A DNA stretch of 64,000 nucleotides, taken from positions 20,581-84,580 of the IMG/VR virus record IMGVR_UViG_3300036820_000010; one strand, 5' to 3'. A model generated the notes under the pieces. It did no database searches. It worked only from the letters and a program-made list of their open reading frames with translations, and had not been told where the DNA came from. The DNA comes from a virus. How positions within the stretch are numbered: the first letter of the stretch is position 1; each line of letters starts with the position of its first letter. The translations under genes and the position numbers were made by a program. Below are positions 1 through 64,000 of this stretch, one piece after another.

Positions 1-2
1 TA

Positions 3-2432
3 CTGATCATGGGTGCGGTCGCGGCTGCTCCTCTGATCTTCGCCTTAAGCTCAGTTGCCATCGTCCTAGCTACCTTCACTGCAGGTCTGATCGCGGCTAT
101 GGCCGTGATGGCAATCGGGTTCGGGGGCCTTGCCCTACTCGCGGGCGGATTCACTTTCCTAGCCGTATCCATGGGCCATACTGCTGCAACTGCCCAGCAA
201 GTGCAACAGGCCCAGTCGAATTTGACTTCGGCCCAAGCATCTGCTGAGTCAGCCCAGAACTCCTACAACAGTGCAGTCAAAGCCAACGGAGCGAGTTCCT
301 CCCAGGCCGAAATCGCCCTGCAAAGACTCCAAGTCGCCCAATCTAACGTCACCTCGGCCCAGAAGACCCTCAACTCAACTCTCGCCTCCCAGAAGGAAGG
401 GACTTCTCCTGCTATCCTAGCCTTCAAACAATTGCAGGAGGCCTACAAGGGAGTAGCAACTTCCCTGGCCTTGATGAGCCAGGGCCCAGCAGCAGAGATC
501 ATCAACTTCTTGACCACCCTTGCCCCGATGATCGAACAAACTGGCCAAGACCTGGTCACCTGGTTCGGGCCTCGGGTCACTCCCCTGATCAACGCTCTCG
601 GGGTCGGGTTCGAGATACTGCAGAACACTCTAGTCAACCTTGGAAACGTGGTCGGACCCTTCTTCGACCAGGTCCTGTCCGAAACCCCACAATTCTCTGC
701 ACTCCTAGTTGATATGTCGAATATCGGGGTGTCGGCTGTCTCTGGACTTCTAACTAATCTTCTCAACCTCAGCAACTGGTTCATGCAAGAACTGCCTGTC
801 TTCGGACCGATCGTCTCCCAGATCTTCGGAGGGGTAGGGACGATCCTCCAGAATGTCGGTCAGGCCTTCGGACAGATCTCTCTCCAGGTGATCGCCAACT
901 GGCCTCAAGTCGTCAAGACCTTCCAGGAGGTCGGAGATGTCTTAGGCCCGGTTCTCAAGACCATCGGGGGCCTCGGAGACTTCGCTCTCCAACACCTGTC
1001 GGTCGTCACCCCGATCGTCCTCGGATTGGTCGGAGCACTCGTCATCTTGAAGACTACTGTGGCTGCCGTCCAGGCAGGCCAAGCTATCTACAACGCCTAC
1101 CTCGTGATCGCTAAGGTAGCGACCTCCGCCTGGACCGTCGCCCAGGCAGTCTTCAACGGGGTCATGGCACTCGACCCGATCACTCTGATCATCATCGGGA
1201 TCATCGTTCTGATCGCGATCATCATCCTGGTCATCACTCACTGGAAAGAGTTTACTGCTGCTCTCCAAGTCGCCTGGACCTGGTTCACCAACGTCGCCTC
1301 AGTTGTCGAAGATTTCATCAAGACCCACTGGCCTCTGTTTGCTGCTGGACTGGTCACCGTCTTGGGCCCAGTTGGGGCACTGATCGATCTGATTATCTTG
1401 ACTGTAACCCACTTCAACCAACTTAAGACTACTGTTGAGAACGTCATGAGTTCCATGGGTTCTGCGATCGGGGGAGCCTTCTCCCAAATCGGGACCTTCA
1501 TCCACAACGGACTGAAGGACGCCCGCACAGTTTTAGTCGACTTCATCAAGATGGTCGACAATATCCCGGTCATCGGAGGGGCTATCTCGGGAGCGGGATT
1601 GACTCCCTCATCAGTACCTGCCTTCGCCCAGGGAGGATACGTCTCTCAGCCTACTCTCGCTGTAGTTGGAGAGGGAGGTGGCGGAGAGTACATGATCCCG
1701 ACCGGAGCAGGAGCGGGATCTCGTGCTGTCGAATTGTGGAAGAAGGCAGGCGAGGCCTTAGGCATGGGCGCCAACATGACCGTAGGCAGCATCGGTGGAC
1801 AGTGCCTGCAATGGGTATCTGACGTGACCGGATTGTTCTACGGGATTCCCATGGCAAGTGGACTTGCTCCCTACATCAACTCGGCTAGTGCTACTCCGGG
1901 AGAAGTCTTCGTCAGCATGATTCCTCCCTATGGGCATACAGGATTTGTCTTGGGTACTGGGCCTTCTGCTAGTGTCGAGGACTCGAACTGGGTCGCCCCT
2001 TTGACCATCGGGATCCACAAACTCAGCGACATTCCTGACATCGCAGGTTACATCAACCTAGGTAAGTCAGTATCAGGCCTCGCTAGTGCGACCAGCGCTA
2101 CTGGTATCTTCGACATTCCTGCTCTGGTCAAGGGAGTAGTCACTTCTGCCCTTGGAGGCCTAGGCGGATGGGAGGGGGCAGTCGCTAAGGGTGTCGTCAA
2201 CATCAGCGCTGACACCCTGATCAAGAAGTTCGACCGCGGAGGTTCACTGCCTCGAGGCGCATCGATTGCGGTCAACGGGACAGGGTCTGCAGAATCTGTA
2301 CTAGGCCCTCCTGCCGAACAGAAGTTGACGACCATAAACCAACTCCTCACTAGCATCGATAAGACTTTGAAGATGATCTCAGGCCAATCTCCCGCGGGCT
2401 CGAACGAGGCCCAGAAGGCATACGGTGGCTAA
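3..2432 (+). CDS. Tape measure protein with CHAP-like domain (5' partial)
   Basis: This is the C-terminal ~800 residues of a tail tape-measure protein, which sets tail length and is ejected during infection. The frame is open to the window edge, so the ATG at 9 is probably internal. It shows Ala/Gly hydrophobic stretches at the start, a Gln/Ala/Ser coiled-coil-like part (about residues 60-150), repeated amphipathic segments and a strongly hydrophobic run near residue 390-410. Around residues 595-690 sit a GGQCLQWVSDVTG motif, then GHTGFVLG and VEDSNW, the Cys/His/Asn pattern of a CHAP amidase/peptidase, fitting local peptidoglycan cutting at entry. The next gene starts 8 nt before its stop. 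Tape-measure call firm; CHAP call from motifs only. Confidence 0.85.
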   Translation: MIMGAVAAAPLIFALSSVAIVLATFTAGLIAAMAVMAIGFGGLALLAGGFTFLAVSMGHTAATAQQVQQAQSNLTSAQASAESAQNSYNSAVKANGASSSQAEIALQRLQVAQSNVTSAQKTLNSTLASQKEGTSPAILAFKQLQEAYKGVATSLALMSQGPAAEIINFLTTLAPMIEQTGQDLVTWFGPRVTPLINALGVGFEILQNTLVNLGNVVGPFFDQVLSETPQFSALLVDMSNIGVSAVSGLLTNLLNLSNWFMQELPVFGPIVSQIFGGVGTILQNVGQAFGQISLQVIANWPQVVKTFQEVGDVLGPVLKTIGGLGDFALQHLSVVTPIVLGLVGALVILKTTVAAVQAGQAIYNAYLVIAKVATSAWTVAQAVFNGVMALDPITLIIIGIIVLIAIIILVITHWKEFTAALQVAWTWFTNVASVVEDFIKTHWPLFAAGLVTVLGPVGALIDLIILTVTHFNQLKTTVENVMSSMGSAIGGAFSQIGTFIHNGLKDARTVLVDFIKMVDNIPVIGGAISGAGLTPSSVPAFAQGGYVSQPTLAVVGEGGGGEYMIPTGAGAGSRAVELWKKAGEALGMGANMTVGSIGGQCLQWVSDVTGLFYGIPMASGLAPYINSASATPGEVFVSMIPPYGHTGFVLGTGPSASVEDSNWVAPLTIGIHKLSDIPDIAGYINLGKSVSGLASATSATGIFDIPALVKGVVTSALGGLGGWEGAVAKGVVNISADTLIKKFDRGGSLPRGASIAVNGTGSAESVLGPPAEQKLTTINQLLTSIDKTLKMISGQSPAGSNEAQKAYGG

Positions 2433-5211
2433 TCCAAATCCCCCGACCCTCAACCAACCATCCCAAGACGGGTTGTTGAGCAACACACTAGGTTCAACGA
2501 CGACGATCGCTGGGAGCAACTCGATCGTCTTCTCGAGTCACTACAAGAACGCAGCAGGATCTTCTGACCCGATCGCCTGTATCCGCGCGATTGTCAAGCA
2601 GACAGCTCAACTCAACTATGACCCGATGTCAGAAGTCATCCTGTGGGACTCAGGCTGGACTGGAATTCCCCCAGTCCAAAGCATTCCGACTGCTTCCAGC
2701 GAGGCAGGCACTCCAATTTCCGGAACTTACAAAGACCGGGTCTACATCATGTTCTCGGGCCAATCAGGGTCGAACGTGGGATCTGGGAACGTCTGGAGTG
2801 CTTCAGTCAAGGGGGGAATGGTTGGGACCTGGAGGCAGGAAAACTCCTTAGGCCCGACTTCTAACTGGTTTCCAACTGGAGCACTCGGGACCTCTACCTA
2901 CCTAGCCGGATGTACTCAACTCGTCGGGTACAAAGGCTGGTTGTACGTCTGTGTAACCCCCCAGGGATCTCCTGGGACTACAGCAGTTCTTCTAGGCGCA
3001 CCCATCAACCTGAACGGGTCCTTGGGCAACTGGGAATTTCTGGCTACCGCACCCTACAACTTGCACTCCAACGGTATGATGTGCGTTGGGCGACCTAACC
3101 GAACGTCTCCATCCCCAACCACAGCACCCGGAAACCTGTTCATCATGGGCGGGTACAACACTTCCGGAAACCAAGTTTCCAACTGTTCATCTTGTTACTT
3201 GAACTCTGATGGAACGTTATCTGCAGGAACCACCGGATCCTGGTTCGCCCAGAGCGCGATGCCAATTGCCCGTCAGAACGGGCAGGTCTACTACGACAAC
3301 AACTACCCTTACATCTACATAGTCGGAGGAGATTCTGGCGCAACTCCGGCCAACCTGACTATCGGGGGTTCGATCAACAACTCCGATATTGTGACCTGGT
3401 CTTCCAACATCACCAACGGAACTTTGGTCGCTAACAAGACCCTAGGCGCACTCGTCGTCACCCTAGGCCCTGACTACGCTACCCACTTCTGGTACCTAGG
3501 CGGGTGCGCGACGACCGCCGGCGCCCAGACATCAACTGTCTACCACACGCAACTAACTTCTCCTGGAGCCTGTACAGGTTGGACTACTGCAGCATTCTCT
3601 CTGCCTCAAGTTCCTACAGCGACCAACTGGGCTCCCCAACTCTGTGCCTGGTCAGGCTCGACACCTGGGGCCTCGGCACCTGGAATCAACCAGTTGGCCT
3701 CACCAGGGACAGTAGGTATCGGAGGAGAGACTGTCTCTGGAGCCTTCCCGGCGACGATCGGGGAAACTGGAGACGCGTCGGGTACGACAGGTGCTCTTCC
3801 CTGGATCGCTTACATGTACCAGGGGTCTACTGTCGAGTCAAACTCTCCCCACTCAACTGTTCCTGCTTCTTGGAAATCAGGCAACGCTCCGGGTTTAGCA
3901 GTCTCAGACCTAGGTGGGTCGACCAAAGCCTCGATTACCAGTAACCTAGATGGGTCGCAAGATATCGAGTTCTGCTTTAGGGGTTGGGGAGGAATCCAGG
4001 CCTTAAGTTCAAACGCTGCCTATGCTGGGGGAGTCCAAGCCCAGAACGGGTACCAGATAGAACTTGAAGTTCAGTATATCTCGATCCAAGGAGGAATCTC
4101 CTCGATCGGGTACGCAATGCTCAACTGCGGGCAAGGCCCAACCCTGTCCAACGTCACCCCAACTGGAACGGTGACCAATGCCCAGCCTACCCTTGGTTTT
4201 GCCTTCATCCAAGGCATCGGGGGCAAGGGTGAGTACACCTACGACATCCAGGTGAAGAATCCCTCAGGCACAGTCATCTTCGACACCGGACTTCTCCACG
4301 ATAACGTCAACTCAATTCAGTTGAAACTAGCCCAGTTACTGGCCAAGTCGACCACCTATACCCTGGTCATCTCTGTCTTCTCCCAGGATACTGTTTACCC
4401 TGGATCCTACAACTACGTTGTCTCAAGTACGACGTTCACGACATCTGCATTCTCGACACCCAGTGCACCGACCGGGTTCACTGCTGTCAAGACCGACACC
4501 AACGGAAGCGTAGCCCTCAACTGGTCGTCGGTCTCAGGGGCCTCCTACTACCGGGTTTACTGGAACCCAGCAAGTACCGGATGGCTACTCTACGCTGACA
4601 ACGTGAGTGGAACCTCCTACACAGCCATGGACAGGCTCCCAGTTGGAATGTCAGTCCAGTGGGCGGTGTCGGCAGTCAATGCAGTCCCAGGCGAGGGTTC
4701 GATGTCTTCGACAGTAACTACTCAACTCTCGCCTGGGTACTGGTCTGCCTACTTGCACGTCGTGGGCAAGGGAACTACTTACGGGATCGCCTCCCAGATC
4801 CAAGACACTCCCAACATCACCGAAACCATCGATTCGACATCTCTCTTGGCCATGGGCCAGGGTGCCCCGATCACCCGCTATGGCGAGAACGACTATCGAC
4901 AGGTCCAAGGCAACGTCCTCCTGATCGACGCTACACCTGCCTCGATCCAGTCTTTTCAGGCAATCATGGACCAGGTCAAGGCAGGAGGGGTTTGCTACTA
5001 CCGAGACGCTATCGGAGGCTGTCTCCCCTGCACCTTCGACAACTCCCAAGGACTGACCATAGTCGGACCTTGGAACCGTCAGATAGCAGTCAAACTCACC
5101 GAAGTAGCCGACCTTTCTGGTCCGTATATCGGGACTGGATACGCAGTCGGGTACCAGACTCTAGTCAACGGAAGAGTCCCACCCATTGCTACTGTCGAGA
5201 GACTACTCTGA
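2425..5211 (+). CDS. Minor tail protein with Kelch-like and Fn3 domains
   Basis: Large tail-tip protein of 928 residues with a GTG start overlapping the tape-measure stop by 8 nt. The first ~400 residues carry repeated GG-Y/W motifs (LFIMGGYN, IYIVGGDSG, WYLGGCA) resembling Kelch beta-propeller blades. A fibronectin type III domain lies near residues 680-765 (PSAPTGFTAVK, VALNWSSVSGASYYRVYW). The C-terminal ~130 residues are beta-rich and may contact the tail hub. Placement directly after the tape measure is the usual position for distal tail/receptor-contact proteins. The propeller is inferred from motif spacing; the Fn3 domain is clear. Translationally coupled to a 37-residue membrane peptide. 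Confidence 0.75.
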   Translation: MANPNPPTLNQPSQDGLLSNTLGSTTTIAGSNSIVFSSHYKNAAGSSDPIACIRAIVKQTAQLNYDPMSEVILWDSGWTGIPPVQSIPTASSEAGTPISGTYKDRVYIMFSGQSGSNVGSGNVWSASVKGGMVGTWRQENSLGPTSNWFPTGALGTSTYLAGCTQLVGYKGWLYVCVTPQGSPGTTAVLLGAPINLNGSLGNWEFLATAPYNLHSNGMMCVGRPNRTSPSPTTAPGNLFIMGGYNTSGNQVSNCSSCYLNSDGTLSAGTTGSWFAQSAMPIARQNGQVYYDNNYPYIYIVGGDSGATPANLTIGGSINNSDIVTWSSNITNGTLVANKTLGALVVTLGPDYATHFWYLGGCATTAGAQTSTVYHTQLTSPGACTGWTTAAFSLPQVPTATNWAPQLCAWSGSTPGASAPGINQLASPGTVGIGGETVSGAFPATIGETGDASGTTGALPWIAYMYQGSTVESNSPHSTVPASWKSGNAPGLAVSDLGGSTKASITSNLDGSQDIEFCFRGWGGIQALSSNAAYAGGVQAQNGYQIELEVQYISIQGGISSIGYAMLNCGQGPTLSNVTPTGTVTNAQPTLGFAFIQGIGGKGEYTYDIQVKNPSGTVIFDTGLLHDNVNSIQLKLAQLLAKSTTYTLVISVFSQDTVYPGSYNYVVSSTTFTTSAFSTPSAPTGFTAVKTDTNGSVALNWSSVSGASYYRVYWNPASTGWLLYADNVSGTSYTAMDRLPVGMSVQWAVSAVNAVPGEGSMSSTVTTQLSPGYWSAYLHVVGKGTTYGIASQIQDTPNITETIDSTSLLAMGQGAPITRYGENDYRQVQGNVLLIDATPASIQSFQAIMDQVKAGGVCYYRDAIGGCLPCTFDNSQGLTIVGPWNRQIAVKLTEVADLSGPYIGTGYAVGYQTLVNGRVPPIATVERLL

Positions 5212-5324
5212 TGGACCGTCTAGGATCAGATCTCTTCAAGATCATGACTTGCGGAACGATCCTTGTAGTCATCTTAGTCTTGATCATCATCGGCCTTGGG
5301 ATCACGTTAGTCGCTGTCCACTGA
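5211..5324 (+). CDS. 37-residue single-pass membrane peptide
   Basis: Small gene whose ATG at 5211 overlaps the TGA of the preceding tail gene by one base and whose stop is 1 nt before the next ATG, so it is packed into the tail operon. It encodes a short polar N-terminus (MDRLGSDLFKIMTCG) and one long Ile/Leu/Val transmembrane helix. No family is recognised. The tight coupling and clean hydrophobic profile argue that it is real. It could be a lysis-timing or membrane-anchor peptide, but nothing in the sequence decides this. Confidence 0.55.
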   Translation: MDRLGSDLFKIMTCGTILVVILVLIIIGLGITLVAVH

Positions 5325-5325
5325 G

Positions 5326-6495
5326 ATGCTGCAGATCGGACCGGTTACTTCACTCGCTGGGACCTCGTACTCTCAATCCCAAATCCTCCAGGCAGTCTTC
5401 GGGCCTTCACTTAAACTCGGGTGGAGATTCGACCTACTCTACCCTGACCTGTCCTACAAGGCAGACCTGACTGCATTAGTCGATCCCTCCCTACAACCCC
5501 CGACGATCACCTACGACTCGACCCAAGCCGTCAAAGAGTCACTCTCGATCCAGATGCGACCCTCCCCGGTCGCCAACGTCTTGCAGGACCTAGTCAGGGT
5601 CAGATTCTTGGTTTTTACTCAAGATGGATCCCACTGTGAGTGGCCGATCGGGATCTATTCTCTAGTCCCCCCAGTCAAGAACATCTACGACGGCTACACC
5701 TGGTGGCAGATGTCCTGTCCTGACCTGTCTCAGGTCTTGGCTGACGCCGCATTCTCTGTCTCAACAGCAGTTGATGCTGGAGTGTCTTACTCGACTGCGA
5801 TCGCCATCTTCTGTGCTACTTATGGAGGCTTGACCCCACTCTCTACCTACATCCCGAATCCCAGCGTAGGGTTGCCATCATCGCAGACCTGGACCTCAGG
5901 AACATCCTACCTCACCGCGATCAACAACCTACTGACTGCAGTCAACTACAAGAACGCCTGGTTGGAAGGCAACATGCTGACCGCGAGTGTGATGCCCGAT
6001 TACAACACCGCATCTCCGGTCTTGCTGTTGGACGCTACCGCGGCCGGGAACACCAACGCGCGGATACCCATCTTCGCCCCTCTGAAAGAGACTCCGGACC
6101 TCAGTAACGCCTACAACCAGATCTTGGTCACCGGACAGGATCCTTCCAACAACCCTATCTCCGCCTACTACGAGAACAACCGCCCTGACTCCGAGATCTC
6201 GACCGTCAACTGGCATCCCCGCCTGCAGGTCATCAACAACTCCGCGATCGCTAACCAAGCAGCCGCCTACGCTATGGCCATCACCCAAGCCCAACTCGCT
6301 GCCCAGGTCTACTCCCAACTGCAGGTCGAGACAGTACCCTTCCCTTTCTTCGGAGACCTAGATGTCATTCAGTTCACCTACAACTCCCAGGATGAGGGAA
6401 CTGTACAGTACAACTACGTAGTCGTCAAAGCCTCCCACGTCTGTGCTGCGAGTCAACCGACTACTTTGACCCTGCAGAGGATAGTCAACGCATGA
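5326..6495 (+). CDS. Minor tail protein, tail hub-like
   Basis: 389-residue soluble protein in the tail-tip operon. It starts with an ATG 1 nt after the small membrane peptide gene and overlaps the next gene by 4 nt. Length, beta-rich composition, Trp/Tyr-rich patches and position between a distal tail protein and an OB-fold spike-like protein fit a tail hub or baseplate-hub component (gp27/Tal N-domain type). No catalytic motif is seen. The assignment rests on gene order and overall character, so the exact hub role is inference. Confidence 0.55.
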   Translation: MLQIGPVTSLAGTSYSQSQILQAVFGPSLKLGWRFDLLYPDLSYKADLTALVDPSLQPPTITYDSTQAVKESLSIQMRPSPVANVLQDLVRVRFLVFTQDGSHCEWPIGIYSLVPPVKNIYDGYTWWQMSCPDLSQVLADAAFSVSTAVDAGVSYSTAIAIFCATYGGLTPLSTYIPNPSVGLPSSQTWTSGTSYLTAINNLLTAVNYKNAWLEGNMLTASVMPDYNTASPVLLLDATAAGNTNARIPIFAPLKETPDLSNAYNQILVTGQDPSNNPISAYYENNRPDSEISTVNWHPRLQVINNSAIANQAAAYAMAITQAQLAAQVYSQLQVETVPFPFFGDLDVIQFTYNSQDEGTVQYNYVVVKASHVCAASQPTTLTLQRIVNA

Positions 6496-7172
6496 ACCCT
6501 CTGACTAACTCGAAGGCAGTATCCCGGCAGTTCCTAGACAAACGGGATAAGATCAAAAACAACCTGAATGCTGGGCGCTTCTTTCAGGGAATCATCGCTG
6601 GAGTAAACTACTCAGCATCACCTTTCCTAGTTCAAATTCAGCACATCGGTGAACCTGCAGTCGCCAAAGGTTGGCACGCTGTTGGAAGCACAACCTACTA
6701 CCCGATCGTTGGAGACAGGGTACAGATGGTCTGGCAGGACGAAGAAAAGGCCCAAGCCGTATGGCCGATCGGGAACCCGGGCAGAACATCAAGGATGTTC
6801 AAGACGAGTGCCCAAGTTCTTGCCTCTGGGGAAAACTTCGTTCAGTTTGATTCCGTAAGTACCGACCAGATGGGCATTGCCTCGACCATTTCCTCTGGGT
6901 TCATCATTGTTGCCCCAGGACAGTACAAAGTTGCCGGGGCCTGTGCAAGTGCGACAGGATCATCAAGATGGTTGGTCTCTATCTACCAAAACGGAACTGA
7001 GGTTGCCCGCCTACAGGACGTCGGGTCTTCAGCGTTCAACGCAGGATCTGGAACTGCAACCTTGATCTGCCAGACAGGTGACCTCATCCAACTCGGGATC
7101 TATTCTGGGACATCAGTTAACCTGCAAACAGCATCTGGAACCAACTTCTTCGAGATCATCTGGGCACCTTAG
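6492..7172 (+). CDS. Spike-like tail protein, OB-fold plus C1q-like domain
   Basis: 226 residues, overlapping the preceding gene by 4 nt (ATGA). Residues ~30-100 (GRFFQGIIAG, PFLVQIQHIG, YYPIVGDRVQMVWQDEEKA, VWPIGNPG) look like the OB-fold of phage spike/gpV-type proteins. Residues ~135-226 have alternating beta-strands with GQYKVAGAC, WLVSIYQNGTEVA, LIQLGIYSGTS, which resembles the C1q/TNF-like jelly-roll used in tail-fibre heads. It would sit at the tail tip under the hub and touch the cell surface. Domain calls are from strand pattern and motifs. Confidence 0.6.
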   Translation: MNPLTNSKAVSRQFLDKRDKIKNNLNAGRFFQGIIAGVNYSASPFLVQIQHIGEPAVAKGWHAVGSTTYYPIVGDRVQMVWQDEEKAQAVWPIGNPGRTSRMFKTSAQVLASGENFVQFDSVSTDQMGIASTISSGFIIVAPGQYKVAGACASATGSSRWLVSIYQNGTEVARLQDVGSSAFNAGSGTATLICQTGDLIQLGIYSGTSVNLQTASGTNFFEIIWAP

Positions 7173-7181
7173 AATGAAGGC

Positions 7182-7514
7182 ATGTCCGCAGGCACCTGGT
7201 CCCTATACCTAGATCCCAGGAACCGAGCAGTTGTCACTGCAGGCCCCCCAGGGTCTGACTTTCTCAACACCCAAGACCTGGTCGAATTCGACACAGATTC
7301 TGAGACCTTCAGGGTAGAGTACCAAGAATCTTGGGCAGAAGCCCAAGCCTCAGGCCAGGACCTGTCAGTAGCCGAAGACGGGACAACGACTATAGTCCCC
7401 CACCTCCCGACTGCTTCTGACCTCAAGGTCGCCCGCCTGAGAAACTTCCTGAATCACCCTAACCCGCAGTTGGGAGATGTCATCTCGATACTCAAAGATC
7501 AGTTAGGAGGTTGA
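7182..7514 (+). CDS. Hypothetical tail-operon protein
   Basis: 110 residues, ATG 9 nt after the spike-like gene. Acidic, soluble, without Cys or hydrophobic helices. Its C-terminus (LKVARLRNFLNHPNPQLGDVISILKDQLGG) is helical. It lies between tail-tip genes and the lysis region, so it may be a small tail or fibre-associated protein. No family recognised. Confidence 0.6.
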   Translation: MSAGTWSLYLDPRNRAVVTAGPPGSDFLNTQDLVEFDTDSETFRVEYQESWAEAQASGQDLSVAEDGTTTIVPHLPTASDLKVARLRNFLNHPNPQLGDVISILKDQLGG

Positions 7515-7515
7515 G

Positions 7516-7824
7516 ATGGCATCTGGAGATTGGGTGACTGGATCCTACATCGTCATCTTGAGTGGATCCTTGCCCGAACTAGCCGCAGGTGAAGCAGGCG
7601 CTGCCGAAGTAACCTACAACATCGTCCTGCCTTCTGGGGGAACTGTCCTGAACGGAGGCTCCTCCGGACTAGCCCCCTTCTCATACCAGGCTGACGACAC
7701 CCAACCCATCTCATCAGGAGCCATGGCACTCGTCGTCGCCTTAGCCCAGCATGAGAACCTACCTGTCCACCTGACGACCACCATTGTCAACCCTGACGGG
7801 ACGACTTCCCCGATCACGTCATGA
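7516..7824 (+). CDS. Hypothetical protein, beta-rich
   Basis: 102 residues, ATG immediately after the preceding stop with an AGGAGG-type ribosome site inside the upstream gene end (ttaggaggttgag). The sequence is beta-rich (GDWVTGSYIVILSG, YNIVLPSGGTVLNGG) and resembles a small fibre or decoration module. It overlaps the next gene by 4 nt. Function unknown. Confidence 0.6.
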   Translation: MASGDWVTGSYIVILSGSLPELAAGEAGAAEVTYNIVLPSGGTVLNGGSSGLAPFSYQADDTQPISSGAMALVVALAQHENLPVHLTTTIVNPDGTTSPITS

Positions 7825-8246
7825 ACTCGACAGTTATCTCGTCTGCTATCTTTGCTGCAGCGGCTGTCGTTATGGGACTTGCTACTACTCTTGAAGCGTA
7901 TCGAGCGGTGGTCATCACTGACCCGTTCCGGGGCCTAGCCTCACTCGCCTTTCTGGTCTTAACTGTAACCCTGGGCTACGAAGCCTTCGCCATCGACGAG
8001 AACAAACCCAAGATCTTCCCAACCATCTCAAGGGAAACTGCACTTGCCTTCGCCAAGTTCCCGGGTATCGGACTGGTAATTATCGGGGTGGTCATGATCA
8101 CTGCGGGAGCACTCTTCAAGCACTTCACCCAGCAAGACACGAAAGTCTTAGGTCAGTACACAGGCTGGATCGTCATTGGGGTAGCATGCGTCGAGATCAT
8201 CGTCGGAGGAATTCTGACAACTGTAACCCATTGGCAGGCACTGTAG
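7821..8246 (+). CDS. Membrane protein, about four helices
   Basis: 141 residues with hydrophobic segments at roughly 8-28, 40-58, 80-100 and 112-135. First of a run of small membrane proteins upstream of the endolysin, so a role in lysis (holin, antiholin or membrane scaffold) is plausible. The ATG overlaps the preceding stop by 4 nt. No family motif is evident. Confidence 0.6.
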   Translation: MNSTVISSAIFAAAAVVMGLATTLEAYRAVVITDPFRGLASLAFLVLTVTLGYEAFAIDENKPKIFPTISRETALAFAKFPGIGLVIIGVVMITAGALFKHFTQQDTKVLGQYTGWIVIGVACVEIIVGGILTTVTHWQAL

Positions 8247-8256
8247 GTGAACGCGG

Positions 8257-8604
8257 ATGCCGGAAGCCCTGAACTTAACTGGACTGATCAACGATGGGGG
8301 GTGGGTCTTCGCGACCATGGAGGCTATGGTCCTCCTGTATGCCTTCCTGAATGGACGAGTCGTCCAGGGGAGACTGTTCGATAGATCCCAAGGCCAGATC
8401 GACAAGATTCTGCCCGCCTTGACTTCTGTAACAGCTACACTCAAGGACGCGACTCAACTCCTCTCCCAAGTCTCTACTAGACTAGCAGCACTCGAAGCCC
8501 GAATGACGGGGACAGAAAAGAACCTCGCCAACCTAGACGGTGATATAGGCGATATGAGAGTGAACGCCGACCTGCCTTATCGAGGCCCCAGGCGAGGTGA
8601 CTGA
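8257..8604 (+). CDS. Membrane-anchored coiled-coil protein
   Basis: 115 residues. An N-terminal hydrophobic stretch (residues ~12-32, FATMEAMVLLYAFLNG) is followed by a long heptad-like region (residues ~50-105, LPALTSVTATLKDATQLL, LAALEARMTGTEKNLANL). It has the shape of holin-associated or spanin-like membrane proteins but no diagnostic motif. The stop overlaps the next ATG by one base. Confidence 0.55.
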   Translation: MPEALNLTGLINDGGWVFATMEAMVLLYAFLNGRVVQGRLFDRSQGQIDKILPALTSVTATLKDATQLLSQVSTRLAALEARMTGTEKNLANLDGDIGDMRVNADLPYRGPRRGD

Positions 8605-8762
8605 TGGGACTCTTCTCTTGGTGGAAGGAGTTGACTAAAGATCTCCAGTCCAACAGGGAGCAGTCCCTAGAAGAACATGAGAAGAAGATCTCGTCTGCCT
8701 TATCCCAAGCAGACAGGGTAGCCAAAGAATACCGTGAGATGGAAGAGGCACTTAAGAGATGA
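8604..8762 (+). CDS. 52-residue coiled-coil protein
   Basis: Short gene sharing one base with the upstream stop and overlapping the next gene by ATGA. The product begins MGLFSWWKELTKDLQ and continues as a highly charged helix rich in Glu, Lys and Gln with heptad spacing. The N-terminal Trp pair could bind membrane. Coupling on both sides supports a real gene. Function unknown; probably acts with the neighbouring membrane proteins. Confidence 0.5.
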   Translation: MGLFSWWKELTKDLQSNREQSLEEHEKKISSALSQADRVAKEYREMEEALKR

Positions 8763-9148
8763 GCAAGAGGATCATCTGGCCGACAGGGATCTTACTCCTG
8801 TCCTCGATTGTTCTCCTTACCATCTACAAGTATCTAGGAGCAGTCCTAGTCGACCACGTTGTTGGAGGGATGATCATCATCATTGCCCTCGCTGACATCG
8901 TCATCTGGATTCTCTACTACATCACCTGGAGACAGCATCGAGACGTCGCCTTCCTAGAAGGTGAAGTCGCCCGTTTGACCTTGACCGTAGAAGGGGCGAT
9001 TATGTTGGGTGGAGTAGGGGTGAACATCTATTTTCAGCATATCCTTCCCCCAGGTCTATCAGGAGTTTTGCTAGTACTAGGCCTGATCGCGATGAGCTAC
9101 GCTCCCCTATTCCTCCTCATCCAGTACGTGAGGGCGGGGTGGGCGTGA
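8759..9148 (+). CDS. Small integral membrane protein
   Basis: 129 residues with about four hydrophobic helices (residues ~9-30, 35-57, 78-98, 100-122) and a short charged loop. It overlaps its neighbours on both sides (ATGA upstream, 10 nt downstream). It belongs to the membrane-protein cluster before the endolysin and is a candidate for holin or lysis regulator. No sequence family recognised. Confidence 0.55.
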   Translation: MSKRIIWPTGILLLSSIVLLTIYKYLGAVLVDHVVGGMIIIIALADIVIWILYYITWRQHRDVAFLEGEVARLTLTVEGAIMLGGVGVNIYFQHILPPGLSGVLLVLGLIAMSYAPLFLLIQYVRAGWA

Positions 9149-9345
9149 CTCTGACCATGAACTTCAAACGCATCCTACTGCGAGTTTCAGGTAGACAGAT
9201 GAGGACGAAGTTAGATGAGAATGATAGAAAAGCCCAGGAAGCAATCAAGGAAGCCAAGAGAGTAGAAGCACTCTACAACCAATTCAAACTAGAACAGTTA
9301 GTCCAAGAAGTTCGTCGGAATGCGGACAAAGGGAATTTTGAGTGA
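9139..9345 (+). CDS. Small charged helical protein
   Basis: 68 residues from a GTG that overlaps the preceding gene by 10 nt. An ATG at 9157 is an alternative start that would remove six residues. The product is mostly one long amphipathic charged helix (TKLDENDRKAQEAIKEAKR). Function unknown; probably part of the pre-lysis membrane cluster. Confidence 0.45.
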   Translation: MGVTLTMNFKRILLRVSGRQMRTKLDENDRKAQEAIKEAKRVEALYNQFKLEQLVQEVRRNADKGNFE

Positions 9346-9351
9346 ACTAGC

Positions 9352-9750
9352 ATGGGATTCCCTCAAATCTTCATCGACGTCTTTACGGTCATATTCCTGA
9401 TTGCAGTCATTTCTCTGATCATCTTCTCTTCTGCTGAAGTCTATGATGGAACCAAGACTCTGTATGCCATAGTCAAGACAAAAGCAGAATATTCCCTCTC
9501 TGATTTTCATGGAATGATCTGGTGGTGCCGAGTTCTACGCTGGGGAGGAGTATCCAATCTAGCCTCTACCTTCCTCATGATCCTAGCCGGGATCCTAGAT
9601 GCTAGGATCGCCGACAGCGTGCCCCTAGCCGACACCTTCCCTATTGTCTTATCCAACTTTTCACTAGAACTGTTCATGCTGATCATGGCCGGACGCTCTG
9701 CCTTGTTCGTGATCGCGCGGCGGATACTGTACCCAGTAAAGGAGAAATAA
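9352..9750 (+). CDS. Membrane protein
   Basis: 132 residues with hydrophobic segments near 5-25, 60-82 and 92-118 and basic residues at the C-terminus. Located directly upstream of the endolysin gene. Could serve as a holin-type pore or membrane anchor, but no diagnostic motif is present. Confidence 0.55.
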   Translation: MGFPQIFIDVFTVIFLIAVISLIIFSSAEVYDGTKTLYAIVKTKAEYSLSDFHGMIWWCRVLRWGGVSNLASTFLMILAGILDARIADSVPLADTFPIVLSNFSLELFMLIMAGRSALFVIARRILYPVKEK

Positions 9751-9807
9751 CTGATATGGGTTTTCCATGGTGGTGGTTCTTGACCGTGATGATGAGGGAA
9801 TGGTCGT

Positions 9808-10734
9808 TTGGCTAACCTGAGTGCAGGCAGAATCAAGCCTGAGGACGTCTACACCCCTCCCACCGACGTCCTCGAGACAATCCTGAAGCCTAGAATCCAG
9901 ATCCCAAGTTACCTTCTCCGCAAGATAGGGGACACCTCGACGATAAGAACTGGGTACGACTCGATCACGGCTAAGAACATCCCGGCCAACGCTTCAATCG
10001 CTATGGGCTACGGGGATGGGTTGTACCAGTGGTCGGCCGCTGACTGGGCACGGTTCTCTCAAATCACCGTCGAAATCGCAGTCAACCCGACCCACAACCT
10101 AGGTAAGGTCTACGACTGCGAGACGGGCAACGGAGAACCCGCAGATGCTGTGCCTTGGGTGAAGATGCGCAGAGCAGCAGGCATCGACCCGACCATCTAC
10201 TGTGGGCAGAACTCATGGTGGGAACAGATCATCCAAGCCTTTGTGTCTGCTGGAGTCGAGCAACCCCACTACTGGGTAGCCAACTACGACGGGGTGCAAA
10301 CCATCCCTGCAGGAGCGATCGCCAAGCAGTATGCGGATCCTGGGCAGTATGACCTGTCTTGCGTCGCTGCTTACTGGCCTGGGGTAGATCCGACTCCTCC
10401 CCCTACACCCACCAACAAGTCAGGAGACGAGATGAGGACCTTCATCTTCACGACTACCGGCCAGCCTGCGATCGAAGTCGACGACCGGGGAGCAACTGGA
10501 ATCCCTGACCAGGTCACCTACAAGGCGATTCTCGCCTCCAACGACGTTGATCTCTGGACCAACGTCAACCCGTCCTTCTTCACTGCAATGCTCAAGAAGT
10601 GGGCAGTAGCAACTACTCCTGCTACCGCCTCGGCTACTACCCTGACAGAGCACATCAAGGCCCTGTTCGCCAACCACGACGAGGAAGCAAACGGCCCTCT
10701 GCAGAACTGGGACCCGTCTTGGGACACCAAGTAG
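9808..10734 (+). CDS. Endolysin, GH25/DUF1906-like glycoside hydrolase
   Basis: 308-residue cell-wall hydrolase. The start is a TTG at 9808; an in-frame stop at 9793 leaves no upstream alternative. Residues ~48-195 resemble the TIM-barrel of GH25/DUF1906 lysozyme-like enzymes: an early YDSITAKNIP strand, an acidic YDCETGNG motif (D103, E105, matching the DxE pair), then DPTIYCGQNSWW and YWVANYDG. A Pro/Thr linker (TPPPTPTNK) leads to a second domain of ~110 residues, probably for wall binding. A holin-like gene and a protease follow. Hydrolase fold likely; bond specificity (muramidase) inferred. Confidence 0.7.
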   Translation: MANLSAGRIKPEDVYTPPTDVLETILKPRIQIPSYLLRKIGDTSTIRTGYDSITAKNIPANASIAMGYGDGLYQWSAADWARFSQITVEIAVNPTHNLGKVYDCETGNGEPADAVPWVKMRRAAGIDPTIYCGQNSWWEQIIQAFVSAGVEQPHYWVANYDGVQTIPAGAIAKQYADPGQYDLSCVAAYWPGVDPTPPPTPTNKSGDEMRTFIFTTTGQPAIEVDDRGATGIPDQVTYKAILASNDVDLWTNVNPSFFTAMLKKWAVATTPATASATTLTEHIKALFANHDEEANGPLQNWDPSWDTK

Positions 10735-10737
10735 GCA

Positions 10738-10986
10738 GTGCCTGACTACTCCCCCTATATCGCAGCCGTGATCGGATTCTTGAATCTGGTTCTCGCTGCC
10801 CTCGCTGCCTTCGGGGTCATGACTTTGACTCCGACCGAGCAGACAGCACTCTCGGCCATCTTCGCCTCACTCGGATCAGGAGCACTCCTGTTCATCCCCG
10901 TCTTCATCCACGTCAAGGCGGTAACCATGATCAAGGCGAAGAACGGAGTCTACCAGATGCCCAAGTCTTCAACCTCAGGCAAGTAG
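10738..10986 (+). CDS. Holin-like two-helix membrane protein
   Basis: 82 residues from a GTG start 3 nt after the endolysin stop. Two hydrophobic helices (residues ~8-30 and 40-62) separated by a short Thr/Glu turn, then a charged tail (VKAVTMIKAKNGV). Topology and position directly after the endolysin match class II holins, which permeabilise the membrane at lysis. Confidence 0.65.
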   Translation: MPDYSPYIAAVIGFLNLVLAALAAFGVMTLTPTEQTALSAIFASLGSGALLFIPVFIHVKAVTMIKAKNGVYQMPKSSTSGK

Positions 10987-11772
10987 ATGCTAGTCACCTC
11001 AGGTACCCTGGTCAGGAGATACCAAGAACTCGACACCAATCCCTATGGACTAGGCAGGCACATGGTCCTAGACGCCCGCTCACTCGACTACACAGTCGAG
11101 AGAGATGAAGACAAGATGGCGACTTCGGTCAAGCCAGTTACCTGGTTGCCCTCTATCCCGATCCTTAACCAAGGCCAAGTCGGATCCTGCACCGGAAACG
11201 CCTCGACCTACCACCTGTCCAACCTGTATACCAAGAACCTACCCAAATGTGTCCTAAGCAAGGACACCCTGTCTACCTCGACACCCAACCAGAACGAGAA
11301 GTTCGCCCTAGAGGTCTACCATGAGGCGACCACCGACGACGGCCTAGGCCCCCCTTACCCACCCAACGATCGCGGGTCATCGGGCCTCGGAGCCTCGAAG
11401 GCTATGCTCTCGGCCAAGTTGATCACCCAGTACACCTGGGCGACCACACTCGAAGGCTGGATGGTCCTGATGCAGACTAGGGGGACCATCATCGGGACTC
11501 CCTGGTACCAGGCCTTCTTCGAGCCTGACTCTAACGGGTTCATCGACTCTGACCCGTCTTGGGAGCAATCAGGCATCGCAGGTGGGCATGAGATCTACAT
11601 CTGCTCTCTAGAGGCTTGGAATCCAATAGACCCGTCTAAGTCGGTAGTCGCCTTCCCCAACTCCTGGGATACTTCCTGGGGAGACCAAGGCTATGGGAGG
11701 CTCCACCTCTCGACCTACCTCAAACTGCAGTCCCAGATAGACGTCAAGCAGTTTGAACTGACCCCTGCCTGA
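10987..11772 (+). CDS. Papain-fold (C1-like) cysteine protease
   Basis: 261 residues starting directly after the holin-like stop. The papain catalytic set is readable: oxyanion Gln62 and nucleophile Cys68 in LNQGQVGSCTGNAS, His201 in GIAGGHEIYI, and Asn225 in PNSWDTSWGDQGYG (the usual N-S-W-G element). There is no signal peptide and no obvious propeptide beyond ~50 residues. A protease between holin and the end of the late operon could attack surface proteins, mature a virion protein or assist lysis; the substrate is unknown. Fold and active site are well supported. Confidence 0.8.
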   Translation: MLVTSGTLVRRYQELDTNPYGLGRHMVLDARSLDYTVERDEDKMATSVKPVTWLPSIPILNQGQVGSCTGNASTYHLSNLYTKNLPKCVLSKDTLSTSTPNQNEKFALEVYHEATTDDGLGPPYPPNDRGSSGLGASKAMLSAKLITQYTWATTLEGWMVLMQTRGTIIGTPWYQAFFEPDSNGFIDSDPSWEQSGIAGGHEIYICSLEAWNPIDPSKSVVAFPNSWDTSWGDQGYGRLHLSTYLKLQSQIDVKQFELTPA

Positions 11773-11778
11773 GAATCC

Positions 11779-12117
11779 ATGCTAGCAGAACTCTTTCGTT
11801 GGGTTCTGCACTATACCGGGTCGGACAACGTGTCCGGACCTTGGTATGGATTCTTCTCGGGATTCGGGAGCGACCTAAGCGAAATCACTCTAGTTGGGGC
11901 AGTCGTCGCCTTCTACTGGAAACATACTTGCCACGTCGGAGGATGCTGGAGGCTAGGTCGCCTCAAGGTCGAAGGCTCAGAGTGGACTGTCTGCCACAAG
12001 CATCACCCAGAAGGTCCCCCCTCCCATCATGACATCCTGAGGCATTTTCACCAGAGGCAGGAAGAAAAGTACAAGGCCCAAGCTCACTCCAACCTAACAG
12101 GACGAGCCGAGAACTGA
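11779..12117 (+). CDS. Membrane-associated Cys/His protein
   Basis: 112 residues, last gene of the rightward late operon. An N-terminal amphipathic part and one hydrophobic segment (ISLVGAVVAFYW-like, residues ~35-50) precede a Cys/His-rich stretch (KHTCHVGGCWRLG, WTVCHKHHPEG, SHHDILRHFH) that could bind zinc. I recall similar proteins next to actinophage lysis genes, without known function. Alternatively a regulator of lysis timing. Confidence 0.6.
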   Translation: MLAELFRWVLHYTGSDNVSGPWYGFFSGFGSDLSEITLVGAVVAFYWKHTCHVGGCWRLGRLKVEGSEWTVCHKHHPEGPPSHHDILRHFHQRQEEKYKAQAHSNLTGRAEN

Positions 12118-12147
12118 AACGTACTCAACCTGCCAAGAACGGCCCCC

Positions 12148-12185
12148 GGCAGAGCAGGTGCTCCCTGCCGACCGGAACCTCCGGT
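12148..12185. terminator. Hairpin pair between convergent operons
   Basis: The 138-nt gap between the rightward late operon and the leftward operon holds two hairpins: GGCA/TGCC plus GAGC/GCTC at 12148-12169, and ACCGGA/TCCGGT with a 3-nt loop at 12171-12185. No long U-tract follows on either strand. Their place between convergent genes suggests a bidirectional transcription end. Confidence 0.45.
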
Positions 12186-12255
12186 TAAGGAGGCTGGACA
12201 TCCCTGACTAGGTGTTTCCAGTTTCGACTCGACTCGCCCTGTCAAGCAGGAGATC

Positions 12256-12513
12256 CTAAACTGCGATCCCGTGGATGTCGAGGAGAACCTCGTCCCAAGG
12301 CCGCATCAGGTCCCGGGCCATGATCTCGAGGTCGATCTCTAGGATCTCAAGAATCGCCTCTGCCTTCGAGGCCGGGATCTTCACGTTCCCTGCCTCCCAC
12401 GAAGCGACATCAGGCTGAGAAGTGCGCGCGAGTGCGAGGGCCAGGGTCTCCTGGGTCATTCCTGCCCTCTTACGAAGGACAGTCAGAGTAAGAATCTCGC
12501 GTCCACGTACCAT
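12256..12513 (-). CDS. XRE-family helix-turn-helix regulator
   Basis: 85 residues from the ATG at 12513. A helix-turn-helix is evident (VLRKRAGMTQETLALALAR, then SQPDVASWEAGNVKIP), typical of Cro/CI-type DNA binders. A TATAAT box lies 9 nt upstream of this ATG, so longer readings from a TTG at 12534 would start inside the promoter. It is the last gene of the leftward operon with its own promoter and may regulate the switch between early and late genes. Target sites unknown. Confidence 0.75.
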   Translation of the reverse strand: MVRGREILTLTVLRKRAGMTQETLALALARTSQPDVASWEAGNVKIPASKAEAILEILEIDLEIMARDLMRPWDEVLLDIHGIAV

Positions 12514-12522
12514 CTTACCATG

Positions 12523-12528
12523 ATTATA
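12523..12528 (-). promoter_or_regulatory. -10 box of the HTH gene
   Basis: TATAAT on the minus strand ending 9 nt before the ATG at 12513, leaving almost no untranslated leader. The -35 region is weak (TTAAGT, 18 nt upstream). Confidence 0.55.
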
Positions 12529-12537
12529 ACACAAATA

Positions 12538-12828
12538 TCAGGCAGCACTTAACCAGAGTTTCAGGAAGGCAGAAGTCGAATCGTGACCTAGACAACGTAG
12601 GCAAACGTTATCAGGCTCGGCTATGACCTCCTCGGCACCGAGGCAGGTCGCCCCAAAGGTCATGTTCCCGCATCGAAACATGCAGCAGTAGTGGGTCTCG
12701 TAGATATGCACTCCGCCTACCCGGTGGAAACGAAACCCCCGTCGAGTTGATCGGACCCACGGGCCTGCCTCGAAGAAGAGTTCGCTAGGACTAGTGGACG
12801 AGTCTTGGTTTCCTGTAAGCAGAGTCAT
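12538..12828 (-). CDS. Cys-rich small protein
   Basis: 96 residues from the ATG at 12828, overlapping the 3' end of the polymerase gene by 38 nt. An upstream start at 12915 would deepen the overlap and add low-complexity basic sequence, so it is disfavoured. Cys clusters (HYCCMFRCGNMTFG, GATCLGAEE, VCLRCLG) suggest a zinc-binding fold. Function unknown. Confidence 0.55.
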   Translation of the reverse strand: MTLLTGNQDSSTSPSELFFEAGPWVRSTRRGFRFHRVGGVHIYETHYCCMFRCGNMTFGATCLGAEEVIAEPDNVCLRCLGHDSTSAFLKLWLSAA

Positions 12829-15376
12829 TTCTTCGCTTAGAATTCGCTTCTGACTTCTCTTCTTCTGCGTCCTTCTCCTGCAAGTAAGCAGAAGAGTTCC
12901 AGGACTTCGCTTCACCCCACCTGAGGCCCACCTTCAATTTACTGTCAAAAGGAACTCCTGTCCCAGGCAAGATCTTTTGGCCTGCCTCACTCATCGTCTT
13001 CTTGATGTAGGGGATGAGGTCTTCAACCAGGTCGTTCCTGACTTCCAAGTAAATCGCGTCATGGATAGAAAACAGGACGTAGGCCCCCTTAGGCAAGTTC
13101 TGGTGCAGGTCGATGAGGGCCCGAATACAAATGTCAGAAGCAGTACCTTGGATAGGAGAATTGAACGCCTGCCTCTCGATCGAACCTTTGTCCTTGCGTT
13201 GGACTAGGGGGAATCTGCGCCTGCGACCTAGGGGGGATTCGACCATCTTATCCCGCAAGGCCTTCGCCTTGACTGAAACCATGTAGTCCCGCAAAACAGG
13301 AAACCCGTCTAGGAACTGCCTCAAAAAGAACTCTGCCTCTTGAATCGTCCACCAATGCTTACCCGGGGGCAAGAACTCAAACTCAGACCCCTCAACTAGA
13401 GCCTTTGCTGTTCTACCGTAGAGAATCCCGAAGTCAGCCCGCTTAGCAAGGTCCCGGTCAAAATCATCGACGTCTTCTGGAGGCTTGGAAAACATCATGG
13501 CCGCAACTTCTCGGTGCACATCCCGCCCCTCAACAAAGGTAGCTATGAGTTGAGGATCTCCGCAAAGGGCTGCTGCAACCCTGAGTTCGAGTTGCGAGAA
13601 GTCAGACTCCACCCAGGTATACCCTGGAGTAGGCACAAACGCCTTGCGAATCTCTGTCCCTAAGAGTTGGGGGATGTTTTGGAGATTGGGATTTGAACTT
13701 GAGATGCGTCCAGTTGCGGTCCCGATGATCCTGAAATCTGAGTGGATTCTCCCATTGTCTCCAACCCGGGCGAGGATCCCGTTGATGTAGGTCTTGAGAG
13801 TCTTTTGGCGCTCCCGGTAATGAATGATCGCCTGGAGACCCGCCTTGACCTCAGGATCCTGGGCAGTAGTAGAAAGTGCATGCAGCACCGTCCTGTTGGT
13901 GGTCGTCGCGGATTTGGCCCGTGAACCCGATACATCACCAGTGACTTTTGCCTTAGCCGACCTCCACGTCTCGTAGACAAGTTTCTTGACCTGCAGAGGA
14001 GATCCTGGGTTGAAGTCGTCAAACCCGTACTTCTTACCTAAGACCTTGAGGTCCTGGAGTCTCTTCTCGACATCGAGTTCAACTTCCTTCTGCAGGGACT
14101 CTAAATAGGGGATATCGACCTGGACACCTCGCAACTCGATGTCAGAAAAGGCCAAGGTCGCCGGAAGAAGAAGGTCCTCGGCTACCGCGAGGAGTTTAGG
14201 GGATTCTTCTTCGACTTCATGGCGTAACTTGGCTGCGAGTTGTGCAGTATAGTAGACATCCTTTGCCTGGTAAGCGTAGAGTTCAGGCAAGGCCACCTTC
14301 TGGTCCGCGGGCGTCATCTTGTAGTAAGCAGGAAAGTCGAAGTCATACCCGTCATCGTCGTAGTGGACCCTAGCCAAGGCCTTCAACCCATGGATCTTGA
14401 AGCGCCCAATCGGCCTTTCGTCTAGGCAGTACGACCAGGCCATGGTGTCGGCTAGACGGGGGGGATGCAAGTATTCCCCAAACAGAATATCAAGGAACTG
14501 CAGATCAAACTTCATGTTGTGCAGGACCAGAGTGCCTCTCTGCACTCCACCCATCAGAACCGCGTGCATGACGCGGAGAGAACGCGGATCTGACAAGAGG
14601 TCAGGGGGGACGATGACAGCCTGGTTCCCCGCACAGAACCCAACTGAGATGATCTTGTCTCGCAACGCCTCGACACCCATCGTCTCGATGTCACAGGACA
14701 AATAACCTGTCTGCACCGAAGACTCGACTAAGCCCGGAGGATGCCCTGAGACTCCGAGTAGAAAATCTTCTACTCCCTTCCCGGTCGCTGGAACTGTCAA
14801 CTGAATATTGGGTTCTGGGAGAGGAGAATCATTCGCCAACCACTTCTCGATGTCGTTGGCGAAGTCCCGGAAGACATCAGGATCACGTAAAACGGCAGAG
14901 GGATGGTAAGTCGGGACAGTATAGATCTGTCGCCCACCCCAAGTCGTATAGATCCCCCTGCCTCTCTGCGTCGTGATCGTGGCCATACGCGACAGACGAG
15001 TCGCTGCCGTCAACCCAACACCCCCGACAGTCAGGATCTTCTTGGGGTTGACCAGGCAAACCTCACTCTCTAGACGGGATGCGCAAACCTGAATCGCCGA
15101 GATCCCAGGAAACTTGTTTCCTGGGGGATAACAGAGGATAGTATTAGTGAAGTAGACCTCATCGAGATCAACTCCATGCCCCTTGAGTGTCGAGCGCAAG
15201 AGTTCTCCCGCGGGTCCGACAAAGGGAAAACCCCTAGCCGCCTCGATACCTCCTGGAGCCTCCCCTAAGATCAAGAGACCATCCCCTGACCCGTTTCCCT
15301 GGACCAGAGGACTATCCTTGAGGACACAATTCTCACATCTTGCAGGTAGGTCTGGGTTGAGTTCTCGACGAGGCAT
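12791..15376 (-). CDS. DNA polymerase I with N-terminal family 4 uracil-DNA glycosylase
   Basis: 861-residue replicative polymerase. Residues 1-185 are a family 4-type UDG: Fe-S cysteines C14, C17, C83 and C99, the LGEAPGGIEAARGFPFVG motif and YHPSAVLRDP. Residues ~225-395 form a 3'-5' exonuclease with D230/E232 (SCDIETMG), N288/D292 (HNMKFDLQF) and KDVYYTAQ. Residues ~400-861 are a family A polymerase: motif A with D593 (ESDFSQLELR), motif B (KRADFGILYGR, ~646-656) and motif C (SIHDAIYLEV), where the usual Glu after the catalytic Asp774 is Ala775. UDG-PolA fusions are known in SPO1-type phages. It would replicate the phage genome; the UDG part may exclude or repair uracil. Confidence 0.93.
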   Translation of the reverse strand: MPRRELNPDLPARCENCVLKDSPLVQGNGSGDGLLILGEAPGGIEAARGFPFVGPAGELLRSTLKGHGVDLDEVYFTNTILCYPPGNKFPGISAIQVCASRLESEVCLVNPKKILTVGGVGLTAATRLSRMATITTQRGRGIYTTWGGRQIYTVPTYHPSAVLRDPDVFRDFANDIEKWLANDSPLPEPNIQLTVPATGKGVEDFLLGVSGHPPGLVESSVQTGYLSCDIETMGVEALRDKIISVGFCAGNQAVIVPPDLLSDPRSLRVMHAVLMGGVQRGTLVLHNMKFDLQFLDILFGEYLHPPRLADTMAWSYCLDERPIGRFKIHGLKALARVHYDDDGYDFDFPAYYKMTPADQKVALPELYAYQAKDVYYTAQLAAKLRHEVEEESPKLLAVAEDLLLPATLAFSDIELRGVQVDIPYLESLQKEVELDVEKRLQDLKVLGKKYGFDDFNPGSPLQVKKLVYETWRSAKAKVTGDVSGSRAKSATTTNRTVLHALSTTAQDPEVKAGLQAIIHYRERQKTLKTYINGILARVGDNGRIHSDFRIIGTATGRISSSNPNLQNIPQLLGTEIRKAFVPTPGYTWVESDFSQLELRVAAALCGDPQLIATFVEGRDVHREVAAMMFSKPPEDVDDFDRDLAKRADFGILYGRTAKALVEGSEFEFLPPGKHWWTIQEAEFFLRQFLDGFPVLRDYMVSVKAKALRDKMVESPLGRRRRFPLVQRKDKGSIERQAFNSPIQGTASDICIRALIDLHQNLPKGAYVLFSIHDAIYLEVRNDLVEDLIPYIKKTMSEAGQKILPGTGVPFDSKLKVGLRWGEAKSWNSSAYLQEKDAEEEKSEANSKRRNDSAYRKPRLVH

Positions 15377-15380
15377 ACCT

Positions 15381-15710
15381 TCACTCAGGTTTCGGCATAG
15401 ACGACGTCTCCGAGACAGCAGTTAGGTTCTGCAACCATGCCTCTGCTCGAGGATCCGGGATCAACTGCCAAATGCATACCGGATGAATAGATTTGACGAT
15501 CTGTCCATCAACTGCACATCCAGGAGACAACTCGCAGTGCCCATCTTCCGTCCAGGCACGCAATAATTTACGCCCCTTGGTGTTCTCGACACCATCAGGG
15601 TCCTGGCATTCACCCCCGACCAGATGGCAATCAAAGGCAGCCAACCCATGAAAATGCCGTCCACAAGACCCACAGTGATCAGTGCACGTCTGGCGTATGA
15701 CTCTTGGCAT
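15381..15710 (-). CDS. Zinc-finger-like phage protein
   Basis: 109 residues. The N-terminus has C-x2-C and H/C ligands in the pattern CGSCGRHFHGLAAFDCHLVGG followed by ECQDPDGVENTKGRKL, which I recognise as a recurrent small zinc-finger family in actinophages. The C-terminal half holds two more Cys (CELSPGCAVDG). It overlaps the upstream gene by 32 nt and lies 5' of the polymerase gene. Likely DNA or protein binding; function unknown. Confidence 0.65.
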   Translation of the reverse strand: MPRVIRQTCTDHCGSCGRHFHGLAAFDCHLVGGECQDPDGVENTKGRKLLRAWTEDGHCELSPGCAVDGQIVKSIHPVCIWQLIPDPRAEAWLQNLTAVSETSSMPKPE

Positions 15711-15894
15711 GTCCCCTCACCAACTTTAAGTCTGACATCGGAAAGTCCTGGGGATAAACCAACCCCTCGACCTTGACCCGTGCCCAGGTCTTGAACACTC
15801 TCCTGACTATCCCAGGACGCGGCCTAGTAATCCCATGCCTGATCGCCAACTTCGAGTTGACGATCACCTCGTCACCTGCTTTGAAGTCTTCCAC
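15679..15894 (-). CDS. Small KOW/SH3-like protein
   Basis: 71 residues, basic, beginning MEDFKAGDEVIVNSKLA and containing RPGIVRRVFKTWARVKVEG, a strand pattern like SH3-type KOW modules. It overlaps the downstream zinc-finger gene by 32 nt. Function unknown. Confidence 0.5.
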   Translation of the reverse strand: MEDFKAGDEVIVNSKLAIRHGITRPRPGIVRRVFKTWARVKVEGLVYPQDFPMSDLKLVRGHAKSHTPDVH

Positions 15895-15903
15895 TTAAAG
15901 TCT

Positions 15904-16173
15904 TCAGATTAAAGGCCTCAGAGATATCTCTAGGATTTCTCGGTCAAACTCCATGTGCAGGACCTTCCCCGGGTAGTCGATGTAGACAGTCTTGAGTTCA
16001 GATCCTTCCGGTACCCCTTCGATAACTTGGGCACTGATCACACTGCCTTGAGTCAACATCCCAACCAAGAAATCGATCGAGACCAGGACTTCATTAGAAC
16101 GGGGACCCTTAAAACCTGCGAACGGGGCGGTCTTGGGTTTCGGTCTCCTGACGATGTAGTCCGGAACTCGCAC
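15904..16173 (-). CDS. Hypothetical protein, VPDY-N-terminal family
   Basis: 89 residues starting MRVPDYIVRRPKPK. The start is shared in kind with the product at 36642-36902 (MISVPDYVVRQEEP), suggesting two paralogues. The remainder is beta-rich with a Val/Ile-rich core. The gene overlaps the 3' end of the DpdA gene by 65 nt. No function can be assigned. Confidence 0.5.
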   Translation of the reverse strand: MRVPDYIVRRPKPKTAPFAGFKGPRSNEVLVSIDFLVGMLTQGSVISAQVIEGVPEGSELKTVYIDYPGKVLHMEFDREILEISLRPLI

Positions 16174-16993
16174 CGGGACCTCCTTGGGCTAGAGTAGCAA
16201 AAACAGACGCATTTGCCTTGGCCAAGGCCAGTTCCTCCTCGGTCAGGACCCAAGAAAAGTAATTTAGAGGACGAGTCGGGTACTCTGGAACCTTACCCCC
16301 TGCCTTGAGCCTGATCCCTGCCTTTGCATAGCAGAAGGGCTTTGCACTGTCAGTCGATCGAATCCACGGAAACTCACTAGCCATGTCGCCCAAGACCCAG
16401 AGTTGCCTCCCCCAGCCTAGAAGGTGCACCTCGACACCATCATTTTCGACCAAAGGCAAGATGTCATCGCGGAGAATCTTAGGAACCCCACCTTCCCATA
16501 TCTCGTAGTCCTTAGACACTCCGACGGTCGGGGGTTGGGTGAAGATCTCAGGGTAGACCTTGTGATGTCGGGCCCACTGCATCATCAAACCGAAGAGGCA
16601 GGACTTGTAGTCCTTGTAATCCTCGCCCTGCGGGACCAGCATCAACTTCGGGACAGGAAGTTCTGTCTTCGCGGCAAAAGTAAAGAACTCCTTAGCCTTG
16701 GACAGGGTCTCCATGCTCTTGAACAAGTGATCAGGAACAACTACCTCGTTGGACTTGACTTCACTCGCATGCTTGAGTAGATTAGTTGCCTGGGCCCCTG
16801 CAGTAAATTCGTGGGCACTGTTGTCAAGTATTAAGTAAGCCCCCTCTTTCTTCTCCCGCATGTAGTGATCCCGGTACGCCTTGCGGTTCATCATGTGATC
16901 GAGTAGAAGGTGGTACTTAGAGTGCCCGAATCGATCTAGATGGGCAGTAGGCGGGATCAGAGCAACGAACATTCTAGGAGCGTCTCCATACAT
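16109..16993 (-). CDS. dpdA: DpdA-like DNA 7-deazaguanine transglycosylase
   Basis: 294 residues. Predicted to swap guanine in phage DNA for a 7-deazaguanine base, as DpdA does in phages with such DNA. It has a TIM-barrel style with acidic motifs at strand ends: YLILDNSAHE (D57), EVVVPDHLFKS (D88), HLLGWGRQLW (~191-200) and IRSTDSAKPF (R212, D215), matching the TGT/DpdA arrangement. The last ~25 residues are low complexity. An ATG at 16972 (MFVALIPP) is a possible later start; the chosen one overlaps the upstream gene by 20 nt. Co-location with all preQ1 genes makes the call strong; the subfamily is not determined. Confidence 0.82.
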   Translation of the reverse strand: MYGDAPRMFVALIPPTAHLDRFGHSKYHLLLDHMMNRKAYRDHYMREKKEGAYLILDNSAHEFTAGAQATNLLKHASEVKSNEVVVPDHLFKSMETLSKAKEFFTFAAKTELPVPKLMLVPQGEDYKDYKSCLFGLMMQWARHHKVYPEIFTQPPTVGVSKDYEIWEGGVPKILRDDILPLVENDGVEVHLLGWGRQLWVLGDMASEFPWIRSTDSAKPFCYAKAGIRLKAGGKVPEYPTRPLNYFSWVLTEEELALAKANASVFATLAQGGPGASSGLHRQETETQDRPVRRF

Positions 16994-17777
16994 ATAAGGT
17001 CGTCGTCGGGAACTCGCGGTCGTAGGTGATGTAGTTGGTAAATTGTCCGATCAGTTTCGGGAGAACCGTTTCGATGCCCAGGTACTCGGCCCAATGATTA
17101 TAGCGGATGAGGAGTTGCAGATCGGATTTGAGGGCCTTGACTGTCGAGGCGTGGTCGACATCGTGAAACTCACACTGCATCTTAGTCGGGAAGTTCCAGC
17201 CTCGCCCAAAAGGTTTCTTCATGATCATGGTGTGCGGGTCACCTTCTGACCCCCCACCCGCGTAGTGCATAAAGGTAACCTGAGGCGCAGATGCGCACTC
17301 TAGGGGTTGCTTCGGCCACAGGGAGCACCCTTTACCTCCATTAGGCCTCTCTGCCGTCAGGTAGGGGCAAAACGGATAGGGACTCTGGTTGACCGAAACT
17401 ATAGTACTCGCTTTCCCATTGACGATGATCTCACGCTCTTCCCAAGGCACTAACTTTTTCTTAGACTCTTCCATCTCCGCGAATTCTTCCGGGAGAAAGT
17501 CGAGAGTGACCGCGATCGCACAGCAAGCGTGGCACCCATCGACGCAGACGAACTGCCGGAAGACAGAAGGTCCGATCCCAACCCATTCTGGAATCTTCTT
17601 CAAGACCGGCCTGTTCTTCTTACCCCAGTAGACAGGTTTCGGAGACAGGCAGGCCAACTGATGAGTCATCTTGAAAATCGAGTCGGGGTAGGTAGATGAC
17701 GGATTGCGCTTCAGGCGAGAGTCGTGAGGATCTACATCGTCGAAGAACCCGGGCAGAGTCGGAAGTTCCTTCCTCAT
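16974..17777 (-). CDS. YkgJ-like Fe-S/zinc Cys-cluster protein
   Basis: 267 residues with a Cys pattern like the YkgJ/CxxCxxCC family: C78, C82, C85, C86 (FVCVDGCHACC), C137 (YPFCPYL), C151 and C161 (GCSLWPKQPLEC). Such clusters bind iron-sulfur or zinc. The gene sits directly upstream of dpdA, overlapping by 20 nt, and its ATG overlaps the MazG-like stop by 4 nt. The position suggests a job in base modification, perhaps tailoring or delivering the base, but no reaction is known for this family in phages. Confidence 0.65.
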   Translation of the reverse strand: MRKELPTLPGFFDDVDPHDSRLKRNPSSTYPDSIFKMTHQLACLSPKPVYWGKKNRPVLKKIPEWVGIGPSVFRQFVCVDGCHACCAIAVTLDFLPEEFAEMEESKKKLVPWEEREIIVNGKASTIVSVNQSPYPFCPYLTAERPNGGKGCSLWPKQPLECASAPQVTFMHYAGGGSEGDPHTMIMKKPFGRGWNFPTKMQCEFHDVDHASTVKALKSDLQLLIRYNHWAEYLGIETVLPKLIGQFTNYITYDREFPTTTLYVWRRS

Positions 17778-18082
17778 TTCATTTTCCTATTGATGAACTC
17801 GACGATCTGAATAGCAACTGCAGCAGTGTGCACACACTCCTCAACAACATTGTCCAGGAGTTCATTCCAATGGTCGGAATCAGACTGAGTATCGAAGTCA
17901 AGTATTGCCTTGGACACTTCTCCGAACTCCTCGCCTAGGATCAATCCCCACTTGTCTAGTGGATGATTCTGCTCACCCCATAAGCCTTGTTGTCTTTCCC
18001 TCTCCTCCAGGACCAGTTGCATACTGTCTTCAGTAGACTTGAGATCGAAGTCAGACTTTACAGGCGCCATGGAGTTCTCCAC
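17774..18082 (-). CDS. MazG-like nucleotide pyrophosphohydrolase
   Basis: 102 residues. MazG-type helices with Glu/Asp metal ligands: LVLEERERQQGLWGEQNHPL, ILGEEFGEVSKAILDFD and VVEECVHTAAVAIQ. The family hydrolyses (d)NTPs to monophosphates. In this island it may cleanse the dNTP pool or feed salvage. The start at 18082 overlaps the preceding gene by 25 nt; a second Met at 18070 is possible. Confidence 0.75.
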   Translation of the reverse strand: MENSMAPVKSDFDLKSTEDSMQLVLEERERQQGLWGEQNHPLDKWGLILGEEFGEVSKAILDFDTQSDSDHWNELLDNVVEECVHTAAVAIQIVEFINRKMK

Positions 18083-18351
18083 TCAGGCAAGGCCTCGGGT
18101 GTGATGTACTCTTGGGGAAGCGTATCTTCTAAGGGTTTCAGGTCCTCTGTGAGATTGGAAACTTTCCCCTGAACCTCACCCATACCCTTGCCCAGACTAA
18201 ACAGAAAGGCAGAGAAACTCCTCAACCCCCTAGTGATCTCTTCTCCCAACTCTTGGCCTGACTGGAAAGCAGGATCGACCACTTCGACAACCAGGGGTGG
18301 GTCTAGTCGGTCAGCAAGATTGCGCAAGACCCCACCTAGTTTATGCCTCAC
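18058..18351 (-). CDS. Hypothetical protein between queC and mazG-like gene
   Basis: 97 residues from a GTG at 18351 that overlaps the QueC stop (GTGA). Sequence begins MRHKLGGVLRNLADRLDPP and is mostly helical with an amphipathic middle (SGQELGEEITRGLRSFSAFL). No family recognised. Its coupling to queC places it in the 7-deazaguanine operon. Confidence 0.5.
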   Translation of the reverse strand: MRHKLGGVLRNLADRLDPPLVVEVVDPAFQSGQELGEEITRGLRSFSAFLFSLGKGMGEVQGKVSNLTEDLKPLEDTLPQEYITPEALPEWRTPWRL

Positions 18352-19052
18352 AAATTGATTCCCCCGACCGCAAGGGATCTCTCTAAGGAGACTTGGTACA
18401 AAGTCGGGTCCTTGATCCCAGCCAGATGAAACGCCTCGCGCCTCTCGACACAAGTAGCACAGAGACCGCAGTGCTGGGATCCGCCTTCGTAACACGACCA
18501 AGTCAGGTCCCAAGGGACCTTGGCTTCCTGGCCCCTCTTGGCGATTTCTGCCTTAGTGTTGTGGATGAAAGGAGCAGTTACCCGGAAGTCATCCCTGTAG
18601 AACCCTGAGTTCCCGATCCTCGCGGTCCGGTTGAACTCGTCGATGAAGGCAGGACGGCAGTCAGGGTAGATAGCATGGTCACCCGCGTGGACCGCAGTAA
18701 CCACCCGATCTGCCCCGAGGGCTACTGCCCACCCGACCGCGATCGAAAGGAGGATCATGTTTCGGTTAGGGACCACCGTCGCCTTCATACTCTCTTCGGT
18801 GTAGTGACCATGAGGAACTTCTTTGTCTGAAGTCAGAGCTGACGTTGACAGGAGTTCCCGCAAAGGCTCCATGTCGACCACTCTCCACTCAGAGAAGAGT
18901 CGCTGCGCGCACATGTTGGCGAACTTGAGTTCCTTACTGTGCTTCTGGCCATAATTTACTGAAAGGCAGTACAGTTTGTCCCCGTTGCCTTTGAGGATGT
19001 GGGCCAAGGCAACACTGTCCATGCCTCCCGACAGTAGTACTACACTCTTCAT
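18348..19052 (-). CDS. queC: QueC, 7-cyano-7-deazaguanine (preQ0) synthase
   Basis: 234 residues, full length. QueC converts 7-carboxy-7-deazaguanine to preQ0 with ATP and ammonia. The PP-loop SGGMDSVALAH (residues ~8-18), VPNRNMILLSIA, HAGDHAIYPDCRPAF and the zinc-binding C-terminal cluster SCYEGGSQHCGLCATCVERR are all present. Overlaps its neighbours by 4 nt at both ends, so it is read as one operon with FolE upstream and DpdA downstream. Confidence 0.95.
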   Translation of the reverse strand: MKSVVLLSGGMDSVALAHILKGNGDKLYCLSVNYGQKHSKELKFANMCAQRLFSEWRVVDMEPLRELLSTSALTSDKEVPHGHYTEESMKATVVPNRNMILLSIAVGWAVALGADRVVTAVHAGDHAIYPDCRPAFIDEFNRTARIGNSGFYRDDFRVTAPFIHNTKAEIAKRGQEAKVPWDLTWSCYEGGSQHCGLCATCVERREAFHLAGIKDPTLYQVSLERSLAVGGINL

Positions 19053-19246
19053 AGATAAGTTTGTTCTCCCGCCTTGTAACGAACTGCGTCGATCGCGTCC
19101 ATGACTCGGTCAATCGGTTCAGTCCAGAGTGTACTGAGTTCGCCTAGAGTCATCTTCTTCTCGTCATCGGACATAGACTCTACAGTTTCCATGAGTCTCT
19201 GGAAAGGCATACTGCGTAGAGTACGTCTAGAGTCCTCAAGCATCAC
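19049..19246 (-). CDS. Small protein between folE and queC
   Basis: 65 residues, helical and acidic (MPFQRLMETVESMSDDEKK), overlapping both neighbours by 4 nt. No family recognised. Tight coupling supports expression with the deazaguanine genes. Confidence 0.5.
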   Translation of the reverse strand: MMLEDSRRTLRSMPFQRLMETVESMSDDEKKMTLGELSTLWTEPIDRVMDAIDAVRYKAGEQTYL

Positions 19247-19812
19247 CTAGATCCCCTCAACGCTAAGAACTCAGCACGGGCCTCAGGTTCCCTAAGAAAG
19301 TCCCCCCTGACCGCAGAAGTCACTGTCCTAGACCCTGTCGCCTGGATCCCCCTGATGGTCATGCACGCGTGTTCTGCTTCGAGGACGACCATGCAATTTT
19401 TACTTAGGTTCTCCTCGATGCAGTTAGCAACCTGGGTCGTGATTCTTTCCTGCATGGTCAACCGTCTAGAGTAAATATAGACGATGCGAGCCAGTTTCGA
19501 CAACCCGATGACCCGACCTTGGGGAATGTACCCGACATGAGCAACTCCCAAGAAAGGCAGTAAGTGATGTTCACACAAGGAGACTAGAGGAATGTCCTTG
19601 ACCAGGACCATCGAATTGTAGCCATCAGCCTCGAAGTGAGTGAACAGGTCTTTGGGGTTTAGAGAATACCCTCGAGTCATCTCCTGGTACATCTCGATGA
19701 CGCGGCGAGGCGTCTCCTTCAGGCCTTCCCGCGTCGGGTCCTCCTTGATGTACTTGAGGATATCCTCGACAGCACGCAGACCCCCGGGATGAACTTCCCT
19801 ACCCGACACCAT
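19243..19812 (-). CDS. folE: GTP cyclohydrolase I (FolE)
   Basis: 189 residues, normal family length. Converts GTP to dihydroneopterin triphosphate, the first step toward preQ0. Diagnostic motifs: DPTREGLKETPRRV, zinc ligands in SLCEHHLLPFLGVAHVGYIP, GLSKLARIVYIYSRRLTMQE and AEHACMTIRGIQATGS. It overlaps the DUF3310 gene by 14 nt and the downstream small gene by 4 nt. Confidence 0.96.
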   Translation of the reverse strand: MVSGREVHPGGLRAVEDILKYIKEDPTREGLKETPRRVIEMYQEMTRGYSLNPKDLFTHFEADGYNSMVLVKDIPLVSLCEHHLLPFLGVAHVGYIPQGRVIGLSKLARIVYIYSRRLTMQERITTQVANCIEENLSKNCMVVLEAEHACMTIRGIQATGSRTVTSAVRGDFLREPEARAEFLALRGSR

Positions 19813-20338
19813 CTTCCTCCCGGTGAATCAGGAACCGCAGGTACCAGAGGGCCTTCTTCAAGTCGTCAACTCCCCCCTTCTTCGACCAACGGGTGACGTA
19901 CTTGACGATGTTGCCTTCCGCGTAAGGCAGGTTGTTGGCCGCTATATACTGAATGGGCTCGATCTCGAACCCGCCTCGGTAGTGCCCACCCTGGTGCGAT
20001 GTCGAGAAGAGTTCAGTCCCCTGCTCCTGACGCAAGGCCTCGAGTTTCTCAGGATTGAGTTCTTCTGGGATCTCGTCATCAGGTAGATCCTGCCTTGCCC
20101 CTGGGTCCCCGGGAATCTTGATCTCACTCAGATCCCTACCTAGAGACTCCAGAACATCTTCATCTGCCTCGGGTTCTGGTCCAGGATAAAAATCAGATTC
20201 TGGGGGAGACGGGTTACGGTTAGCCATTTCAGCAACTATCGAGTTTTGGGGAGTGACGACCATCTTCGATCCCCCGACATTAGACTCAGTTGACTCTGCC
20301 TTGGGTTTCTTGTCGTCAGATGTATTTGTCTTGCTCAC
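19799..20338 (-). CDS. DUF3310 domain protein
   Basis: 179 residues. A long acidic, disordered N-terminus (~1-110) precedes a C-terminal DUF3310 domain: HYRGGFEIEPIQYIAANNLP, then GNIVKYVTRWSKKGGVDDLK and KALWYLRFLIHREE. The domain is frequent in phages and often called nucleotide kinase-like, without proven activity. The extended acidic N-terminus is unusual. Located between QueE and FolE. Confidence 0.8.
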   Translation of the reverse strand: MSKTNTSDDKKPKAESTESNVGGSKMVVTPQNSIVAEMANRNPSPPESDFYPGPEPEADEDVLESLGRDLSEIKIPGDPGARQDLPDDEIPEELNPEKLEALRQEQGTELFSTSHQGGHYRGGFEIEPIQYIAANNLPYAEGNIVKYVTRWSKKGGVDDLKKALWYLRFLIHREEDGVG

Positions 20339-20624
20339 TCAAGTCCACCAGTAGATAGTCGTGGATCAGGACGTGGTTCTGGGCCCAAGAATTCTTCTTG
20401 GCTACCTCGCAGACCCTTTGGTGTACTGCTTGGTAGTTCGCCCAGTCGTCAAAAGTCAGATTACCTTTGGTCAAAGCCCAGACTCGAAGAGACTCCATGT
20501 GGCGAAACCCGAGTTTCCGTAGATCTACGCGCAGGCGATTCCATCCACTTCTTTCAGTGTTCAAGCCCATGCCTCGGGCTTCCTTCTCGTACTCCTTCTC
20601 GTTGAGTTCTCGGAAGAACTCCAT
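20316..20624 (-). CDS. Hypothetical protein
   Basis: 102 residues from the ATG at 20624. A TTG at 20687 would extend it into the queE 3' end with a basic low-complexity segment and is less likely. The protein is charged, with a Trp-rich middle (LRVWALTKGNLTFDDWANY). It overlaps the DUF3310 gene by 23 nt. No family recognised. Confidence 0.5.
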   Translation of the reverse strand: MEFFRELNEKEYEKEARGMGLNTERSGWNRLRVDLRKLGFRHMESLRVWALTKGNLTFDDWANYQAVHQRVCEVAKKNSWAQNHVLIHDYLLVDLSEQDKYI

Positions 20625-20655
20625 ACTTGGCTGTTTCTCCACCCTACGCCGCCTC

Positions 20656-21375
20656 CTACGTTCCCCTCGTGTTTCCAAAGATCTCAACCTGCAGACGGGG
20701 GGATAGGTTCCACCCTTCTAAGAGAACCGACTTCGCTACTGCCTGCATATGCTCTTGTAAGGCCTCGACATCGATACCTTCTGGCATGATGTAGACAGGG
20801 TGAAGATCATGCTTGGTCACCAGGTACTTGACCTCGGCCAGATCATCATCAGAAGTGACCACGAACTTCCAACAGGTCTTGTGAGTATCCTGCAGAATAT
20901 CCAAGGCCTCGGGATTGTAACGCTTCGCCTTCTCGTTGCCTGAGTTCTCGAGTTTCGGAGAGCAGTTGAACTGGGTCACCCGCGTGACCAACTCCCGGGT
21001 CGGAGTGATCGTACCTGCTGTCTCGACCTCGACTCGAACCGCAGAAGACAGGGTGTTGAGGTACTCAGCCAAGACCTTCTGCTGCAGGAGAGGCTCACCC
21101 CCAGAGACGACCAACATAGGCACCCTCAAGTTGAAGAGGCCCAAGGTCTTGAACTGAGCAGTGATCTCCTCGAAGGTCATCCGGGTGAGTTCGACCTTAG
21201 GATCGTACTTGACCCCGTTACGTCCTGTCCAGTCCCATGTATAAGGAGTATCACACCAGGAACAGTGCAAGTTGCATGCCCCTAACCTCAAGAAGCAGCA
21301 AACTCTACCTGCGGACGAGCCTTCACCTTGGAAGGTAGGCCCGAACTGTTCACTGACCAAGAGTTCCTCCCTCAT
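20656..21375 (-). CDS. queE: QueE, 7-carboxy-7-deazaguanine synthase
   Basis: 239-residue radical SAM enzyme making 7-carboxy-7-deazaguanine from 6-carboxytetrahydropterin. The Cx3Cx2C cluster motif is in GACNLHCSWCDTPYTWDW; the N-terminal GPTFQGEGSSAG and the SGGEPLLQ motif are typical. Later SAM/substrate segments (EVETAGTITP, CSPKLENSG, YIMPEG) are intact. Only 3 nt separate it from queD upstream. Confidence 0.95.
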   Translation of the reverse strand: MREELLVSEQFGPTFQGEGSSAGRVCCFLRLGACNLHCSWCDTPYTWDWTGRNGVKYDPKVELTRMTFEEITAQFKTLGLFNLRVPMLVVSGGEPLLQQKVLAEYLNTLSSAVRVEVETAGTITPTRELVTRVTQFNCSPKLENSGNEKAKRYNPEALDILQDTHKTCWKFVVTSDDDLAEVKYLVTKHDLHPVYIMPEGIDVEALQEHMQAVAKSVLLEGWNLSPRLQVEIFGNTRGT

Positions 21376-21378
21376 CTG

Positions 21379-21759
21379 TCAGATCGTGATCTCAACCCAG
21401 GTGTTAGCCGTCTCCGAGACAGCAACCTGGACTATTCCCCACTCAGAATCTGGATACTCGGTGCGCACAGTGTCCTGGAGTTGAGTCAGAATCCACTGAC
21501 CAATGCGTTCTGCCGTCGGAACCTGGATGAAGGCGTTGAGGTCCTGGTGATCGAACTTATGCAAGACCGGGTGCATGATCGAAGTCAGAGTAGCAAAGTC
21601 GACAACCATCCCCTCCTCGGACTGGCCTTGAGAGGGTTGGACTGGACCCTCAACTGTCACCCGAACTCGGTAGGAGTGACCATGGGGGCGGCGACATTTT
21701 CCCTCATGGTTAGGTAGATGGTGAGCAGCCTCAAACCCGTACTCCTTCGAAATCCTCAT
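21379..21759 (-). CDS. queD: QueD, 6-carboxytetrahydropterin synthase
   Basis: 126 residues from the ATG at 21759 (MRISKEYGFEAAHHLP). Converts dihydroneopterin triphosphate to 6-carboxy-tetrahydropterin. Zinc ligands and active-site residues are visible in FEAAHHLPNHEGKCRRPHGH, with VVDFATL and KFDHQDLNAF downstream. Longer readings from 21825 would run into the intergenic spacer after queF. Confidence 0.93.
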   Translation of the reverse strand: MRISKEYGFEAAHHLPNHEGKCRRPHGHSYRVRVTVEGPVQPSQGQSEEGMVVDFATLTSIMHPVLHKFDHQDLNAFIQVPTAERIGQWILTQLQDTVRTEYPDSEWGIVQVAVSETANTWVEITI

Positions 21760-21769
21760 GTGCTCCACC

Positions 21770-22210
21770 TCACAGGATCTCCAGTTGAGCAGGATAGGCA
21801 GCAACCGACGTGATCTCGATCCCACCTCGACGCTTCTGGGTCACCTCAACTCGAATCGCCCGTGGGTGCAACTCGAGTTTGATCGTGCGCAGGATAATTG
21901 CTGGAAGAGCCTCACAAAAGACTCCCTGGGTGCGGAACGACTCCAGATAGAGTTTAAGACTCTTACTCTCTAGAATATGATCTGCAGGCCGGTAGCGAAT
22001 CGTGACCCGGTACATGTCAGGCTGCAGAGTAACCGGACAGATCGCGGTCACCTCGTCCGACTGCATCTCGACCATCGAGGGTCGATCGTCCTCTGGGATC
22101 TGGATCGCGTCTAGGCGGGTGAACTTCCTGCCTCGATGACCCAGGTATAGGCGGCTTGAGTCAGGTTCCCCTGCCTCCGTCTCAGAACTTGCCTTCTCGG
22201 TTTCGTTCAT
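21770..22210 (-). CDS. queF: QueF-type preQ0 reductase
   Basis: 146 residues, unimodular QueF size. NADPH-dependent reduction of preQ0 to preQ1. The nucleophilic Cys58 and catalytic Asp65 lie in AICPVTLQPDMY and the QueF signature ESKSLKLY is intact at 81-88. In the usual F-H-E substrate motif the His is Cys99 (VFCEALP) while Glu100 is kept. The enzyme could therefore be a reductase with altered kinetics or a changed product. Overlaps the upstream small gene by 29 nt and lies 10 nt before queD. Confidence 0.88.
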   Translation of the reverse strand: MNETEKASSETEAGEPDSSRLYLGHRGRKFTRLDAIQIPEDDRPSMVEMQSDEVTAICPVTLQPDMYRVTIRYRPADHILESKSLKLYLESFRTQGVFCEALPAIILRTIKLELHPRAIRVEVTQKRRGGIEITSVAAYPAQLEIL

Positions 22211-22466
22211 CTACCTTTTCTTCTATTAGCTTGAGAACTTCTTCGACCGCGACGATAGTATAGATCTTGTTCAGGAGATCCTCAGGAATCCTCCTGAAGA
22301 AGTACAACCAACGCTCCCTCTCCTGGACTATTCCCAACTCTAGTCCAGAAGAGAACCCCTCCTCGTAACCGGAACTTCTATACCCACTAGAATCCATGAC
22401 CCACTCGGGCCCAGGTAGGCCTGAGTTAGTCACCTCGAAGTTCCAACCGAGTCTCCTCTTCCCCAT
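22182..22466 (-). CDS. Hypothetical protein upstream of queF
   Basis: 94 residues, overlapping the queF start by 29 nt and starting 8 nt after the DUF669 gene. N-terminus Gly/Ser-rich (SSGYRSSGYEEGFSSGLELG), C-terminus helical (LLNKIYTIVAVEEVLKLIEE). No family recognised. Confidence 0.5.
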   Translation of the reverse strand: MGKRRLGWNFEVTNSGLPGPEWVMDSSGYRSSGYEEGFSSGLELGIVQERERWLYFFRRIPEDLLNKIYTIVAVEEVLKLIEEKVDERNREGKF

Positions 22467-22474
22467 GTCGGGAC

Positions 22475-22960
22475 CTACTTGAACGACCGCCTGACCTGCT
22501 GATTCCCCTTGAACGGGGAGGCAGCATCACCTCCCGCAGGAACTGCCTCCGCGACCTGAGGCGTTTCTCCAACCGGGACCAAATCCTCGACCCGAGAGGT
22601 CATCCGCCCCTGGTACTTCTCGTTGCGGACCGAGGCAACCGCAGGCAACCCATCGAAGGACGGATCAAGGAGCATCCCTGTCCCATCGTCGAAGTCGAGG
22701 TCCAACGACTGCGCCTCGATCCCGAAGTTCTGGAAGACTGCCTGCAACCGGAACAGGGCCTTAGGCGAGAAGGAAGTCATCATGTACAGGGTTCGGCCTT
22801 CGAACTCACCTGACACGATGGTCAACTTCCAGTTGAGGTAAGGAAATTCAGACCCCTCCGACTGCCTCTGCTCGACCGAGTCGATCAGGACCTCGTACTT
22901 GCCGGGTTTGACCGGGGTCTGAACCTCGACACCAGAGAAATCGAGAGTATACTTAGACAC
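22475..22960 (-). CDS. DUF669-like ssDNA-binding protein
   Basis: 161 residues from the GTG at 22960, overlapping the upstream gene by 8 nt. Contains the DUF669-like pattern: PVKPGKYEVLIDSVEQR, PYLNWKLTIVSGEFEGRTLY, FSPKALFRLQAVFQNFGI, then a flexible C-terminus with Pro/Ala/Gly. DUF669 proteins are OB-fold ssDNA binders usually next to Sak4-type recombinases, as here. A longer start would use low-complexity sequence and is rejected. Confidence 0.75.
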   Translation of the reverse strand: MSKYTLDFSGVEVQTPVKPGKYEVLIDSVEQRQSEGSEFPYLNWKLTIVSGEFEGRTLYMMTSFSPKALFRLQAVFQNFGIEAQSLDLDFDDGTGMLLDPSFDGLPAVASVRNEKYQGRMTSRVEDLVPVGETPQVAEAVPAGGDAASPFKGNQQVRRSFK

Positions 22961-23162
22961 TGGCTTTCGCCTCCTCGTGAGCCGGGAGCAACAGAAGATT
23001 GCCCCGTGGGTACTGCGCCGACTTGAGTCTGAAGACCCAGTACTGGGCCATGACGTCCCCATACTGCACTCCTCCAAACTCCCCCGGCGGGTTCTTGGCC
23101 ACCGCAATCTGCTCGATGGCGAGGGAGTTGACCATTTTCTCCCAGGTTACCCGAGACAACAT
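22953..23162 (-). CDS. Small protein between Sak4-like and DUF669 genes
   Basis: 69 residues, overlapping the Sak4-like stop by one base and the DUF669 start by 8 nt. Trp/Tyr-rich middle (GGVQYGDVMAQYWVFRLK). No family recognised; coupling suggests a role in the recombination set. Confidence 0.55.
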   Translation of the reverse strand: MLSRVTWEKMVNSLAIEQIAVAKNPPGEFGGVQYGDVMAQYWVFRLKSAQYPRGNLLLLPAHEEAKASV

Positions 23163-24016
23163 CAGGCCTTGACCTTCTGCTTCTTGAGGACTTCATCGGC
23201 GAGGGCACCTGCCTCTTGGGGAGTCATCTTCTCGATGGGTTGGACAGCATCACCATCTTCTGCGCGGACAGCCGGAGTCTCCGCGGGCGGGCCCCCAGGG
23301 AAGTGTAGAACGTCGAGCAACTTGGTCACCGTCGGATCATCCAAGTACTCTGGGATCACATCTCCCCAACGGGTCCGTGCCTTGACTCGGAACTGCGAGA
23401 ACCCGGACAGGAGAAGAGACCTAGTCTCTTGCATGGTCCCATCAGACCCTCGTTCCTGAGAGATAGCGAAGTACCCCGCGACATCGAACAGCCCAGGAAG
23501 TTCCTCGGCCAACTGCCCTGCGAGAGCAGGAACCTTAACTGCTCCTACTCTCGGTTCGACGACTTCTTTAGACAAAGAAGTCATGAAGACGTGCATCGGA
23601 AGGTCACGGAAGGACCTGACGAAGCGCCTCATCTGGACAGTTGCCTTACCGTAGTCCTGCTGCTGCAGAGCGTTCGGGTCGTTGCGTCTCGCCTGCTCCC
23701 CTTCTAGGATGTCGAGGAGGGTGAAGATGTGAGTTTCTGATAGAGAGTCGATGCAGATCGATTGGTAGGGAAGATTCGATCGCGGCGACTCGAGCTCAGA
23801 ATAGACTTGAGAGTACGTATCCCAATCCCGAATCTCGACCATGTCGATGTCGAGACCAGCGAGAGTTTGAGATCCCCCCTCAAAGTCCAAGAACAAGACG
23901 GGAGACGTCCTCGGATCGAGTTGAGCAGTACCTAAGAAATGGGTCTTGCCTGCTCCTGCGGGCCCAAAGATCAACGCCTTCAAGAAGCGCCCCTGGTCGG
24001 GTTTGATTATCTTCAA
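23162..24016 (-). CDS. Sak4-like RecA-fold ATPase
   Basis: 284 residues from a TTG at 24016 with a GGAG site about 10 nt upstream. Walker A GPAGAGKTHFLG (~18-29), Walker B-like ICIDSLSET (~87-95), and later FMTSLSKEVVEPRVGAVKVP. This is the AAA_24/Sak4 single-strand annealing recombinase group, acting with a DUF669 SSB. Its own promoter (CTGACA-18-TATAAT) lies in the end of the upstream nuclease gene. Confidence 0.85.
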   Translation of the reverse strand: MKIIKPDQGRFLKALIFGPAGAGKTHFLGTAQLDPRTSPVLFLDFEGGSQTLAGLDIDMVEIRDWDTYSQVYSELESPRSNLPYQSICIDSLSETHIFTLLDILEGEQARRNDPNALQQQDYGKATVQMRRFVRSFRDLPMHVFMTSLSKEVVEPRVGAVKVPALAGQLAEELPGLFDVAGYFAISQERGSDGTMQETRSLLLSGFSQFRVKARTRWGDVIPEYLDDPTVTKLLDVLHFPGGPPAETPAVRAEDGDAVQPIEKMTPQEAGALADEVLKKQKVKA

Positions 24017-24064
24017 GTCTTGGATCTCCAGACTTACGAATGAACGAAGGGACGGGCCTCAATC

Positions 24065-24094
24065 ATTATAGATGGAGTTACCATCTCCTGTCAG
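24065..24094 (-). promoter_or_regulatory. Promoter of the Sak4-like operon
   Basis: Minus strand CTGACA, 18-nt spacer, TATAAT, located at the 3' end of the nuclease gene and ~50 nt before the Sak4-like TTG start. Confidence 0.6.
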
Positions 24095-25115
24095 GGTTGA
24101 TCTTGAAGTTCGCCCCAAGTAAGTGCTGATGGTCGGACCCGTCTTCCATCGCCTGGCAAACCTGCAAGAAATCACACCTGGGACAGTGCAAAGCAGACGG
24201 GGAAGGATACGCCTTCTCTGGATACTTAGAAATATCCAACATGTCCTTGAAGACATAGAAGAGATGTTCTTCATAAGCCTTGATTTGAGCGAGGTTGCGA
24301 GACGTAACTTCTCTGTGGAAGAAGGGATCCCACCCACGAGTCTTGAGAGCGTTCAGGGCCTGGATATGCTTGCTCGATCGAGTCAAGTCGAGTTCGACCA
24401 TCTTCGAGTAGTACCACCCGTGCAAGGTGAGTTGATCCTTGGCTGTCGAGAGAGACCCGTCTTTCAGGAGGCGGGGGAGGTTCGGGACCTTCTTCAAGAG
24501 TGTCTCGTAGACCACACCCTTGAACAGTTCCCCAGTCAGGCGCCAGAAGGAGTAGTAGTACCCAGTCACCTGGTCGTCGAGGTCTAGGCCTCGGCCTTGG
24601 GTCCAAACTTGCGCCCCTGTCTTGTAGTCGACCAGGTACAAGTCTGAACCTTCAGAAGCAATCCGGTCCATCCTCGCCGTCAACCTAGGTCTTGACTTGA
24701 GAGTTGCTCTCCCCGTCGAGGTTCTGATCGGGACCCACACTCTCCGTTCCAAAGAAACCGTCCTGAGTTGCAACGAGGTCCCCCGGTCGAAGGCAGCGTA
24801 GTTGCGCAACATCTCGACACCAAGCGGTTTGTAGGCGTAGATGTCGTTCTCTACCCACCCCCACAGGCCCCCATACTCCTGCTGCAAGTCGACGATCGAC
24901 GAATCAAACTCCTTCTCGAACTCGTCGATCGTGGCTTGCATCGAGTAGGATCGCCCGTACTCCTCTAACGCATGGTGGATCAAGGTCCCGAACCACAGAC
25001 GGTCATCCGGTTTCTTGAGTTGGTATCCAAGATAAGAACCTAGATACCACTGGCGCCTGCACTCCTTGAACTGACCGACTTCGGTCACCGAAACTTCATC
25101 AAGAGACCTTGGCAT
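24078..25115 (-). CDS. Cas4/RecB-like PD-(D/E)XK nuclease with Fe-S cysteines
   Basis: 345 residues. Nuclease motifs: GTLIHHALEEY (early His), LTARMDRI and YLVDYKTGAQVW (the D...D-Y-K core). A four-Cys cluster, one near the N-terminus (KECRRQW) and three at the C-terminus (CPRCDFLQVC), matches the Fe-S signature of Cas4/AddB-type exonucleases. Probably a 5'-3' exonuclease feeding the Sak4/DUF669 annealing pair. Overlaps the upstream resolvase gene by 17 nt. Confidence 0.87.
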   Translation of the reverse strand: MPRSLDEVSVTEVGQFKECRRQWYLGSYLGYQLKKPDDRLWFGTLIHHALEEYGRSYSMQATIDEFEKEFDSSIVDLQQEYGGLWGWVENDIYAYKPLGVEMLRNYAAFDRGTSLQLRTVSLERRVWVPIRTSTGRATLKSRPRLTARMDRIASEGSDLYLVDYKTGAQVWTQGRGLDLDDQVTGYYYSFWRLTGELFKGVVYETLLKKVPNLPRLLKDGSLSTAKDQLTLHGWYYSKMVELDLTRSSKHIQALNALKTRGWDPFFHREVTSRNLAQIKAYEEHLFYVFKDMLDISKYPEKAYPSPSALHCPRCDFLQVCQAMEDGSDHQHLLGANFKINPDRRW

Positions 25116-25533
25116 CTTCTAGGCCTGGAAACTCATCCTTGAGTTTCTTGACGATGAAGTAGAGTCCGATGCAGGCAGCATCCCTCTCATGAGAACTCTT
25201 GAAGTGGTGTTGAGGAAACAGGCCTCTCAACCAACGAGTCTGGAAGTACGGTTTCCAATCTGCGGGTTTGATCATAGTTGCTGCAGGAAAGACCCCCCTG
25301 AGGGCTGCCTCGATGGCCAGGAGTTCCCGTCCGAGTTTGCCCATTCCTCCATGAGCAGCCGTCATCTCTAAGATGACAAACTTCTGCTGCATCGGGAGGT
25401 CTAGATAAATCTGGGGCTCCTTCCTAGATTCAGTCCTGAGGAGTCTCCACTCTTGGCCTAGAACAGTGTTCTTCTGCTCGAAGATCGCCCAACCAGACGT
25501 GATCCCGACGTCAATGGCTAGGAGTCTCGACAC
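25099..25533 (-). CDS. RuvC-like Holliday junction resolvase
   Basis: 144 residues from the GTG at 25533. RNase H-fold acidic motifs: LLAIDVGITSGWAIFE, FVILEMTAAHGG and SHERDAACIGLYFIVKKL, the order seen in RuvC/phage resolvases. It would cut branched DNA before packaging. Overlaps the upstream gene by 23 nt; longer readings are out-of-family sequence. Confidence 0.78.
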   Translation of the reverse strand: MSRLLAIDVGITSGWAIFEQKNTVLGQEWRLLRTESRKEPQIYLDLPMQQKFVILEMTAAHGGMGKLGRELLAIEAALRGVFPAATMIKPADWKPYFQTRWLRGLFPQHHFKSSHERDAACIGLYFIVKKLKDEFPGLEDAKVS

Positions 25534-25909
25534 CGAACTTCTCCCGGTTGACAGGTTCACCGTTGAGGGTATAGACGAGGAACAGGCCTCCCTTGCAGTG
25601 ACAAGGGGAGAACATGGACTTGTCCTCGGTGTAAGCAACGGTCTCGCACCCGCAGTCAAAGCACTTCATGACTGCGTTGCAAGGAGTAGGAGCCTCAGAT
25701 CCCGGGGATGACCCCTCAGTTGTGATCCCGACCACTCCATCGTCAGGTAGAGATAAGACCATGATCAAGGCCTGCCTCATCTTAGAACCCATGTTCAGGA
25801 TACGAACTGCCTGATCTTCTCCTGGATGCTCCTCGTCTAGAAAAATCAGGTTCTTCTTACCCGCAGTAGTCTCAACCCAGATGTATCCGTTCCTATCTAA
25901 ATCAATCAT
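25511..25909 (-). CDS. Zinc-ribbon-like small protein
   Basis: 132 residues. C-terminal half has a Cys set (MKCFDCGCETVAYTEDK, FSPCHCKGGLFLVY) suggesting a zinc ribbon. N-terminal half is mixed alpha/beta. Coupled to the helicase gene by a 4-nt overlap. Function unknown. Confidence 0.55.
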   Translation of the reverse strand: MIDLDRNGYIWVETTAGKKNLIFLDEEHPGEDQAVRILNMGSKMRQALIMVLSLPDDGVVGITTEGSSPGSEAPTPCNAVMKCFDCGCETVAYTEDKSMFSPCHCKGGLFLVYTLNGEPVNREKFGVETPSH

Positions 25910-27609
25910 GGGACTCCTGTCAAATTTCTCAGAATAGACGCTAGGTCAGCATTCGAGATCTTCGAGATCGAAGGCAACTTTCCGGCTAGGTTACTCTCGA
26001 CTAAATCATCAATCGTGTTCATCGCCTTGAGGGTGATGATCAAGGGAGAATGCTTCAGTCCGATTCTCAACACCCGGTGCAACGACTGCACATAGTCGTC
26101 AGCCGCCCAGGTCTTGTCCAAATAGACCATGGTCCTGGTGTTCTGCAAGTTTTGCCCGAAGCGCCCAACTGGGATCGACAGGATCAAGATGTCTGTCTCA
26201 CCTGCCTTGTAGCGGGCGAGTTTCTCCTCGTTCTCACGAGACCCCTTGTCTGAAGTCGCTCCGTGTACCCAGTCTACCCGCAGGGACATCCCTTTCCAGC
26301 CTAGCTTGGTCGCAACGTCGGACTGAAGAAGACGCTCCTTCAAGGCCCCGGCTGACGGAAGCCAATTCGTCCAGATGACACAAGGAAAGTCGAAACTGCG
26401 AGCAGTGATCATGTCCACGATCGCGTCCGCCTTGCAAGACGAGTGCTCTCCCCCGATGTTGATCGTGTCAGTAGTAATCTGCTGCAAGCGGATGAGCTGA
26501 GCCAGGACAGTCGAGGCTTGGACCTTGACCCCGTTGTCCAAGGTAGCCGTGAACTTGGTCAACATGTCTGAGTACGCGTCTAACTGCTTGCGAGTCAGAG
26601 TAACCTCGACCAACTGCGGGATCGCCTGTGGGAGTTGGGAGTACACCTCTGCCTGATTCCTAACAAACATCAGGTCTGAGAAATCAGCATTCAAGTCTCG
26701 GTCCTCCCTCGACCCCTCGATCACGGTCCCCCAGATGCCTTGGTCAACCCAGGTGTAGCGATTCGCAAACCTCCAGAAGGAGCGCAAACCCCCAGGTTCA
26801 CACAGGTGCAGTTGCGTCCACAGGTCGTCAGCATATCTGGTCGAAGGAGACCCCGTCAGTTCCCACCATCTGTCAGCAAAAGGCCTGAGTTTCAGAAGAG
26901 ACTTGAACCTGCGTGTCTGGCGATTCTTGACCAAAACCGACTCATCGACGATGACCAGATCCCAATGCCGCAGGAAAGTATCTAAACGTTTTCCGACGAC
27001 AGTGTCCCAGTTGGTCACGTACCAGCCTTCTTCTAAGGGAGGATCCTTCTCTAGACGAACCAAACGAGTATCAGGAGCAAACCACTTCTGTTCCTCGGTT
27101 ACCCACTGGGAGACTAGATCCTTAATCGTGAAGACCAGTACTGACTTGAGACGAAGGCGCCTACCCGACAGGAGCGAGACGAGAGTCTTGCCTAGACCAG
27201 GACTCAAGACCAACATCTGACCTGGCTTGGGATCCTGCACCAACCTGTCCGAAGCCTCCTTCTGGAAGTCGTACAGACGGGAGTAAACTGCACGGAGAGA
27301 CGCGATCTCTCCGGTAGACCCCATCTTCTCGACATCTTGTGCAGGGGTATAGATTTTCGTGGAGAGACGACGTCTCGCTGCGTCAGTGACTTCCATCCGG
27401 GGAAAAATCTCTAGGGCAGTCAATGCGTAAACCTGCAGGTCTGGCATCGTGTACTCACCACGAGACTTGTTCCAGGTCACCTGCAACCTGTCCCGAATCA
27501 ATTTGGGAGTTGTCGCAGGTGGACGGAACCGAAAGAGTTTCCCGTCATGGTCAAGGCGCCCGGTGAAGGGGAGGGTGGGCACTTTGCCCACCCCAGGTGC
27601 TACCCCCAC
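25906..27609 (-). CDS. SNF2/SF2-type DEAD-box-like helicase
   Basis: 567 residues from a GTG at 27609. Motif I LVLSPGLGKTLVSLL, motif II DLVIVDESVLVKN (DES), motif III ELTGSPST, then a second RecA lobe with QNLQNTRTMVYLDKTWAADD and YVQSLHRVLRIG (motif VI). The N-terminal ~115 residues resemble the HARP-like/accessory part of SMARCAL-type enzymes. A dsDNA translocase remodelling forks or aiding recombination is likely. The stop of the acidic upstream gene overlaps its start. Confidence 0.87.
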   Translation of the reverse strand: MGVAPGVGKVPTLPFTGRLDHDGKLFRFRPPATTPKLIRDRLQVTWNKSRGEYTMPDLQVYALTALEIFPRMEVTDAARRRLSTKIYTPAQDVEKMGSTGEIASLRAVYSRLYDFQKEASDRLVQDPKPGQMLVLSPGLGKTLVSLLSGRRLRLKSVLVFTIKDLVSQWVTEEQKWFAPDTRLVRLEKDPPLEEGWYVTNWDTVVGKRLDTFLRHWDLVIVDESVLVKNRQTRRFKSLLKLRPFADRWWELTGSPSTRYADDLWTQLHLCEPGGLRSFWRFANRYTWVDQGIWGTVIEGSREDRDLNADFSDLMFVRNQAEVYSQLPQAIPQLVEVTLTRKQLDAYSDMLTKFTATLDNGVKVQASTVLAQLIRLQQITTDTINIGGEHSSCKADAIVDMITARSFDFPCVIWTNWLPSAGALKERLLQSDVATKLGWKGMSLRVDWVHGATSDKGSRENEEKLARYKAGETDILILSIPVGRFGQNLQNTRTMVYLDKTWAADDYVQSLHRVLRIGLKHSPLIITLKAMNTIDDLVESNLAGKLPSISKISNADLASILRNLTGVP

Positions 27610-28157
27610 TACGCAGAGTCAATCTTACGGTAGTGGGTGTCGAGACGATACCCAACCGGCTGTTCCTCTGTCCGCCTCCCAAACGGGGACACCCCAACTG
27701 AGTGCGAGCAGTGGGGGCAACGAATCCTCTTCTTGCGATAGTCCCAAGGGTTCCTGTCCCTCAGGACTGCTCCGTGCAGGATCTCAAGGCTTTCCTCCTC
27801 GACATCGAGGCCTGATCCCTCACACTTGACATGGTTCGGGTGCTCGCGCAGGAACTTCCCCCGAGCAGGATTGTCCTCGTCTATCTCTTCCGACTCGGAC
27901 TCGTCCTCACCCCCGTCAGACTCTGACTCTCCTTCGTCGAGGTCGACTTCAGTCTCATCGTCGACCAGGTCGGAGTCCTCCCCGTCTTCGGTTTCAGGAT
28001 CTAGGTCGTCGTCACGCTCTTCTGCCATCGAGTCCTCCTCAGAAGTTTGATCTCCCGGAGGAACTATGGCCGGGGCGGCCGCTATCTCCTCTACTCGCGC
28101 CCGTCGCCTTTCTTCTGCCCTTCTCGCCTTCTCCTCCGGGGACAGTGCTTTTGTCAT
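27609..28157 (-). CDS. Acidic protein with C-terminal zinc ribbon
   Basis: 182 residues. A basic start (EEKARRAEERRRARVEE), then an extreme Asp/Glu/Ser tract (~40-100), then a Cys-containing C-terminal domain (VKCEGSGLDVEEES, RIRCPHCSHSVGVSPFG). It might mimic nucleic acid or bind basic proteins. Coupled by 4-nt overlap upstream and shared stop/start with the helicase. No known family. Confidence 0.55.
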   Translation of the reverse strand: MTKALSPEEKARRAEERRRARVEEIAAAPAIVPPGDQTSEEDSMAEERDDDLDPETEDGEDSDLVDDETEVDLDEGESESDGGEDESESEEIDEDNPARGKFLREHPNHVKCEGSGLDVEEESLEILHGAVLRDRNPWDYRKKRIRCPHCSHSVGVSPFGRRTEEQPVGYRLDTHYRKIDSA

Positions 28158-28474
28158 CCTAACAGCTCCTGACTGTTTACTTGACGGGAATCCTCGAGGC
28201 GTTTCTGTTCCTCAACTGCGATTCGACGCAGGTCCTCGAACACCACCTCAAGTTCAAGTTCTAGGTCCATATACTTGTGGGCGACTGCTTTCGGGGACAA
28301 CTCCATCACGGACATCCACTTCTGGATCGTCCCCCGTGACAAGTCGAGTTGGTCTCCTACCTCCTGGTAAGTCAAACCCCGCTCCCAGTACAAACGCCTC
28401 AACACCCACTCGATTGGGCCTCGACGTCTCTCAACCTCCAGCATGGCTTGGGTCTTCGGGTACTCGGGCATCAC
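28154..28474 (-). CDS. Helix-turn-helix DNA-binding protein
   Basis: 106 residues. HTH of the sigma-region-4/terminase-small style: RGLTYQEVGDQLDLSRGTIQ followed by KWMSVMELSPKAVA, then a charged C-terminal helix. GTG at 28474 or ATG at 28471 can start it. Could regulate this operon or bind replication sites. Confidence 0.65.
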   Translation of the reverse strand: MMPEYPKTQAMLEVERRRGPIEWVLRRLYWERGLTYQEVGDQLDLSRGTIQKWMSVMELSPKAVAHKYMDLELELEVVFEDLRRIAVEEQKRLEDSRQVNSQELLG

Positions 28475-28677
28475 CCGACTTCCCAGCCTAGAGCCTGCTC
28501 AGGGGATACTGCTGACTGCACTCGAACTCCGGGATACCTAGCATTACGAGACTTTTTGTACTTCCGACGAATCTCATCCCCAACCTCTTTGCCTGAAGTA
28601 GCAGTTCGAAAGGGACCGATCGGAGGAGACTCATGCCCCTCCTTATCCCAGATCATGGTCAAAACGTAGACGGTCAC
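28471..28677 (-). CDS. Small hypothetical protein
   Basis: 68 residues from a GTG at 28677 overlapping the VWA protein stop (GTGA). Begins MTVYVLTMIWDKEGHESPP and has a basic patch (RRKYKKSRNARYPG). No family recognised. Confidence 0.5.
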   Translation of the reverse strand: MTVYVLTMIWDKEGHESPPIGPFRTATSGKEVGDEIRRKYKKSRNARYPGVRVQSAVSPEQALGWEVG

Positions 28678-30020
28678 CTCCGAATCATCTCCTTCTGGAC
28701 GGGCCCGACCACTTGCCCGAAAGTCGGAGTACGACGCGCACCGTGAATCTCCTCGGTCGTCAACCACAGGGTCGGAATCTTCGGGTCAACTGCTTGAGAA
28801 ACACTCCACTCCATGTCAGTGACGATGATGAGCCACTCGTAGTTACCTTCCTTGGCTATCTCGGCGATCGAGGGAGACAGGTCAGTTCCACCACGCCCTT
28901 GCCACTCTAGGGGAATCTGCATCGGGAAGTCAAAACGACTGAAGGTACGATCAGCACCCACGATCGTCCGCGTATCCGCCTGGCGCATGCGCACCTTGCA
29001 GTCAGGAAAGATCTGAAGCGCCCTCTCGATGAAGGTAATAGCCACCTGGCAGTCAGAAGAGTCCATCGACCCTGACGTGTCCACCAAGACCATACCCTCG
29101 CCCAATTCTCTAGCCCGAAGAGACGGAAGTATCACGTCACTCCGGTAGACACTCCTCCGGTTAGGCCGAGAGTACGAGGTGCGGGTCGGCGCGTACCGAG
29201 TCATGAACTGCTTCAAGAGAGACTCAACATCGATCTTCGCCTCGGTCTCGACCCTCGAAACTTCCTTAACCCAACCCGGAAGGTTCCCGCAGTTCTTCGA
29301 GGTCATCACCCCAGTCGCGACCCGGTCTTCCCACTCCTCCTTGGCCTGGGCGACGTTCTTCTTCTTCTGCGCGTCAGATCGATTGTCCTCGCCTGACTGA
29401 GACGACTCTGAACCCGGAGTAGTACTTTGGGCCTGACTCGTCTGCCCCTGCCTGTCACCCTCTCCCTCGGCCTTGCCTGAGATCGAAGGGTGCGGCATGA
29501 CTTCTCCGACCGAGACAGGAGTACCCTGGCCCTGGCCTTGGCCTTGACCTTGACCTTCCTGGCCTTTCATCTCCTCGGCTATCTTCTGCAAGAGATCCTT
29601 CAACTGCTCGTAGTACCACTCGGCCGAACGACCTGCCTCGACATCCCGGAACCTACCTACCTCGGGTACACAACCCAACCGCATCACGATTCCGGTCGGG
29701 TCGCAGTACTCCTTGATGTAGTAGTTCAGGGCGAGGTCAGCGGCCAGGTTCCACTCCTGGGCCGGGATCTGCCCGAACCTGAAGTGATGACCTAGGAACA
29801 GGTGACCCGCCTCATGCAGGATGATCTCCTGGACATCTCGAATCGACATCTTGTCGATGAAATCCGAGTTGTAGTACAGGTGAACTCCATCGGTCGCAGC
29901 CGTCGTGATCACGAGACTCCTGATCTCGACAACTTGCAACGCTGAGATCATGGCCGCGAAGTACGGGTGATGGTCGTAGACGTGATCGAAGCCTCTACGG
30001 ATTTTATCTCGTGCCTTCAT
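28674..30020 (-). CDS. VWA-domain protein with zincin-like HEAGH motif (DUF2201-type)
   Basis: 448 residues. N-terminal putative metallopeptidase segment with HEAGHLFLGHH (zinc His69, Glu70, His73), as in DUF2201 proteins. Residues ~145-225 are Gly/Gln/Ser-rich with a GQ repeat. The C-terminal von Willebrand A domain has a full MIDAS: D314-T-S-G-S318, GGTD and VTDMEW. In bacteria such proteins work with MoxR AAA+ ATPases, and a MoxR gene lies 4.5 kb upstream in the same strand. A TATAAT box sits exactly 6 nt before its ATG, implying a leaderless mRNA. Confidence 0.87.
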   Translation of the reverse strand: MKARDKIRRGFDHVYDHHPYFAAMISALQVVEIRSLVITTAATDGVHLYYNSDFIDKMSIRDVQEIILHEAGHLFLGHHFRFGQIPAQEWNLAADLALNYYIKEYCDPTGIVMRLGCVPEVGRFRDVEAGRSAEWYYEQLKDLLQKIAEEMKGQEGQGQGQGQGQGTPVSVGEVMPHPSISGKAEGEGDRQGQTSQAQSTTPGSESSQSGEDNRSDAQKKKNVAQAKEEWEDRVATGVMTSKNCGNLPGWVKEVSRVETEAKIDVESLLKQFMTRYAPTRTSYSRPNRRSVYRSDVILPSLRARELGEGMVLVDTSGSMDSSDCQVAITFIERALQIFPDCKVRMRQADTRTIVGADRTFSRFDFPMQIPLEWQGRGGTDLSPSIAEIAKEGNYEWLIIVTDMEWSVSQAVDPKIPTLWLTTEEIHGARRTPTFGQVVGPVQKEMIRR

Positions 30021-30026
30021 GCTTTA

Positions 30027-30052
30027 ATTATAGTACATGCAGGAGGGGCCTG
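30027..30052 (-). promoter_or_regulatory. Promoter and inverted repeat before VWA gene
   Basis: Minus-strand TATAAT (30032-30027) lies 6 nt from the ATG. Just upstream, TGCAGG/CCTGCA with a 5-nt loop overlaps the -35 position; read rightward it is followed by TTTTT. It may be an operator for the VWA promoter or a terminator. Confidence 0.5.
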
Positions 30053-30128
30053 CACAGTTTTTCTAACTTAAATTGAGAAGAAGGAGACCCTCCTAGAGAA
30101 GGCCCCCCTCCTGAATTCTTAAGAAAAA

Positions 30129-30689
30129 CTACGGAGCAGTCGTCGTCCAAACTCCAGGCGTCGAGTCGAACCCCGAGTCGGCAGTCCAGTGAACGGTACT
30201 GACACTGACTCCGTTGGGCAGTTCGAAGGCGACTAGACCCTTCAAGGAAGTACCGGGCGTGAGGTTGAAGTCACCCCCATCGAAGTTGGTTCCCTCAGAC
30301 AGAGACCCGATATACTCCTGGTAGACCTGACCGTTGCTCCCGATTATCGTAGCGTCGTTGTTGGCATCGTCGTTGACGGTACCCGAGACCCCGGTCAGGG
30401 TGAACATAGCACCCACGAACCTATCTCCATTGTCAGGAACAGTGAACTCATCCGCTCCCTGGGCAGGATCGATGACCTGGGTGAGCTGCACGGTGTAGAC
30501 GTTCCCCTGGCTATCGGTCACCTGGAAGGTTCCACCGATTTGCTGGGGACCTGCGGGCGGAGTTGGAGTCGACTTGGCCTGAGACCCTGACTTAGGCGGG
30601 TTGACAGAAGCCGTCGGACTCACCGTCCCGCACCCGGCCACGAACAGGGCAGCGACAAAGGCTACCGCAATCACGATTATCTTGGTCAT
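30129..30689 (-). CDS. Secreted lipoprotein, DUF4352-like
   Basis: 186 residues from the ATG at 30689 (MTKIIVIAVAFVAALFVAGC). A lipobox (FVAGC) follows a clean signal helix, then a Thr/Pro/Ser linker and a beta-sandwich domain resembling DUF4352/immunoglobulin-like proteins. It would be anchored on the outer face of the host membrane during infection. Phage lipoproteins often block superinfecting phage; that role is inference. Located between the VWA gene and the coiled-coil gene. Confidence 0.75.
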   Translation of the reverse strand: MTKIIVIAVAFVAALFVAGCGTVSPTASVNPPKSGSQAKSTPTPPAGPQQIGGTFQVTDSQGNVYTVQLTQVIDPAQGADEFTVPDNGDRFVGAMFTLTGVSGTVNDDANNDATIIGSNGQVYQEYIGSLSEGTNFDGGDFNLTPGTSLKGLVAFELPNGVSVSTVHWTADSGFDSTPGVWTTTAP

Positions 30690-30750
30690 TCGCTTTCGAC
30701 CTCCTAGGGTCATTCCGAGGTTACCTGGGCCAGAACTGTTCAAGAGGGGA

Positions 30751-30773
30751 AGCGAGGCCCCTTAGGCCTCGCT
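30751..30773 (-). terminator. Hairpin at the end of the coiled-coil gene
   Basis: AGCGAGGCC/GGCCTCGCT, 9 bp with a 5-nt loop, overlapping the TAA of the preceding gene and followed on the minus strand by a pyrimidine-rich TTCCCCTCTTG. Probable intrinsic terminator. Confidence 0.6.
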
Positions 30774-31628
30774 CTTGTCCCACCCACTGATGTCGTCGAG
30801 GATAGATCCTGCCTTGGACTGGAGACGCTCCTTGCCTCCCTCCTCCGACCGAACCTCCTCGGCCGTCATCCCGCCGAGTTCCTTCGAGACCTTCTGGATC
30901 AGAGCGGTGATCTTGGGGTCGTTGGTCAGGTTCAGGGCGGGCGCCTGCTCCAGAAGAGCGTTCAGGGACTCAAGAGTCGTCTTGTGAACCCTCTCCCCCT
31001 TCGCGATCTTCGAGACAGCGTCGACCAGACGGTGGACGATGTCAGACGTCGCCTGCGCGATCTGCTTCTGGGTGTTGGCCACGACCCGGTCGCGAATCTC
31101 GTCCTGCACTTCCTGGGACACGTGACGTAGACGAAAGTCCTTGGACGGAAGAGGGGTCTCTTCGGTCTCGAAGGCAAAAGCGCTATCCATCTTCTCGACA
31201 CTCGGGAAGGGAACATCTTCAGCGACCGAGGGTCCGACCCTCTCAAGGTAGTTCTGGACCAGCTCGTCCCGCTGCGAGATGACCTTCTGCGCCTCGTCCA
31301 GATACTCCTGTTCGTACTTGCGCATCTCCGACATGAACTCTTGGTAAGAAGTAATCGGGAGGATCCGGAAGTCCTCGGACCAGGGGAGAGTCTTCTCCTT
31401 GAAGTAAGCCTTGGCCGCAGTGTAGACCCGGTTCAAGGGCCCGAGAACCGTCCACTGGATTACCTGGACGTACCCCTTGACCGAGGCCTTGTCCGCCTCC
31501 AACGACTCCGCCGCCGCCGAGGTGACCGTCTTGCTCGAGGTCAGGACTCCAAGTTGCGTGATCCTGAGGCGAACCAGGATCGCATCCCGAGACAGATCGA
31601 ACGAAGAAGGCGAGTTCTGCACGTACAT
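30762..31628 (-). CDS. Helical coiled-coil protein, possible MoxR-VWA partner
   Basis: 288 residues from ATG 31628, preceded by AGGAG. Mostly alpha-helical and charged with long heptad-like segments (YEQEYLDEAQKVISQRDELV; VQDEIRDRVVANTQKQIAQA). Soluble, no Cys. It stands between the VWA lipoprotein group and the MoxR gene and shares a near-identical promoter with MoxR. Third-component helical proteins accompany some MoxR-VWA pairs, so that role is suggested. No domain can be named with confidence. Confidence 0.6.
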   Translation of the reverse strand: MYVQNSPSSFDLSRDAILVRLRITQLGVLTSSKTVTSAAAESLEADKASVKGYVQVIQWTVLGPLNRVYTAAKAYFKEKTLPWSEDFRILPITSYQEFMSEMRKYEQEYLDEAQKVISQRDELVQNYLERVGPSVAEDVPFPSVEKMDSAFAFETEETPLPSKDFRLRHVSQEVQDEIRDRVVANTQKQIAQATSDIVHRLVDAVSKIAKGERVHKTTLESLNALLEQAPALNLTNDPKITALIQKVSKELGGMTAEEVRSEEGGKERLQSKAGSILDDISGWDKSEA

Positions 31629-31662
31629 GACTCCTTTTCTAGAATTCCGCTTAACATCTATT

Positions 31663-31691
31663 ATTATAAGGCACTCAGGAAGAAACTGCAA
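31663..31691 (-). promoter_or_regulatory. Promoter of the coiled-coil gene
   Basis: TTGCAG, 17-nt spacer, TATAAT on the minus strand. The stretch CTGAGTGCCT before the -10 and AATAGAT after it recur at the MoxR promoter (35731-35759), so the two genes are probably co-regulated. Confidence 0.65.
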
Positions 31692-31728
31692 GCAAAATCC
31701 TGACAAATTTAAGGAGAAAATAAAGAGA

Positions 31729-31749
31729 CCGGACCCCCTAGGGGCCCGG
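31729..31749 (-). terminator. Strong hairpin terminator after the secreted protein gene
   Basis: CCGGGCCCC pairs with GGGGTCCGG around a TAG loop; on the minus strand it is followed by TCTTTATTTTC. Ends transcription of the secreted Gly/Pro-rich gene. Confidence 0.7.
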
Positions 31750-31769
31750 CCTCCTTGTGATGGGGGGTC

Positions 31770-32231
31770 CTAGTTAGCCGGGTGTCCAGTATCCGGGAAA
31801 CCCGGAACCACAGGCGCTGTCTGCACCTGAGACCCGACAACTGCAGGAGTTCCCCCACCCGAGCCGGTTCCCGTCGTCTGCGTTGACGGGGGAGTCGGCG
31901 TCGAGGTCGGAGTTGGAGTAGAAGTTGGGACAGGCGTCGGAGTCGGAGTAGGCACAGGAGTTGGAGTAGCCGTCGGGGATGGGCAAGGGGTGGGCTTGAC
32001 GCAGTCGTGGTTGTTCCCACCCTGGTCATTTCCACCCTGCAGAATCACCCCATAAGTCTGACCCCCACAGTTCTTACCCCCGTTGCCTCCATTACCTCCC
32101 TGGCCACCGTTCCCCTGGTTGTTATTCCCACCGGAGAAGTTAGCACTCGCCGAGATAGAGAAGACAACTAAACCGACCAGGATTGCGGCCACCCCCAGGA
32201 TGACCTTGATTGACTTGAGACCTCTGATCAC
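31770..32231 (-). CDS. Secreted Gly/Asn- and Thr/Pro-repeat protein
   Basis: 153 residues from a GTG with AGGAGG upstream. A signal peptide or membrane anchor (IKVILGVAAILVGLVVFS, then ASA-N) leads into a GGN-repeat region (~33-60) with two Cys, a C-P-T-P region and ~45 residues of repeated T-P/S units, then a Gly/Thr linker and a C-terminus ending PGFPDTGHPAN. FPDTG resembles a sortase motif, but no hydrophobic tail follows. Likely exported to the cell wall of a Gram-positive host. Role unknown; possibly surface exclusion. Confidence 0.65.
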   Translation of the reverse strand: MIRGLKSIKVILGVAAILVGLVVFSISASANFSGGNNNQGNGGQGGNGGNGGKNCGGQTYGVILQGGNDQGGNNHDCVKPTPCPSPTATPTPVPTPTPTPVPTSTPTPTSTPTPPSTQTTGTGSGGGTPAVVGSQVQTAPVVPGFPDTGHPAN

Positions 32232-32294
32232 TGCAACCTCCTCAGGTTTTCTATTCCGTACTGCCCCAGGATGATATCGGATCCACCAACTTAG

Positions 32295-32971
32295 ATTTTA
32301 AGGAGGGCACCCAAGATTTTTAGGCCTTGGGCGCCCGGAAGGAAGGGAGTCAACCTTGGTTAGGACCTCGACACCGAGATCTTCGATCAGGCCCGTCTGC
32401 CTAGGCACTAAGTGAAAAACAGTCAACCCTTAACGCAGAGTGCACTTCCGACTGGGGGTGTATAGTTTCACTCCTAGACCTGCTGCAGCATTTCAGCAGA
32501 AAGGCCCGATCGAAGTAGACAGTAAGAAGCGGGGAGCGAGATTCCTGAAAGCCAGAAAGTTAAGGAAAGGCAGTGTTTCGGGGTGAGAGTCCCCCCTACT
32601 AAGGGCCTTTCCCCGTCCCAACTCTACTCAATCTCAGCCGGACGACAGTGACCCCTAACTTCATCACCTGCCCGGGACTCCCCTGAGGCAGCTCGAGCTT
32701 ACCTCTTGCTGTCTACCTACCGGATTGACTTGTCACCTATTTCGGTTGGATAGACAGGCCTACTCATCCTCCCCGGGACACTCAAGTTGTAAACTAAGTC
32801 AACCCTAGATACCTGAGTAAGGGGGGAGTTTCGACACTTTCAGACTATCTACCCAACCCATCCGCAATCGAACTCGCGGACAAGGTGGAGGAAGCGCGGG
32901 TCCTATGACCAAAGACCCAAGCATGGGAACCTACCTTGCCTCCCCCACCTTGTCCGCGTATTCAACTGACA
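32295..32971 (-). ncRNA. Candidate large structured noncoding RNA
   Basis: A ~675-nt gap without a credible gene, bounded on the minus strand by a consensus promoter (32978-33006) and a hairpin terminator (32305-32336). Readable helices: a 14-bp pair CGCGGACAAGGTGG/CCACCTTGTCCGCG (32875-32888 with 32945-32958), a 7-bp pair CTGTCTA/TAGACAG (32709-32715 with 32751-32757), an 8-bp pair GGAAAGGC/GCCTTTCC (32564-32571 with 32605-32612) closing a GGGG/CCCC hairpin, a CTGCTG/CAGCAG hairpin, and a 13-bp long-range helix with one wobble (32389-32401 with 32503-32515). Size and architecture recall large ornate phage RNAs such as ROOL or GOLLD; identity with either is not shown. Confidence 0.6.
32305..32336 (-). 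terminator. Terminator of the noncoding RNA
   Basis: GGGCGCCCAAG/CTTGGGTGCCC, 11 positions with one mismatch and a 10-nt loop, followed on the minus strand by CCTTAAAATC. Confidence 0.55.
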
Positions 32972-32977
32972 ACTATG

Positions 32978-33006
32978 ATTATAGCGCCACCAAGCCTCGA
33001 ATGCAA
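32978..33006 (-). promoter_or_regulatory. Promoter of the noncoding RNA
   Basis: TTGCAT (-35), 17-nt spacer, TATAAT (-10) on the minus strand. No coding start follows within 700 nt. Confidence 0.65.
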
Positions 33007-33015
33007 CCGAAATCC

Positions 33016-33282
33016 TCAACTCTTTTCGTGGGCGCCCAAGGCCTTAAGACTACCCTGAGGCAAAGACTCGATATCGATGATCGGACCTGCCTCACCCGCG
33101 GCAGAGATATCAGGCACTCCCTCAGCAATGACCAGAATCTCGTAGTCTAGCCTCATCCTCTGACCCACAGACACCCAAGCCTCACCCCCGCCTATCACCT
33201 TGACCAGAACTCGAGAGCCTTCGATCTTACGGATCTCGACTTCTGCGACCGCATGCAACTCCCCTGAGACCCCAGACCTCAT
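33016..33282 (-). CDS. Hypothetical protein
   Basis: 88 residues, ATG sharing one base with the preceding TGA. Beta-rich (VEIRKIEGSRVLVKVIGGGE). Last gene before the RNA promoter, which lies just beyond its stop. No family recognised. Confidence 0.5.
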   Translation of the reverse strand: MRSGVSGELHAVAEVEIRKIEGSRVLVKVIGGGEAWVSVGQRMRLDYEILVIAEGVPDISAAGEAGPIIDIESLPQGSLKALGAHEKS

Positions 33283-33563
33283 CAGGACCTCCCGCTGTCA
33301 AGACTTGGAATATCAGGATGTCTTGAGAAGAACTCCTCGGAAGAGATCCTCAACAAGTGGAAGGAGACTACATCCTCGAGAAGGGAATAGTACCTGAGCA
33401 TCCATTCTTCTTGCCCGACAGCGATACCTTCCTCAACACCCTCCCGGTACCTCATCTCCTGGACTGTCTCGGGCCTCCTGATGACCAACTCATAATAGAC
33501 CTCAGGGTCAACCTCAACTACCCTGCCTGAGGAAAGATGCACAAAGTCTTTGTCCAGGGTCAT
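33282..33563 (-). CDS. Hypothetical protein
   Basis: 93 residues from the ATG at 33563 (MTLDKDFVHLSSGRV) overlapping the preceding stop by ATGA; earlier starts would extend far into the upstream gene. Tyr/Glu-rich helical part (EVYYELVIRRPETVQEMRYR). No family recognised. Confidence 0.5.
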   Translation of the reverse strand: MTLDKDFVHLSSGRVVEVDPEVYYELVIRRPETVQEMRYREGVEEGIAVGQEEWMLRYYSLLEDVVSFHLLRISSEEFFSRHPDIPSLDSGRS

Positions 33564-34558
33564 CGCCTCAGTTTGAACACCTGATCCTTGACCAGTAGGG
33601 GCTTGTCCTCTGGACCCTTGACGAACGGATCGATCCAGATCTGACGATGATCCTGCAGTGATGGGTACCACTGCTGCCTCCAGAATCCGCCTGTCGCACC
33701 CCCGACGATCCAGCGATGATCCCAGTTGACCCCGATCGGGTCATGGTCAGAATGGGGTCTCTTGGGAACTGCTCGACGCAGAGTGACCACTTGGATTTCC
33801 TGGACCTTAGACTTAGTCTTCCTCTCGATGCCCCTTCTGATCTGACGAGGCAAATGAGCAGTCTCACGGACTGCCACCCTCTGCTGGCACATAGCGAAGA
33901 ATGCCACCAAGACCAAGTAGTCTGGCTTAACTGACTCTTTCTGCCCCTCTTCCCTCTCACTCTCCTTTAGGGTCTTCCCGAATTCGAAGGCAGTAAAATG
34001 CAGGAGAGACAAACGAGGAAGTTGACCCAACATATCCGAGTGCCTCTCTAGGACATCCCGAAAGATCCCCTGGTTGACCTCGTCCAACGGGTCTTGCATG
34101 TCCGACCAGAACCCGACCAAGACCCCAAAACGTCCGTCTACCTCAGGGTACTGAACTGACTTCCAAGACATAGCGCAGGTCCTGCAAGTCTTTCCATGGA
34201 CCTCTTTGAAGGTCAAGTACTCTGACAGGATCATCACCCCGTCAGGAGAAGGCAAGTCTGACTCTAAGAGACGCTGGTCGTCCATCGACTCTGCCGCCTT
34301 CAAGAGGAGGTTAGACATCTCGCGAGTAACCAGATAGACAGGAGCGTCCCGAAAGGGACCTAAGACTCCCCCTGCCCAGGACTCGAAGTTGAAGTTAGTA
34401 CCTATCTTCGTGTTGAGAGAATCCAAAAACCCCTGGAAGACCCTGTGACCCAAAGAAGTCTTAGACCAAGAATAGAGATTAGTAACCAACGAAATCCCGT
34501 CAGCGGCCGTCCCCCACAAGGGGGGAGGCCCACTAACCAGAGAAGGCTTCTGACTCAT
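33560..34558 (-). CDS. Conserved phage protein of unknown function
   Basis: 332 residues from ATG 34558, one base after the MoxR stop. One Cx2C pair (KTCRTCAMSW) and a distinctive C-terminus: DHRWIVGGATGGFWRQQWYP then HRQIWIDPFVKGPEDKPL. I associate this Trp-rich ending with a widespread actinophage protein family whose role is not known. Co-transcribed with MoxR. Confidence 0.6.
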   Translation of the reverse strand: MSQKPSLVSGPPPLWGTAADGISLVTNLYSWSKTSLGHRVFQGFLDSLNTKIGTNFNFESWAGGVLGPFRDAPVYLVTREMSNLLLKAAESMDDQRLLESDLPSPDGVMILSEYLTFKEVHGKTCRTCAMSWKSVQYPEVDGRFGVLVGFWSDMQDPLDEVNQGIFRDVLERHSDMLGQLPRLSLLHFTAFEFGKTLKESEREEGQKESVKPDYLVLVAFFAMCQQRVAVRETAHLPRQIRRGIERKTKSKVQEIQVVTLRRAVPKRPHSDHDPIGVNWDHRWIVGGATGGFWRQQWYPSLQDHRQIWIDPFVKGPEDKPLLVKDQVFKLRR

Positions 34559-34559
34559 G

Positions 34560-35672
34560 TCAGAACTGCTCAACCTTCTTCTGTCCAAAGTCGACCGACA
34601 CCCTAGATGCAGAAGGCCTGTTGTTCTTGGTCTTCCACAAGTGGTACTGAGGAGCAGTCAGAGTGCGCGGGATGTCTTCGACCAGACGGCGGACCAAGTA
34701 GGTCGAGGGCTCTTCTGGCCAGCGCATCCCGTAGACCAGAATTGCGTTAACTGCGTCCTCGTTACCCTTAGCGTAGTTGACCAGAGACAGAGTCAGAGAG
34801 TACAGGAGGGAAGGTTCCTTCGGGATCTTGACCGACTCAGGGGAGTCCAGGATCTCTTGAATCTGAGGGACCTCCTCGAACATCTTCTTGTACTGTAGAA
34901 ACTCGGTCGCCGCACCCTCACCGATGCAACCCGCCATCAGCGCCTTGGTGATGTCCTTGGTCTCGAACTTACCTTCTAAGGAGAGTTCCTCGGCTACCCC
35001 CAGGATCCTATCCGCGTACTCGAAGGACCGTGGAGTAGCGTAGGCCATGTCGGTAACGTCTGGCTTCTCCTTCGCTGCCCCGTTCGCCCAGACCTCCTGA
35101 CGAAAGGCAGCAAACCCCTGCAGTAAAGGAGAAACATCGCCCAACTTCTGGGCCCAAGCAAGAAAAGAGCGAAGAGCATCCTGGGACCCAATCTCGATGT
35201 AGAGGTGACACATGCGGTTGGCCGCCGCCTTCGACAGAGGAGTAGTCCCGATGTCAGAAGTCGAGTTCCCAGCCAAGATCACGAAGGCGTTCTTGGAGAG
35301 TTCGTGCCCATTCAACTTCCGGTCCAGGATCAACTGCAGGGCAGTATTCTGAACGTCGAGGCGAGCCCGGTCGAACTCATCGAGGAACACGATCGCCTTC
35401 TCGTCAGTATCGAAGGGGAGCGTCTGAGGCATGAGGTACGTGAGGACCTTGTGCCCATCCTCCGCATCCTGGGGATAGGGAATCCCGCCTAAGTCAGAAG
35501 GTTCCTTGTCCGAGAGTCGGTAGTCGTAGATCTTGTAGTCCAGACGCTCCGCGATCTGCCTGACTACCGAGGACTTCCCGATCCCAACCGGACCCCACAG
35601 GGCAACCGGGACCTGAGCGACGAAACAAGTCACCGTCGCACGCTCCGCCTGCTCCAAGGTGATGAACTGCAT
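34560..35672 (-). CDS. MoxR-family AAA+ ATPase
   Basis: 370 residues from ATG 35672, preceded by AGGAG. Walker A LWGPVGIGKSSVVRQ (~26-40), Walker B KAIVFLDEFDRA, sensor 1 FVILAGNSTSD and an arginine-rich AANRMCHLYIE. MoxR ATPases remodel or activate partners through VWA proteins; the VWA/HEAGH protein at 28674-30020 is the likely partner. First gene of the unit driven by the promoter at 35731-35759. Confidence 0.88.
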   Translation of the reverse strand: MQFITLEQAERATVTCFVAQVPVALWGPVGIGKSSVVRQIAERLDYKIYDYRLSDKEPSDLGGIPYPQDAEDGHKVLTYLMPQTLPFDTDEKAIVFLDEFDRARLDVQNTALQLILDRKLNGHELSKNAFVILAGNSTSDIGTTPLSKAAANRMCHLYIEIGSQDALRSFLAWAQKLGDVSPLLQGFAAFRQEVWANGAAKEKPDVTDMAYATPRSFEYADRILGVAEELSLEGKFETKDITKALMAGCIGEGAATEFLQYKKMFEEVPQIQEILDSPESVKIPKEPSLLYSLTLSLVNYAKGNEDAVNAILVYGMRWPEEPSTYLVRRLVEDIPRTLTAPQYHLWKTKNNRPSASRVSVDFGQKKVEQF

Positions 35673-35730
35673 ATTTGAACTCCTGCCCTGGACTCGAGCG
35701 GGCTTCTCGCCGGGTTCCTTGATATCTATT

Positions 35731-35759
35731 ATTATAGGCACTCAGACACAGGAACGCAA
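35731..35759 (-). promoter_or_regulatory. Promoter of the MoxR operon
   Basis: TTGCGT, 17-nt spacer, TATAAT on the minus strand, followed by AATAGATAT. It shares CTGAGTGCCTATAATAATAG with the coiled-coil gene promoter apart from one inserted T. The leader to the ATG is about 50 nt. Confidence 0.65.
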
Positions 35760-35793
35760 GGTCCTAGGGTAGAAATTTTCAGGAAAACCTAGA

Positions 35794-36105
35794 CTAGGAA
35801 GATTTCTCTCCCGGACCACTGACTACCTCGACATGAACTAGGCCTCGAGGCTTCGGCTGGGCCAGGACTTGGTCCGAGATGAGGAAAGCAGCATCCGCAA
35901 CATCCACCGCAGCAACTGGAATCTCAGTTTCTAGGGTCAAGCGCAACTTACGCCCATCTTGAAGAAGGACAGCATTAACGACGCGCGCGCGCGTAGTCTT
36001 CCCATCCTCTCCACGGACTACAGTAGACGTCCCGGGCAGTTTGGAAACTGACCCCTCTGCCCAGATCGAGTTACCTTTAGGTCCGACTTCTAGAGTCCAA
36101 CGCAT
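35794..36105 (-). CDS. Hypothetical protein
   Basis: 103 residues from ATG 36105 (MRWTLEVGPKGNSIWAEG), overlapping the upstream gene by 29 nt. Beta-rich with an Ala-rich C-terminal helix. Longer start at 36153 is less likely. No family recognised. Confidence 0.5.
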   Translation of the reverse strand: MRWTLEVGPKGNSIWAEGSVSKLPGTSTVVRGEDGKTTRARVVNAVLLQDGRKLRLTLETEIPVAAVDVADAAFLISDQVLAQPKPRGLVHVEVVSGPGEKSS

Positions 36106-36427
36106 CCTTTTCTGCTCTCCTCTTGGCTGCTCGGTCTCGGTTACGCTGGGCAAGATTCCGACTCGCGTTGGCCCTACCTTTCAGGCGGGCTCGGTTAGTG
36201 TAAAAGACCTCACGCGTAATCTCCCACTCCAACCCTCCCTCGACAACCAGGTCACGGTGATAGACAAGAATCGGGACTCCCTTCTCGATCTTAGGTATGA
36301 TCACGGCCGTGTTCTTGAGGCACGCCTTCATCACCCAGGCTTCACCCTGGTACAAGACATCCTGCATAGGCTTGGGTTGGTGATCAAGAGTAGGCCGGCC
36401 TTCTAGTGCTGCTGGGAGAGTCTTCAA
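36077..36427 (-). CDS. Hypothetical basic protein
   Basis: 116 residues. Mixed N-terminal part (YQGEAWVMKACLKNTAVIIP) and a very basic C-terminus (RARLKGRANASRNLAQRNRD) that may bind nucleic acid. Overlaps neighbours by 4 and 29 nt. Confidence 0.5.
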   Translation of the reverse strand: MKTLPAALEGRPTLDHQPKPMQDVLYQGEAWVMKACLKNTAVIIPKIEKGVPILVYHRDLVVEGGLEWEITREVFYTNRARLKGRANASRNLAQRNRDRAAKRRAEKDALDSRSRT

Positions 36428-36645
36428 CCTTGCTCCTTCGATGCGTTAATCCGATTCTTAACTGCTGCCGGAGGATGCCCGATATGGTACTTGTGGCAAA
36501 AACTGCAGGAATAAGGAATCAGACCTCCTCCCTGCCCGTTGTTCCTGATCGACTCTATGGCTGCTAGGGCTTCTTCATGGGTGTCGAACTGCCTCTTGCC
36601 TTGACACGCAGACCGACGGAGTCTTCGCTTCGATGACATATTCAC
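36424..36645 (-). CDS. Small zinc-finger protein
   Basis: 73 residues. Basic N-terminus, helix (QFDTHEEALAAIESIR), then YSCSFCHKYHIGHPP, a C-x2-C-x2-H/H finger of a recurrent phage small-protein type. Alternative Met starts at residues 3 and later exist. DNA/RNA-binding role inferred. Confidence 0.6.
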   Translation of the reverse strand: MNMSSKRRLRRSACQGKRQFDTHEEALAAIESIRNNGQGGGLIPYSCSFCHKYHIGHPPAAVKNRINASKEQG

Positions 36646-36902
36646 TTTACTCCCGGCTTATTGATGACTTTTGAACTCAAAGTCCCCTGGATCGAAAACC
36701 TCCTGAGTTGGGAACTTTCACCCCGAGGAACAGGAGAAGGCGAACCCGAGTAGAAGAACTCTATCTCAGCATCAACTGACTCGAGTTCAACCCAACTCCC
36801 ATTCCCGAAGAAAACTTGGACTTTAGTCAGAGGGTTCGAGAGTTCACTGAAGTCGTCCAGGGGTTCCTCCTGCCTGACCACATAGTCAGGAACAGAAATC
36901 AT
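36642..36902 (-). CDS. Hypothetical protein, VPDY-N-terminal family
   Basis: 86 residues from ATG 36902 (MISVPDYVVRQEEP), overlapping the upstream gene by 4 nt. The N-terminus matches the protein at 15904-16173. Beta-rich, acidic middle. No function known. Confidence 0.5.
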   Translation of the reverse strand: MISVPDYVVRQEEPLDDFSELSNPLTKVQVFFGNGSWVELESVDAEIEFFYSGSPSPVPRGESSQLRRFSIQGTLSSKVINKPGVK

Positions 36903-37189
36903 CCCGCCTTCTTCTTCTGACACCATACACAAACCATGTCTCGGCCGAGGGGCCCAGCACAAGACCTACAGGTCCCATGCGGACGGATCAAGTTCAGACG
37001 GTAGACGGTGAGGGACGCTTGTAGATCTGCGAGAACACTCAGAGACTCTGCGCGTGGAATATGGGCCTTGACGGCTCGACAAGATGGGAGGGAAATGATC
37101 CTGTCCAACTCGCTAGACTCCGCCTCTAGAACCAACTCTACGGTCGAGGCAGGGAGTCCCTTTGGGGGTCGCACCATCAAATCCATCAT
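36899..37189 (-). CDS. Zinc-ribbon small protein
   Basis: 96 residues from ATG 37189. C-terminal ribbon CRSCAGPLG...CVWCQ with two Cx2C pairs after a helical region. A TATAAT box ends 7 nt before this ATG, so translation from a leaderless or near-leaderless transcript is likely. Confidence 0.55.
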   Translation of the reverse strand: MMDLMVRPPKGLPASTVELVLEAESSELDRIISLPSCRAVKAHIPRAESLSVLADLQASLTVYRLNLIRPHGTCRSCAGPLGRDMVCVWCQKKKAG

Positions 37190-37196
37190 GTCTATC

Positions 37197-37202
37197 ATTA
37201 TA
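37197..37202 (-). promoter_or_regulatory. -10 box 7 nt before the zinc-ribbon gene
   Basis: Minus-strand TATAAT followed by GATAGAC and ATG. No good -35 hexamer. Confidence 0.5.
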
Positions 37203-37237
37203 GTAGGTCTTGCGGGAGCGTGCGGGTTTTCCCTCCC

Positions 37238-37399
37238 TCAAGGGACTAGAAAGAAGACCAGTCCGACAAAGGCCAGTCCGATCCCGAACGGGAGCAACTG
37301 CAGAGACCCGACGGCTACCCCGAAAGTAACCAAGAACTCCGCGATCGCTCCGAGAATCAATAGAACTGCTCCAACGACGGCGCGAGTCGATCTCGGCAC
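37238..37399 (-). CDS. 53-residue two-helix membrane protein
   Basis: GTG directly after the upstream TAG. Two hydrophobic helices (AVVGAVLLILGAIAEFLVTF; LLPFGIGLAFVGLVFFLV) with a basic N-terminus (MPRSTR). A small membrane protein in an early gene block; role unknown. Confidence 0.55.
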   Translation of the reverse strand: MPRSTRAVVGAVLLILGAIAEFLVTFGVAVGSLQLLPFGIGLAFVGLVFFLVP

Positions 37400-37645
37400 C
37401 TAAGACTTCTCCTCGTTGTCTTCATTGTCTGATGAAGGCGTGCCCATTTCCTCAGGGAAGAACCACAACCCACAGGTCTTGCACAGAGTCTGCACAATCC
37501 CCTTCTTCGCCTGCTCCTCTGCCCACGCATGCCAACCTAAGTAGTCATGGGCAGGCACGACGTCTATGTGCCAGGAGCATTTCTTGGGTTGAGAGTACGC
37601 ATCTTGGCCACGAGAGGCCCGGTAGCGATGACTCTTACGTCGCAA
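37400..37645 (-). CDS. Small Cys/His protein
   Basis: 81 residues with KKCSWHIDVVPAHDYLGWH and TLCKTCGLWFFPEE: C/H ligands for one zinc site. Basic N-terminus, acidic C-terminus. Function unknown. Confidence 0.5.
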   Translation of the reverse strand: MRRKSHRYRASRGQDAYSQPKKCSWHIDVVPAHDYLGWHAWAEEQAKKGIVQTLCKTCGLWFFPEEMGTPSSDNEDNEEKS

Positions 37646-37656
37646 TTCTAAGAGCC

Positions 37657-37899
37657 TTAAAATACCCGAGAAGTCTTAGTTCTGATCTCCCCGCCGACTG
37701 AACCTCGGTCAAAAAGAGAATCCCCCGGAAAGGCAGACTTCTCAGTCAACCCTGCCCAGTCTTGGCCTAGGACCAAGATCAAAGCCTCTTCTAGACGGTC
37801 GACCTTGTGAGCTAGGACCTCGACCGCAGACTCTGCCTTGCTCAGGCGCTGGGCCAGGGAAGGTCTAGTCTCGACAACTTGGTTCACACCTTGGTCCAC
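37657..37899 (-). CDS. Coiled-coil small protein
   Basis: 80 residues from a GTG at 37899, directly after the upstream stop. Heptad-like region SLAQRLSKAESAVEVLAHKV followed by DRLEEALILVLG. Possibly an oligomeric regulator; no family recognised. Confidence 0.45.
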   Translation of the reverse strand: MDQGVNQVVETRPSLAQRLSKAESAVEVLAHKVDRLEEALILVLGQDWAGLTEKSAFPGDSLFDRGSVGGEIRTKTSRVF

Positions 37900-38172
37900 C
37901 TACACATCCTCCTTACTCGCTGAGATCGACTCGATCGCAGTATCCCGAATCAACTTCTGGTCCCTCCTCAACATGTCGAAGAGTACTCTCCGCGCGACTA
38001 CCGGCTTGGACTGAACTTCGACGAACTTCCCGCCTCGCGTATGCAGGACGATCGCCCTCGCTACCCACCTTTCCTGGGTCGTGCCTAGAAGTTTGCCATC
38101 AGCATCGAAGGCCTGGTAGAAGGTCAGGTCAAGTGCTGCTGGCAAATCAAACCTTTTGTCCTTCATGTCCAT
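37900..38172 (-). CDS. Hypothetical early protein
   Basis: 90 residues, first gene of the leftward operon, with TATACT/TATATA promoter-like sequence just upstream of the ATG. Alpha/beta mix; C-terminal helix ESISASKEDV. Divergent from the primase gene across a 245-nt region. Confidence 0.5.
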   Translation of the reverse strand: MDMKDKRFDLPAALDLTFYQAFDADGKLLGTTQERWVARAIVLHTRGGKFVEVQSKPVVARRVLFDMLRRDQKLIRDTAIESISASKEDV

Positions 38173-38257
38173 CTATAAGTATATAGGGTCCGATCAAGAA
38201 GTGCGCAGTGAGAAATTGATATAGATAGGCAACCCCATCCGATATACAATCCTAAGC

Positions 38258-38385
38258 ACCTCGGGTGGTCGCTCCCGAAAGTCGATAGGAGAAAGGGGAC
38301 TCTTGGACCTGTCCCGGTTATACAGGTCTGCCTCCAGTCATTGAGTACCCTAGAGGGCCCGAGGTACATCAAAACAAGGAGGCAG
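38258..38385 (+). promoter_or_regulatory. Structured leader of the primase-helicase gene
   Basis: Leader with crossing helices. ACCTCGGG (38258-38265) pairs with CCCGAGGT (38358-38365). Within it GACCTGT/ACAGGTC (38306-38312 with 38322-38328) forms a hairpin, and CTGCCTCC (38328-38335) pairs with GGAGGCAG (38378-38385) outside, making a pseudoknot. The last element contains the AGGAGG ribosome site (38377-38382), so folding would hide it. Looks like a translational riboswitch or autoregulatory site; no ligand is assigned. Confidence 0.55.
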
Positions 38386-38392
38386 CCAGGAC

Positions 38393-38425
38393 ATGGGCCA
38401 GGCGCTAACGTCTATCGGTGAGTAA
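38393..38425 (+). CDS. Ten-residue leader peptide overlapping the primase start
   Basis: ATG at 38393 lies 10 nt after AAGGAGG and encodes MGQALTSIGE; its TAA spans codon positions just past the GTG (38418) of the primase gene. The primase GTG has no ribosome site of its own, so translation of the micro-ORF could deliver ribosomes to it by coupling. Inferred from signals only. Confidence 0.4.
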   Translation: MGQALTSIGE

Positions 38426-40310
38426 GTTTCGGCTCACCCATCTTCCTCAAATCACCTACGACTATGTACGCGCAGTCAGAGCAGATGGGTTGGTCGAATG
38501 CGGGGACAGGGAGTGTAAAGTCTTATGCCCTGCCCATCCCGACGTCAAACCGTCACTGTCAGTCAAGGACCTGGGCAAAGATGGCCTTCTCCTGCACTGC
38601 CATGCTGGGTGCCTGTACTCCCAGATCATCGAGGCCTTAGGTGCCCTCGAAGTCTCTGCCCCTCAACCCGCAGTCAAACTGCAGTTGAAACCAGAGACTG
38701 AAGAAACTCAAGCCTTCTCGCCCGACACCCTAGAATGGTTCTCGACCTACACTGGGGTACCTACAAGTTTTCTCTTGAGCCTAGGCAGGAACATCGCCTT
38801 CGCCCAGAAAGAAATTCGCTTCTTATTTCCAGGCGTCAAGGCAGCCAAGTACCGGAAGGCGAGAGCCAAAGAGTTCTGGTGGATCCAAGACGGGGGCGAC
38901 CGACCCCCATTCTGGCCACTCCCGCCCAAGACACTCCCTACCCGCATCTTTCTAGCGACCGGAGAGACAGACTGCATCTCACTCAAGTCTTTGGGCTATG
39001 ACGCCTTCGCCTTGACTGCAGGCGAGGGGGCGATGCCGGAACTCGCGGCACTCCGCGTTCTCTACGACCGAGGAGTACGCGAGATCGTCTATGTCCCAGA
39101 TCTAGACGAGGCGGGCCAAAGAAAGATCCCGATTCTTCAGGAAAGAATCGAAGACGCCGAGATCTCGTTCTTAGAGATCAACCTAGCATCCCAAAGAGAT
39201 CCCCTGATCGGGGAGAAAGACGCAAAAGGCGTAGTCTCTAGACTCCTCGACAGCATCGAGGCGGGAGACATCAAGAAGATTCTGGACTCGTTGGTTGCTC
39301 AACCAACTCAACTCGAAGAACGCTTTCCTACTGTCGATCTAGGCGCCTTGATGCTGGCCGGGATTCCGCCTCGCCCCTTCCTGATCCCAGACCTCATCTA
39401 CAAAGACAGGTGCATGGTTCTTCATGGACCTTCAGGTGATGGAAAGACGATGATCTCCCTGGCCTTGTGTTCCGAAATGATCAAAGCAGGAGAAACTGTC
39501 TTCTACTGCGACGAAGAAAACGGGGAAGACGAGATAGCCAAACGCCTGATGGGTTTGGGCCTAACTCCAACCCAAGTTACCAACCAGTTCCTATACTTTC
39601 CTCTAACATCGCCTTCCCTCAAAGAAGCCGACTCCCTCCTCAGGAGAATAGTAGGATTCAACCCAGTCTGGGGAGTCTTTGATTCAGGGGCTGACTTCTA
39701 CACAGCAGCAGGCCTCAAAGAGAATGACAATGACGACATGGTCACCTGGTTCAAGGCCTTTGTTCAGCCCCTGTCTCGAACTTACCAGATAGGCTCACTT
39801 CTCTTAGACCACGAAAATGCAGTTGGAGAAGAAGGTAAACCCAGAGGAGCATCTTCGAAGAAACAGAAAACTGATGCCTCCTGGCATATCAAGGTAACCA
39901 AACCTTTCGACCAGGATACTATTGGAGAGGTAGAATTCGAGAGAAAGAAGAACAGACACGGAAGCCTACCCCCCCTACGCAAGGCTAGGATAGGTGGAGA
40001 TGGACAGGGAAACATTGATTTCCACCTCTACCCCACAGTAGTAACTCCTACTGTATCTCAACAGCAGGCACACGCTAATGCTAAGAGGATGCAGTACTGG
40101 TGGACCGAAGTCGACAAGGTACTTCGCCAGGCAGGATGCGTCGATGCTTCTTCGGGGCTGAGTCAATCGAAGCTGTTTTCTGCTCTTCCCTCAGGCCTAG
40201 GTCAAGCAGACAAGACCCAAATGATGCAGGATTGCGCAGACTCTCCTCTGTCTAAGGTCAAGCGTCAAGTCTTCGGGCCTAGGAAGACAATTACTTACTG
40301 GGTAGTGTAG
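38418..40310 (+). CDS. Primase-helicase (CHC2-like zinc finger, Toprim, RecA-like)
   Basis: 630 residues. N-terminal zinc finger (VLCPAHPDVKPSLSVKDLG, LLHCHAGC), central Toprim (ATGETDCIS for the Glu, VPDLDEAG for the Asp pair), and C-terminal RepA/AAA_25-type ATPase with Walker A LHGPSGDGKTMIS and FYCDEENGEDE. It would prime and unwind at the phage fork with the PolA gene product. The GTG start has no adjacent ribosome site and appears coupled to a leader micro-ORF. First rightward gene after a divergent promoter region. Confidence 0.88.
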   Translation: MSKFRLTHLPQITYDYVRAVRADGLVECGDRECKVLCPAHPDVKPSLSVKDLGKDGLLLHCHAGCLYSQIIEALGALEVSAPQPAVKLQLKPETEETQAFSPDTLEWFSTYTGVPTSFLLSLGRNIAFAQKEIRFLFPGVKAAKYRKARAKEFWWIQDGGDRPPFWPLPPKTLPTRIFLATGETDCISLKSLGYDAFALTAGEGAMPELAALRVLYDRGVREIVYVPDLDEAGQRKIPILQERIEDAEISFLEINLASQRDPLIGEKDAKGVVSRLLDSIEAGDIKKILDSLVAQPTQLEERFPTVDLGALMLAGIPPRPFLIPDLIYKDRCMVLHGPSGDGKTMISLALCSEMIKAGETVFYCDEENGEDEIAKRLMGLGLTPTQVTNQFLYFPLTSPSLKEADSLLRRIVGFNPVWGVFDSGADFYTAAGLKENDNDDMVTWFKAFVQPLSRTYQIGSLLLDHENAVGEEGKPRGASSKKQKTDASWHIKVTKPFDQDTIGEVEFERKKNRHGSLPPLRKARIGGDGQGNIDFHLYPTVVTPTVSQQQAHANAKRMQYWWTEVDKVLRQAGCVDASSGLSQSKLFSALPSGLGQADKTQMMQDCADSPLSKVKRQVFGPRKTITYWVV

Positions 40311-40335
40311 AGGACCCCCAATCCGTCTATAATTA

Positions 40336-40562
40336 CGACCGCCTCGCCACCGTCTCGAGATGGTGTGAGACAGCATGACCCGGTCCATGTCCGACGACCG
40401 CCTCGTGGGGGGCCATAAGAACGAAGTTCTGGCCCCTAGCGAGACGGTCGGAGTGGACCCTGAATGACCGGCGAGGTGGTCACTAGCGACCGTAGCGACC
40501 GCCTCACTCCGGTCGCAACGGTCGCAGAAATTTAAGGAAACTCCCCAAAACCGACCGCCTCG
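40336..40562 (+). ncRNA. Tandem stem-loop RNA element with CGACCGCCTCG repeats
   Basis: A 265-nt gap with four copies of CGACCGCCTC(G/A) at 40336, 40395, 40496 and 40552. Copy 2 opens a long hairpin: CGACCGcCTCG with CGAGaCGGTCG (40395-40405/40440-40450), then GGGGCC/GGCCCC and AGAAC/GTTCT with a GAA loop. Copy 3 sits in a second hairpin: GCGACCG-TA-GCGACCG paired with CGGTCGC-AA-CGGTCGC (40486-40525). Copy 1 starts a weaker CTC-CACC hairpin. A TATAAT box precedes it (40328-40333). Could be an independent RNA, a leader of the GIY-YIG gene or a protein-binding array. Confidence 0.55.
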
Positions 40563-40575
40563 TCAGGAGAAAACC

Positions 40576-41232
40576 TTGAAGACCAGCCTCTATCGGTTTT
40601 TCGACAGACAGGGAAACCTACTCTACATCGGGATTTCAAAGGCCCCCCTCCAACGCCTCCTGCAGCATCGGGAGGAAAAACTTTGGTGGGAAGAAATCGG
40701 AACCATCAAACTTGAGTTTTTCGAGACCCGAGAAGAAGCCCTCTTCCAAGAATTTACCGCAATTCAAGCAGAACAACCCAGGTACAACATCCACAGTAAA
40801 AAACTTAGGCAAGTTTCCCCCAAACTAGGGAATGCACTACCTTCTTCCCTTCTGCCTACTGAACTCATATTCGAAGGGGAATCCAAATTAGGGTGGAATC
40901 TACCTGACGACTGTCCCCACTGTGAACTTCCAGTGTCTCCGGTCAAGATTGATCTCCTAACCGGAGAATGTTTCTACTCCTGTCCTACCTCCCAACTCAC
41001 CTGGACCTGCCGTTGGGGACTCGAATACAACTTGGGTAAAAGGACCTTCTCAAACCTGAAAAACTTAACTAGAGGAATGAGCAAAGTAATCCAAGTCCCT
41101 GGAGGCTATGCCTGCACCCAAGAAGACCTCAGAGAACTTAAGACCCTCAACCTAAAATTTCCTTCTCCCCTTAGAAGATGCTGGAAAGGTTGGGATGGGA
41201 AGTTTTATGGGTTCACTCAAAACCTCCTATAA
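40576..41232 (+). CDS. GIY-YIG endonuclease
   Basis: 218 residues from a TTG with AGGAG 7 nt upstream. The GIY-YIG core is at the N-terminus: LYRFFDRQGNLLYIGISK, ending with EALFQEFTAIQAEQPRYN. A Cys/His-containing middle (CPHCELPVSP, CFYSCPTSQLTWTC) may form a zinc ribbon for DNA recognition. Freestanding GIY-YIG enzymes are often homing nucleases; the repeat-rich element directly upstream may be related. Catalytic Arg/Glu assignments not verified. Confidence 0.75.
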   Translation: MKTSLYRFFDRQGNLLYIGISKAPLQRLLQHREEKLWWEEIGTIKLEFFETREEALFQEFTAIQAEQPRYNIHSKKLRQVSPKLGNALPSSLLPTELIFEGESKLGWNLPDDCPHCELPVSPVKIDLLTGECFYSCPTSQLTWTCRWGLEYNLGKRTFSNLKNLTRGMSKVIQVPGGYACTQEDLRELKTLNLKFPSPLRRCWKGWDGKFYGFTQNLL

Positions 41233-41233
41233 T
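41228..41233 (+). promoter_or_regulatory. -10 box before the 41266 operon
   Basis: TATAAT at the 3' end of the GIY-YIG gene, about 33 nt before the next GTG; weak -35. Confidence 0.4.
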
Positions 41234-41265
41234 GATGGAAAGATCGATCATAGGAGAACTCAAGA

Positions 41266-41571
41266 GTGCACCCGAAAGACATCGTCGTCGACCAGTTGTA
41301 CAGTCGAACTTGGCAAGCAGTCGAGACAACCCCTGAGGCCCAGGAAGCCCACCGGGAGTTCATCAAGTTCTGGGTCGACTGGCTGACCGAAGAAAGCAAC
41401 GGCGAATTCAGGCATCAGCGGGCAGAACCTTTGATGGCACTCCCCTCGATCATCGGGCAACACCAGGAGATCAAGGCACTCCCTCCGCGGACAAACCCGG
41501 AAAACAACCCTATAGCCCAACCGCCCTCGGTGTCGAGGCGACAGCGTAGCCCGAAGGCGAAAGCAGAGTGA
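41266..41571 (+). CDS. Hypothetical protein
   Basis: 101 residues from a GTG with TAGGAG 8 nt upstream. Helical N-terminal two thirds (TWQAVETTPEAQEAHREFIK), Pro/Lys-rich C-terminus. Overlaps the HTH gene by 4 nt. No family recognised. Confidence 0.5.
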   Translation: MHPKDIVVDQLYSRTWQAVETTPEAQEAHREFIKFWVDWLTEESNGEFRHQRAEPLMALPSIIGQHQEIKALPPRTNPENNPIAQPPSVSRRQRSPKAKAE

Positions 41572-41918
41572 AGTACGCCTCAACCGTCGATGAAGCAGCA
41601 GGTATCCTGAAGGTCTCCTCGCCTACCGTCAGGCGTTGGTGCATTTCAGGAAAACTCAAAGCAGTCAAGTTTGGAGACTCCTGGATGATTGATCTGAACC
41701 CGAGCCCGTCCAAGGATCATCCCGTCTACCGCAAAGTCAAGGACGACTCGAGGGGAGTAACTCCTGTCTACTTCATCGTCTGCGACGAGGGCTACCGGGA
41801 GTCGATTGTCTGCGATGGGATGTACGAGTGGGCAGCCGATTGGTTGCTCGAGGTTTTGGGCCGACGACCTTATGCCCCAAGACATCGGCCTCAGGAGTCG
41901 GTCCATAGTGGGACCTGA
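41568..41918 (+). CDS. Excisionase/MerR-like HTH protein
   Basis: 116 residues, GTG start overlapping the upstream stop. N-terminal winged HTH of the excisionase (HTH_17) type: YASTVDEAAGILKVSSPTVR followed by RWCISGKLKAVKFGDSW. No integrase is present, so it is more likely a regulator than an excisionase. Confidence 0.72.
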   Translation: MKYASTVDEAAGILKVSSPTVRRWCISGKLKAVKFGDSWMIDLNPSPSKDHPVYRKVKDDSRGVTPVYFIVCDEGYRESIVCDGMYEWAADWLLEVLGRRPYAPRHRPQESVHSGT

Positions 41919-42213
41919 ACTCAACTTTTCTGGTGTCGAGAACACCCCGGGCGAACACTTCTCTGGGCGTCCTAAGGCCTGGTGCTGTGACTGCCGCGAA
42001 TGGTGCTACCCTGATCCTGAACTGCACTGCGGTTGCTGCACCGACTACCTGAAGTCCATCGCCAGGCGCCCCTCGATGAGTTTTCGTTGGTATGACCTGT
42101 GGGTAGGGGCCTACTTCGATCAGGAGTACCAGCGCCTGTTCATCTGCCTTCTTCCGACCTGGGTCCTACGCATCGACCTGCGCTGGTTTGCGAGGCGACA
42201 CCAGAAAGGGTGA
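41872..42213 (+). CDS. Cys-rich phage protein
   Basis: 113 residues from ATG 41872, overlapping the HTH gene by 47 nt. Cys cluster WCCDCREWCYPDPELHCGCC suggests metal binding; the C-terminus (YDLWVGAYFDQEYQRLFICL) is a pattern I have seen in phage small proteins. The start is uncertain because no clear ribosome site is present. Confidence 0.5.
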   Translation: MPQDIGLRSRSIVGPELNFSGVENTPGEHFSGRPKAWCCDCREWCYPDPELHCGCCTDYLKSIARRPSMSFRWYDLWVGAYFDQEYQRLFICLLPTWVLRIDLRWFARRHQKG

Positions 42214-42825
42214 TTCTGCCTCCTTGGTGTCGAGAGGCTGTCACGAGAAGGGTAGGGTACGGTACTTTCGGTGAGGATCAAAACTTAACTCTGCTAGGCA
42301 TTAGCAAGAGGAGGTTTCGGGTCGGGGGCGAGAGATCAAAGACCCCTCGCTCCCTTTGACCCAACACGAGTTCGAAACTCAAGCACACGGGATCAACCCT
42401 GTGTGTGTGTGAAGTCTAGTGCACGTGCGGTACTCGCGCGTACTAGAACCTTCCCTTTTCTTGCCTTCTTTTGTGGTGTCGAGATTGAAAACTTCCTCTG
42501 CCTTCCAAGCGAGTTCTGCAGTTTTTGACCAAGAACCTCATCCAACCCGAGGACTTTGTCTTGTTCTCGTAGGCGACTTTACTCCCGCAACTACTCAGCC
42601 TTATAACCTCAGGTTAGATGCCATGAGTTATCAACCCGGAAATTAATACAGAATCTTCCCCGATTGCGCAGATGATCATTATCAGACCAAAACTCAAGGG
42701 TACTCGAGCATAAGGTCCTAGTCTTGCCCAATGTCTAAGAACAACGTACCCTTCCCACATAAGGCAAAGGGATGATCCTAGGATAACTCCTCGAATAACC
42801 CAGGGTCATAAGGTTTGTAGAGGCC
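42214..42825. other. Noncoding intergenic region with hairpins and CATAAGG repeats
   Basis: 612 nt between convergent operons. It holds a terminator-like hairpin GGGGGCGAG/CTCGCTCCC (about 42325-42352), a CACACGGG/CCCTGTGTG hairpin (about 42392-42412) and three CATAAGG copies exactly 49 bp apart (42709, 42758, 42807). A 75-codon frame at 42419 looks non-coding. Confidence 0.45.
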
Positions 42826-43362
42826 TCACCCACCACTCCCCTCCTCGGGCAGTTTGGACTGCTCCCTCAGCGCGGAGACGATGGGCTCTGGGATGTGGCC
42901 GTCCTGATACTTCACGCGGAGCCAGTCGGCGGTTTCGTCCGGTTCCCAATACATATCCTTGTCAAGCTGTGCCGCCAGCGCCTCATACCGCTCCTGCTCC
43001 CGAACGAGGAGGGGCTGGACGGCGGTGGCGATGTACCCAGCCATGAGGTCCCACTTATGTCGCTCGATACGGTCTACGAAGAATCCCCGGCCATGATCAG
43101 TCGCCTCATCCTCCAGTGCCTTCAGGATCACTTCGGTCAGGCCAGCGGCCCCCGGCACCACCCGTTCCCGCTCTGCGCGGGCTCCGTAGGCCAGAATCCA
43201 CCTGGCAAGCTCAGGGTTGCAGCCGATCAACGGCTTCCCGGCTGATTCCGGGTTCGTGAACTTCTCTTCTTCGTAGCGAGCACTGGCTTCGGCCCGGAGG
43301 CGTTGCATCTCGGCCTGAAGCGCCGTCGCGAAGTCGTCGGGCTGGCTGGTTTGGTTAGGCAT
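42826..43362 (-). CDS. Hypothetical helical protein
   Basis: 178 residues from ATG 43362 (MPNQTSQPDDFATALQAEMQ). Helical and charged; the pattern KWDLMAGYIATAVQPLLVRE followed by YEALAAQLDKDMYWEPDE suggests a soluble bundle. GC-rich with codon use unlike its neighbours. Overlaps the next gene by 8 nt. Confidence 0.55.
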   Translation of the reverse strand: MPNQTSQPDDFATALQAEMQRLRAEASARYEEEKFTNPESAGKPLIGCNPELARWILAYGARAERERVVPGAAGLTEVILKALEDEATDHGRGFFVDRIERHKWDLMAGYIATAVQPLLVREQERYEALAAQLDKDMYWEPDETADWLRVKYQDGHIPEPIVSALREQSKLPEEGSGG

Positions 43363-43543
43363 GACCGACTGCTCCCACAAGCAGGGTGCCGAGACCGGTG
43401 ATGAGCATGACTACGGCTAGGCGTGGGTCTACACGAGGGGTCTTAGCTCCCAGTGAGTATCCAGTGATGATGACTCCGCCCACCATCGAGATCGACCAGG
43501 CGACCAGGGTGATCCCGATCCTCGCTGCAGTCAGCCAGGTCAT
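43355..43543 (-). CDS. Two-helix membrane protein
   Basis: 62 residues from ATG 43543 (MTWLTAARIGITLVAWSISM), overlapping the upstream stop (ATGA). Hydrophobic helices at ~6-28 and ~42-60. GC-rich block. Function unknown. Confidence 0.5.
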   Translation of the reverse strand: MTWLTAARIGITLVAWSISMVGGVIITGYSLGAKTPRVDPRLAVVMLITGLGTLLVGAVGHA

Positions 43544-43638
43544 GGCTGACTCCTCCCGATCAAGTAGCCGACGACCAGGGCAAAGATAGAGAGGAACGTG
43601 ATGACGGCCATCATCCACAGGAACGCATTGACAGTCAT
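43540..43638 (-). CDS. 32-residue membrane peptide
   Basis: ATG 43638 preceded by GGAGGAGGCAGCC, a ribosome site repeated at other gene starts nearby. Single hydrophobic helix (FLWMMAVITFLSIFALVVGY). Overlaps both neighbours by 4 nt. Confidence 0.5.
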   Translation of the reverse strand: MTVNAFLWMMAVITFLSIFALVVGYLIGRSQP

Positions 43639-43832
43639 GGCTGCCTCCTCCAGGGCCATCGTCCCTGCTCTCTGCGATACCCGAAGTTGACGATGGTCAG
43701 CATGATGGCGGCGAACGCGGCCAGGGCCACGAACGCCAGGAATGGGGAGGCGCGGACCAGCAGGATGTAGGGGACGAAGAGGATGCAGCCCGTCACGATC
43801 CCGGCTATCGCCATCTTCTGGGCGGTCTTCAT
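43635..43832 (-). CDS. Two-helix membrane protein
   Basis: 65 residues with helices (MAIAGIVTGCILFVPYILLV; FLAFVALAAFAAIMLTIVNF) and a basic tail (RREQGRWPWRRQP). ATG 43832 uses a copy of the repeated CTGGARGAGGCAGCC ribosome site. Confidence 0.5.
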   Translation of the reverse strand: MKTAQKMAIAGIVTGCILFVPYILLVRASPFLAFVALAAFAAIMLTIVNFGYRREQGRWPWRRQP

Positions 43833-43871
43833 GGCTGCCTCTTCCAGGGCCAGATCTCGCGGAGTTCGGGG

Positions 43872-44132
43872 CTACTGCTCATGGCCGGCGGCCTCTAAGA
43901 GGGCGCGGTAGGTGTTGTAGAGAAGGTCCGCGGCGCCGTCAACCTCGGCTCCGGTACCGACGAATTCAGGGAGCATCGTCTTACTCCACTCCTCCAGCGC
44001 CCGCAACAGGGCGGGGAGTTGGGGAGCTATGCGCTCAAGAATTGCCCGCTGAAGAATTGCGTCATGTGTGTCGTCAAAGTGATTCGCCTTGGGCACGGAG
44101 AGGTGCTCCAGGTCGTCAGCCAACTTGCTCAT
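43872..44132 (-). CDS. Hypothetical protein
   Basis: 86 residues, helical (LERIAPQLPALLRALEEWSK). Preceded by CCTGGAGGAGAAGCC, a variant of the repeated ribosome site. Overlaps the upstream stop by 4 nt. Confidence 0.5.
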   Translation of the reverse strand: MSKLADDLEHLSVPKANHFDDTHDAILQRAILERIAPQLPALLRALEEWSKTMLPEFVGTGAEVDGAADLLYNTYRALLEAAGHEQ

Positions 44133-44611
44133 GGCTTCTCCTCCAGGGCGGCCAGCGCCTCTTGGGCGACCTCACTCGTTGGGCCTCCATGAGGAAGGCC
44201 TAGAACGGTCCGAGCTATCGTCCCCGCATCCGCGGAAGCCGTCACCGCCGACTGCTGCGAGGATGCCTTCACGATCCACCGCAGCGCCTTCTCGTAGCGC
44301 TCCAGGCGCTCGACATAGGGGCGAAGGCAGGCAGTTTCCTCCTGCGAGGCCTCGACCATCCCGAGGGTGAAGTCCAAGTAGTGTTCCTTAACTACCTCGA
44401 CCACCTTGGTAGCCAGGTCCCCCCAATAGATGTGCGGGTCTAACTGCCCCCAGGCATCCAAGACCTCCAAGATCTTAGACTCCAGAGTCTTGGTCTGGTC
44501 TGATTCTTCTAAGGCTTCAGTAGGAGTACCCAGTCTCCCATCTCGCATAGGTACTCCTAGGATCAAGTCCTCTTCTTCATCCTCGGGTGGATCATTCAAT
44601 TCATCAGACAC
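44129..44611 (-). CDS. Hypothetical protein
   Basis: 160 residues. Acidic N-terminus (DELNDPPEDEEEDLILG) and a helical middle containing RPYVERLERYEKALRWIV, a sequence style common in phage hypothetical proteins. No function known. Confidence 0.5.
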   Translation of the reverse strand: MSDELNDPPEDEEEDLILGVPMRDGRLGTPTEALEESDQTKTLESKILEVLDAWGQLDPHIYWGDLATKVVEVVKEHYLDFTLGMVEASQEETACLRPYVERLERYEKALRWIVKASSQQSAVTASADAGTIARTVLGLPHGGPTSEVAQEALAALEEKP

Positions 44612-44960
44612 CAGACTTCTCCTTCTCGCCTAAGGCGTCCTCAAGGTTTACTTCGACTAACATGCCCAAGCGACCTGCGATCCTGACCAGTTGCGACACT
44701 GAGGGGTAAGCATCGTAGAACCCGCGACAGACAGGGGAATCTCGAGTTACTCTTGCCTCATCGTTCCCATCGTCTTCTTCGACCGTGTACTCCTCGTAGA
44801 CCATAGTCTCATGGCAGGGGATATGGGTCTGTCTCGCTCGACACTCTTCGACCATACTGTGGACTCGACCCGGGTTTAACTGCATCTTGTTCCCGGGTCG
44901 GAAGATACAGGTAGCGCACTGCTCACTGAGTACATAAGCGAGACTTCGTTGCCTACTCAC
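44604..44960 (-). CDS. Cys-rich conserved actinophage-type protein
   Basis: 118 residues. Four Cys in the order CATCIFRPGN, ECRARQTHIPCHET and VCRGFYDAYPS; the CxxCIFRPGN...PCH...CRGFYD layout is a recurrent small actinophage family, probably metal-binding. Function unknown. Confidence 0.65.
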   Translation of the reverse strand: MSRQRSLAYVLSEQCATCIFRPGNKMQLNPGRVHSMVEECRARQTHIPCHETMVYEEYTVEEDDGNDEARVTRDSPVCRGFYDAYPSVSQLVRIAGRLGMLVEVNLEDALGEKEKSGV

Positions 44961-45165
44961 TCGACTCCTCCTTCTCCTTGTAGGTAATGACTACAGAGAG
45001 GAGTTGCTTCGACTTGGTGTCGAGGGACCAACAGGTCCGGTCGACTCGTCTTGATGCTCCATCCAAGAAGTAGTTTAGCCAGTCTAGAGGAACCAAAACC
45101 AAGGAGATACCTATACACAGGAGCGCTTCTCCCCAAGGCCGGTCTGAGAGAAAGGCCTTGATCAT
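44953..45165 (-). CDS. Small membrane-associated protein
   Basis: 70 residues from ATG 45165. One hydrophobic segment (GEALLCIGISLVLVPLDWLN) and a charged tail. Overlaps neighbours by 1 and 8 nt. Function unknown. Confidence 0.45.
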   Translation of the reverse strand: MIKAFLSDRPWGEALLCIGISLVLVPLDWLNYFLDGASRRVDRTCWSLDTKSKQLLSVVITYKEKEESSE

Positions 45166-45635
45166 CAAGAAGCCCTTTCCACGATCGTCCCACAGTGGGC
45201 GCAAGGAGTTCCGAGTACCTGGTCTGGTGTCGAGCAAGCCTGGCAGACCTGCGGATCCCAGGAGATCACCCAACCCAGATTGAAGCGGGCGTGACGATAC
45301 TCCTCGAGGGCGTCTAAGTTCACTCCGTATCCCCCTCTCGTCGGAGGTGAGGAGATCAGGTGGTCGTAGGCCTGTCCGTACTGGACCCAGGCCTGGTCGA
45401 GATTCAGTCGCTTACCCACTGTCGAGGCAGCATAGACCTCGAGGTACAGGCGGGAGTTCTTCATCGCTTCGTGGTAGGTCCGGTACTTGGCTCGGTACTC
45501 TAGATCTTCTAGGGTCAGGTGGGACTTGATTACAGGCCTGACTTTCTGGGGGCCCCTAAGAGAAGTTCTGCGCCGGTTAGGCCGGTAGAAGCCTCTAATC
45601 CCGGGAAACAGTGGGAACGAGATCCCGAAACTCAT
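45165..45635 (-). CDS. Hypothetical protein with C-terminal zinc ribbon
   Basis: 156 residues. N-terminus MSFGISFPLFPGIRGFYRPN resembles DUF4236-like starts; C-terminus VCQACSTPDQVLGTPCAHCG is a zinc ribbon. Middle is helical and Tyr-rich. No function known. Confidence 0.55.
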   Translation of the reverse strand: MSFGISFPLFPGIRGFYRPNRRRTSLRGPQKVRPVIKSHLTLEDLEYRAKYRTYHEAMKNSRLYLEVYAASTVGKRLNLDQAWVQYGQAYDHLISSPPTRGGYGVNLDALEEYRHARFNLGWVISWDPQVCQACSTPDQVLGTPCAHCGTIVERAS

Positions 45636-45865
45636 CTTACTCTCCTGCGGTCTGCCTTCGGATGCTTCGGAGGCCTCTGGGACTTCTCATCCAGGGCAGC
45701 CGACGCTTTGACCAAGCGGGTGACTTCTCGAGTCGCCTTCCCCTTCTTCCTCTTGACGACCTGCGCCAACTTCTCGTCTAGGCTCAACGCCTGGTAGTGG
45801 GCCTGCCTAGCAACTGCTGCCTCTCGACGCTTGGTCTTGCGACCTGGGAAGTTCTTTCTTCTCAT
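45632..45865 (-). CDS. Small highly basic protein
   Basis: 77 residues rich in Lys/Arg (RRKNFPGRKTKRREAAVARQ), without hydrophobic core motif. May bind nucleic acid. Overlaps the next gene by 4 nt. Confidence 0.45.
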   Translation of the reverse strand: MRRKNFPGRKTKRREAAVARQAHYQALSLDEKLAQVVKRKKGKATREVTRLVKASAALDEKSQRPPKHPKADRRRVR

Positions 45866-45869
45866 CTAA

Positions 45870-46301
45870 TTACCTCCGGTTTGTCGAAGTGACTCGAACC
45901 TCGTAGGTCTCACCCCCGAGTGAGGTCTCGAACTGTAGGTTAGGGAAGGGGAAGAACTCATACAGACGACGGAGTGCCAACTCGATATCGTCCTCTAAGC
46001 GCTTGACTGCTGCCTTGCGCTCCGAGTTGAGGTCGAGAGTACCCGAGGGCATCTCCAAGGCCTGTCTCGAAGAGCGGATGTTCTTTCTCCGAGTTCGCAT
46101 CAGGGAGTTTCTCTCCTCTCGGATCTTCTCCTTCTCGCCTTCGGTCATCACTTCGCTAGCGCAGATGTGGGCGGTCTTGAGGTCAGGATTCATCTTGCGG
46201 TGGACTTCGCGGTAGGTCTTCTTGAGTTGCCCTACTCTTTGCGAGGCCTTGGCCATCGGGACGTCTTCCTCTTGGAAGTCTGGAAGGGAGTCTAGAATCA
46301 C
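45870..46301 (-). CDS. Hypothetical charged protein
   Basis: 143 residues from a GTG overlapping the upstream stop (GTGA); ATG 46256 is an alternative. Long charged helices (KKTYREVHRKMNPDLK; ERKAAVKRLEDDIELALRRL). No family recognised. Confidence 0.5.
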   Translation of the reverse strand: MILDSLPDFQEEDVPMAKASQRVGQLKKTYREVHRKMNPDLKTAHICASEVMTEGEKEKIREERNSLMRTRRKNIRSSRQALEMPSGTLDLNSERKAAVKRLEDDIELALRRLYEFFPFPNLQFETSLGGETYEVRVTSTNRR

Positions 46302-46495
46302 TCTGAAATCCCCTTGGGCAGGACCTTCTGCCAGACTGAGTGAACTTCGAATCCATCGAAGATCGAGGTTTTTAGTCCCTGGCGCAGATGAGTAACTGCT
46401 TCCTCGGGACTCCTGGCCTTGAGGACTCTAGTGGTGACAGTGTTCTTGAAACTCCCATTGAACCTCTTGCTGATCTTGACCTGGTAGGTGTTCAC
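46298..46495 (-). CDS. Small hypothetical protein
   Basis: 65 residues from a GTG overlapping the upstream TGA. Beta-alpha-beta style (TYQVKISKRFNGSFK; ARSPEEAVTHLRQGL). No family recognised. Confidence 0.5.
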   Translation of the reverse strand: MNTYQVKISKRFNGSFKNTVTTRVLKARSPEEAVTHLRQGLKTSIFDGFEVHSVWQKVLPKGISE

Positions 46496-46668
46496 CTCGC
46501 CTCCTGCTTGTTGAGACGGTCGATGAAGTCCCTTTCCGCGATCGGGTTCGGGGACTTCACGTTCTGCAAGTCGTAGTAGAACTTGAGGTCCAGAATATGC
46601 CTGACCTTAGCCGCCCCGAACAGCGACCTGACCTTGACCATCTCGTAGCGATCTTCTTTTCTGTTCAT
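46492..46668 (-). CDS. 58-residue first gene of the 42.8-46.7 kb operon
   Basis: ATG 46668 lies 8 nt from a TATAAT box, with GGAG immediately before the ATG. The product is basic and helical (MNRKEDRYEMVKVRSLFGAA). Overlaps the next gene by 4 nt. Function unknown. Confidence 0.5.
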   Translation of the reverse strand: MNRKEDRYEMVKVRSLFGAAKVRHILDLKFYYDLQNVKSPNPIAERDFIDRLNKQEAR

Positions 46669-46676
46669 CTCCTATG

Positions 46677-46682
46677 ATTATA
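46677..46682 (-). promoter_or_regulatory. -10 box of the leftward 42.8-46.7 kb operon
   Basis: Minus-strand TATAAT followed by CATAGGAG and the ATG at 46668, leaving essentially no leader. A TGTCAGGAT element lies 12 nt upstream. Confidence 0.5.
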
Positions 46683-46734
46683 GGTCATCCTGACAGGAAA
46701 TGCAAGGACCTTTAGGAGAATCTAGGCTTGGATC

Positions 46735-47067
46735 ATGGCGACTCGAGCCAAGGTAGCCTGCACCCGCCTAGGCTGCGGGAAATTCCAACCTTGCCCCGAC
46801 CACGGGTTCATGGCCGACGACCGGCGCGAACTCGACCGCGTCGCCTGGCGCAGGCTTCGCGCGCGCGTCCTTCGTGAGGAGCCCTTCTGCCTCGATTGCG
46901 ACCGAGACGGGCTAACTACCCGGGCGGTCGAGGTCGACCACGTAGACGGGAATCCTGCCAACAACTCCCTCTCCAACCTGAGGCCCCTCTGCAAGTCACA
47001 CCACTCCCGCAAGACTCGGTCGTCAGGTTACAACTACCGCGGCCAAGGAGAAAACAAACTCAAGTGA
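46735..47067 (+). CDS. HNH endonuclease
   Basis: 110 residues. HNH pattern: C-x2-C pair (PFCLDCDRDGL), central VEVDHVDGNPANNSLSNLRP and CKSHHSRKT. An extra Cys pair at the N-terminus (CTRLGCGKFQPCPDH). HNH enzymes near terminase genes assist packaging in HK97-type phages, but the large terminase here is 5 kb away on the other strand, so a homing role is equally likely. Confidence 0.85.
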   Translation: MATRAKVACTRLGCGKFQPCPDHGFMADDRRELDRVAWRRLRARVLREEPFCLDCDRDGLTTRAVEVDHVDGNPANNSLSNLRPLCKSHHSRKTRSSGYNYRGQGENKLK

Positions 47068-47783
47068 TCCTCAAATGGGTTAGGACCTGGCCGAAGACGA
47101 TTCCTCCTAACCGTTCCTATATCGTTGACGACTGCCAAAAAGTTGAGGTCGAGAAGTACGACTCCTCCCCTCTCGCCGATGTTCAGGCAGATGGAATCTT
47201 TCTCTTAGAGTGGGATATGGCCATCTCCCCTGAGGATGCCGAGTACTTCGAGTCTATCTGCCGCAAGTCCCAGAAAGAAATCAAGGTCGCTCCCTACTAT
47301 CTGTACTCTACTCACGATTCCCACTGGTGCCACTGGAACTGCGACAACTTAGGAGTACTCTTTGATCCTCGCAACCTGCGCGAGGATGGGTTCCCCCGGG
47401 ATTTGCCCCTTCGCTACGTCAAGAATCTAGAACCTGACTGCGACGGGTTCGGGTTCGGGTGCGTCTACTTCCCAATGCGCCTCCTGCAGGATTATGTCGA
47501 GGCAGGAGTAGGCAAACTGACTGACCTCAACTTCTCTATCTGGAACTTGAGGCGAGGTACTAACCCGATCGAGATAGTCTGGGATGTGAGGCCAGCCCAT
47601 CTGCATTTCTCATGGAGTAGGCGCCCTTTTCACCTAGTCTCCCAGTCCGCTATGGAAGACGACTTAAGTTCTGGCCAAAAGGCCATGCAAGATGACGCCC
47701 AGATCCCGATTCTTGCTCAGACAGCCGAGATTCTGCCCCTCAGAGAGAGGGAATCTGCACTGCCGGATTGGCAACCCTCTTGA
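47064..47783 (+). CDS. GT-A glycosyltransferase-like protein
   Basis: 239 residues from a GTG overlapping the HNH stop (GTGA). The segment GIFLLEWDMAISPEDAEYFE places W-D-M at the strand end where GT-A enzymes keep a DXD-type metal motif, followed by PYYLYSTHDSHWCHWNCD and GFGFGCVYFPMRLLQDYVE, a pattern I recall from phage glycosyltransferase-like proteins. It could glycosylate DNA, a virion protein or the cell wall; substrate unknown. The 3' end overlaps the convergent gene by 44 nt. Confidence 0.45.
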   Translation: MILKWVRTWPKTIPPNRSYIVDDCQKVEVEKYDSSPLADVQADGIFLLEWDMAISPEDAEYFESICRKSQKEIKVAPYYLYSTHDSHWCHWNCDNLGVLFDPRNLREDGFPRDLPLRYVKNLEPDCDGFGFGCVYFPMRLLQDYVEAGVGKLTDLNFSIWNLRRGTNPIEIVWDVRPAHLHFSWSRRPFHLVSQSAMEDDLSSGQKAMQDDAQIPILAQTAEILPLRERESALPDWQPS

Positions 47784-48075
47784 ACTTCTCAGAGAAGCGA
47801 TTAGTTCCGTTACTGACCCAGAGTTCCCCGTTGTAGACTCCTGCCTGGACGAAATCTGTCTCGACCCAGACAATAGTCACGTTCCCGTCAGTCGGATCCT
47901 CATCCAGATAGATAACATCGCCGGCTGTCTTGGATTGGGTAGTCCCATCAGGATTCATCTGCTCCCAGGTGCAGGTGTACCCAGTCAGGTCAATTGGGTC
48001 TAGGTTAGGATCCTCGAAGGAGTGGACTAGGGGAGGAGGTGCCTCACCCTGAGTGATTGTCTCTAAGATGACCAT
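47740..48075 (-). CDS. BppU-like N-terminal fibre/baseplate protein
   Basis: 111 residues. Beta-rich with DPIDLTGYTCTWEQMNPDGT and GVYNGELWVSNGTNRFSEKF, the pattern of BppU/DUF2479-type N-domains that attach fibres to baseplates. Follows the long repeat fibre gene with no gap. Overlaps tail-to-tail by 44 nt with the rightward gene. Confidence 0.6.
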   Translation of the reverse strand: MVILETITQGEAPPPLVHSFEDPNLDPIDLTGYTCTWEQMNPDGTTQSKTAGDVIYLDEDPTDGNVTIVWVETDFVQAGVYNGELWVSNGTNRFSEKFKRVANPAVQIPSL

Positions 48076-51000
48076 CTATCCACCTCGAATTGTAGTACCC
48101 GAGGATACCTCCCCAATGATCGTCGTCGAGGGGGAACTTCCCTCGATCGAACTCGAGTAGGCCCGAGTAGTCGTCAAGAGTCCCTTTGATTTCAGTGCGG
48201 CTGTCATAGAAATATCGGTAGAAATCGTACCCGAGACCAAGATCTTCTCGACAACCTGACCGATGAGAACAGATTGCGCAGCAAGTTCTCCGATCAGGGA
48301 AACCAAGGCAGCGAGTTCTCCTTGGGCCTCAGAAGTTGCTTGAATCGAGCCTTGGACCTCTAGTCTGAGACCTGATTCGATGGCTGAAGTCAGGCCAGTG
48401 ACTGTCTCGATAGTCCCGACGACCCAGTAGATAGCCACTGAGTCGCCACTAAGTTCCGAGGCAGAAGAAATCTGACCCTCGACAGCAAAATCTTCCGATA
48501 GTTCCGAGGCAAGAGCGCTTCCGGCCGAGATCGTGCCTTCTAGACTTATCGCGACAGATGGTGTCGCCTGCAGGCCTGTCTCGGCTGGGATAGACCCGTC
48601 AACTCCTGTCCCCGAAGACTCAGTAACACTAGCCGAGACTTCAGATTCTGCCTCAAGACTTCCGGTCAAACCCCCAGAAACTTTGGGTTCTGCACTGAGA
48701 TCTGTCCCGGATACTATAGATCCCTCGACTGAGATGACTACAGAAGGCGTAGATCCTAGGGAAGTCTTTGCCTCTAGTCCCCCAGTAACCTGATTCCCTG
48801 AAGTTTGCGACTCGGTCGCTTCAATCTGGGTAAGGGAAAGTATAGACCCAGTCAAGTCTATTCCGATTGCGGGTGTCGCTTCTAGGGAAGTTTCTGCACT
48901 GACGATCCCGGATTCTTCTTCTGTTGCCTTGATCGTACCTGTGAGTGCAGTCGAATCTTGAACTTGCGAGATCAGAGAGACTTGAACTGCAGGCGTCGCC
49001 TCAACTGCTGCCGAGGCAACCAAACTTCCAGTTTCACTCTCGACAACAGTTGGGGTCGAGGTGAGGCTCGACTCGGGTTCAACTGAACCCGAGATCGACT
49101 CTAGGGCACTAGCAGTACCGGATAGGTCCGACTGAGATGAGATAGACCCGGTCAGGGGGACAACGGAAACCGGGGAGAATGCCTCAACATAGGCGGTATA
49201 AGGAGCAGTTGCCCCGTTCGTGTTCCCCCAGTTGACCTCTAAGACGTTGGTCCCAGATCCCGAAGGCCCGTCTAGAACGACCCAAGTCTGGACCGGAGGG
49301 TTGGTCGTCGGAGAAGACAACCCGACCAAGGTCTGCAACTTTCCGGCAGCGACCGGATTCCCGCCTGCGTCAGTCGCGTAACCCATGATGGCCGAGACGA
49401 CCAGATCTCCAGGAGATGCCGAGGTTACCTCGACACCAGCAGATTGGTTGAGGTCAGTTTGAGCAGAATCCTCAGAGGCACTGACATCTACTCCTAGGCT
49501 AGAAGTGATCATGCCGAGGTCCAAAGAGGAGTTGCCTGATGTCCCAGGAGTGTGAGTCATACTCACGGTGAGCCCAGAAGATGCGATCGCCGAACTTGCT
49601 ACCGCCCCCCAAACACTCTGCCGAATATGGTTAGACCCATTGACTTGATCCCCTGAGTCGTTGAGTTGAGACCAGGTGAGGCCTCCCCCAGACGGAGAAG
49701 AGACACTCCCCGCCAATCCTGTAAACCCAGTATCCGACGCGCGCAAGCGCAGAATCGCACCTGCTGGGATCGCGCCTAGGCTGTTGGTGATCGTCGGAGT
49801 GATCGAAGAGTAGCCCAGGTTCTGGCCTAAAAGGGTAAACTCTGCGCTTGGGGTCCCCAAACCTGCGCCTGCAGGATTCAACGAGAGTGCGAACCCGACC
49901 CAGGTCGAGGTCGCAGATGCTGTCGTCGAGACGGACTGGTTGGATCCCGCTGCCTGTCCGTCGGAGTCAAACCAGGCCATAGGAGAAGAGGAGGCCCTCT
50001 GGGTCAGTCCACTGGGTGTCGAGAAGGTGAAGTTAGATACTGAGTAGGGAACAAACCCGATGACTGCCCAGTTTTGGTTCTGGACCTGGAACTGATTCGA
50101 GGCGACAGGAGAACCTGTACCCACCCCTGCGAAGACGACTGAGTAATCCTGGTTGGTGTAGGGAGTAGTGTTGTCTATGCCTCGATAAGCACCTGCCTCG
50201 ACTCCAGAATAGCAAGCAGTCGGGGTTCCTGATGCAGCAAAATCAAAAGTTGGAGTAGGAGTCGATCCTAACCCCCAGTAGACAGCGTTTTTCAGACCCG
50301 CGTTGTCAGAAGACCCGATCAAGGTCCAGCCTGAAGGCGCTGCGGGTACGTCAGGAGCAGTTGCCCCGTCCCAGTAGACGTGGGCGAAGATGACGTCTGT
50401 AGTTTGCAGAAGGCCCCCGCCCAACAGGGGTACCGTGACCGAGTTGGCAGGAGAGGTGTTGATCGAATCGTCCCAATCGACGAAGTCTACTCCAACTACT
50501 CCTCCGTGGGCAGTTCCAGCCAACTGAGATGCAGCAGAGATGGAACCGGTCAAGGCAATCTGTTCAGACAGGGTGCCTGCTAGTTGCGAGGCAGGCGCAG
50601 AAGACGCAGTTTCGGCAACTGCTGCCTTGACGGCTGCGGTCAAAGCCGTCTGATCTTGGACAGTACCCGTGATCGACGACCCAGTAGTCTTAGAATCTAC
50701 CCCGGAGATGGTGCTTGCTGCCGTGATGCTGCCCGAGACTGCAACTGCTATATGGGGAACCGCATTGACTTGAGAACCCGCGGACAAGGCAGCATTGACA
50801 GCTTCTTTGGAAGTTGGTGCAGAGGTGAGACCAGTAGTAGAAGAAGAACTTCCGGATAGTTCTTTTCGAGCAGAAACAGACCCTGCTAGAGTAGAGGCTG
50901 AGGCAACTGAACCCGAGACGTTATCTGTAGTTCCAGTAGGTGAGAACTTGAAGGTGGCGACTGAACCCGCGTACCCAGAAGTTGAACTCGAGAAGGAGAC

Positions 51001-51537
51001 AGAGGCAGTCAGGGGAGATCCTGAAGTTCCAACTGCAGCGTTGGTTTCAGTGATAAATTGTCCCGGAGACCCAGCGAGGTTGGACCCTAAGGTATACCCA
51101 GATTCTGCAGTAGCAGTTCCATGATCAGAGATGAAGCATGCGCAACCGAGTTCATTAGTTCCCGAAAGATTTCCGTTGGTTGTCGCGGAGAAAGAAGTGA
51201 ACGAACCAGAAGCATTAGCAGAATTTCCGCCCTGATCAGCGGTGCAGGCGGGCCACTCCTCGATGCGCAGGAAGACGTCTCCTGACCCTCCTGACATAGT
51301 GAAGGTCTTAAGACCTCCTGGGTTCGCCTCGTAACGAGCGATTGCTGTCCAGGACCCATAGTTACTGTTGGCATCAGTAGAGTTTGGGACGATCGTGAAT
51401 CCCGACGGGGGAGTCAGTGCAGTGTCAGACGAGTAATCGGCCATATAGGCGATCAGGGTCGTCCCTACACTTGAGTTAGCCCCAAGTGAAACTGAACTGC
51501 CTTCTACTTGGACCCCAGGTTGAACTAAGGAGGGCAC
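48076..51537 (-). CDS. Very long modular repeat fibre/adhesin-like protein
   Basis: 1153 residues, Ser/Thr/Ala/Gly-rich, almost Lys-free. Three related beta-sandwich modules can be seen at about 1-205, 345-560 and 560-795 (each with PSGWT/PSGFT-like turns and W-rich strands). Between and after them run 20-odd-residue repeats of the form GSI-x-A-x-S-x-L, ending each with a Val-rich strand (LEGTISAGSALASELSEDFA; GSIVSGTDLSAEPKVSGGLT). Likely a virion appendage that reaches the cell surface. Placed next to BppU-like and fibre-like genes. Repeat number not counted exactly. Confidence 0.7.
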   Translation of the reverse strand: MPSLVQPGVQVEGSSVSLGANSSVGTTLIAYMADYSSDTALTPPSGFTIVPNSTDANSNYGSWTAIARYEANPGGLKTFTMSGGSGDVFLRIEEWPACTADQGGNSANASGSFTSFSATTNGNLSGTNELGCACFISDHGTATAESGYTLGSNLAGSPGQFITETNAAVGTSGSPLTASVSFSSSTSGYAGSVATFKFSPTGTTDNVSGSVASASTLAGSVSARKELSGSSSSTTGLTSAPTSKEAVNAALSAGSQVNAVPHIAVAVSGSITAASTISGVDSKTTGSSITGTVQDQTALTAAVKAAVAETASSAPASQLAGTLSEQIALTGSISAASQLAGTAHGGVVGVDFVDWDDSINTSPANSVTVPLLGGGLLQTTDVIFAHVYWDGATAPDVPAAPSGWTLIGSSDNAGLKNAVYWGLGSTPTPTFDFAASGTPTACYSGVEAGAYRGIDNTTPYTNQDYSVVFAGVGTGSPVASNQFQVQNQNWAVIGFVPYSVSNFTFSTPSGLTQRASSSPMAWFDSDGQAAGSNQSVSTTASATSTWVGFALSLNPAGAGLGTPSAEFTLLGQNLGYSSITPTITNSLGAIPAGAILRLRASDTGFTGLAGSVSSPSGGGLTWSQLNDSGDQVNGSNHIRQSVWGAVASSAIASSGLTVSMTHTPGTSGNSSLDLGMITSSLGVDVSASEDSAQTDLNQSAGVEVTSASPGDLVVSAIMGYATDAGGNPVAAGKLQTLVGLSSPTTNPPVQTWVVLDGPSGSGTNVLEVNWGNTNGATAPYTAYVEAFSPVSVVPLTGSISSQSDLSGTASALESISGSVEPESSLTSTPTVVESETGSLVASAAVEATPAVQVSLISQVQDSTALTGTIKATEEESGIVSAETSLEATPAIGIDLTGSILSLTQIEATESQTSGNQVTGGLEAKTSLGSTPSVVISVEGSIVSGTDLSAEPKVSGGLTGSLEAESEVSASVTESSGTGVDGSIPAETGLQATPSVAISLEGTISAGSALASELSEDFAVEGQISSASELSGDSVAIYWVVGTIETVTGLTSAIESGLRLEVQGSIQATSEAQGELAALVSLIGELAAQSVLIGQVVEKILVSGTISTDISMTAALKSKGLLTTTRAYSSSIEGSSPSTTIIGEVSSGTTIRGG

Positions 51538-51578
51538 CTAACTACCACCTGGGTTCAAGAGAGGCACTGTGCCCCTTC

Positions 51579-52055
51579 CTAGGTTATGGTCAGTGAGAGG
51601 GCACCGATGGCAAAGGAGATGGTCACCCCAGCACCGTTGACGATGTTGGTGTTCGGGGTCAGGGGCCCAGCGCCCATGAAGTTAGAGGCAGTCGTCCCAG
51701 TTAAGGTCTTCCACAGAGAGAACCAGGTCAGGGCAGTTGCCCCGGTCGACCAGGCAGCAGACGATGCCGCAAAGGCAACGGCGACTGCGTTGGTCAAGAC
51801 TTGCCCTGATCCAGATGCTGTCGGAGCCGCGAAGTCTCCGACGACCAGGACTCCTCCTCCGATCTCGACTCGAGCATAACCCCCTGTGCCAGAAGTCGGT
51901 TCAGCAAGACCTGTACCATCAGGTGCAGTCGGTGTTGCTGTCGAGAGTCCGACATAACAAGTAGTCGGAGCAGTGATCGCTTGGGCACGCAGGTAGAAGT
52001 TGAGGAGATCCTGCTGTGCCTGAGTAGACAGCTGACCCCCGGAGTTGAATGCCAT
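51579..52055 (-). CDS. Phage tail-fibre-like structural protein
   Basis: 158 residues. Typical order of the phage fibre/structural family: TTCYVGLSTATPTAPDGTGL, GGYARVEIGGG, VAVAFAASSAAW, WFSLWKTLTG and a C-terminal ISFAIGALSLTIT. No Cys besides one. Virion component expected. Confidence 0.7.
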   Translation of the reverse strand: MAFNSGGQLSTQAQQDLLNFYLRAQAITAPTTCYVGLSTATPTAPDGTGLAEPTSGTGGYARVEIGGGVLVVGDFAAPTASGSGQVLTNAVAVAFAASSAAWSTGATALTWFSLWKTLTGTTASNFMGAGPLTPNTNIVNGAGVTISFAIGALSLTIT

Positions 52056-52123
52056 CTCTGCAGGTTCTCCTAGAACATAGCAAATTTGAACTCGCCTGCA
52101 AGTAGAATTCTAGTACAAAACTA

Positions 52124-54838
52124 TCAGGCAGATCCTAAGAGTGTCGGACGCTTCTTCTGGGTGACCGTGAAGCAGCGTGACAAGGCCATGATAGCCGCAA
52201 CCACTCCGTCGATCTTATCTCCTGCCTTGAGCTTAGAAGGTTTGACGTTGCCCGCAGGATCGAGTTCGACAGCGAAGTTGTCGACCATCCAGCGCATGCA
52301 CCCGTTGGGCAGGTGCTTGTACATGAGTTTACCAGATTCTGCCAAGAGTAGAAGTCTCTGCAACTCCTTGGTCGGAGGAGACATGCTCGGAAATCCCTGG
52401 CGCACTTCGGTCATGTTGAAGGCCTCATCCTGCAACTCAGATGAGATCTGAGTAGCGTTCCAGGGGTCGAAAGCGATCTCTTGGATCTGGAAGTTCCTAG
52501 CATCCAACTCGAGTTGCTTCTTGATGTAAGTGTAGTCAGTGACGTTGCCAGGAGTCAACTGCAACCAGCCTTGTTGCACCCAGAAAGCGGCACTTCCTGC
52601 TGTTCGTCGGTTGAGTGCAGTTAAAGACTCACTTGGAGCGAAGACCCTAAAGATGCTGACGTGGGAAGAATCTTCCTGGGGAAAATCTAGGCAGTAGGCA
52701 CTGAGGTCTGTTGTCGAGGCAAGGTCCATCCCGCAGTAGCACTTCTGCCCCTTTAAGGATTCTTCTTGCATCTCGACCTCACCCATGTCCCAGTGGGAGA
52801 CACTCAAGTAACGAGTATCCTGGCGGGTCCTGATGTTGAGGTGCAAGCGCAAGAAAGACGCTAACTGGGCAGGGGATTGCTGGGCCTCACGTGCTGCCTG
52901 CTGCATGAAGCGACGGTTAGGTGAGATCCCGTAACCAGGATTGGCCTTCTTCCAGGTCTCCTCGGAAAAAGGATCGTCTGTCGGGAGTGCTGCCCAGATG
53001 ACTCCGTAAGTTCCCTGGTCCTTGATCGCCCCCCTCGCTAACTGCTCTATTCTTTCTCTCCGTTGAGCATAGATCGTCGTCGTACGCGAGTCATCGGCGG
53101 TCGTGATCGTCAGAGACAGAGGTTGTGCCCTCGAGCCCATACCAGTCTCGAGTGCTTCGACCAGAGCACCTGACTTGTGGACGTGGAGTTCGTCGATGAT
53201 CGTCCCATGCACGTTGGCCCCGTGCAGGACGTCAGCCAGAGAAGACACTGCAGCGAAGTAAGACCCGGTCGGCTTGTGGATAACCTTCTCGGTAGTGACC
53301 GAGACGTATGGCGAGAGATCAGGGGATTTCTTAGCGATTTGTTGAACAGGCTGGAAGCAGTACCTAGCCTGTTCCTTCCCGGTAGCCGCAGCGTAGACCT
53401 GAGCCCCTTCTTCTCCGTCTGCCGTGGTCAGATAGCAGGCGATGCCTCCCGCGAGAGTAGTGTTGTGGGTCGGGACTAGACCTTCTCCTGCTAGATAGCA
53501 GTGAGACGGGTGGGCGACTTGAATGCAGCACATCAGACGAGGTTCGACTTCTTCGATCGAAGTTACCTGGTTGGTCGAAGATCGAGTTGGCCTGACAGGC
53601 CTTGGTTCTAGGAGGCAGGCTTTTCTTCTCAACCTGAAAGGGGAAAAGTCTGACCAAGCAGTAAAGGAAACCAGATACACAGGCCCACAGTCTTTTCCGT
53701 TCAGGGTTGCCCTGTCTTCTCTAAAGGTAGGTTTGAACCCTAAAGACCTAGCCAAGAACAGTACTCCCTCGGCCAAATTCCTTCTGGTGTTCGAGAATTC
53801 ACAGCGGGACAGGTTAGGAGAACATCCTGCATATCCGTCAGTGTCCATCAGACCTCGCAGGAGTTCAAGACGTTGGGCCTTTGAACCCAAGAGGTACTGT
53901 CCTGGAATTGACTTGTTACTCAGGACTCCTATCTGTCTGAGTTTCTTTTGCAGGCCCAAGTAGGTTCTAGTTATACCTGAGTTAGAAACTGCTCCAAGAG
54001 AAAATCCTGCTTCTAGTAAAGAATCATGGATGTCTTCATCGGCATTGGTTACCCCTCCTCCCTCGGAAGTCCCATCCCCCAACCAAACTCCCAGGATGTA
54101 AGGGTCTAGAAGAAGGTCTTGGGCCTTACGTTCTAGGGGTCTTGGGACCTCTACACAGTATCTCCTCTCGACCCCAGACCAGGGATGCAGAAGATAATCC
54201 CTGGACATTTCTTCAGTAGTCCTGACTAACCACCGATTGCGGTAGCGATCATGGACCCACCACTGATGCTCTTCTCCAGCAATAACTTCTTGACCCGCAG
54301 AAAATCTTATCCGGTACGCCTTCTTGAACTCAGGCGTAGAGACGTAAGTTATTTGAGTCAAAGGCCCATCTGGGGAATGGACAGAATCTCCTACTCTCAA
54401 GGCCCCCATTGTCGACCATCCCTTAGAAGTCAACATGGGAGTATCTACAGAAAGTTCCTTCCCGTTTTTTCGGGGCACTTCAACGTGAACTTTGCGGATT
54501 ACCCGGCATACCGCCTTGGTGTCAGGATCGACCAGGACCCACCCGAAGACAGGAGCGATCACATAGGCGATCTCCCAGGGGTCAGGTTTCAGGACTCTAC
54601 CTGCCCAGATGCCTTGGGTATGGCGAAGTTTGGAGAAGACTGACAGGACTCGGTCAACTCGAGAGGCGTCGAAGAAGACTCCTCGACCCGAAGGTTCTGG
54701 GGTCTTGAACAGGGGAGGGCACTTAGGAAAAGGTATGTGCCTTGACTTGAGGTACCACTTGACTTCTTCCGACAGACGGGGATCCTGTAGGTTGAGTACT
54801 CTCGCTGTCTTGGGTTTGGCCTTGACTTGAGGGGCCAC
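52124..54838 (-). CDS. terL: Terminase large subunit interrupted by an intein
   Basis: 904-residue precursor. The exteins form an HK97-type terminase: Walker A is split, with VPRKNGK before and TTLAGG after the intein, Walker B GTIIDELHVHKSG, and RNase H-type nuclease acids in YCGMDLASTTDL, EIAFDPWNATQI and KIDGVVAA. Removing residues 128-459 leaves ~572 residues, a normal TerL size. It would cut and translocate phage DNA into the prohead. Start at 54838 (MAPQVKAKPK). The small terminase gene lies upstream, separated by one small head gene. Confidence 0.93.
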   Translation of the reverse strand: MAPQVKAKPKTARVLNLQDPRLSEEVKWYLKSRHIPFPKCPPLFKTPEPSGRGVFFDASRVDRVLSVFSKLRHTQGIWAGRVLKPDPWEIAYVIAPVFGWVLVDPDTKAVCRVIRKVHVEVPRKNGKELSVDTPMLTSKGWSTMGALRVGDSVHSPDGPLTQITYVSTPEFKKAYRIRFSAGQEVIAGEEHQWWVHDRYRNRWLVRTTEEMSRDYLLHPWSGVERRYCVEVPRPLERKAQDLLLDPYILGVWLGDGTSEGGGVTNADEDIHDSLLEAGFSLGAVSNSGITRTYLGLQKKLRQIGVLSNKSIPGQYLLGSKAQRLELLRGLMDTDGYAGCSPNLSRCEFSNTRRNLAEGVLFLARSLGFKPTFREDRATLNGKDCGPVYLVSFTAWSDFSPFRLRRKACLLEPRPVRPTRSSTNQVTSIEEVEPRLMCCIQVAHPSHCYLAGEGLVPTHNTTLAGGIACYLTTADGEEGAQVYAAATGKEQARYCFQPVQQIAKKSPDLSPYVSVTTEKVIHKPTGSYFAAVSSLADVLHGANVHGTIIDELHVHKSGALVEALETGMGSRAQPLSLTITTADDSRTTTIYAQRRERIEQLARGAIKDQGTYGVIWAALPTDDPFSEETWKKANPGYGISPNRRFMQQAAREAQQSPAQLASFLRLHLNIRTRQDTRYLSVSHWDMGEVEMQEESLKGQKCYCGMDLASTTDLSAYCLDFPQEDSSHVSIFRVFAPSESLTALNRRTAGSAAFWVQQGWLQLTPGNVTDYTYIKKQLELDARNFQIQEIAFDPWNATQISSELQDEAFNMTEVRQGFPSMSPPTKELQRLLLLAESGKLMYKHLPNGCMRWMVDNFAVELDPAGNVKPSKLKAGDKIDGVVAAIMALSRCFTVTQKKRPTLLGSA
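53462..54457 (-). other. Class 3-like LAGLIDADG intein inside TerL Walker A
   Basis: Residues 128-459 of the precursor. N-terminal splice region ELSVDTPMLTSKGW begins with Glu instead of Cys/Ser; block B HQWWVHD has Trp193; block F RLMCCIQVAHPSHCYLAGEG has Cys438; block G GLVPTHN has Thr457, followed by Asn459 and +1 Thr460. The Trp/Cys/Thr set with a non-nucleophilic residue 1 is the signature of class 3 inteins. Two LAGLIDADG motifs, LLLDPYILGVWLGDGT and ELLRGLMDTDGYA, show a homing endonuclease. Confidence 0.85.
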
Positions 54839-54861
54839 TTTGGGTTCTTGGGTACCCCTAT

Positions 54862-55140
54862 CTAGGCCAGGAGCATCAACCAGGAGACATCAGCAGAAGT
54901 GGATTCTACTATCCCGTACAAGTCGTGAGGACTATCTCCAACTGAAGGAACACTCAAGACAGACCCAGCCGCAAGGGATAGACCTTGGTCTTCTCCGGTA
55001 GTTGAAACTGAAGGTCCACCTAGGAACACGGCTACTGATCCGTTGTTCTGGATGAGTACTCCGTCATTCTCTTCTGGAACAGTACAGATGAGGGTAGGAG
55101 AAGTATCTACTGAAGTTGTTCCGTTACTGTAAGTGCTCAT
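54862..55140 (-). CDS. Small head or decoration-like structural protein
   Basis: 92 residues. The core GVLIQNNGSVAVFLGGPSVS followed by GLSLAAGSVLSVP and DLYGIVESTSADVSWLMLLA matches a small beta-rich virion protein frequently seen in phages (decoration or spike type). Lies between the terminase subunits. Confidence 0.6.
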   Translation of the reverse strand: MSTYSNGTTSVDTSPTLICTVPEENDGVLIQNNGSVAVFLGGPSVSTTGEDQGLSLAAGSVLSVPSVGDSPHDLYGIVESTSADVSWLMLLA

Positions 55141-55181
55141 CTTAACAGTTCCTTAGATCCCTTTACCTTGAGGCTTGGGGT

Positions 55182-55709
55182 CTACTTGGTTCCGGCCTTG
55201 GCTCCTGGCGAGAAGGGGTTCTCTTCCTTGGATGGGTCAGGAGACGCTGGAACCTTGACTCGAGGTTCAGACGCTGGGGTCAACCCGAACTCATTCGCCC
55301 ACCACCGGTAGTGGGAGTCGGCAGTCTCTAGGTTGAGGAGTGCTGGGTTCTTGACATCCGCCCCGAAGCGATTCTTGGTTATTTGGCCTTCTACCTTGAT
55401 TATCTCTTCACACTCGCGGTAGCGCGACCAGGACTCGCACAGGATGACCAACCCAGCAAGATTGTGTTCGGCGAGGATGTTGAGGCGAGCCATCTCTGGA
55501 ACCAAAATATCCCAGTGTTTCGAGGCCTCAGGGGACAGGTAGTCTGGCTTTTCAGGTGCGAAGCGGGAGTAGGGAAGATCAGGTTTGACGATCGGTTCCC
55601 AAGTTCGGTCGTCGTGGATCCCGTCCGAGGATTCTAGCAACTTGAGGGAAGTAGTCTTGAGTCTCGGACCTTGCCCAGCTGGGGCCTTGGTTACTCCCTT
55701 AGCGCTCAT
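55182..55709 (-). CDS. terS: Terminase small subunit, P27-like
   Basis: 175 residues from ATG 55709 (MSAKGVTKAPAGQGPRLK). The central part (YLSPEASKHWDILVPEMARL; WSRYRECEEIIKVEGQITKN; TADSHYRWWANEFGLTPASE) is the P27/terminase_4 small-subunit pattern that recognises the packaging site. It sits upstream of terL, separated by the small head gene. A TAGAAT box lies 7 nt before the ATG. Confidence 0.82.
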   Translation of the reverse strand: MSAKGVTKAPAGQGPRLKTTSLKLLESSDGIHDDRTWEPIVKPDLPYSRFAPEKPDYLSPEASKHWDILVPEMARLNILAEHNLAGLVILCESWSRYRECEEIIKVEGQITKNRFGADVKNPALLNLETADSHYRWWANEFGLTPASEPRVKVPASPDPSKEENPFSPGAKAGTK

Positions 55710-55773
55710 ATATAGGATTCTACATGAGGAGAGGACGAGCACTGTGCCCGCCCTCCCTTGGACAAGGAATTGT

Positions 55774-55995
55774 CTACTCGACGAGGTGGTCGAACTGGCC
55801 CCTCTTGGCTGCGGCTAGGAACGCCCCAAACTCGCCTTTCGTCGAGAAGATCGAGTCGGGCGAGAAGGTCTGGTTGCGGATCTCGATCGGCATGGAAGGA
55901 TCCCCGGTCGGAGAAATCTCCATGCAGTTGTTGAAACCTCCTGACTCGTCTGCCTTTTCCCATGGACGCCCAGTTTCAGGGTCTACCTTGAACAT
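55774..55995 (-). CDS. DUF397-like protein
   Basis: 73 residues from ATG 55995 (MFKVDPETGRPWEKADESGG). Matches the DUF397 layout: W-x-K-S-x-x-S-G, a Cys in NNCMEISPTG, IEIRNQTFSPDSI and GEFGAFLAAAKRGQFDHLVE at the end. The family is common in actinomycetes, where it is paired with XRE regulators. Unusual in a phage; may mimic or block a host pair. Confidence 0.7.
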   Translation of the reverse strand: MFKVDPETGRPWEKADESGGFNNCMEISPTGDPSMPIEIRNQTFSPDSIFSTKGEFGAFLAAAKRGQFDHLVE

Positions 55996-56180
55996 GACAA
56001 CTCCTCTGCTGGTACCCCAGCATAAACTTCTTGAACCCTGTCCCTCAACTGGCGCAGAAGAGTTTCTGCTTCTTCTAGGGGCAGGACAACACATCGACTA
56101 TCTTTTGCTCCCCTCCGGTTGACGACCGTCAGGGAGTTTCTTGGGATCTCGACTTCTACGGTTTTTCCGGGCACGTTCAC
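55983..56180 (-). CDS. Small hypothetical protein
   Basis: 65 residues from a GTG at 56180. Beta N-terminus (TVEVEIPRNSLTVVNRRG) and helix (LPLEEAETLLRQLRDRVQEV). Overlaps the DUF397 gene by 13 nt and the gene upstream by 83 nt, so its start or the neighbour's end is uncertain. Confidence 0.4.
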   Translation of the reverse strand: MNVPGKTVEVEIPRNSLTVVNRRGAKDSRCVVLPLEEAETLLRQLRDRVQEVYAGVPAEELSCSR

Positions 56181-56370
56181 GCCTCCTACTCAGTTCCGTC
56201 TGGCGGAGTAGGCCTTCCTGAATTAAAAAGCGAGTAGCGTTAGCGAAGTGCTGGACATGAACCTCATGCATGAAGGCGTACACCTGATCTTGCGTACCCT
56301 CGTCGATGTAGACCCTCGCTTGTGGCAGTTTCTGGTCCGTGTCCTTCTCGACAAAGGTCTGACTAGCCAC
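56098..56370 (-). CDS. Small basic protein, possible RHH-like
   Basis: 90 residues. Helical middle (DQVYAFMHEVHVQHFANATR) and very basic C-terminus (RRRERARKNRRSRDPKKLPD). Overlaps the downstream gene by 83 nt, which is unusually long for this genome, so one of the two may be shorter in reality. Confidence 0.4.
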   Translation of the reverse strand: MASQTFVEKDTDQKLPQARVYIDEGTQDQVYAFMHEVHVQHFANATRFLIQEGLLRQTELSRRRERARKNRRSRDPKKLPDGRQPEGSKR

Positions 56371-56503
56371 GACTCAGTTTGTCCTCCTTTCTGTAACGAG
56401 TTGCTGTGATGCAGTCACAGTCACAGTCACCCCCACATGAGAGGTGATCTCCTTGCACACAGGACCCGCACTCAGATGTGTACTGGATATTGTCTATGGT
56501 CAC
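56363..56503 (-). CDS. 46-residue Cys-rich protein
   Basis: GTG 56503 overlaps the upstream TGA (GTGA). Product MTIDNIQYTSECGSCVQGDH then LSCGGDCDCDC: seven closely spaced Cys, likely metal-binding. Function unknown. Confidence 0.45.
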   Translation of the reverse strand: MTIDNIQYTSECGSCVQGDHLSCGGDCDCDCITATRYRKEDKLSRG

Positions 56504-56706
56504 TGGCGAGGCAGGATTCTGCCTTTGAGAATGGGAACTGTGTTTACTGGAACTGCCTTTTGCACGAGAATGCATATCTCAGTCCTCGCTGGGTTCTGGA
56601 AGGACGCGGACATTTGCCAACCCTCAGAAGCAAGTTGATTCAACTGGGTGAGAAGGGTCTCGTCCGTGAGATCCTCCCACTCCCCCTTGATCTGTTGGTA
56701 TTCCAT
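56500..56706 (-). CDS. DUF4177-like small protein
   Basis: 68 residues from ATG 56706 (MEYQQIKGEWEDLTDETLLT). The layout of a strand, helix (LNQLASEGWQMSASF) and final strand (EICILVQKAVPV) fits DUF4177-type proteins. First gene after a strong leftward promoter. Confidence 0.5.
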   Translation of the reverse strand: MEYQQIKGEWEDLTDETLLTQLNQLASEGWQMSASFQNPARTEICILVQKAVPVNTVPILKGRILPRQ

Positions 56707-56737
56707 CCTGAATTGGACAGGTTGCATTTGACCGATA

Positions 56738-56766
56738 AGTATAGACACATGCGTGAGGGATGTCAA
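56738..56766 (-). promoter_or_regulatory. Strong leftward promoter
   Basis: TTGACA, 17-nt spacer, TATACT on the minus strand, about 30 nt before ATG 56706. It starts the leftward unit ending in terS/terL or at least its first genes. Confidence 0.75.
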
Positions 56767-56992
56767 AGGGACTCCCGGATTTGAGTTGATTTTCCCTTAG
56801 TTTAGTAGAGAATCTGCCTGTTGACAGTGATAATTACTGTGAATGTAAGTTTACCAGAGGTCAACTCACAGCCCACAGAGACCCTCCACAGTATTTTCCA
56901 CAGTCGCTTCAGTGGCCAGAAAGTTACTGTTCCAAGCCGGGGCCTAGAGAGTCGGGGCGCCAACGCCCGGAGCCAAACTGCAGCCACTTCTT

Positions 56993-57027
56993 CCGCCACC
57001 CCGGGGTGGGCCACCCTTGGTTTTTCC
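56993..57027 (+). terminator. Hairpin followed by T-run
   Basis: CACCCCGGGGTG palindrome and GGGT/ACCC hairpin followed by TTGGTTTTTCC on the plus strand. It stands between the leftward promoter and the repeats at 57033. Confidence 0.45.
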
Positions 57028-57032
57028 ATAGT

Positions 57033-57310
57033 ACCTTATGACTGTTAAGCACATGGAATGCTTAACAGTCATAAGGTCATAGGACTTAACAGTCATAAGG
57101 CCTCATCCTGTTCAGGTATAAGAAGGCAAGGTGAGGAGGGTTAACTCAAGGCGCCTGCCTGCCTTGTCCTCGCGCTCGCCTCATCCTTATGACCTCAGGC
57201 GCCTCGTCCTTATCCTGCCTGCCTCGTCTTTGTTAAACACATGACTTCATTTAAGTTATACCTAGGCACTCCTCATCCTTATCCCAACGATGACTACGAA
57301 CCTTATCCCA
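57033..57310. repeat. Iteron-like repeats, candidate replication or regulatory site
   Basis: An 18-bp perfect inverted repeat (57033-57050 with 57060-57077; core CTTAACAGTCATAAGG) is followed by a third direct copy (57085-57100). Downstream are related short motifs: CTCATCCTTATGACC (57180), CTCGTCCTTATCC (57203), CTCATCCTTATCC (57272) and AACCTTATCC (57299), separated by GCCTGCCT-rich spacers. No gene lies between 56767 and 57426. Confidence 0.5.
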
Positions 57311-57390
57311 GTCCCCATCAGGCACAGGCCTGACATCATACCCACAGTCAAGGCGCCAACAAGACAAGGCATATTTCTACCCTAGACCCC

Positions 57391-57419
57391 TTGACATCTA
57401 GGTGCCAATTGTCTATGAT
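57391..57419 (+). promoter_or_regulatory. Leaderless-type promoter of the HNH gene
   Basis: TTGACA (57391-57396), 17 nt, TATGAT (57414-57419), then 7 nt to ATG 57427. The transcription start would fall on or next to the ATG. Confidence 0.75.
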
Positions 57420-57426
57420 TATAGAT

Positions 57427-57717
57427 ATGGGAACGTTGCGCGCAGGAGGCGAGAAGCGAGGCAACTCGCGTGATCGTCGCAACCGCAAGGTGTGGATGCT
57501 GCGCACATGGGACAATGACCTGGGTGTCGAGGCATGCCGTTGCGTGCATTGCGCACGAATCGGCAGAGAGACGATCCTCGACATCAAGGGTGTCGAGGCA
57601 GATCGCATCGTCCCCGGAGCGTCCTATGCCCATGACAACGTGCAACCGTCCTGTCGATCGTGCAACCTCGCCCGATCGAACAACATCGCCTGGGCACCGC
57701 AAGGCGCCTTCGCCTAG
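57427..57717 (+). CDS. HNH endonuclease (leaderless early gene)
   Basis: 96 residues beginning MGTLRAGGEKRGNSRDRRNR. HNH-type motifs: CRCVHCARIG, GVEADRIVPGASYAHDNVQP and SCRSCNLARSNN. Longer reading upstream would overlap the promoter and is rejected. First gene of a rightward early unit. Confidence 0.8.
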   Translation: MGTLRAGGEKRGNSRDRRNRKVWMLRTWDNDLGVEACRCVHCARIGRETILDIKGVEADRIVPGASYAHDNVQPSCRSCNLARSNNIAWAPQGAFA

Positions 57718-57733
57718 AGGAGTTCAATCGACA

Positions 57734-57928
57734 ATGTCCCGTGTCAACGTCAAGGTCTACCTAGGTAGGTCGCCTCACGTTCGCAACCTGCAGGATGTCG
57801 AGGCAAAGGTCGCCCGCCTAATGCGCCAGGCAGAGAACGACCGCCTGTCGTTGTGGGTCAACTTGGACCTGCCCGACGACGACGAACTCAACGAGCAGCG
57901 GGAGCTGCACGACCTAGGGGTGCTGTGA
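57734..57928 (+). CDS. Small early protein
   Basis: 64 residues from ATG 57734, AGGAG about 12 nt upstream. Begins MSRVNVKVYLGRSPHVRNLQ and ends in an acidic helix. Stop overlaps the next ATG by one base. Confidence 0.5.
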   Translation: MSRVNVKVYLGRSPHVRNLQDVEAKVARLMRQAENDRLSLWVNLDLPDDDELNEQRELHDLGVL

Positions 57929-58152
57929 TGCGAGATCTCAGCGACCTCAATCAGGAGCGCTTCGAACAGGGGTTCGAGCGCCTCCTCGTCCTGTATCGCA
58001 ACTGGAAGAAGGCGGAGGAGGTCGTCCCTCAGAATGCGCATCGTGAGGTAGGCGCCTACAACAGGTTCATGTCCGCCCTCGACATGTTCACGATCATGTC
58101 GGGCGAGGTCTCGGCGACGACGATGTCCTACCTAGAGGACGAGGTGTCCTGA
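57928..58152 (+). CDS. Small early helical protein
   Basis: 74 residues from ATG 57928 (TGATG overlap). Helical (NQERFEQGFERLLVLYRNWK), C-terminal Met-rich part. Function unknown. Confidence 0.5.
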   Translation: MRDLSDLNQERFEQGFERLLVLYRNWKKAEEVVPQNAHREVGAYNRFMSALDMFTIMSGEVSATTMSYLEDEVS

Positions 58153-58445
58153 TGCTCGTGCCCAAGGTCGTCCCGTCCGATGGTGTCGAGGAGGCGTTCG
58201 CTATGTCGCGTGTTTCGCGTTTCGCGTTTCGTGTTTTCACGGTCGTGACGTTCGTCCCTATGGGCGCCCTCTTAGTCCTAGGGGCAGGCATGGTCACGGG
58301 TGTCGCGCGCGTCGATCGCGTGTCGGAGCAGGTCGTGGGTGTGTCCGCGGGGCAGTTCGATGCCTCTCGTAGTGTCGAGGAGCACTATTGCTCCCTCGAC
58401 GTGATGTCAGGTCGTGTCATCGTGTCGTGTCAGGAGGCGAACTGA
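58152..58445 (+). CDS. Early single-pass membrane protein
   Basis: 97 residues, ATG sharing a base with the upstream stop. One helix (FAFRVFTVVTFVPMGALLVL) then an extracellular-like tail with two Cys (HYCSLDVMSG; IVSCQEAN). Possible inner-membrane inhibitor of superinfection or host function; inference. Confidence 0.5.
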   Translation: MLVPKVVPSDGVEEAFAMSRVSRFAFRVFTVVTFVPMGALLVLGAGMVTGVARVDRVSEQVVGVSAGQFDASRSVEEHYCSLDVMSGRVIVSCQEAN

Positions 58446-58609
58446 TGAACAAGGCAGAGCAGAAGGCGAAGGTGATCGAGGCACGTCGCCTCCTGAACCA
58501 CGCCATGGATCACGTAACGATGGGTAATCACGAACAGGCATTCTCCCTGTTCGAGGAGGCCCAGGGAATCGTGTTCGACCTCAAGGAGGCGAACCTGACG
58601 CCCGTCTGA
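58445..58609 (+). CDS. 54-residue helical early protein
   Basis: ATG 58445 overlaps the upstream TGA. TPR-like pair of helices (ARRLLNHAMDHVTMGNHEQA; FSLFEEAQGIVFDLKEANL). Last gene before a strong terminator. Confidence 0.5.
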   Translation: MNKAEQKAKVIEARRLLNHAMDHVTMGNHEQAFSLFEEAQGIVFDLKEANLTPV

Positions 58610-58628
58610 CTGCACTCGATCACAGTTG

Positions 58629-58664
58629 CGCCCGTTTGTCAACCCTGGCAAACGGGCGTTCGTT
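58629..58664 (+). terminator. Strong intrinsic terminator
   Basis: CGCCCGTTTG/CAAACGGGCG, 10 bp with 10-nt loop, followed by TTCGTTTTAT. Ends the early unit starting at 57427. Confidence 0.85.
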
Positions 58665-58813
58665 TTATATCAGGAGTGTAGACACGCTGTGACGCGAGCA
58701 GCCGGTCGCTGCGCGATCGAGGTCGTCACCCCAATAACTCACACGGGCAAACTCTTTTATCGTCGCAGAATCGAGATTTTGCTGTAAACGTTTGCAGGGA
58801 TCTCGTTAGGCGT

Positions 58814-58832
58814 GCGAACTAGATTAGTTCGC
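58814..58832. promoter_or_regulatory. Inverted repeat upstream of the RepA-like gene
   Basis: GCGAACTA GAT TAGTTCGC, perfect 8-bp arms, ~64 nt upstream of a TATAAT box (58896-58901). A candidate operator. The rest of 58665-58943 shows no gene. Confidence 0.4.
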
Positions 58833-58895
58833 GTGACTAACATCGGTTTTTCCCCAGGTCCTGATATTCGATGCGCACGCTCCCGGTCGATCGTC

Positions 58896-58901
58896 TATAA
58901 T
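58896..58901 (+). promoter_or_regulatory. -10 box of the RepA-like gene
   Basis: TATAAT, 42 nt before the ATG at 58944; the AGGAGG ribosome site lies between. The -35 is weak. Confidence 0.5.
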
Positions 58902-58943
58902 CATTGTAATGACCTACGGGAACCTACACACAGGAGGCAACGC

Positions 58944-60023
58944 ATGCCCTCGATCATGACTGGCGTCGAACTCTCGCAAGCCGAGGTGGGCGTTCGCGAA
59001 TTCGTCGTCAAGGACCTAGTCCCCAAGGGGTCACTGACCCTGGTCGCGGCTCGCAAGGGGCGAGGCAAGAGCGTGTTCACCTTGTCCCTCGCCCATCACG
59101 TCACGACCGGCAGGCCTTTCCTGGGTCGTCCTGTCACCCAGGGGCAATGGCTGTACGTCGGGACCGAGGACGACTCGATCGAGTTGAAGGGTCGTTACAA
59201 GCGCCTGTGCGACACCTTGGGCGACGACGCATCGCCCGACATCGACTTGGGCACCCAGTGGGCGAAGCAGTCAGAAGGCGGGATCGACGAATTGCGACGT
59301 TGGGTCGCAGGGTGCGACAACCCCCAGGGGATCACGATCGACTTGGCTGTCGGGGTGACGCCTGAACTCCTGGTCGTGCGTCGGGGGTGGGCGGCGATCG
59401 CGACGTTGATGAAGGAGTGGATCGACCTAGCGCGCCAAGAGAACATCGCCATCATTCTGGTCCTGCACATGAATCGAGGCAAGGACAACTCGAGTGACCC
59501 GATCGGGGACGTGCAGGGATCAGGAGCGGTCACGGCTTACGCCCAGACGCTCCTAGTCATCCAGGGGTCGAACCTAGGCAGCGAACGTTCGTTGTTCGTC
59601 GCGGGCAAGTTCGGGAACTCGATGACCCCGATCACGATCGACGGGGCGTCGATGACGGTCGAACTGCGCGACACGTCATCGGTCGATGACGAGGCGATGT
59701 CGAAGGAGCGCTCTCGCCTGATCACCCTGATCGCCCAGAACCCAGGGTTGAAGGCACGTGAGCTCGCCCGCAAGTGTCGTGATCGTCAAGTCGAGGCGAC
59801 GTGTCGCCTGCTGCAGATGATGGGCGACGACCATCAGGTCGACGTGCGCGAGCGCAGATATTACCCTCACATCGTCGATGTCAACGACCTCGAGGCGGGA
59901 CACGAGGTGTTCGTCCTGGGCAACGATGGGAAGGCGGTCAAGGCAGTCGTCTCCCAGGCATCCCTCCTCGACGCGCCCACCCCTCGCCTGGTTGTCGAGG
60001 AGCACGAGAAGGGGGTCGCCTGA
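58944..60023 (+). CDS. RepA-like RecA-fold ATPase (AAA_25)
   Basis: 359 residues from ATG 58944 with AGGAGG upstream. Walker A TLVAARKGRGKSVFTLSLA; GQWLYVGTEDDSIELKGRYK for the Glu/Asp motif; Walker B region AIILVLHMNRGKDNSSDPIG; DVQGSGAVTAYAQTLLVI. C-terminal ~100 residues contain a winged-helix-like part (LIAQNPGLKARELARK). Such proteins are hexameric helicases or RepA-type replication proteins; close to the iteron-like region it could act at the origin. Second ATPase of this kind besides the primase-helicase. Confidence 0.78.
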   Translation: MPSIMTGVELSQAEVGVREFVVKDLVPKGSLTLVAARKGRGKSVFTLSLAHHVTTGRPFLGRPVTQGQWLYVGTEDDSIELKGRYKRLCDTLGDDASPDIDLGTQWAKQSEGGIDELRRWVAGCDNPQGITIDLAVGVTPELLVVRRGWAAIATLMKEWIDLARQENIAIILVLHMNRGKDNSSDPIGDVQGSGAVTAYAQTLLVIQGSNLGSERSLFVAGKFGNSMTPITIDGASMTVELRDTSSVDDEAMSKERSRLITLIAQNPGLKARELARKCRDRQVEATCRLLQMMGDDHQVDVRERRYYPHIVDVNDLEAGHEVFVLGNDGKAVKAVVSQASLLDAPTPRLVVEEHEKGVA

Positions 60024-60072
60024 CCCTCGAACGAACGTACGCGGGCGACAGGAAAAATTCCTGTCGTCCGCC

Positions 60073-60101
60073 TTGACATTTCCTGTCGAATCGTCTATAT
60101 T
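60073..60101 (+). promoter_or_regulatory. Repeated leaderless promoter, copy 1
   Basis: TTGACA-17-TATATT then TATTGC and ATGGGAACA. Identical over the whole -35 to start region to copies at 60480 and 61148. Confidence 0.8.
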
Positions 60102-60107
60102 TATTGC

Positions 60108-60260
60108 ATGGGAACAATGCCACTCGCGTCGATCATCACCTACGCCTTCCTGTGGGCGATCCCTGCCTCGTTCGTAGGCATGGTCGCCTTCACCATCGTC
60201 GCCCGCGTGCGAACTCAGGTCCAAGTCAAGCGACCCGCACGCCGTAGGAGGACCTTCTGA
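60108..60260 (+). CDS. 50-residue early membrane peptide
   Basis: ATG 60108 is 7 nt from the -10 box, so leaderless. Product begins MGTMPLASIITYAFLWAIPA, one hydrophobic helix, then a basic tail (KRPARRRRTF). Stop shares a base with the next ATG. Confidence 0.6.
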   Translation: MGTMPLASIITYAFLWAIPASFVGMVAFTIVARVRTQVQVKRPARRRRTF

Positions 60261-60460
60261 TGCACACAACCGACCTCTCGATCGTTTGTTCGTACATCGC
60301 GCGTACGATCTCGGCCTGCGAAGTCGACGAGGTGCTAGGCGACGGGACCGCGCGCGCGATCGATGAGGCGATAATGATCCTAGACCTCGACACTCAGCAT
60401 GGCAGGATAGTCGATGTCGCGCGCGTCGTGTTCGACGAACTCGACATGTTCGAATCCTGA
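60260..60460 (+). CDS. Small early protein
   Basis: 66 residues, ATG in TGATG overlap after AGGAGG. Helical, acidic (DVARVVFDELDMFES). Function unknown. Confidence 0.5.
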   Translation: MHTTDLSIVCSYIARTISACEVDEVLGDGTARAIDEAIMILDLDTQHGRIVDVARVVFDELDMFES

Positions 60461-60479
60461 AGATTCCTACATTCTCCTG

Positions 60480-60508
60480 TTGACATTTCCTGTCGAATCG
60501 TCTATATT
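60480..60508 (+). promoter_or_regulatory. Repeated leaderless promoter, copy 2
   Basis: TTGACA (60480-60485), 17 nt, TATATT (60503-60508), TATTGC, ATG 60515. Same sequence as copies 1 and 3. Confidence 0.8.
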
Positions 60509-60514
60509 TATTGC

Positions 60515-61060
60515 ATGGGAACACGATACCCGATCACTGCGAAGTACGCCTCGACTTGCCCCTCCTGCAACGGGGCGATCGAGGTAGGCGACAGGGTCCT
60601 GTGGGCGCGAGGCGAGAAGGCGACGCACGTCGTCTGCCCCAAGAGCACGTCGTGGGTCACGCAGCAGCAGGCACCGGTCGCGCGCATCGCGCCCGAGGCC
60701 CAAGGCGTCTACGTCATCGAGGGGGACGACGAGTCACAGATCGTCAAGGTGCAGGCGACGCGTGACGGTCAGCGCACCTACGCGATGCGTTGGGAGGATC
60801 GCAACGCCGCCCGCCTGATGGGGAACGGCGAACACGCGCACGGCGAATGGGTGTACGAACCTGGCTTGGTCACCGTCGTCGCCCGTGAGGGACACAAGAT
60901 GACCCTCGACGAGGCGAGGGCGTTCATCGTTCTCTACGGGCAGTGTGTGCGCTGTGGGCGTCACCTGAAGGCGGCCGAGAGCGTCGAACGCGGGATCGGT
61001 CCCGTCTGCGTCAAGTACTTCGAGGCAGGAACGACCGGGGCGAGCGTGATCGCCGCCTGA
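60515..61060 (+). CDS. Two-zinc-finger early protein, DUF6011-like C-terminus
   Basis: 181 residues beginning MGTRYPITAKYASTCPSCNG. N-terminal C-x2-C (CPSCNGAIEVG... VVCPKS) and a C-terminal CVRCGRHLKAAESVERGIGP-VC motif typical of DUF6011. Probably DNA- or protein-binding. Leaderless start 7 nt from the -10 box; ends at a perfect terminator. Confidence 0.7.
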   Translation: MGTRYPITAKYASTCPSCNGAIEVGDRVLWARGEKATHVVCPKSTSWVTQQQAPVARIAPEAQGVYVIEGDDESQIVKVQATRDGQRTYAMRWEDRNAARLMGNGEHAHGEWVYEPGLVTVVAREGHKMTLDEARAFIVLYGQCVRCGRHLKAAESVERGIGPVCVKYFEAGTTGASVIAA

Positions 61061-61076
61061 CGATTCGTTCGCAAGG

Positions 61077-61112
61077 GGGGTCGTGCGCGATGCGCACGAC
61101 CCCTTCTTCGTG
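61077..61112 (+). terminator. Strong intrinsic terminator
   Basis: GGGGTCGTGCGC/GCGCACGACCCC, 12 bp with GAT loop, followed by TTCTTCGTG. Confidence 0.85.
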
Positions 61113-61147
61113 GGCTACATCCTTACGAAGATTTTACAAGTTCCCTG

Positions 61148-61176
61148 TTGACATTTCCTGTCGAATCGTCTATATT
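61148..61176 (+). promoter_or_regulatory. Repeated leaderless promoter, copy 3
   Basis: TTGACA, 17 nt, TATATT, TATTGC, ATG 61183. Confidence 0.8.
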
Positions 61177-61182
61177 TATTGC

Positions 61183-61530
61183 ATGGGAACAACCAACGAC
61201 ACGACGAAGACCTTCGACCCCGCCTCGTTCTCGATCGACGCGATGTGGGCAGTCGTCAAGCCACTGCAGGAAACAGACGAGAAGAGGGCAGAGGTGCTCT
61301 GGCGGGTCATGGAGGGGATCGCCAACGCGACCCAGAACGCGCGCCAGGCGACCCGTCGCCTGCGTCAATCCTGCGACGACCTCGACGCTTCCATCGATTC
61401 AATCTGGTCGCATGAAGTCGCCCTGGCCTCAGTCGACCTAGAGAAGGCGCTCGCGACGAGAAGCGTCCTCCTCCCGATCCTGATCAACCTCCTAGGCAAG
61501 GCCGAGGTCACCCGCCTTCTCGGAACTTAG
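61183..61530 (+). CDS. Early helical protein
   Basis: 115 residues beginning MGTTNDTTKTFDPASFSIDA, helical throughout (RAEVLWRVMEGIANATQNAR; SIWSHEVALASVDLEKALAT). Leaderless start; monocistronic between a promoter and terminator. No family recognised. Confidence 0.6.
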   Translation: MGTTNDTTKTFDPASFSIDAMWAVVKPLQETDEKRAEVLWRVMEGIANATQNARQATRRLRQSCDDLDASIDSIWSHEVALASVDLEKALATRSVLLPILINLLGKAEVTRLLGT

Positions 61531-61551
61531 ACGCGACGAATCAGTCGTCGA

Positions 61552-61590
61552 GGCGACCCCCACATCTAAGGGGTCGCCTTCTTCGTGTTT
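61552..61590 (+). terminator. Strong intrinsic terminator
   Basis: GGCGACCCC/GGGGTCGCC, 9 bp with 9-nt loop, followed by TTCTTCGTGTTTC. A CTCGACACC/GGTGTCGAG hairpin lies just downstream (61592-61619). The remaining 200 nt before the next promoter hold no gene. Confidence 0.85.
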
Positions 61591-61828
61591 CTCGACACCT
61601 ATCCCGATGGGTGTCGAGGGTGTCTAGGCCTACCCCTTGTTCTGCGCGCACAGGTCGACGCTCTGACACGGAACTGCGCACCCCGCACAGGTTGATGGAG
61701 TACGAGAGAGCGCGTCGGAGCGTCGAAGACACGACGCGGAGAGACGGGCGTAGCGACGCGAAATCGCATACCCTTAGTGGGTACACCCCCGTAAGAGAGA
61801 TTGCGGCTGCTCGCGTCGAAATTTCCTG

Positions 61829-61858
61829 TTGACATTTCCCGGGGTGATGTGCGATACT
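61829..61858 (+). promoter_or_regulatory. Leaderless promoter, variant
   Basis: TTGACA, 18 nt, GATACT, ATAAAT, then ATG 61865. Diverged spacer but same geometry as the other early promoters. Confidence 0.7.
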
Positions 61859-61864
61859 ATAAAT

Positions 61865-62170
61865 ATGGGAATCGACAAGTCGCGGATGACTCAAGACGCC
61901 GCCTACGTGATCGACCTCGATCGTCGATCGATGTTGGTCCTTTTAGACGACACGGTCAACGAGGTCCTAGCCGAGAACTTCGACCTGAGCATGCGAGAGG
62001 TGATCATGCGCGTACGCAAACTCGACGAGGAAGGCCTAGAGGAAATGGTCACCTCAGGTTCGATCACGCGCGACGAATGCGAGACGGCGATGCGCCCGAC
62101 CGACGAGGATATTCGATCGTCGATCGCGAACTATCGCGCGATGTTCAACCTGATATCGCGCAACTTCTGA
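61865..62170 (+). CDS. Early helical protein
   Basis: 101 residues beginning MGIDKSRMTQDAAYVIDLDR, acidic and helical. Leaderless start and its own terminator. No family recognised. Confidence 0.6.
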   Translation: MGIDKSRMTQDAAYVIDLDRRSMLVLLDDTVNEVLAENFDLSMREVIMRVRKLDEEGLEEMVTSGSITRDECETAMRPTDEDIRSSIANYRAMFNLISRNF

Positions 62171-62185
62171 CAATCCCCTGTTCCC

Positions 62186-62224
62186 TGCGACGGGCGCGCA
62201 ACGTGCGCGTCCCGTCGCATTTTT
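62186..62224 (+). terminator. Strong intrinsic terminator
   Basis: TGCGACGGG/CCCGTCGCA with inner CGCGCA/TGCGCG, followed by TTTTT. Confidence 0.9.
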
Positions 62225-62309
62225 GCATAAGGAAGGACAGGCACCTGCAATGCCCGTCCCATCGTCGTGATATGACACACCCCCGTTGCAGGCGGGAGTT
62301 GAGGGTCGT

Positions 62310-62549
62310 CTAAGCGGTCGTGCCCATGGACACGTCGCCCATGATGTTGGGGTCGACGACGATGTCGAGATGCGCGACGTTGACGCGCACGAACGCCTCG
62401 ATCCCGTGATCCTTGATCGAGGAGTCGTCCTCGTCGGTCGCGAGGTAGGTGGCGAACTCGTGTCGCGCGTCGGCGGCGTTGCGCGCCCGCACGATCGACA
62501 CGTAGGTCCCGTCCCCGTCCGGGGTGACAACGATGTATGCGTTTCCCAT
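62310..62549 (-). CDS. Early small protein on the minus strand
   Basis: 79 residues beginning MGNAYIVVTPDGDGTYVSIV, a beta-alpha mix with an acidic loop (TDEDDSSIKDHG). Its ATG is 7 nt from a TATAAT box, i.e. a leaderless start in reverse orientation to the other early genes. Confidence 0.6.
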   Translation of the reverse strand: MGNAYIVVTPDGDGTYVSIVRARNAADARHEFATYLATDEDDSSIKDHGIEAFVRVNVAHLDIVVDPNIMGDVSMGTTA

Positions 62550-62556
62550 TACTATG

Positions 62557-62585
62557 ATTATAGGGGGTCGGGGGCATCCTGTCAA
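62557..62585 (-). promoter_or_regulatory. Leaderless promoter, minus strand
   Basis: TTGACA, 17 nt, TATAAT, CATAGTA, ATGGGAA on the minus strand; both hexamers are full consensus. Confidence 0.85.
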
Positions 62586-64000
62586 CCCCGAATTTTCGTT
62601 CGTGCACGCGTGCGTGCGCACGTGTCGCTTGTCAACCGCGTTTTCGCGTTTCGTGTTTCGCGTTTCGTTTACAACATATCGCGATAGTGTCGGGAACCCC
62701 TAGGGGACCTCGACACCCATCTCTGCCCACGCAGACCCTGGGCGTCTCGCGTCACAGCCGGTCGCTGCGACACGAGAAGGCACGCCCCGATAGATTCGTC
62801 GGCCGAGAGATTCTCGCGTCGGAGATCGCGTCTCTCCGCGTCGAGGTGACCTGGTGAATTTCCAAGTTTCTTGGAATTCCCAAGGCCCTTGGATTTTCCA
62901 ACATTCTTGGAAATTCCAAGGGCCTTGGATTTTCCCCAGGGCGAACGCCCGTTCGGGTTTAAACCGAAAATCCGAACCGGGCTTACCAGGGGCTGCTCTC
63001 GGGGGCTTACCGTACCGGTTTTATATTATAATTATAATGTAATAGAAATTTTCAAAAACTGCAAAAATTTTTTTTTCAGGTTTTGGGTTTTTGCCTTGAC
63101 TCCCCTTGGATTTTGTCCAGGCAAAGCAAGACCTTGGTCTCTACTCCACCTTGCCTAGAAACGCAACATCTTGAGATTCGACCGAAGTAGTTTGACTTCT
63201 CCTCCGAGGTAAGACTCAACCCCCGCACTCATCCTGGGTCTCAAGACAGAGTCAGGGAACAAATTCAGTCAGTCTAGACTCCACCTGGATTTATTACGCG
63301 CACGCGCGCTTGAAACCAATCCCGACGTGATCTCCCGACGTGTCAAGGTTCCTGAGTTTTCCCAAAGGCAGGAGTCTGAGAACCTGAGTAAACCCCAAAT
63401 CTAGTCTCTACTCCAATGACTGACCCCGCAACCAGAGTTGCATCCCCTAGGGGAACTCAAGGCCTAGAAACTCAAAATCAAACGGGGAGAAAAGCCCCCC
63501 GGTATTTTTCAAGGGAGCGGGGCTACCCCGGGGGCCTAGGCAAACGGGGAGAAAACAGAGTGAGTGTGTTCTGAGTGTCGAGAAAACCCCCTGGGTCCTG
63601 TGATTATTGAAGTTCCCTCTCTGCCCAGGACTCTACCTTGAATCAAAACAGACCAGGGAAAAGACCGGACTTGTCGGGAGGGCATGGTGCGGGGTGTCGG
63701 GTAGGTGGGGAGTGGTAAGTCTTGTCGGTCAGTCCTGGCATGGACAGTCGGCTTGGTGAGGTGCGGCAAGGTTAGTCGGAAAGGATAGGTACGGCCAGGT
63801 TCGGTAAGTCGTTACGGTCTGGATAGTCTAGAAGGCAGGGTTCGGGTTGTCGGAGTGGGACGGCATGGTGTGTGCCGGATTGTCGGGACGGCATGGGCTG
63901 GAAGGGATTGTCGGTGAGGTATGGGCTGTCGGGGAGGGATGGATTGTCGGGGGGGGGGGGGGGGGGTACGGTGTGGTCCGGGTTTTAGGTAAGGTGTGGT
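62586..64000. other. Noncoding end region with palindromes, AT-rich tract and G-rich array
   Basis: About 1.4 kb without a credible gene. 62859-62935 has four short palindromes (CCAAG/CTTGG or CCAAGGCCCTTGG-type) in tandem. 63020-63095 is very AT-rich with TATATTATAATTATAATG and long A/T runs. 63480-63560 has two copies of AAACGGGGAGAAAA. 63660-64000 is G-rich with degenerate TTGTCGGG-GGCATGG repeats and an 18-G run at 63949-63966. The rest (63100-63470) looks like decayed or spacer sequence. Confidence 0.6.
62859..62935. repeat. Tandem palindromes
   Basis: CCAAGTTTCTTGG, CCAAGGCCCTTGG, CCAACATTCTTGG and CCAAGGGCCTTGG spaced 17-22 bp apart, linked by AATTCC- and ATTTTCC-like spacers. Spurious frames cross it. 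Confidence 0.55.

Follow-up and report, generated by a model that had tools for sequence, protein, structure and literature searches.

A viral operon for predicted 7-deazaguanine DNA with a divergent DpdA-like transglycosylase and a candidate preQ1 N-methyltransferase

Which base is placed in the DNA of a virus that encodes a route from GTP to preQ1 together with a guanine transglycosylase? The question is raised by a 64,000-nucleotide stretch (hereafter the window) of an IMG/VR virus record of 84,580 bases, in which tail, terminase, polymerase and helicase genes of phage type are present. Genes for FolE, QueD, QueE, QueC and QueF form a single minus-strand operon with a DpdA-like gene, and none of the six contains an internal stop. 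A sequence-only reading had predicted dPreQ1 or a derivative as the inserted base. The interpretation reached here, to which we assign a probability of roughly two in three, is that the operon makes 7-deazaguanine DNA, with a YkgJ-like protein methylating preQ1 to yield mdPreQ1, and that the modified base shields restriction sites.

The features of the operon are given in order of transcription in Table 1; a 65-aa ORF lies between the genes for FolE and QueC. Besides the family scores, the catalytic motifs are intact, comprising CX3CX2C in QueE, CX3HGH in QueD, CEHH and CMTIRG in FolE and SGGMDS in QueC. Full length in combination with intact motifs rules out chance or decayed ORFs. Scores and motifs thus bear out the earlier statement that five intact pathway genes share one operon with the DpdA-like gene, and the positions given for it, 16109 to 22210, hold as well. 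The inventory of six genes was correct but incomplete, as it missed the YkgJ-like gene, the 102-aa ORF, the DUF3310 gene and two small ORFs.

Table 1. Features of the operon, in order of transcription (positions in the window)
Feature	Position	Strand	Evidence
QueF, preQ0 nitrile reductase, 146 aa	21770..22210	-	TIGR03139 91.7 bits (cut-off 86.9); C58, D65, E81 motif ESKSLKLY, E100, R128
QueD, 6-carboxytetrahydropterin synthase, 126 aa from ATG	21379..21759 (ORF to 21825)	-	TIGR03367 95.8 bits (cut-off 89.25); CRRPHGH
QueE, radical-SAM 7-carboxy-7-deazaguanine synthase	20656..21375	-	TIGR03365 103.6 (under the model cut-off of 206); phrog_2076 (QueE) 8e-54; CNLHCSWC; 43% identity to Knocker QueE
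123-aa ORF between QueE and DUF3310	20316..20687	-	No match in Pfam or PHROG
DUF3310 protein	19799..20338	-	PF11753 3e-12
FolE, GTP cyclohydrolase I	19243..19812	-	TIGR00063 212 bits (cut-off 181.6); CEHHLLP, CMTIRG
QueC, preQ0 synthase	18348..19052	-	TIGR00364 187 bits (cut-off 150); SGGMDS P-loop; CGLCATC cysteines in translation
102-aa protein with the look of a MazG-like nucleotide pyrophosphatase	17774..18082	-	phrog_2831 (unnamed) 2e-15; no Pfam match
YkgJ/CxxCxxCC cysteine-cluster protein, 267 aa, putative preQ1 N-methyltransferase (DpdM-type)	16974..17777	-	
DpdA-like DNA guanine transglycosylase, 287 aa	16109..16972 (ORF to 16993)	-	AF2 pLDDT 91.9; TGTs in PDB

In the proposed pathway, FolE, QueD, QueE and QueC would convert GTP to preQ0, from which QueF would produce preQ1 (7-aminomethyl-7-deazaguanine). 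After replication, the DpdA-like transglycosylase would exchange guanine in the phage DNA for the 7-deazaguanine base. The YkgJ-like protein, presumably an iron-sulfur protein, would methylate the aminomethyl nitrogen with SAM, either after or before insertion, giving 7-(methylamino)methyl-7-deazaguanine (mdPreQ1) as the end product in DNA, and the modified guanines would mask restriction sites. There is good support for the general function of the operon, namely synthesis of preQ1 from GTP in combination with a DNA guanine transglycosylase, and to this extent the sequence-only reading stands. That reading mentions known phages with dPreQ0-type DNA as carrying part of this set. However, Streptococcus phage Dp-1 carries the full set (PMC6884629), as does Mycobacterium phage Knocker; the set is therefore not new, and the YkgJ-like gene had been overlooked. 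This kind of operon is already known, with Dp-1 as a measured case in which dPreQ1 amounts to ~1.7% of G (PMC6884629). In a QueF-bearing Vibrio phage, 15% of dG is present as dPreQ1 (PMC12028318).

QueF and QueF-L share a common fold and cysteine and are poorly separated by similarity (PMC6884629), so that a QueF homologue acting as QueF-L, with archaeosine (dG+) as the resulting base, had to be considered. QueF is defined by C55, D62, the E78 motif and E97 (PMC5372742), which correspond to C58, D65, E81-SKSLKLY (motif E(S/L)K(S/A)hK(L/Y)(Y/F/W)) and E100 in the window protein. The motifs CPVTLQPD, ESKSLKLY and RGG are all intact. Both the NADPH motif and RGG, which the window protein has, are missing in the solved archaeal QueF-L 5jyx, as is ESKSLKLY. 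One deviation might favor QueF-L: next to the catalytic Glu, Cys99 replaces the usual histidine (His96-equivalent). This position is variable among the collected phage QueFs, with Cys as the commonest residue (52 of 98 rows), which rules out that the exchange marks an enzyme that is dead or altered. In 95 of the 98 rows the catalytic residues do not vary, a constancy for which the search patterns used account in part. Moreover, phage proteins labelled QueF-L by HHpred still yielded dPreQ1 in Dp-1 and HVTV-1 (PMC6884629). On motifs QueF-L is ruled out, archaeosine as the base is extremely unlikely, and the protein is predicted from its residues to be a preQ0 nitrile reductase.

The DpdA-like protein has no match among Pfam, NCBIfam or PDB sequence models. 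Searches by tblastn retrieved annotated phage DNA guanine transglycosylases as well as unannotated relatives, at a weak 22–27% identity. Scans for close relatives with the window DpdA or YkgJ sequence alone were unproductive, as were profile searches of PDB sequences. A profile built from an alignment of 18 sequences, comprising the window protein and environmental relatives, located 66 IMG/VR loci, 59 of which contain at least one pathway gene. From the same alignment an AlphaFold2 model was obtained, and a search of PDB folds with this model returned tRNA-guanine transglycosylases first and in 48 of 50 matches at E<=0.001, with TM-scores near 0.5. This rules out a different TIM-barrel family, an outcome that the sequence-only reading had named as a refutation. 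Among viral models, Cellulophaga phage phiST is closest (TM 0.71–0.78), followed further down by proteins of Vibrio phage nt-1 and Mufasa8; phiST and Flavobacterium phage immuto_2-6A also provide the closest annotated DpdAs by sequence. Unlike the window, immuto_2-6A has a formyltransferase in place of YkgJ, and phiST lacks QueF.

Within the DpdA-like clade D50, D81, H183 and D208 are invariant. An hhalign comparison with canonical phage DpdA (E=2.6e-4, at a probability of just 42%) pairs LDNSA (D50) and STDSA (D208) with the canonical DSGA and DS motifs, while hhalign against E. coli Tgt gave nothing. On account of the modelled fold, the tblastn matches, the motif alignment and the operon context, we conclude that the protein belongs to a divergent clade within the TGT/DpdA superfamily. 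A transglycosylase of this superfamily might also act on tRNA, in which case the genes would raise queuosine in the host, a role suggested for phages that have que genes and no DpdA (PMC6884629). Here, by contrast, the operon includes a DpdA-type gene, and in CAjan DNA modification has been shown to require the phage DpdA (PMC6884629). With 287 residues the protein is shorter than Tgt, and it is nearest to phage DpdA models. We regard tRNA as a very unlikely target and infer that the DpdA-like protein inserts the base into DNA.

Situated between the genes for QueC and the DpdA-like protein is the YkgJ-like gene, whose product carries the motif CX3CX2CC. Eight cysteines are invariant across ten YkgJ-like relatives. 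Of the ten family members, eight match PF03692 at E<=0.05, with 1.3e-7 as the best value; the window sequence by itself reaches 16.4 bits against a cut-off of 23. An AF2 model of the protein is of moderate quality (pLDDT 75.6) and found no match among PDB folds. Scanning bacterial genomes for the protein was unproductive and an alignment of two YkgJ sequences uninformative. Phages with a homologue include Pan1, Knocker, phiSM and relatives, together with large Vibrio phages.

The distribution of the gene follows that of QueF. Both genes are found together in Pan1, Knocker, phiSM, VH7D and D486. In a whole-record search of 15 phages, YkgJ was present in five, each with QueF, and in none of the phages lacking QueF, although most of the five had been found via YkgJ and the sample is thus not independent. 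A scan centred on YkgJ detected QueF at 17 of 23 loci, and one more has QueF elsewhere on the contig; at the remaining five a contig end lies within 3 kb of the gene. Accordingly, among the viral genomes and contigs examined, those with YkgJ that are not truncated all have QueF as well. The scan centred on DpdA is independent of QueF. Counting non-redundant loci, it found YkgJ at 13 of 30 loci with QueF versus none of eight without (Fisher p=0.034, kinship ignored; p=0.068 under a stricter filter). Contigs L096, L097 and L098 share with the window the gene order QueF-QueD-QueE-FolE-QueC-YkgJ-DpdA.

Like lysine, preQ1 ends in a methylene amine. The flagellin lysine N-methyltransferase FliB is a SAM-dependent [4Fe-4S] enzyme, and its authors liken its cysteine cluster to PF03692 (PMC8598068). 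Going by this description, FliB resembles the YkgJ-like protein in a clustered cysteine motif, eight conserved cysteines and a primary amine on a methylene group as substrate (PMC8598068), but differs in acting on protein and in its CX4CX3CC motif as opposed to CX3CX2CC. Because the YkgJ-like protein is tied to QueF, the enzyme that would make the amine, and because of its likeness to FliB, it is best read as a preQ1 N-methyltransferase. Reportedly, Cui et al. 2023 (NAR) identified mdPreQ1 and a dPreQ1 methyltransferase of unusual fold, DpdM. The YkgJ-like protein may be of this type. Cellulophaga phage phi38:2, which carries a matching YkgJ, has been reported as 7-deazaguanine-modified, citing Cui et al. 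2023 (PMC11515303); modification in a phage with this gene supports the methyltransferase reading.

Alternatively, the DNA might contain plain dPreQ1, with the YkgJ-like protein serving elsewhere, for instance in metal supply, in iron-sulfur support for QueE or on another host target. Dp-1 has dPreQ1 with the matching six genes (PMC6884629); as in the window, these are clustered with DpdA and the catalytic set of QueF matches. Likewise, the QueF-bearing Schizotequatrovirus 6E351A contains a 295-Da dPreQ1 (PMC12028318), and the match of the window protein to PF03692 is weak. However, Dp-1 has no YkgJ and furthermore differs in its DpdA lineage, its gene order and the presence of a transporter gene, QueT. 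General support of QueE is opposed by the linkage to QueF, as all eight DpdA loci without QueF retain QueE and yet lack YkgJ. Plain dPreQ1 is therefore considered unlikely. Since YkgJ co-occurs with QueF across unrelated phages, a methylated derivative is likelier than preQ1 itself, and N-methylated dPreQ1 (mdPreQ1, DpdM-type) is the more likely base. Of the earlier prediction, the term derivative leaves room for methylation, whereas plain dPreQ1 has become less likely. There is also a slim chance that YkgJ performs an as yet undescribed chemistry on preQ1, either another N-substitution or a change prior to insertion that alters acceptance by DpdA, resulting in an unlisted DNA base. A formyltransferase (DpdN-like) route was discarded, as a match to PF00551 is absent from the 84.6-kb record.

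Closest in gene content is Knocker, where QueF, DpdA, a YkgJ-like gene, QueC, QueD, QueE and FolE lie in one cluster and QueF likewise has Cys for His (for QueE see Table 1). Knocker differs in its canonical phage DpdA lineage and in gene order; a limited literature search found no report on its DNA base. Cellulophaga phage phiSM resembles the window in combining a YkgJ-like gene with QueF and DpdA. Unlike the window, phiSM and phi38:2 have a DpdA of the canonical lineage with a ParB-like partner beside it, for which no match was found in the window record.

A methylated base would be in keeping with a family of phage DNA modifications that, though known, has received little study. To this, the present analysis adds the prediction of a methylated preQ1 product, the coupling of QueF and YkgJ, and a divergent DpdA clade that is invisible to Pfam and NCBIfam although it resides in que operons at most environmental loci found. 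The coupling provides a testable rule, according to which a methylated base is predicted wherever a YkgJ-like gene accompanies QueF. If the YkgJ-like protein is indeed a [4Fe-4S] methyltransferase, one cysteine-cluster family would modify primary amines on both flagellin and DNA bases.

With regard to the gene boundaries, starts at 21759 for QueD and at 16972 for the DpdA-like gene are more likely. No Rfam match to a preQ1 riboswitch was found within the window. Judged by eye from its sequence, the 102-aa protein looks MazG-like, and the stop of its gene overlaps the start of the YkgJ-like gene.

Judged by its sequence, the small protein encoded upstream of the YkgJ gene has the look of a MazG-like pyrophosphatase, and in Cellulophaga phage phiST a gene annotated as MazG-like adjoins FolE. 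The large ORF near the terminase gene gave no match in Pfam or PHROG.

Further genes in the window
Feature	Position	Strand	Remark
102-aa protein	17774-18082	-	shares 4 bases with YkgJ gene
342-aa protein, phrog_15934	33563-34588	-	after MoxR-type AAA ATPase
MoxR-type AAA ATPase	34563-35741	-	first of pair
ORF, 1153 aa	48079-51537	-	terminase gene nearby

In the large Vibrio phages VH7D (L015) and D486 (L016), QueF is distant from the YkgJ-like gene but lies in the same genome. In another compared record, DpdA is adjoined by two neighbouring YkgJ-type matches (L138:8562-9677), the gene being duplicated or split. Flavobacterium phage immuto_2-6A lacks YkgJ and carries a formyltransferase-like gene adjoining DpdA and QueF (L002:8897-9424), whose product is a candidate alternative preQ1-decorating enzyme.

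Follow-up and report, generated by a model that had tools for sequence, protein, structure and literature searches.

Phages encode large ornate RNAs that rank among the biggest structured RNAs for which no function is known; few classes of them have been described. RNA-only cages are formed by 14 copies of GOLLD and by 8 copies of ROOL, of which the env-120 RNA is 659 nt long (PMC12286853); GOLLD is known from actinobacteria too (PMC6582537). In ICP1, a phage without tRNAs, RNA-seq revealed that the most abundant phage transcript is an ORF-less RNA of ~800 nt, and the phage satellite PLE produces an abundant noncoding RNA between inverted repeats, the inter-inverted-repeat (IIR) transcript (PMC7567579).

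The window analyzed here is a 64-kb stretch (20581-84580 in a virus record of 84,580 bases) of a tailed phage, marked by genes for a tail tape measure protein, a family A DNA polymerase, and a terminase. Its minus strand contains a predicted large structured noncoding RNA, and we consider it likely that the structured noncoding region and the promoter preceding it are both real. As judged from the sequence, the best explanation, with a somewhat better than even chance of being correct, is a stand-alone phage noncoding RNA of ~670 nt, an orphan comparable to the ICP1 transcript; by analogy, it would function as do the ROOL, GOLLD, or ICP1 RNAs. The features of the locus, in window coordinates, are as follows.

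33016-33282, minus strand: upstream gene of 88 aa, no family match (coding score +0.25)
33030-33045 (about), minus strand: A1, an exact inverted copy (15 nt) of A2, located 5' of the promoter within the final codons of the 88-aa ORF
32978-33006, minus strand: promoter of the recurring phage family, with TTGCAT (33006-33001), 17 bp, TATAAT (32983-32978), then CATAG
32305-32972, minus strand: predicted large structured noncoding RNA of about 668 nt, called from its folding z and the absence of an ORF
32865-32968, minus strand: 5' hairpin (5' rod), a stem of 9 bp + 21 bp with a forked tip (pair probabilities 0.99-1.00)
32744-32858, minus strand: domain I, a 14-bp helix (32858-32845/32757-32744; p 0.96) with further helices as cap
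32348-32730, minus strand: domain II, a three-armed junction with an 8-bp long-range closing helix (32730-32723/32355-32348; p 0.95)
32515-32716, minus strand: domain II arm a, with an 8-bp base helix (32716-32709/32522-32515; p 0.98) and the AGCTCGAGCT palindrome
32382-32514, minus strand: domain II arm b, with a 13-bp helix (32514-32502/32394-32382; p 0.96) and the TGCTGCAGCA palindrome
32364-32381, minus strand: short hairpin of domain II
32305-32336, minus strand: 3' hairpin with arms A2 (32336-32325) and A3 (32316-32305), a possible terminator or processing site (-23.1 kcal/mol)
31770-32231, minus strand: downstream gene of 153 aa, predicted secreted, Asn/Gly-rich then Pro/Thr-rich (coding score +0.21)
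31722-31756, minus strand: strong terminator closing the transcription unit begun at the RNA promoter (16-bp stem, tail ATTTTCTC, -29.1 kcal/mol)

The closest case in kind is the ICP1 ~800-nt RNA, which lies between gp139 and gp140. Both RNAs occupy a long ORF-less stretch (~1 kb in ICP1) of a phage without tRNAs, ICP1 being lytic, are similar in size, and have no Rfam match (the ICP1 RNA was run in this analysis). They differ in that the ICP1 transcript is proven to be abundant, whereas the present RNA is predicted from sequence, and in that the folding excess of the ICP1 RNA is weaker (z -1.9 on the minus and -3.5 on the plus strand by the same measure). ROOL (RF03087) resembles the present RNA in being phage-borne, in its length, and in its elaborate multi-domain fold (predicted here), and GOLLD (RF02032) in being a large ornate RNA borne by a phage or prophage. 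By contrast, no tRNA gene was found in the window or the rest of the contig, that is to say, the RNA has neither the tRNA island of ROOL nor the tRNA genes that GOLLD often carries or lies near, a proximity that is frequent but not obligatory in both. The PLE IIR transcript is likened to our locus by arrangement, not sequence, and the upstream repeat A1 falls outside the transcript predicted here.

The initial annotation had proposed that the RNA might belong to GOLLD or ROOL, or else form a new class. Membership was not borne out by the Infernal search of Rfam that it had suggested: on the region and the contig, neither the ROOL model (gathering 99.1 bits) nor the GOLLD model (gathering 150 bits, conserved 3' domain) gave a match at the gathering score or at E<=10; for these negatives, the calibration supplied by Rfam is the basis. 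A new RNA class is possible but would call for homologues, of which the searches below gave none. A further, unrelated example in a tRNA-less phage, if true, would suggest that such RNAs arose repeatedly in phages, with no essential link to tRNAs, which would narrow the possible roles of large phage RNAs.

No model of Rfam 15 matched the window or the remaining contig at the gathering score, and at E<=10 the RNA region matched unrelated hairpin families only; OLE, the group I and group II intron models, and the leader and riboswitch models all lacked a match. Matches of miRNA families at the 5' hairpin were rejected as chance, reflecting only a long hairpin. Sequence searches with the RNA gave (i) no homologue in INPHARED (blastn); (ii) one 33-nt chance match and no homologue in PLSDB (blastn); (iii) short chance matches only in 50 of the IMG/VR records from the searches for relatives below (best E 3e-4 over 22 nt); (iv) 2 and 9 hits when IMG/VR was scanned twice for exact 16-mers, with no hit continuing along the RNA; (v) matches of only ~22-50 nt, not taken as homologues, in 396 genomes from the phylum to which a Sphaerisporangium genome (mentioned below) belongs; and (vi) antisense matches to other loci of the phage of at most 15 exact nt (E 0.04). 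Relatives of the phage itself were sought in IMG/VR through the single proteins MoxR, DUF3150, TerL, and PolA, which led to just 2 records, namely L006, a 4.4-kb fragment with a 99% TerL match, and L007, which shares little beyond TerL with the phage. Alignment searches of IMG/VR returned 80 loci for MoxR (~30% identity) and 80 for TerL, and PolA was common to none of the 40 records tested. Within the reach of these scans, the 4.4-kb fragment with the same terminase is the only close relative in IMG/VR. None of these routes gave a homologue of the RNA, and a single sequence carries no covariation.

The region 32290-32975 is gene-free, as had been noted initially. Its longest open frame across the six frames has 52 codons, the lowest value among the 686-nt windows of the 64 kb (median 166 codons), and the in-frame codon score is below zero in each of the six, compared with +0.21 to +0.25 for the flanking genes. 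The minus strand is predicted to fold with excess stability: the minimum free energy of 32972-32296 is -303 kcal/mol, compared with -248 kcal/mol in shuffled sequences (z -6.8; -6.3 to -8.1 across runs). Of 186 equally long windows taken from the two strands, this region ranked first (z -8.1, runner-up -5.8), with z values that are rough given the few shuffles per window. Its positional entropy (0.46) lies below that of all 24 shuffles (mean 1.13). Without its two terminal hairpins (5' rod and 3' hairpin), the internal 519 nt still gave a z of -4.9 on the minus strand, compared with -1.4 on the plus strand. Therefore, the excess stability is not confined to these hairpins, nor does it follow from the DNA alone.

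All elements named by the initial annotation are present, and all are on the minus strand; helices of 14, 13, and 8 bp recur in the predicted fold. The majority of the RNA helices have pair probabilities above 0.9, and those of the domain II arms are mostly above 0.8. The 86-nt core of the 5' hairpin has a z of -7.6, and its 21-bp stem includes 14 perfect base pairs (32958-32945/32888-32875; p 1.0). For domain I, a 119-nt segment has a z of -3.3 and an entropy of 0.23, compared with 0.95. No defined structure is predicted for the tip of arm b (32454-32420). Three 10-nt palindromes, AGCUCGAGCU, UGCUGCAGCA, and UGCCUAGGCA, occur in the RNA, and they might conceivably mediate copy-to-copy contacts; three palindromes of at least 10 nt are a mild enrichment, and ~6% of genome windows hold as many.

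The RNA promoter reads TTGCAT-17-TATAATCATAG and agrees with the consensus promoter proposed initially. Its elements recur in the window: TATAATCATRG was found at 11 sites with at most one mismatch (0.35 expected), and TTGCAN-17-TATAAT at 15 sites with at most 2 mismatches (3.3 expected). This recurrence is the strongest evidence for a transcript start, which is predicted at about 32971-32973. Copies of TTGCA-17-TATAATNATRG lie, for example, at ~12528, 31668-31691, 35736-35759, 46682-46705, 57423, and 62562, all on the minus strand, and a separate promoter group, TTGACA-17-TATANT, occupies 56.7-62.6 kb.

The 3' end is less clear. The terminator proposed initially exists as a strong hairpin (12 bp including one G-U pair), but it has no U tract; its tail is UCCUUAAAAU, and it is absent from the terminator scan list. 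Intrinsic termination there is therefore doubtful, and so is the part of the initial reading that gave the RNA an independent terminator, whereas the structure and the promoter hold. The nearest clear terminator 3' of the RNA is that at 31756-31722, beyond the 153-aa gene. These two observations make a long structured 5' leader the chief rival: a single mRNA would run from the 33006 promoter to the 31722 terminator, and the 670 nt would act in cis on the 153-aa gene as an attenuator, a stability element, or a riboswitch-like element. In agreement with a leader, visual inspection of 32303-32231 revealed no other clear promoter for the 153-aa gene (GTG start with GGAGG), and the neighboring DUF3150 gene has its own promoter directly after the 31722 terminator. 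However, a leader of 740 nt would be very long for a compact phage, the other copies of the promoter family lie mostly just 5' of ORFs, several only a few bases from start codons, and no Rfam leader or riboswitch model matched. We regard the leader as unlikely, though a serious contender, and favor the stand-alone RNA over it.

For the stand-alone RNA, we envisage the following course. RNA polymerase would start at ~32971 from the TTGCA-17-TATAATNATRG promoter, and co-transcriptional folding would yield the 5' rod, the small domain I, and the three-armed domain II sealed by its long-range helix. The RNA would end at the A2:A3 hairpin, through termination or processing, and most probably serve as a stable structural RNA present in quantity during infection, as are ROOL, GOLLD, and the ~800-nt RNA of ICP1, possibly self-associating via palindromic loops. 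The repeat A1 adds a further element. Its sequence, AGGCCTTGGGCGCCC, lies at 32322-32336 and is inverted at about 33030-33044, so that the 2 copies (15 bp exact, 17/18 overall, 693 bp apart) bracket the region. Such 15-bp pairs are expected by chance ~0.1 times in 64 kb, although several inverted pairs of at least 15 bp occur in the window and are thus somewhat commoner here than chance predicts. When the transcript was extended to 33060, A1:A2 accounted for 14.9 expected pairs, with 0.02 left for the 3' hairpin, in a prediction of the equilibrium fold only. Read-through RNA from the MoxR operon would carry A1, which may capture A2, such that the 3' hairpin would form only on RNAs from the dedicated promoter. 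A bolder version, which we hold to be improbable, is a new self-assembling ROOL/GOLLD-like class whose 3' end is set by its start: in read-through RNA, A1 would capture A2 and abolish the 3' hairpin, so that transcription includes the 153-aa gene, while RNA from the dedicated promoter, which lacks A1, would form A2:A3 and stay discrete.

It is more improbable still that the region contains no RNA gene and is a GC-rich intergenic spacer, a decayed gene, or a DNA site for replication or packaging, the fold being a by-product. The absence of a homologue and of a known transcript would suit this reading, but the first-ranked and strand-specific structure, the dedicated promoter, and the gene-dense surroundings argue against it. 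Marginally less probable again is a domesticated mobile or invertible DNA element with A1 and A2 as terminal repeats or recombination sites. The rare exact repeat that brackets the region and the precedent of the PLE satellite IIR transcript (PMC7567579) point to such an element; against it, (i) no second copy of the RNA, the element, or the A1/A2 repeat was found elsewhere in the phage genome, nor any outside the phage in the searches above; (ii) target duplication was not seen by eye; (iii) A1 overlaps coding sequence, namely the end of the 88-aa gene; (iv) the repeat arms amount to two short palindromes; and (v) the strand-specific RNA folding is left unexplained. A known type of structured RNA too diverged to recognize, be it a catalytic intron (group I or group II), tmRNA, or RNase P RNA, is very improbable: the size of an ORF-less group II intron would fit the region, but no Rfam model beyond unrelated hairpin families matched at E<=10, no gene is split around the region, and the region has its own promoter.

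The RNA lies among genes for a MoxR ATPase, DUF3150, and DUF2201 (VWA-like) proteins on the minus strand (window 28674-35741). In most phages seen, the MoxR and DUF2201 genes are adjacent; here they are separated by the RNA and the gene for the Pro/Thr-rich secreted protein of 153 aa. For the 342-aa neighbor (33560-34588), the few recognizable relatives are in a Streptomyces phage, a Bifidobacterium phage, and the Sphaerisporangium genome, which weakly hints at Actinobacteria as the host.

The terminase large subunit gene (52124-54838, minus strand) contains an apparent in-frame intein at about residues 127-459, with a LAGLIDADG_3 match at 322-377; the TerL relative in L007 (53% identical) has no intein-like insert. 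At 62840-63080, tandem nested CCAAG/CTTGG palindromes with a 36-bp unit lie beside the A/T-rich TATATTATAATTATAATG, a possible replication origin, near which both strands show a folding excess. At 57033-57100, a 19-bp hairpin, ACCTTATGACTGTTAAGCA, and one more copy of the hairpin core (the third) lie in an ORF-poor stretch into which the TATAATCATAG promoter at 57423 (minus strand) reads; the site could be an operator, an origin, or another noncoding RNA. The fold that ranks second in the window for excess stability (11986-12662, minus strand; z -5.8) surrounds an HTH gene, which has a promoter of its own and lies between convergent gene blocks.

Follow-up and report, generated by a model that had tools for sequence, protein, structure and literature searches.

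A class 3-type intein in the Walker A motif of a phage large terminase and a flanking footprint suggestive of homing

The DNA analyzed here, a 64-kb stretch that we refer to as the window, belongs to an uncultured phage in which an intein interrupts the DNA-packaging motor, and this raises the questions of which class of intein occupies the large terminase (TerL), whether it is intact, and how it came to be there. Our reading, to which we assign a probability of roughly 0.9, is that a class 3 intein of full length, with a seemingly intact LAGLIDADG endonuclease, sits in the TerL P-loop between GK and TT, is presumably removed by splicing, and probably homed into the gene together with a short piece of flanking DNA.

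The interrupted terminase gene

One open frame of 904 aa encodes TerL and the intein (Table 1). In profile searches the exteins matched both TerL_nuclease and TerL_ATPase, and the small-subunit gene adjoins terL just upstream, identifying the host gene as that of the large terminase subunit; the nearest named TerLs are those of the Gordonia phages Gudmit (54%) and Kita (52%). The original prediction had placed the intein at 53462-54457, which is exact, the codon of ORF residue E128 lying at 54455-54457 and that of N459 at 53462-53464, and the flanks VEVPRKNGK and TTLAGG show that it splits the Walker A motif between GK and TT. The LAGLIDADG domain that had been claimed was recovered with PF14528 (31.7 bits vs a cut-off of 22.5), D128 and D207 of its two motifs are present, and LAGLIDADG_3 had a single match in the whole 84.6-kb record. 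Third-position GC is lower in the intein (0.47) than in either extein (0.61 and 0.65) or in any of 14 other genes (0.52-0.72).

Elsewhere in the window, genes for QueC, GTP cyclohydrolase I, and a radical SAM protein are clustered at 18348-21375 and, as judged by their sequences, probably form a 7-deazaguanine pathway for DNA modification. The composition shifts at 57500-64000 (GC about 0.60 at 58-62 kb vs about 0.54 elsewhere), where many overlapping ORFs lie on both strands together with an AAA_25 ATPase (58812-60023) and a DUF6011 protein. No tRNA genes were found in the 64 kb of the window.

Table 1 Features of the terminase locus in window coordinates
Feature	Position	Strand	Basis or remark
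terL with intein	52124..54838	-	GTG start, 904 aa; TerL_nuclease (PF20441) 131.7 bits, TerL_ATPase (PF03354) 63.8 bits, PHROG 9
N-extein, residues 1-127	54458..54838	-	Last residues are the Walker A GK
Class 3-type intein, E1 to N332	53462..54457	-	332 aa; ORF residues 128-459
C-extein including stop	52124..53461	-	Thr+1 is the first residue, 53459-53461
Block B His64 (B:10), Gln65, Trp66 (B:12)	54260..54268	-	Alignment with 6bs8 and the 28-intein set
LAGLIDADG domain, ~residues 112-282	53612..54124	-	PF14528, PI-SceI profile match, fold; limits approximate
Endonuclease D128	54074-54076	-	LAGLIDADG motif
Endonuclease D207	53837-53839	-	LAGLIDADG motif
Block F Cys311 (F:4), putative first nucleophile	53525..53527	-	Kept in 28/28
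Block G Thr330-His331-Asn332	53462..53470	-	Kept in 28/28
Upstream tract, -1 to -43	54458..54500	-	Clustered silent differences to the empty allele
Downstream tract, +1 to +12	53450..53461	-	Clustered silent differences to the empty allele
Terminase small subunit gene	55182..55742	-	PHROG 83

Class 3 features of the intein

Class 3 inteins are described as having Trp B:12, Cys F:4, and Thr G:5 and as lacking an N-terminal nucleophile (PMC5222942, PMC5050341). All of these features were found: the triplet is W66, C311, and T330 (W193, C438, and T457 of the ORF, as predicted), and the intein starts with Glu rather than Cys or Ser, again as claimed. The supporting residues His B:10 (H64), His G:6 (H331), Asn G:7 (N332), and Thr+1 are also present. 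The Asp of block B (DxxH) that is present in M. smegmatis DnaBi1 is replaced by Gly61 at B:7 in the window; Asp is frequent here but not defining, and among the 28 inteins that we aligned eight have Asp and eight have Gly (the window and seven others).

This alignment comprised the window intein, 16 inteins from named phages, and 11 from IMG/VR, the latter taken from 14 loci of which three (L002, L012, and L013) were omitted as near-copies. H64, C311, T330, H331, and N332 are kept in 28/28 and W66 in 27/28, whereas residue 1 varies widely (A 11, L 7, G 3, E 2, D 2, S 1, R 1, and P 1); conservation of the signature across these sequences is not a matter of chance. The same pattern recurs in 80 related loci from bacterial and archaeal genomes, with W-C-T-H-N in 73 and W-C-T-C-N in two, the remaining five being without the Trp or unaligned there, and GK directly precedes the intein in 59 of the 80. 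Because this genome scan was seeded on the endonuclease motif, it says nothing independent about the presence of the endonuclease. The rarity implied by the original prediction did not hold up, as inteins with a WCT signature at the GK/T site are common in phage terminases. We found no closer intein in IMG/VR exceeding 41% identity (14 loci, from a search that may omit entries close to the window); an NCBIfam search returned nothing useful, and a TIGR01445 search did not reach the record of the window.

In a tree of the splicing domain, built on 141 retained columns from 60 rows and including 25 of the 80 genome loci, a branch with 100/99 support separates seven class 1 inteins from bacterial genomes from 53 class 3-type rows including the window. 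The window pairs, with support, with the intein in TerL of Rhodobacter phage RcKickapoo (97/92), and the six-row set to which it belongs (97/80) includes the Kostyavirus TerL intein, two actinobacterial MAG loci, and an intein in a Mycobacterium phage gene annotated as an HNH endonuclease, the host gene being described as RecB-like in PMC5050341. A TerL from a Pseudonocardiaceae MAG (L189) is 62% (N-extein) and 54% (C-extein) identical to that of the window and has an intein at PRKNGK/TTLA that is 45% identical to the window intein. In another locus (L270), a class 3-type intein end (CVEVDN...PTHN/S) is seemingly followed by a second candidate in one frame, an arrangement that we liken to the two-intein DnaB of M. 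smegmatis.

Structural comparisons are in agreement with these assignments. An AlphaFold2 model of the intein, generated from a 12-sequence alignment, is confident (mean pLDDT 90.7, pTM 0.89) and predicts a HINT plus endonuclease fold. In Foldseek searches it matched whole inteins with an endonuclease, PI-SceI among them (TMq about 0.75), as well as two class 3 inteins of DnaB, 6bs8 and 6rix (TMt up to 0.89). By sequence, the splicing domain was closest in the PDB to 6bs8, 6rix, and 6riy, and the gp41-1 intein ranked far lower. The DnaB inteins, M. smegmatis DnaBi1 (6bs8) and M. chimaera DnaB-1 (6rix), share the WCT triplet, a non-nucleophilic residue 1, and the HINT fold with the window intein but, unlike it, are mini-inteins without an endonuclease and reside in DnaB. 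PI-SceI has the same two-domain architecture but is larger and only about 15% identical. Splicing of PI-SceI is canonical (class 1).

Could the window intein nevertheless be a class 1 intein with a misread or mutated first residue? Residue 1 is the sole catalytic position that differs in kind from class 1, and the fold is common to both; yet the codon GAA would need at least three changes to encode Cys and at least two to encode Ser, none of the residues Trp B:12, Cys F:4, and Thr G:5 is missing, and the 100/99 branch sets the window apart from the seven class 1 inteins. We therefore regard this explanation as so improbable that it deserves almost no weight, and in the version that invokes a single sequencing error it is ruled out by the Glu codon being at least two changes away from Ser or Cys. 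Class 2 was set aside because Cys F:4 and the complete WCT triplet are present. Thus, the class 3-type reading of the original prediction is borne out by all defining sequence features, the tree, and the PDB sequence matches.

Class 3 splicing has been reported to involve two branched intermediates (PMC5222942) and a Cys-His-Thr triad (PMC7664689). By analogy with these relatives, we infer that the window intein also splices through a branched intermediate: Cys311, aided by His64 and Thr330, would attack the Lys127-Glu128 bond, giving a branched intermediate at block F; Thr+1 would then take over the N-extein, and cyclization of Asn332 would allow the exteins to join. Because the intein splits Walker A, packaging would depend on splicing and a functional packaging ATPase would exist only afterwards, a dependence that has been argued for TerL inteins in PMC5050341. 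We note that Cys310 adjoins the catalytic Cys311 (53525-53530) and that Cys320 (53498-53500) lies further on; these extra Cys residues occur in none of the 27 other aligned inteins. In the class 3 DnaB intein of M. smegmatis, a disulfide involving the catalytic Cys acts as a switch (PMC6195587), so that maturation of the terminase might conceivably be under redox control.

An empty sister allele and the flanks of the insertion

Searching IMG/VR with the C-extein, we kept 80 loci, and the GK/T-or-S junction is uninterrupted in 79 of them; the remaining locus (L075) begins inside the C-extein, so that the junction falls outside it. The single near-identical empty allele is the sister L032 (IMGVR_UViG_3300037258_000732), a 4361-bp fragment with 97.8-99.2% DNA identity to window positions 52262-57533, the last of these being where the sister contig ends. 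It lacks exactly the 996-bp intein, in frame, and the compared TerL codons differ from those of the window by 39 silent changes and one replacement (C-extein residue 279). Outside terL, this comparison also revealed ~81 extra bases in the sister (1667-1747) just upstream of the small-terminase start, missing in the window at 55707-55710, as well as short self-matching inverted stretches at 57033-57100, beyond the small-terminase gene, which from their sequence are perhaps hairpins near a packaging site.

The comparison bears on whether the intein is dead, i.e. part of a precursor that does not splice, or the product of a chimeric contig. The record is metagenomic and the intein is known from sequence alone, but the frame is open across 904 aa, every catalytic residue is kept, the extein differences are almost entirely silent, and both flanks match one sister contig; hence, we consider a dead or misassembled intein highly improbable.

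The differences between the two alleles are unevenly spread. Of 53 substitutions over 2452 bp round the junction, 14 fall within 55 bp, from -43 to +12, the next difference downstream being only at +168, and all 14 are silent. None of 20,000 permutations placed 14 substitutions in any 60 bp (maximum 10), and with third positions only the observed number was 13 vs a permutation maximum of 8. A silent-site hot spot at the P-loop was examined as the cause in pairs of intein-less alleles. A first control of seven pairs (0.5-8% divergence) gave 31 differences vs 21.3 expected, the same lean as the effect. In a wider control of 101 pairs (0.5-15%), which share loci and hence are not independent and from which pairs with any 100-bp stretch more than 45% mismatched (likely gaps) were excluded, we observed 619 vs 683.2 expected; the highest ratio was 2.88, compared to 14.2 for the window and its sister by the same measure. 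Because the 101 pairs gave no excess, the hot spot was rejected.

The simplest reading of this DNA pattern is homing with short co-conversion: the endonuclease would have cut an empty terL between GK and TT, and an allele with the intein would have served as donor in the repair, so that the intein was copied together with ~55 bp of donor flank. The direction is inferred, and the existence of a near-identical phage without the intein suggests that the intein moved recently. Alternatively, the intein may be old in this lineage, and recombination with an allele lacking it may have removed it from the sister and left the tract there. A tract of foreign silent changes looks alike from either side, base sharing with 76 relatives gave no clear polarity for the window vs the sister tract, and the related actinobacterial MAG TerL has an intein at the same site. 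Loss from the sister nevertheless appears unlikely to us, as the tract of the sister is a slightly better fit to the codon use of this phage than that of the window (log likelihood -20.8 vs -23.6), the third-position GC of the intein is low, and the other 78 judged TerL relatives from IMG/VR are empty.

Kostyavirus as a second system

The TerL intein of the Mycobacterium phage genus Kostyavirus (e.g. Paperbeatsrock gp10, L016) has the same GK/T site, WCT signature, and LAGLIDADG domain as the window intein and, like it, is present or absent between close relatives, although its residue 1 is Ala and not Glu. It is 48% identical to the window intein over residues 2-332, whereas the TerL exteins are only 28.6% identical; therefore, the two inteins resemble each other more than do the terminases that carry them. 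The Kostyavirus intein probably corresponds to the TerL1-a group of Kelley et al. (2016; PMC5050341).

Among the 60 Kostyavirus records listed of 144 matching an empty TerL, 26 align without a break and so have no insert, and in 34 an insert divides the match in two. We compared six empty and six intein-bearing alleles, hand-picked, with 72 variable columns in 1671. Four of the 72 columns separate empty from full alleles without exception, at -4, -1, +3, and +6, and only two of the 924 six-six splits, the true split and its mirror, reach four such columns. Because all four lie within 6 bp of the junction, intein presence tracks only the adjoining bases. Outgroups gave no clear polarity between empty and full alleles in the seven of 12 loci in which the site was found, one of which (L289) carries an intein. 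A further TerL intein, that of Mycobacterium phage mushipu (L285), measures 306 aa vs 331, with a 25-aa endonuclease deletion and MDTDG changed to MDTNG; going by these changes, the endonuclease seems to be decaying with the splicing residues retained.

The two clusters also permit a different explanation, in which the empty alleles changed and silent recoding of the endonuclease site confers resistance to homing, independently in the phage of the window and in Kostyavirus. Silent differences are centered on the insertion site in both, and an intein-less Kostyavirus relative (L297) has three of the four bases in common with the intein-bearing alleles. The differences in the window pair extend to -43, far from the site, however, and the codon-use comparison leans the opposite way. 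A codon-level arms race would fit the Kostyavirus alleles as well as co-conversion does and the window pair less well, and overall we consider it rather improbable that the P-loop clusters are resistance alleles. If they were, phages would evade an endonuclease that targets the protein motif they can change least, the escape being made in the codons while the amino acid sequence stays the same.

Co-conversion during homing, our preferred reading, can be set beside what is documented for other terminase inteins. P-loop inteins in terminases were already described in 2016 (PMC5050341), where TerL1-b, -c, and -e, TerL6-f, and Pham3880-g were found to splice and -b and -c to cut empty alleles; the GK/T group TerL1-a lies outside the inteins assayed there. 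The TerL1-b intein of BAKA (L183), which spliced and cut an empty allele there, resides, like the window intein, in a phage TerL and has WCT-type residues in its own sequence but is inserted one residue further on (PMC5050341). The flanks of the BAKA/Courthouse pair are 75% identical (PMC5050341), which by analogy is compatible with a similar footprint. Among the entries listed in searches of the open-access literature, we found no account of co-conversion at the inteins of phage terminases or of differences in their flanking DNA. We conclude that the window intein is one more member of a well-documented group and that the mobility footprint is what it adds. Its value lies in a matched pair of alleles, with and without the intein and near-identical outside the site, in which the length of the exchanged flank can be read base by base.
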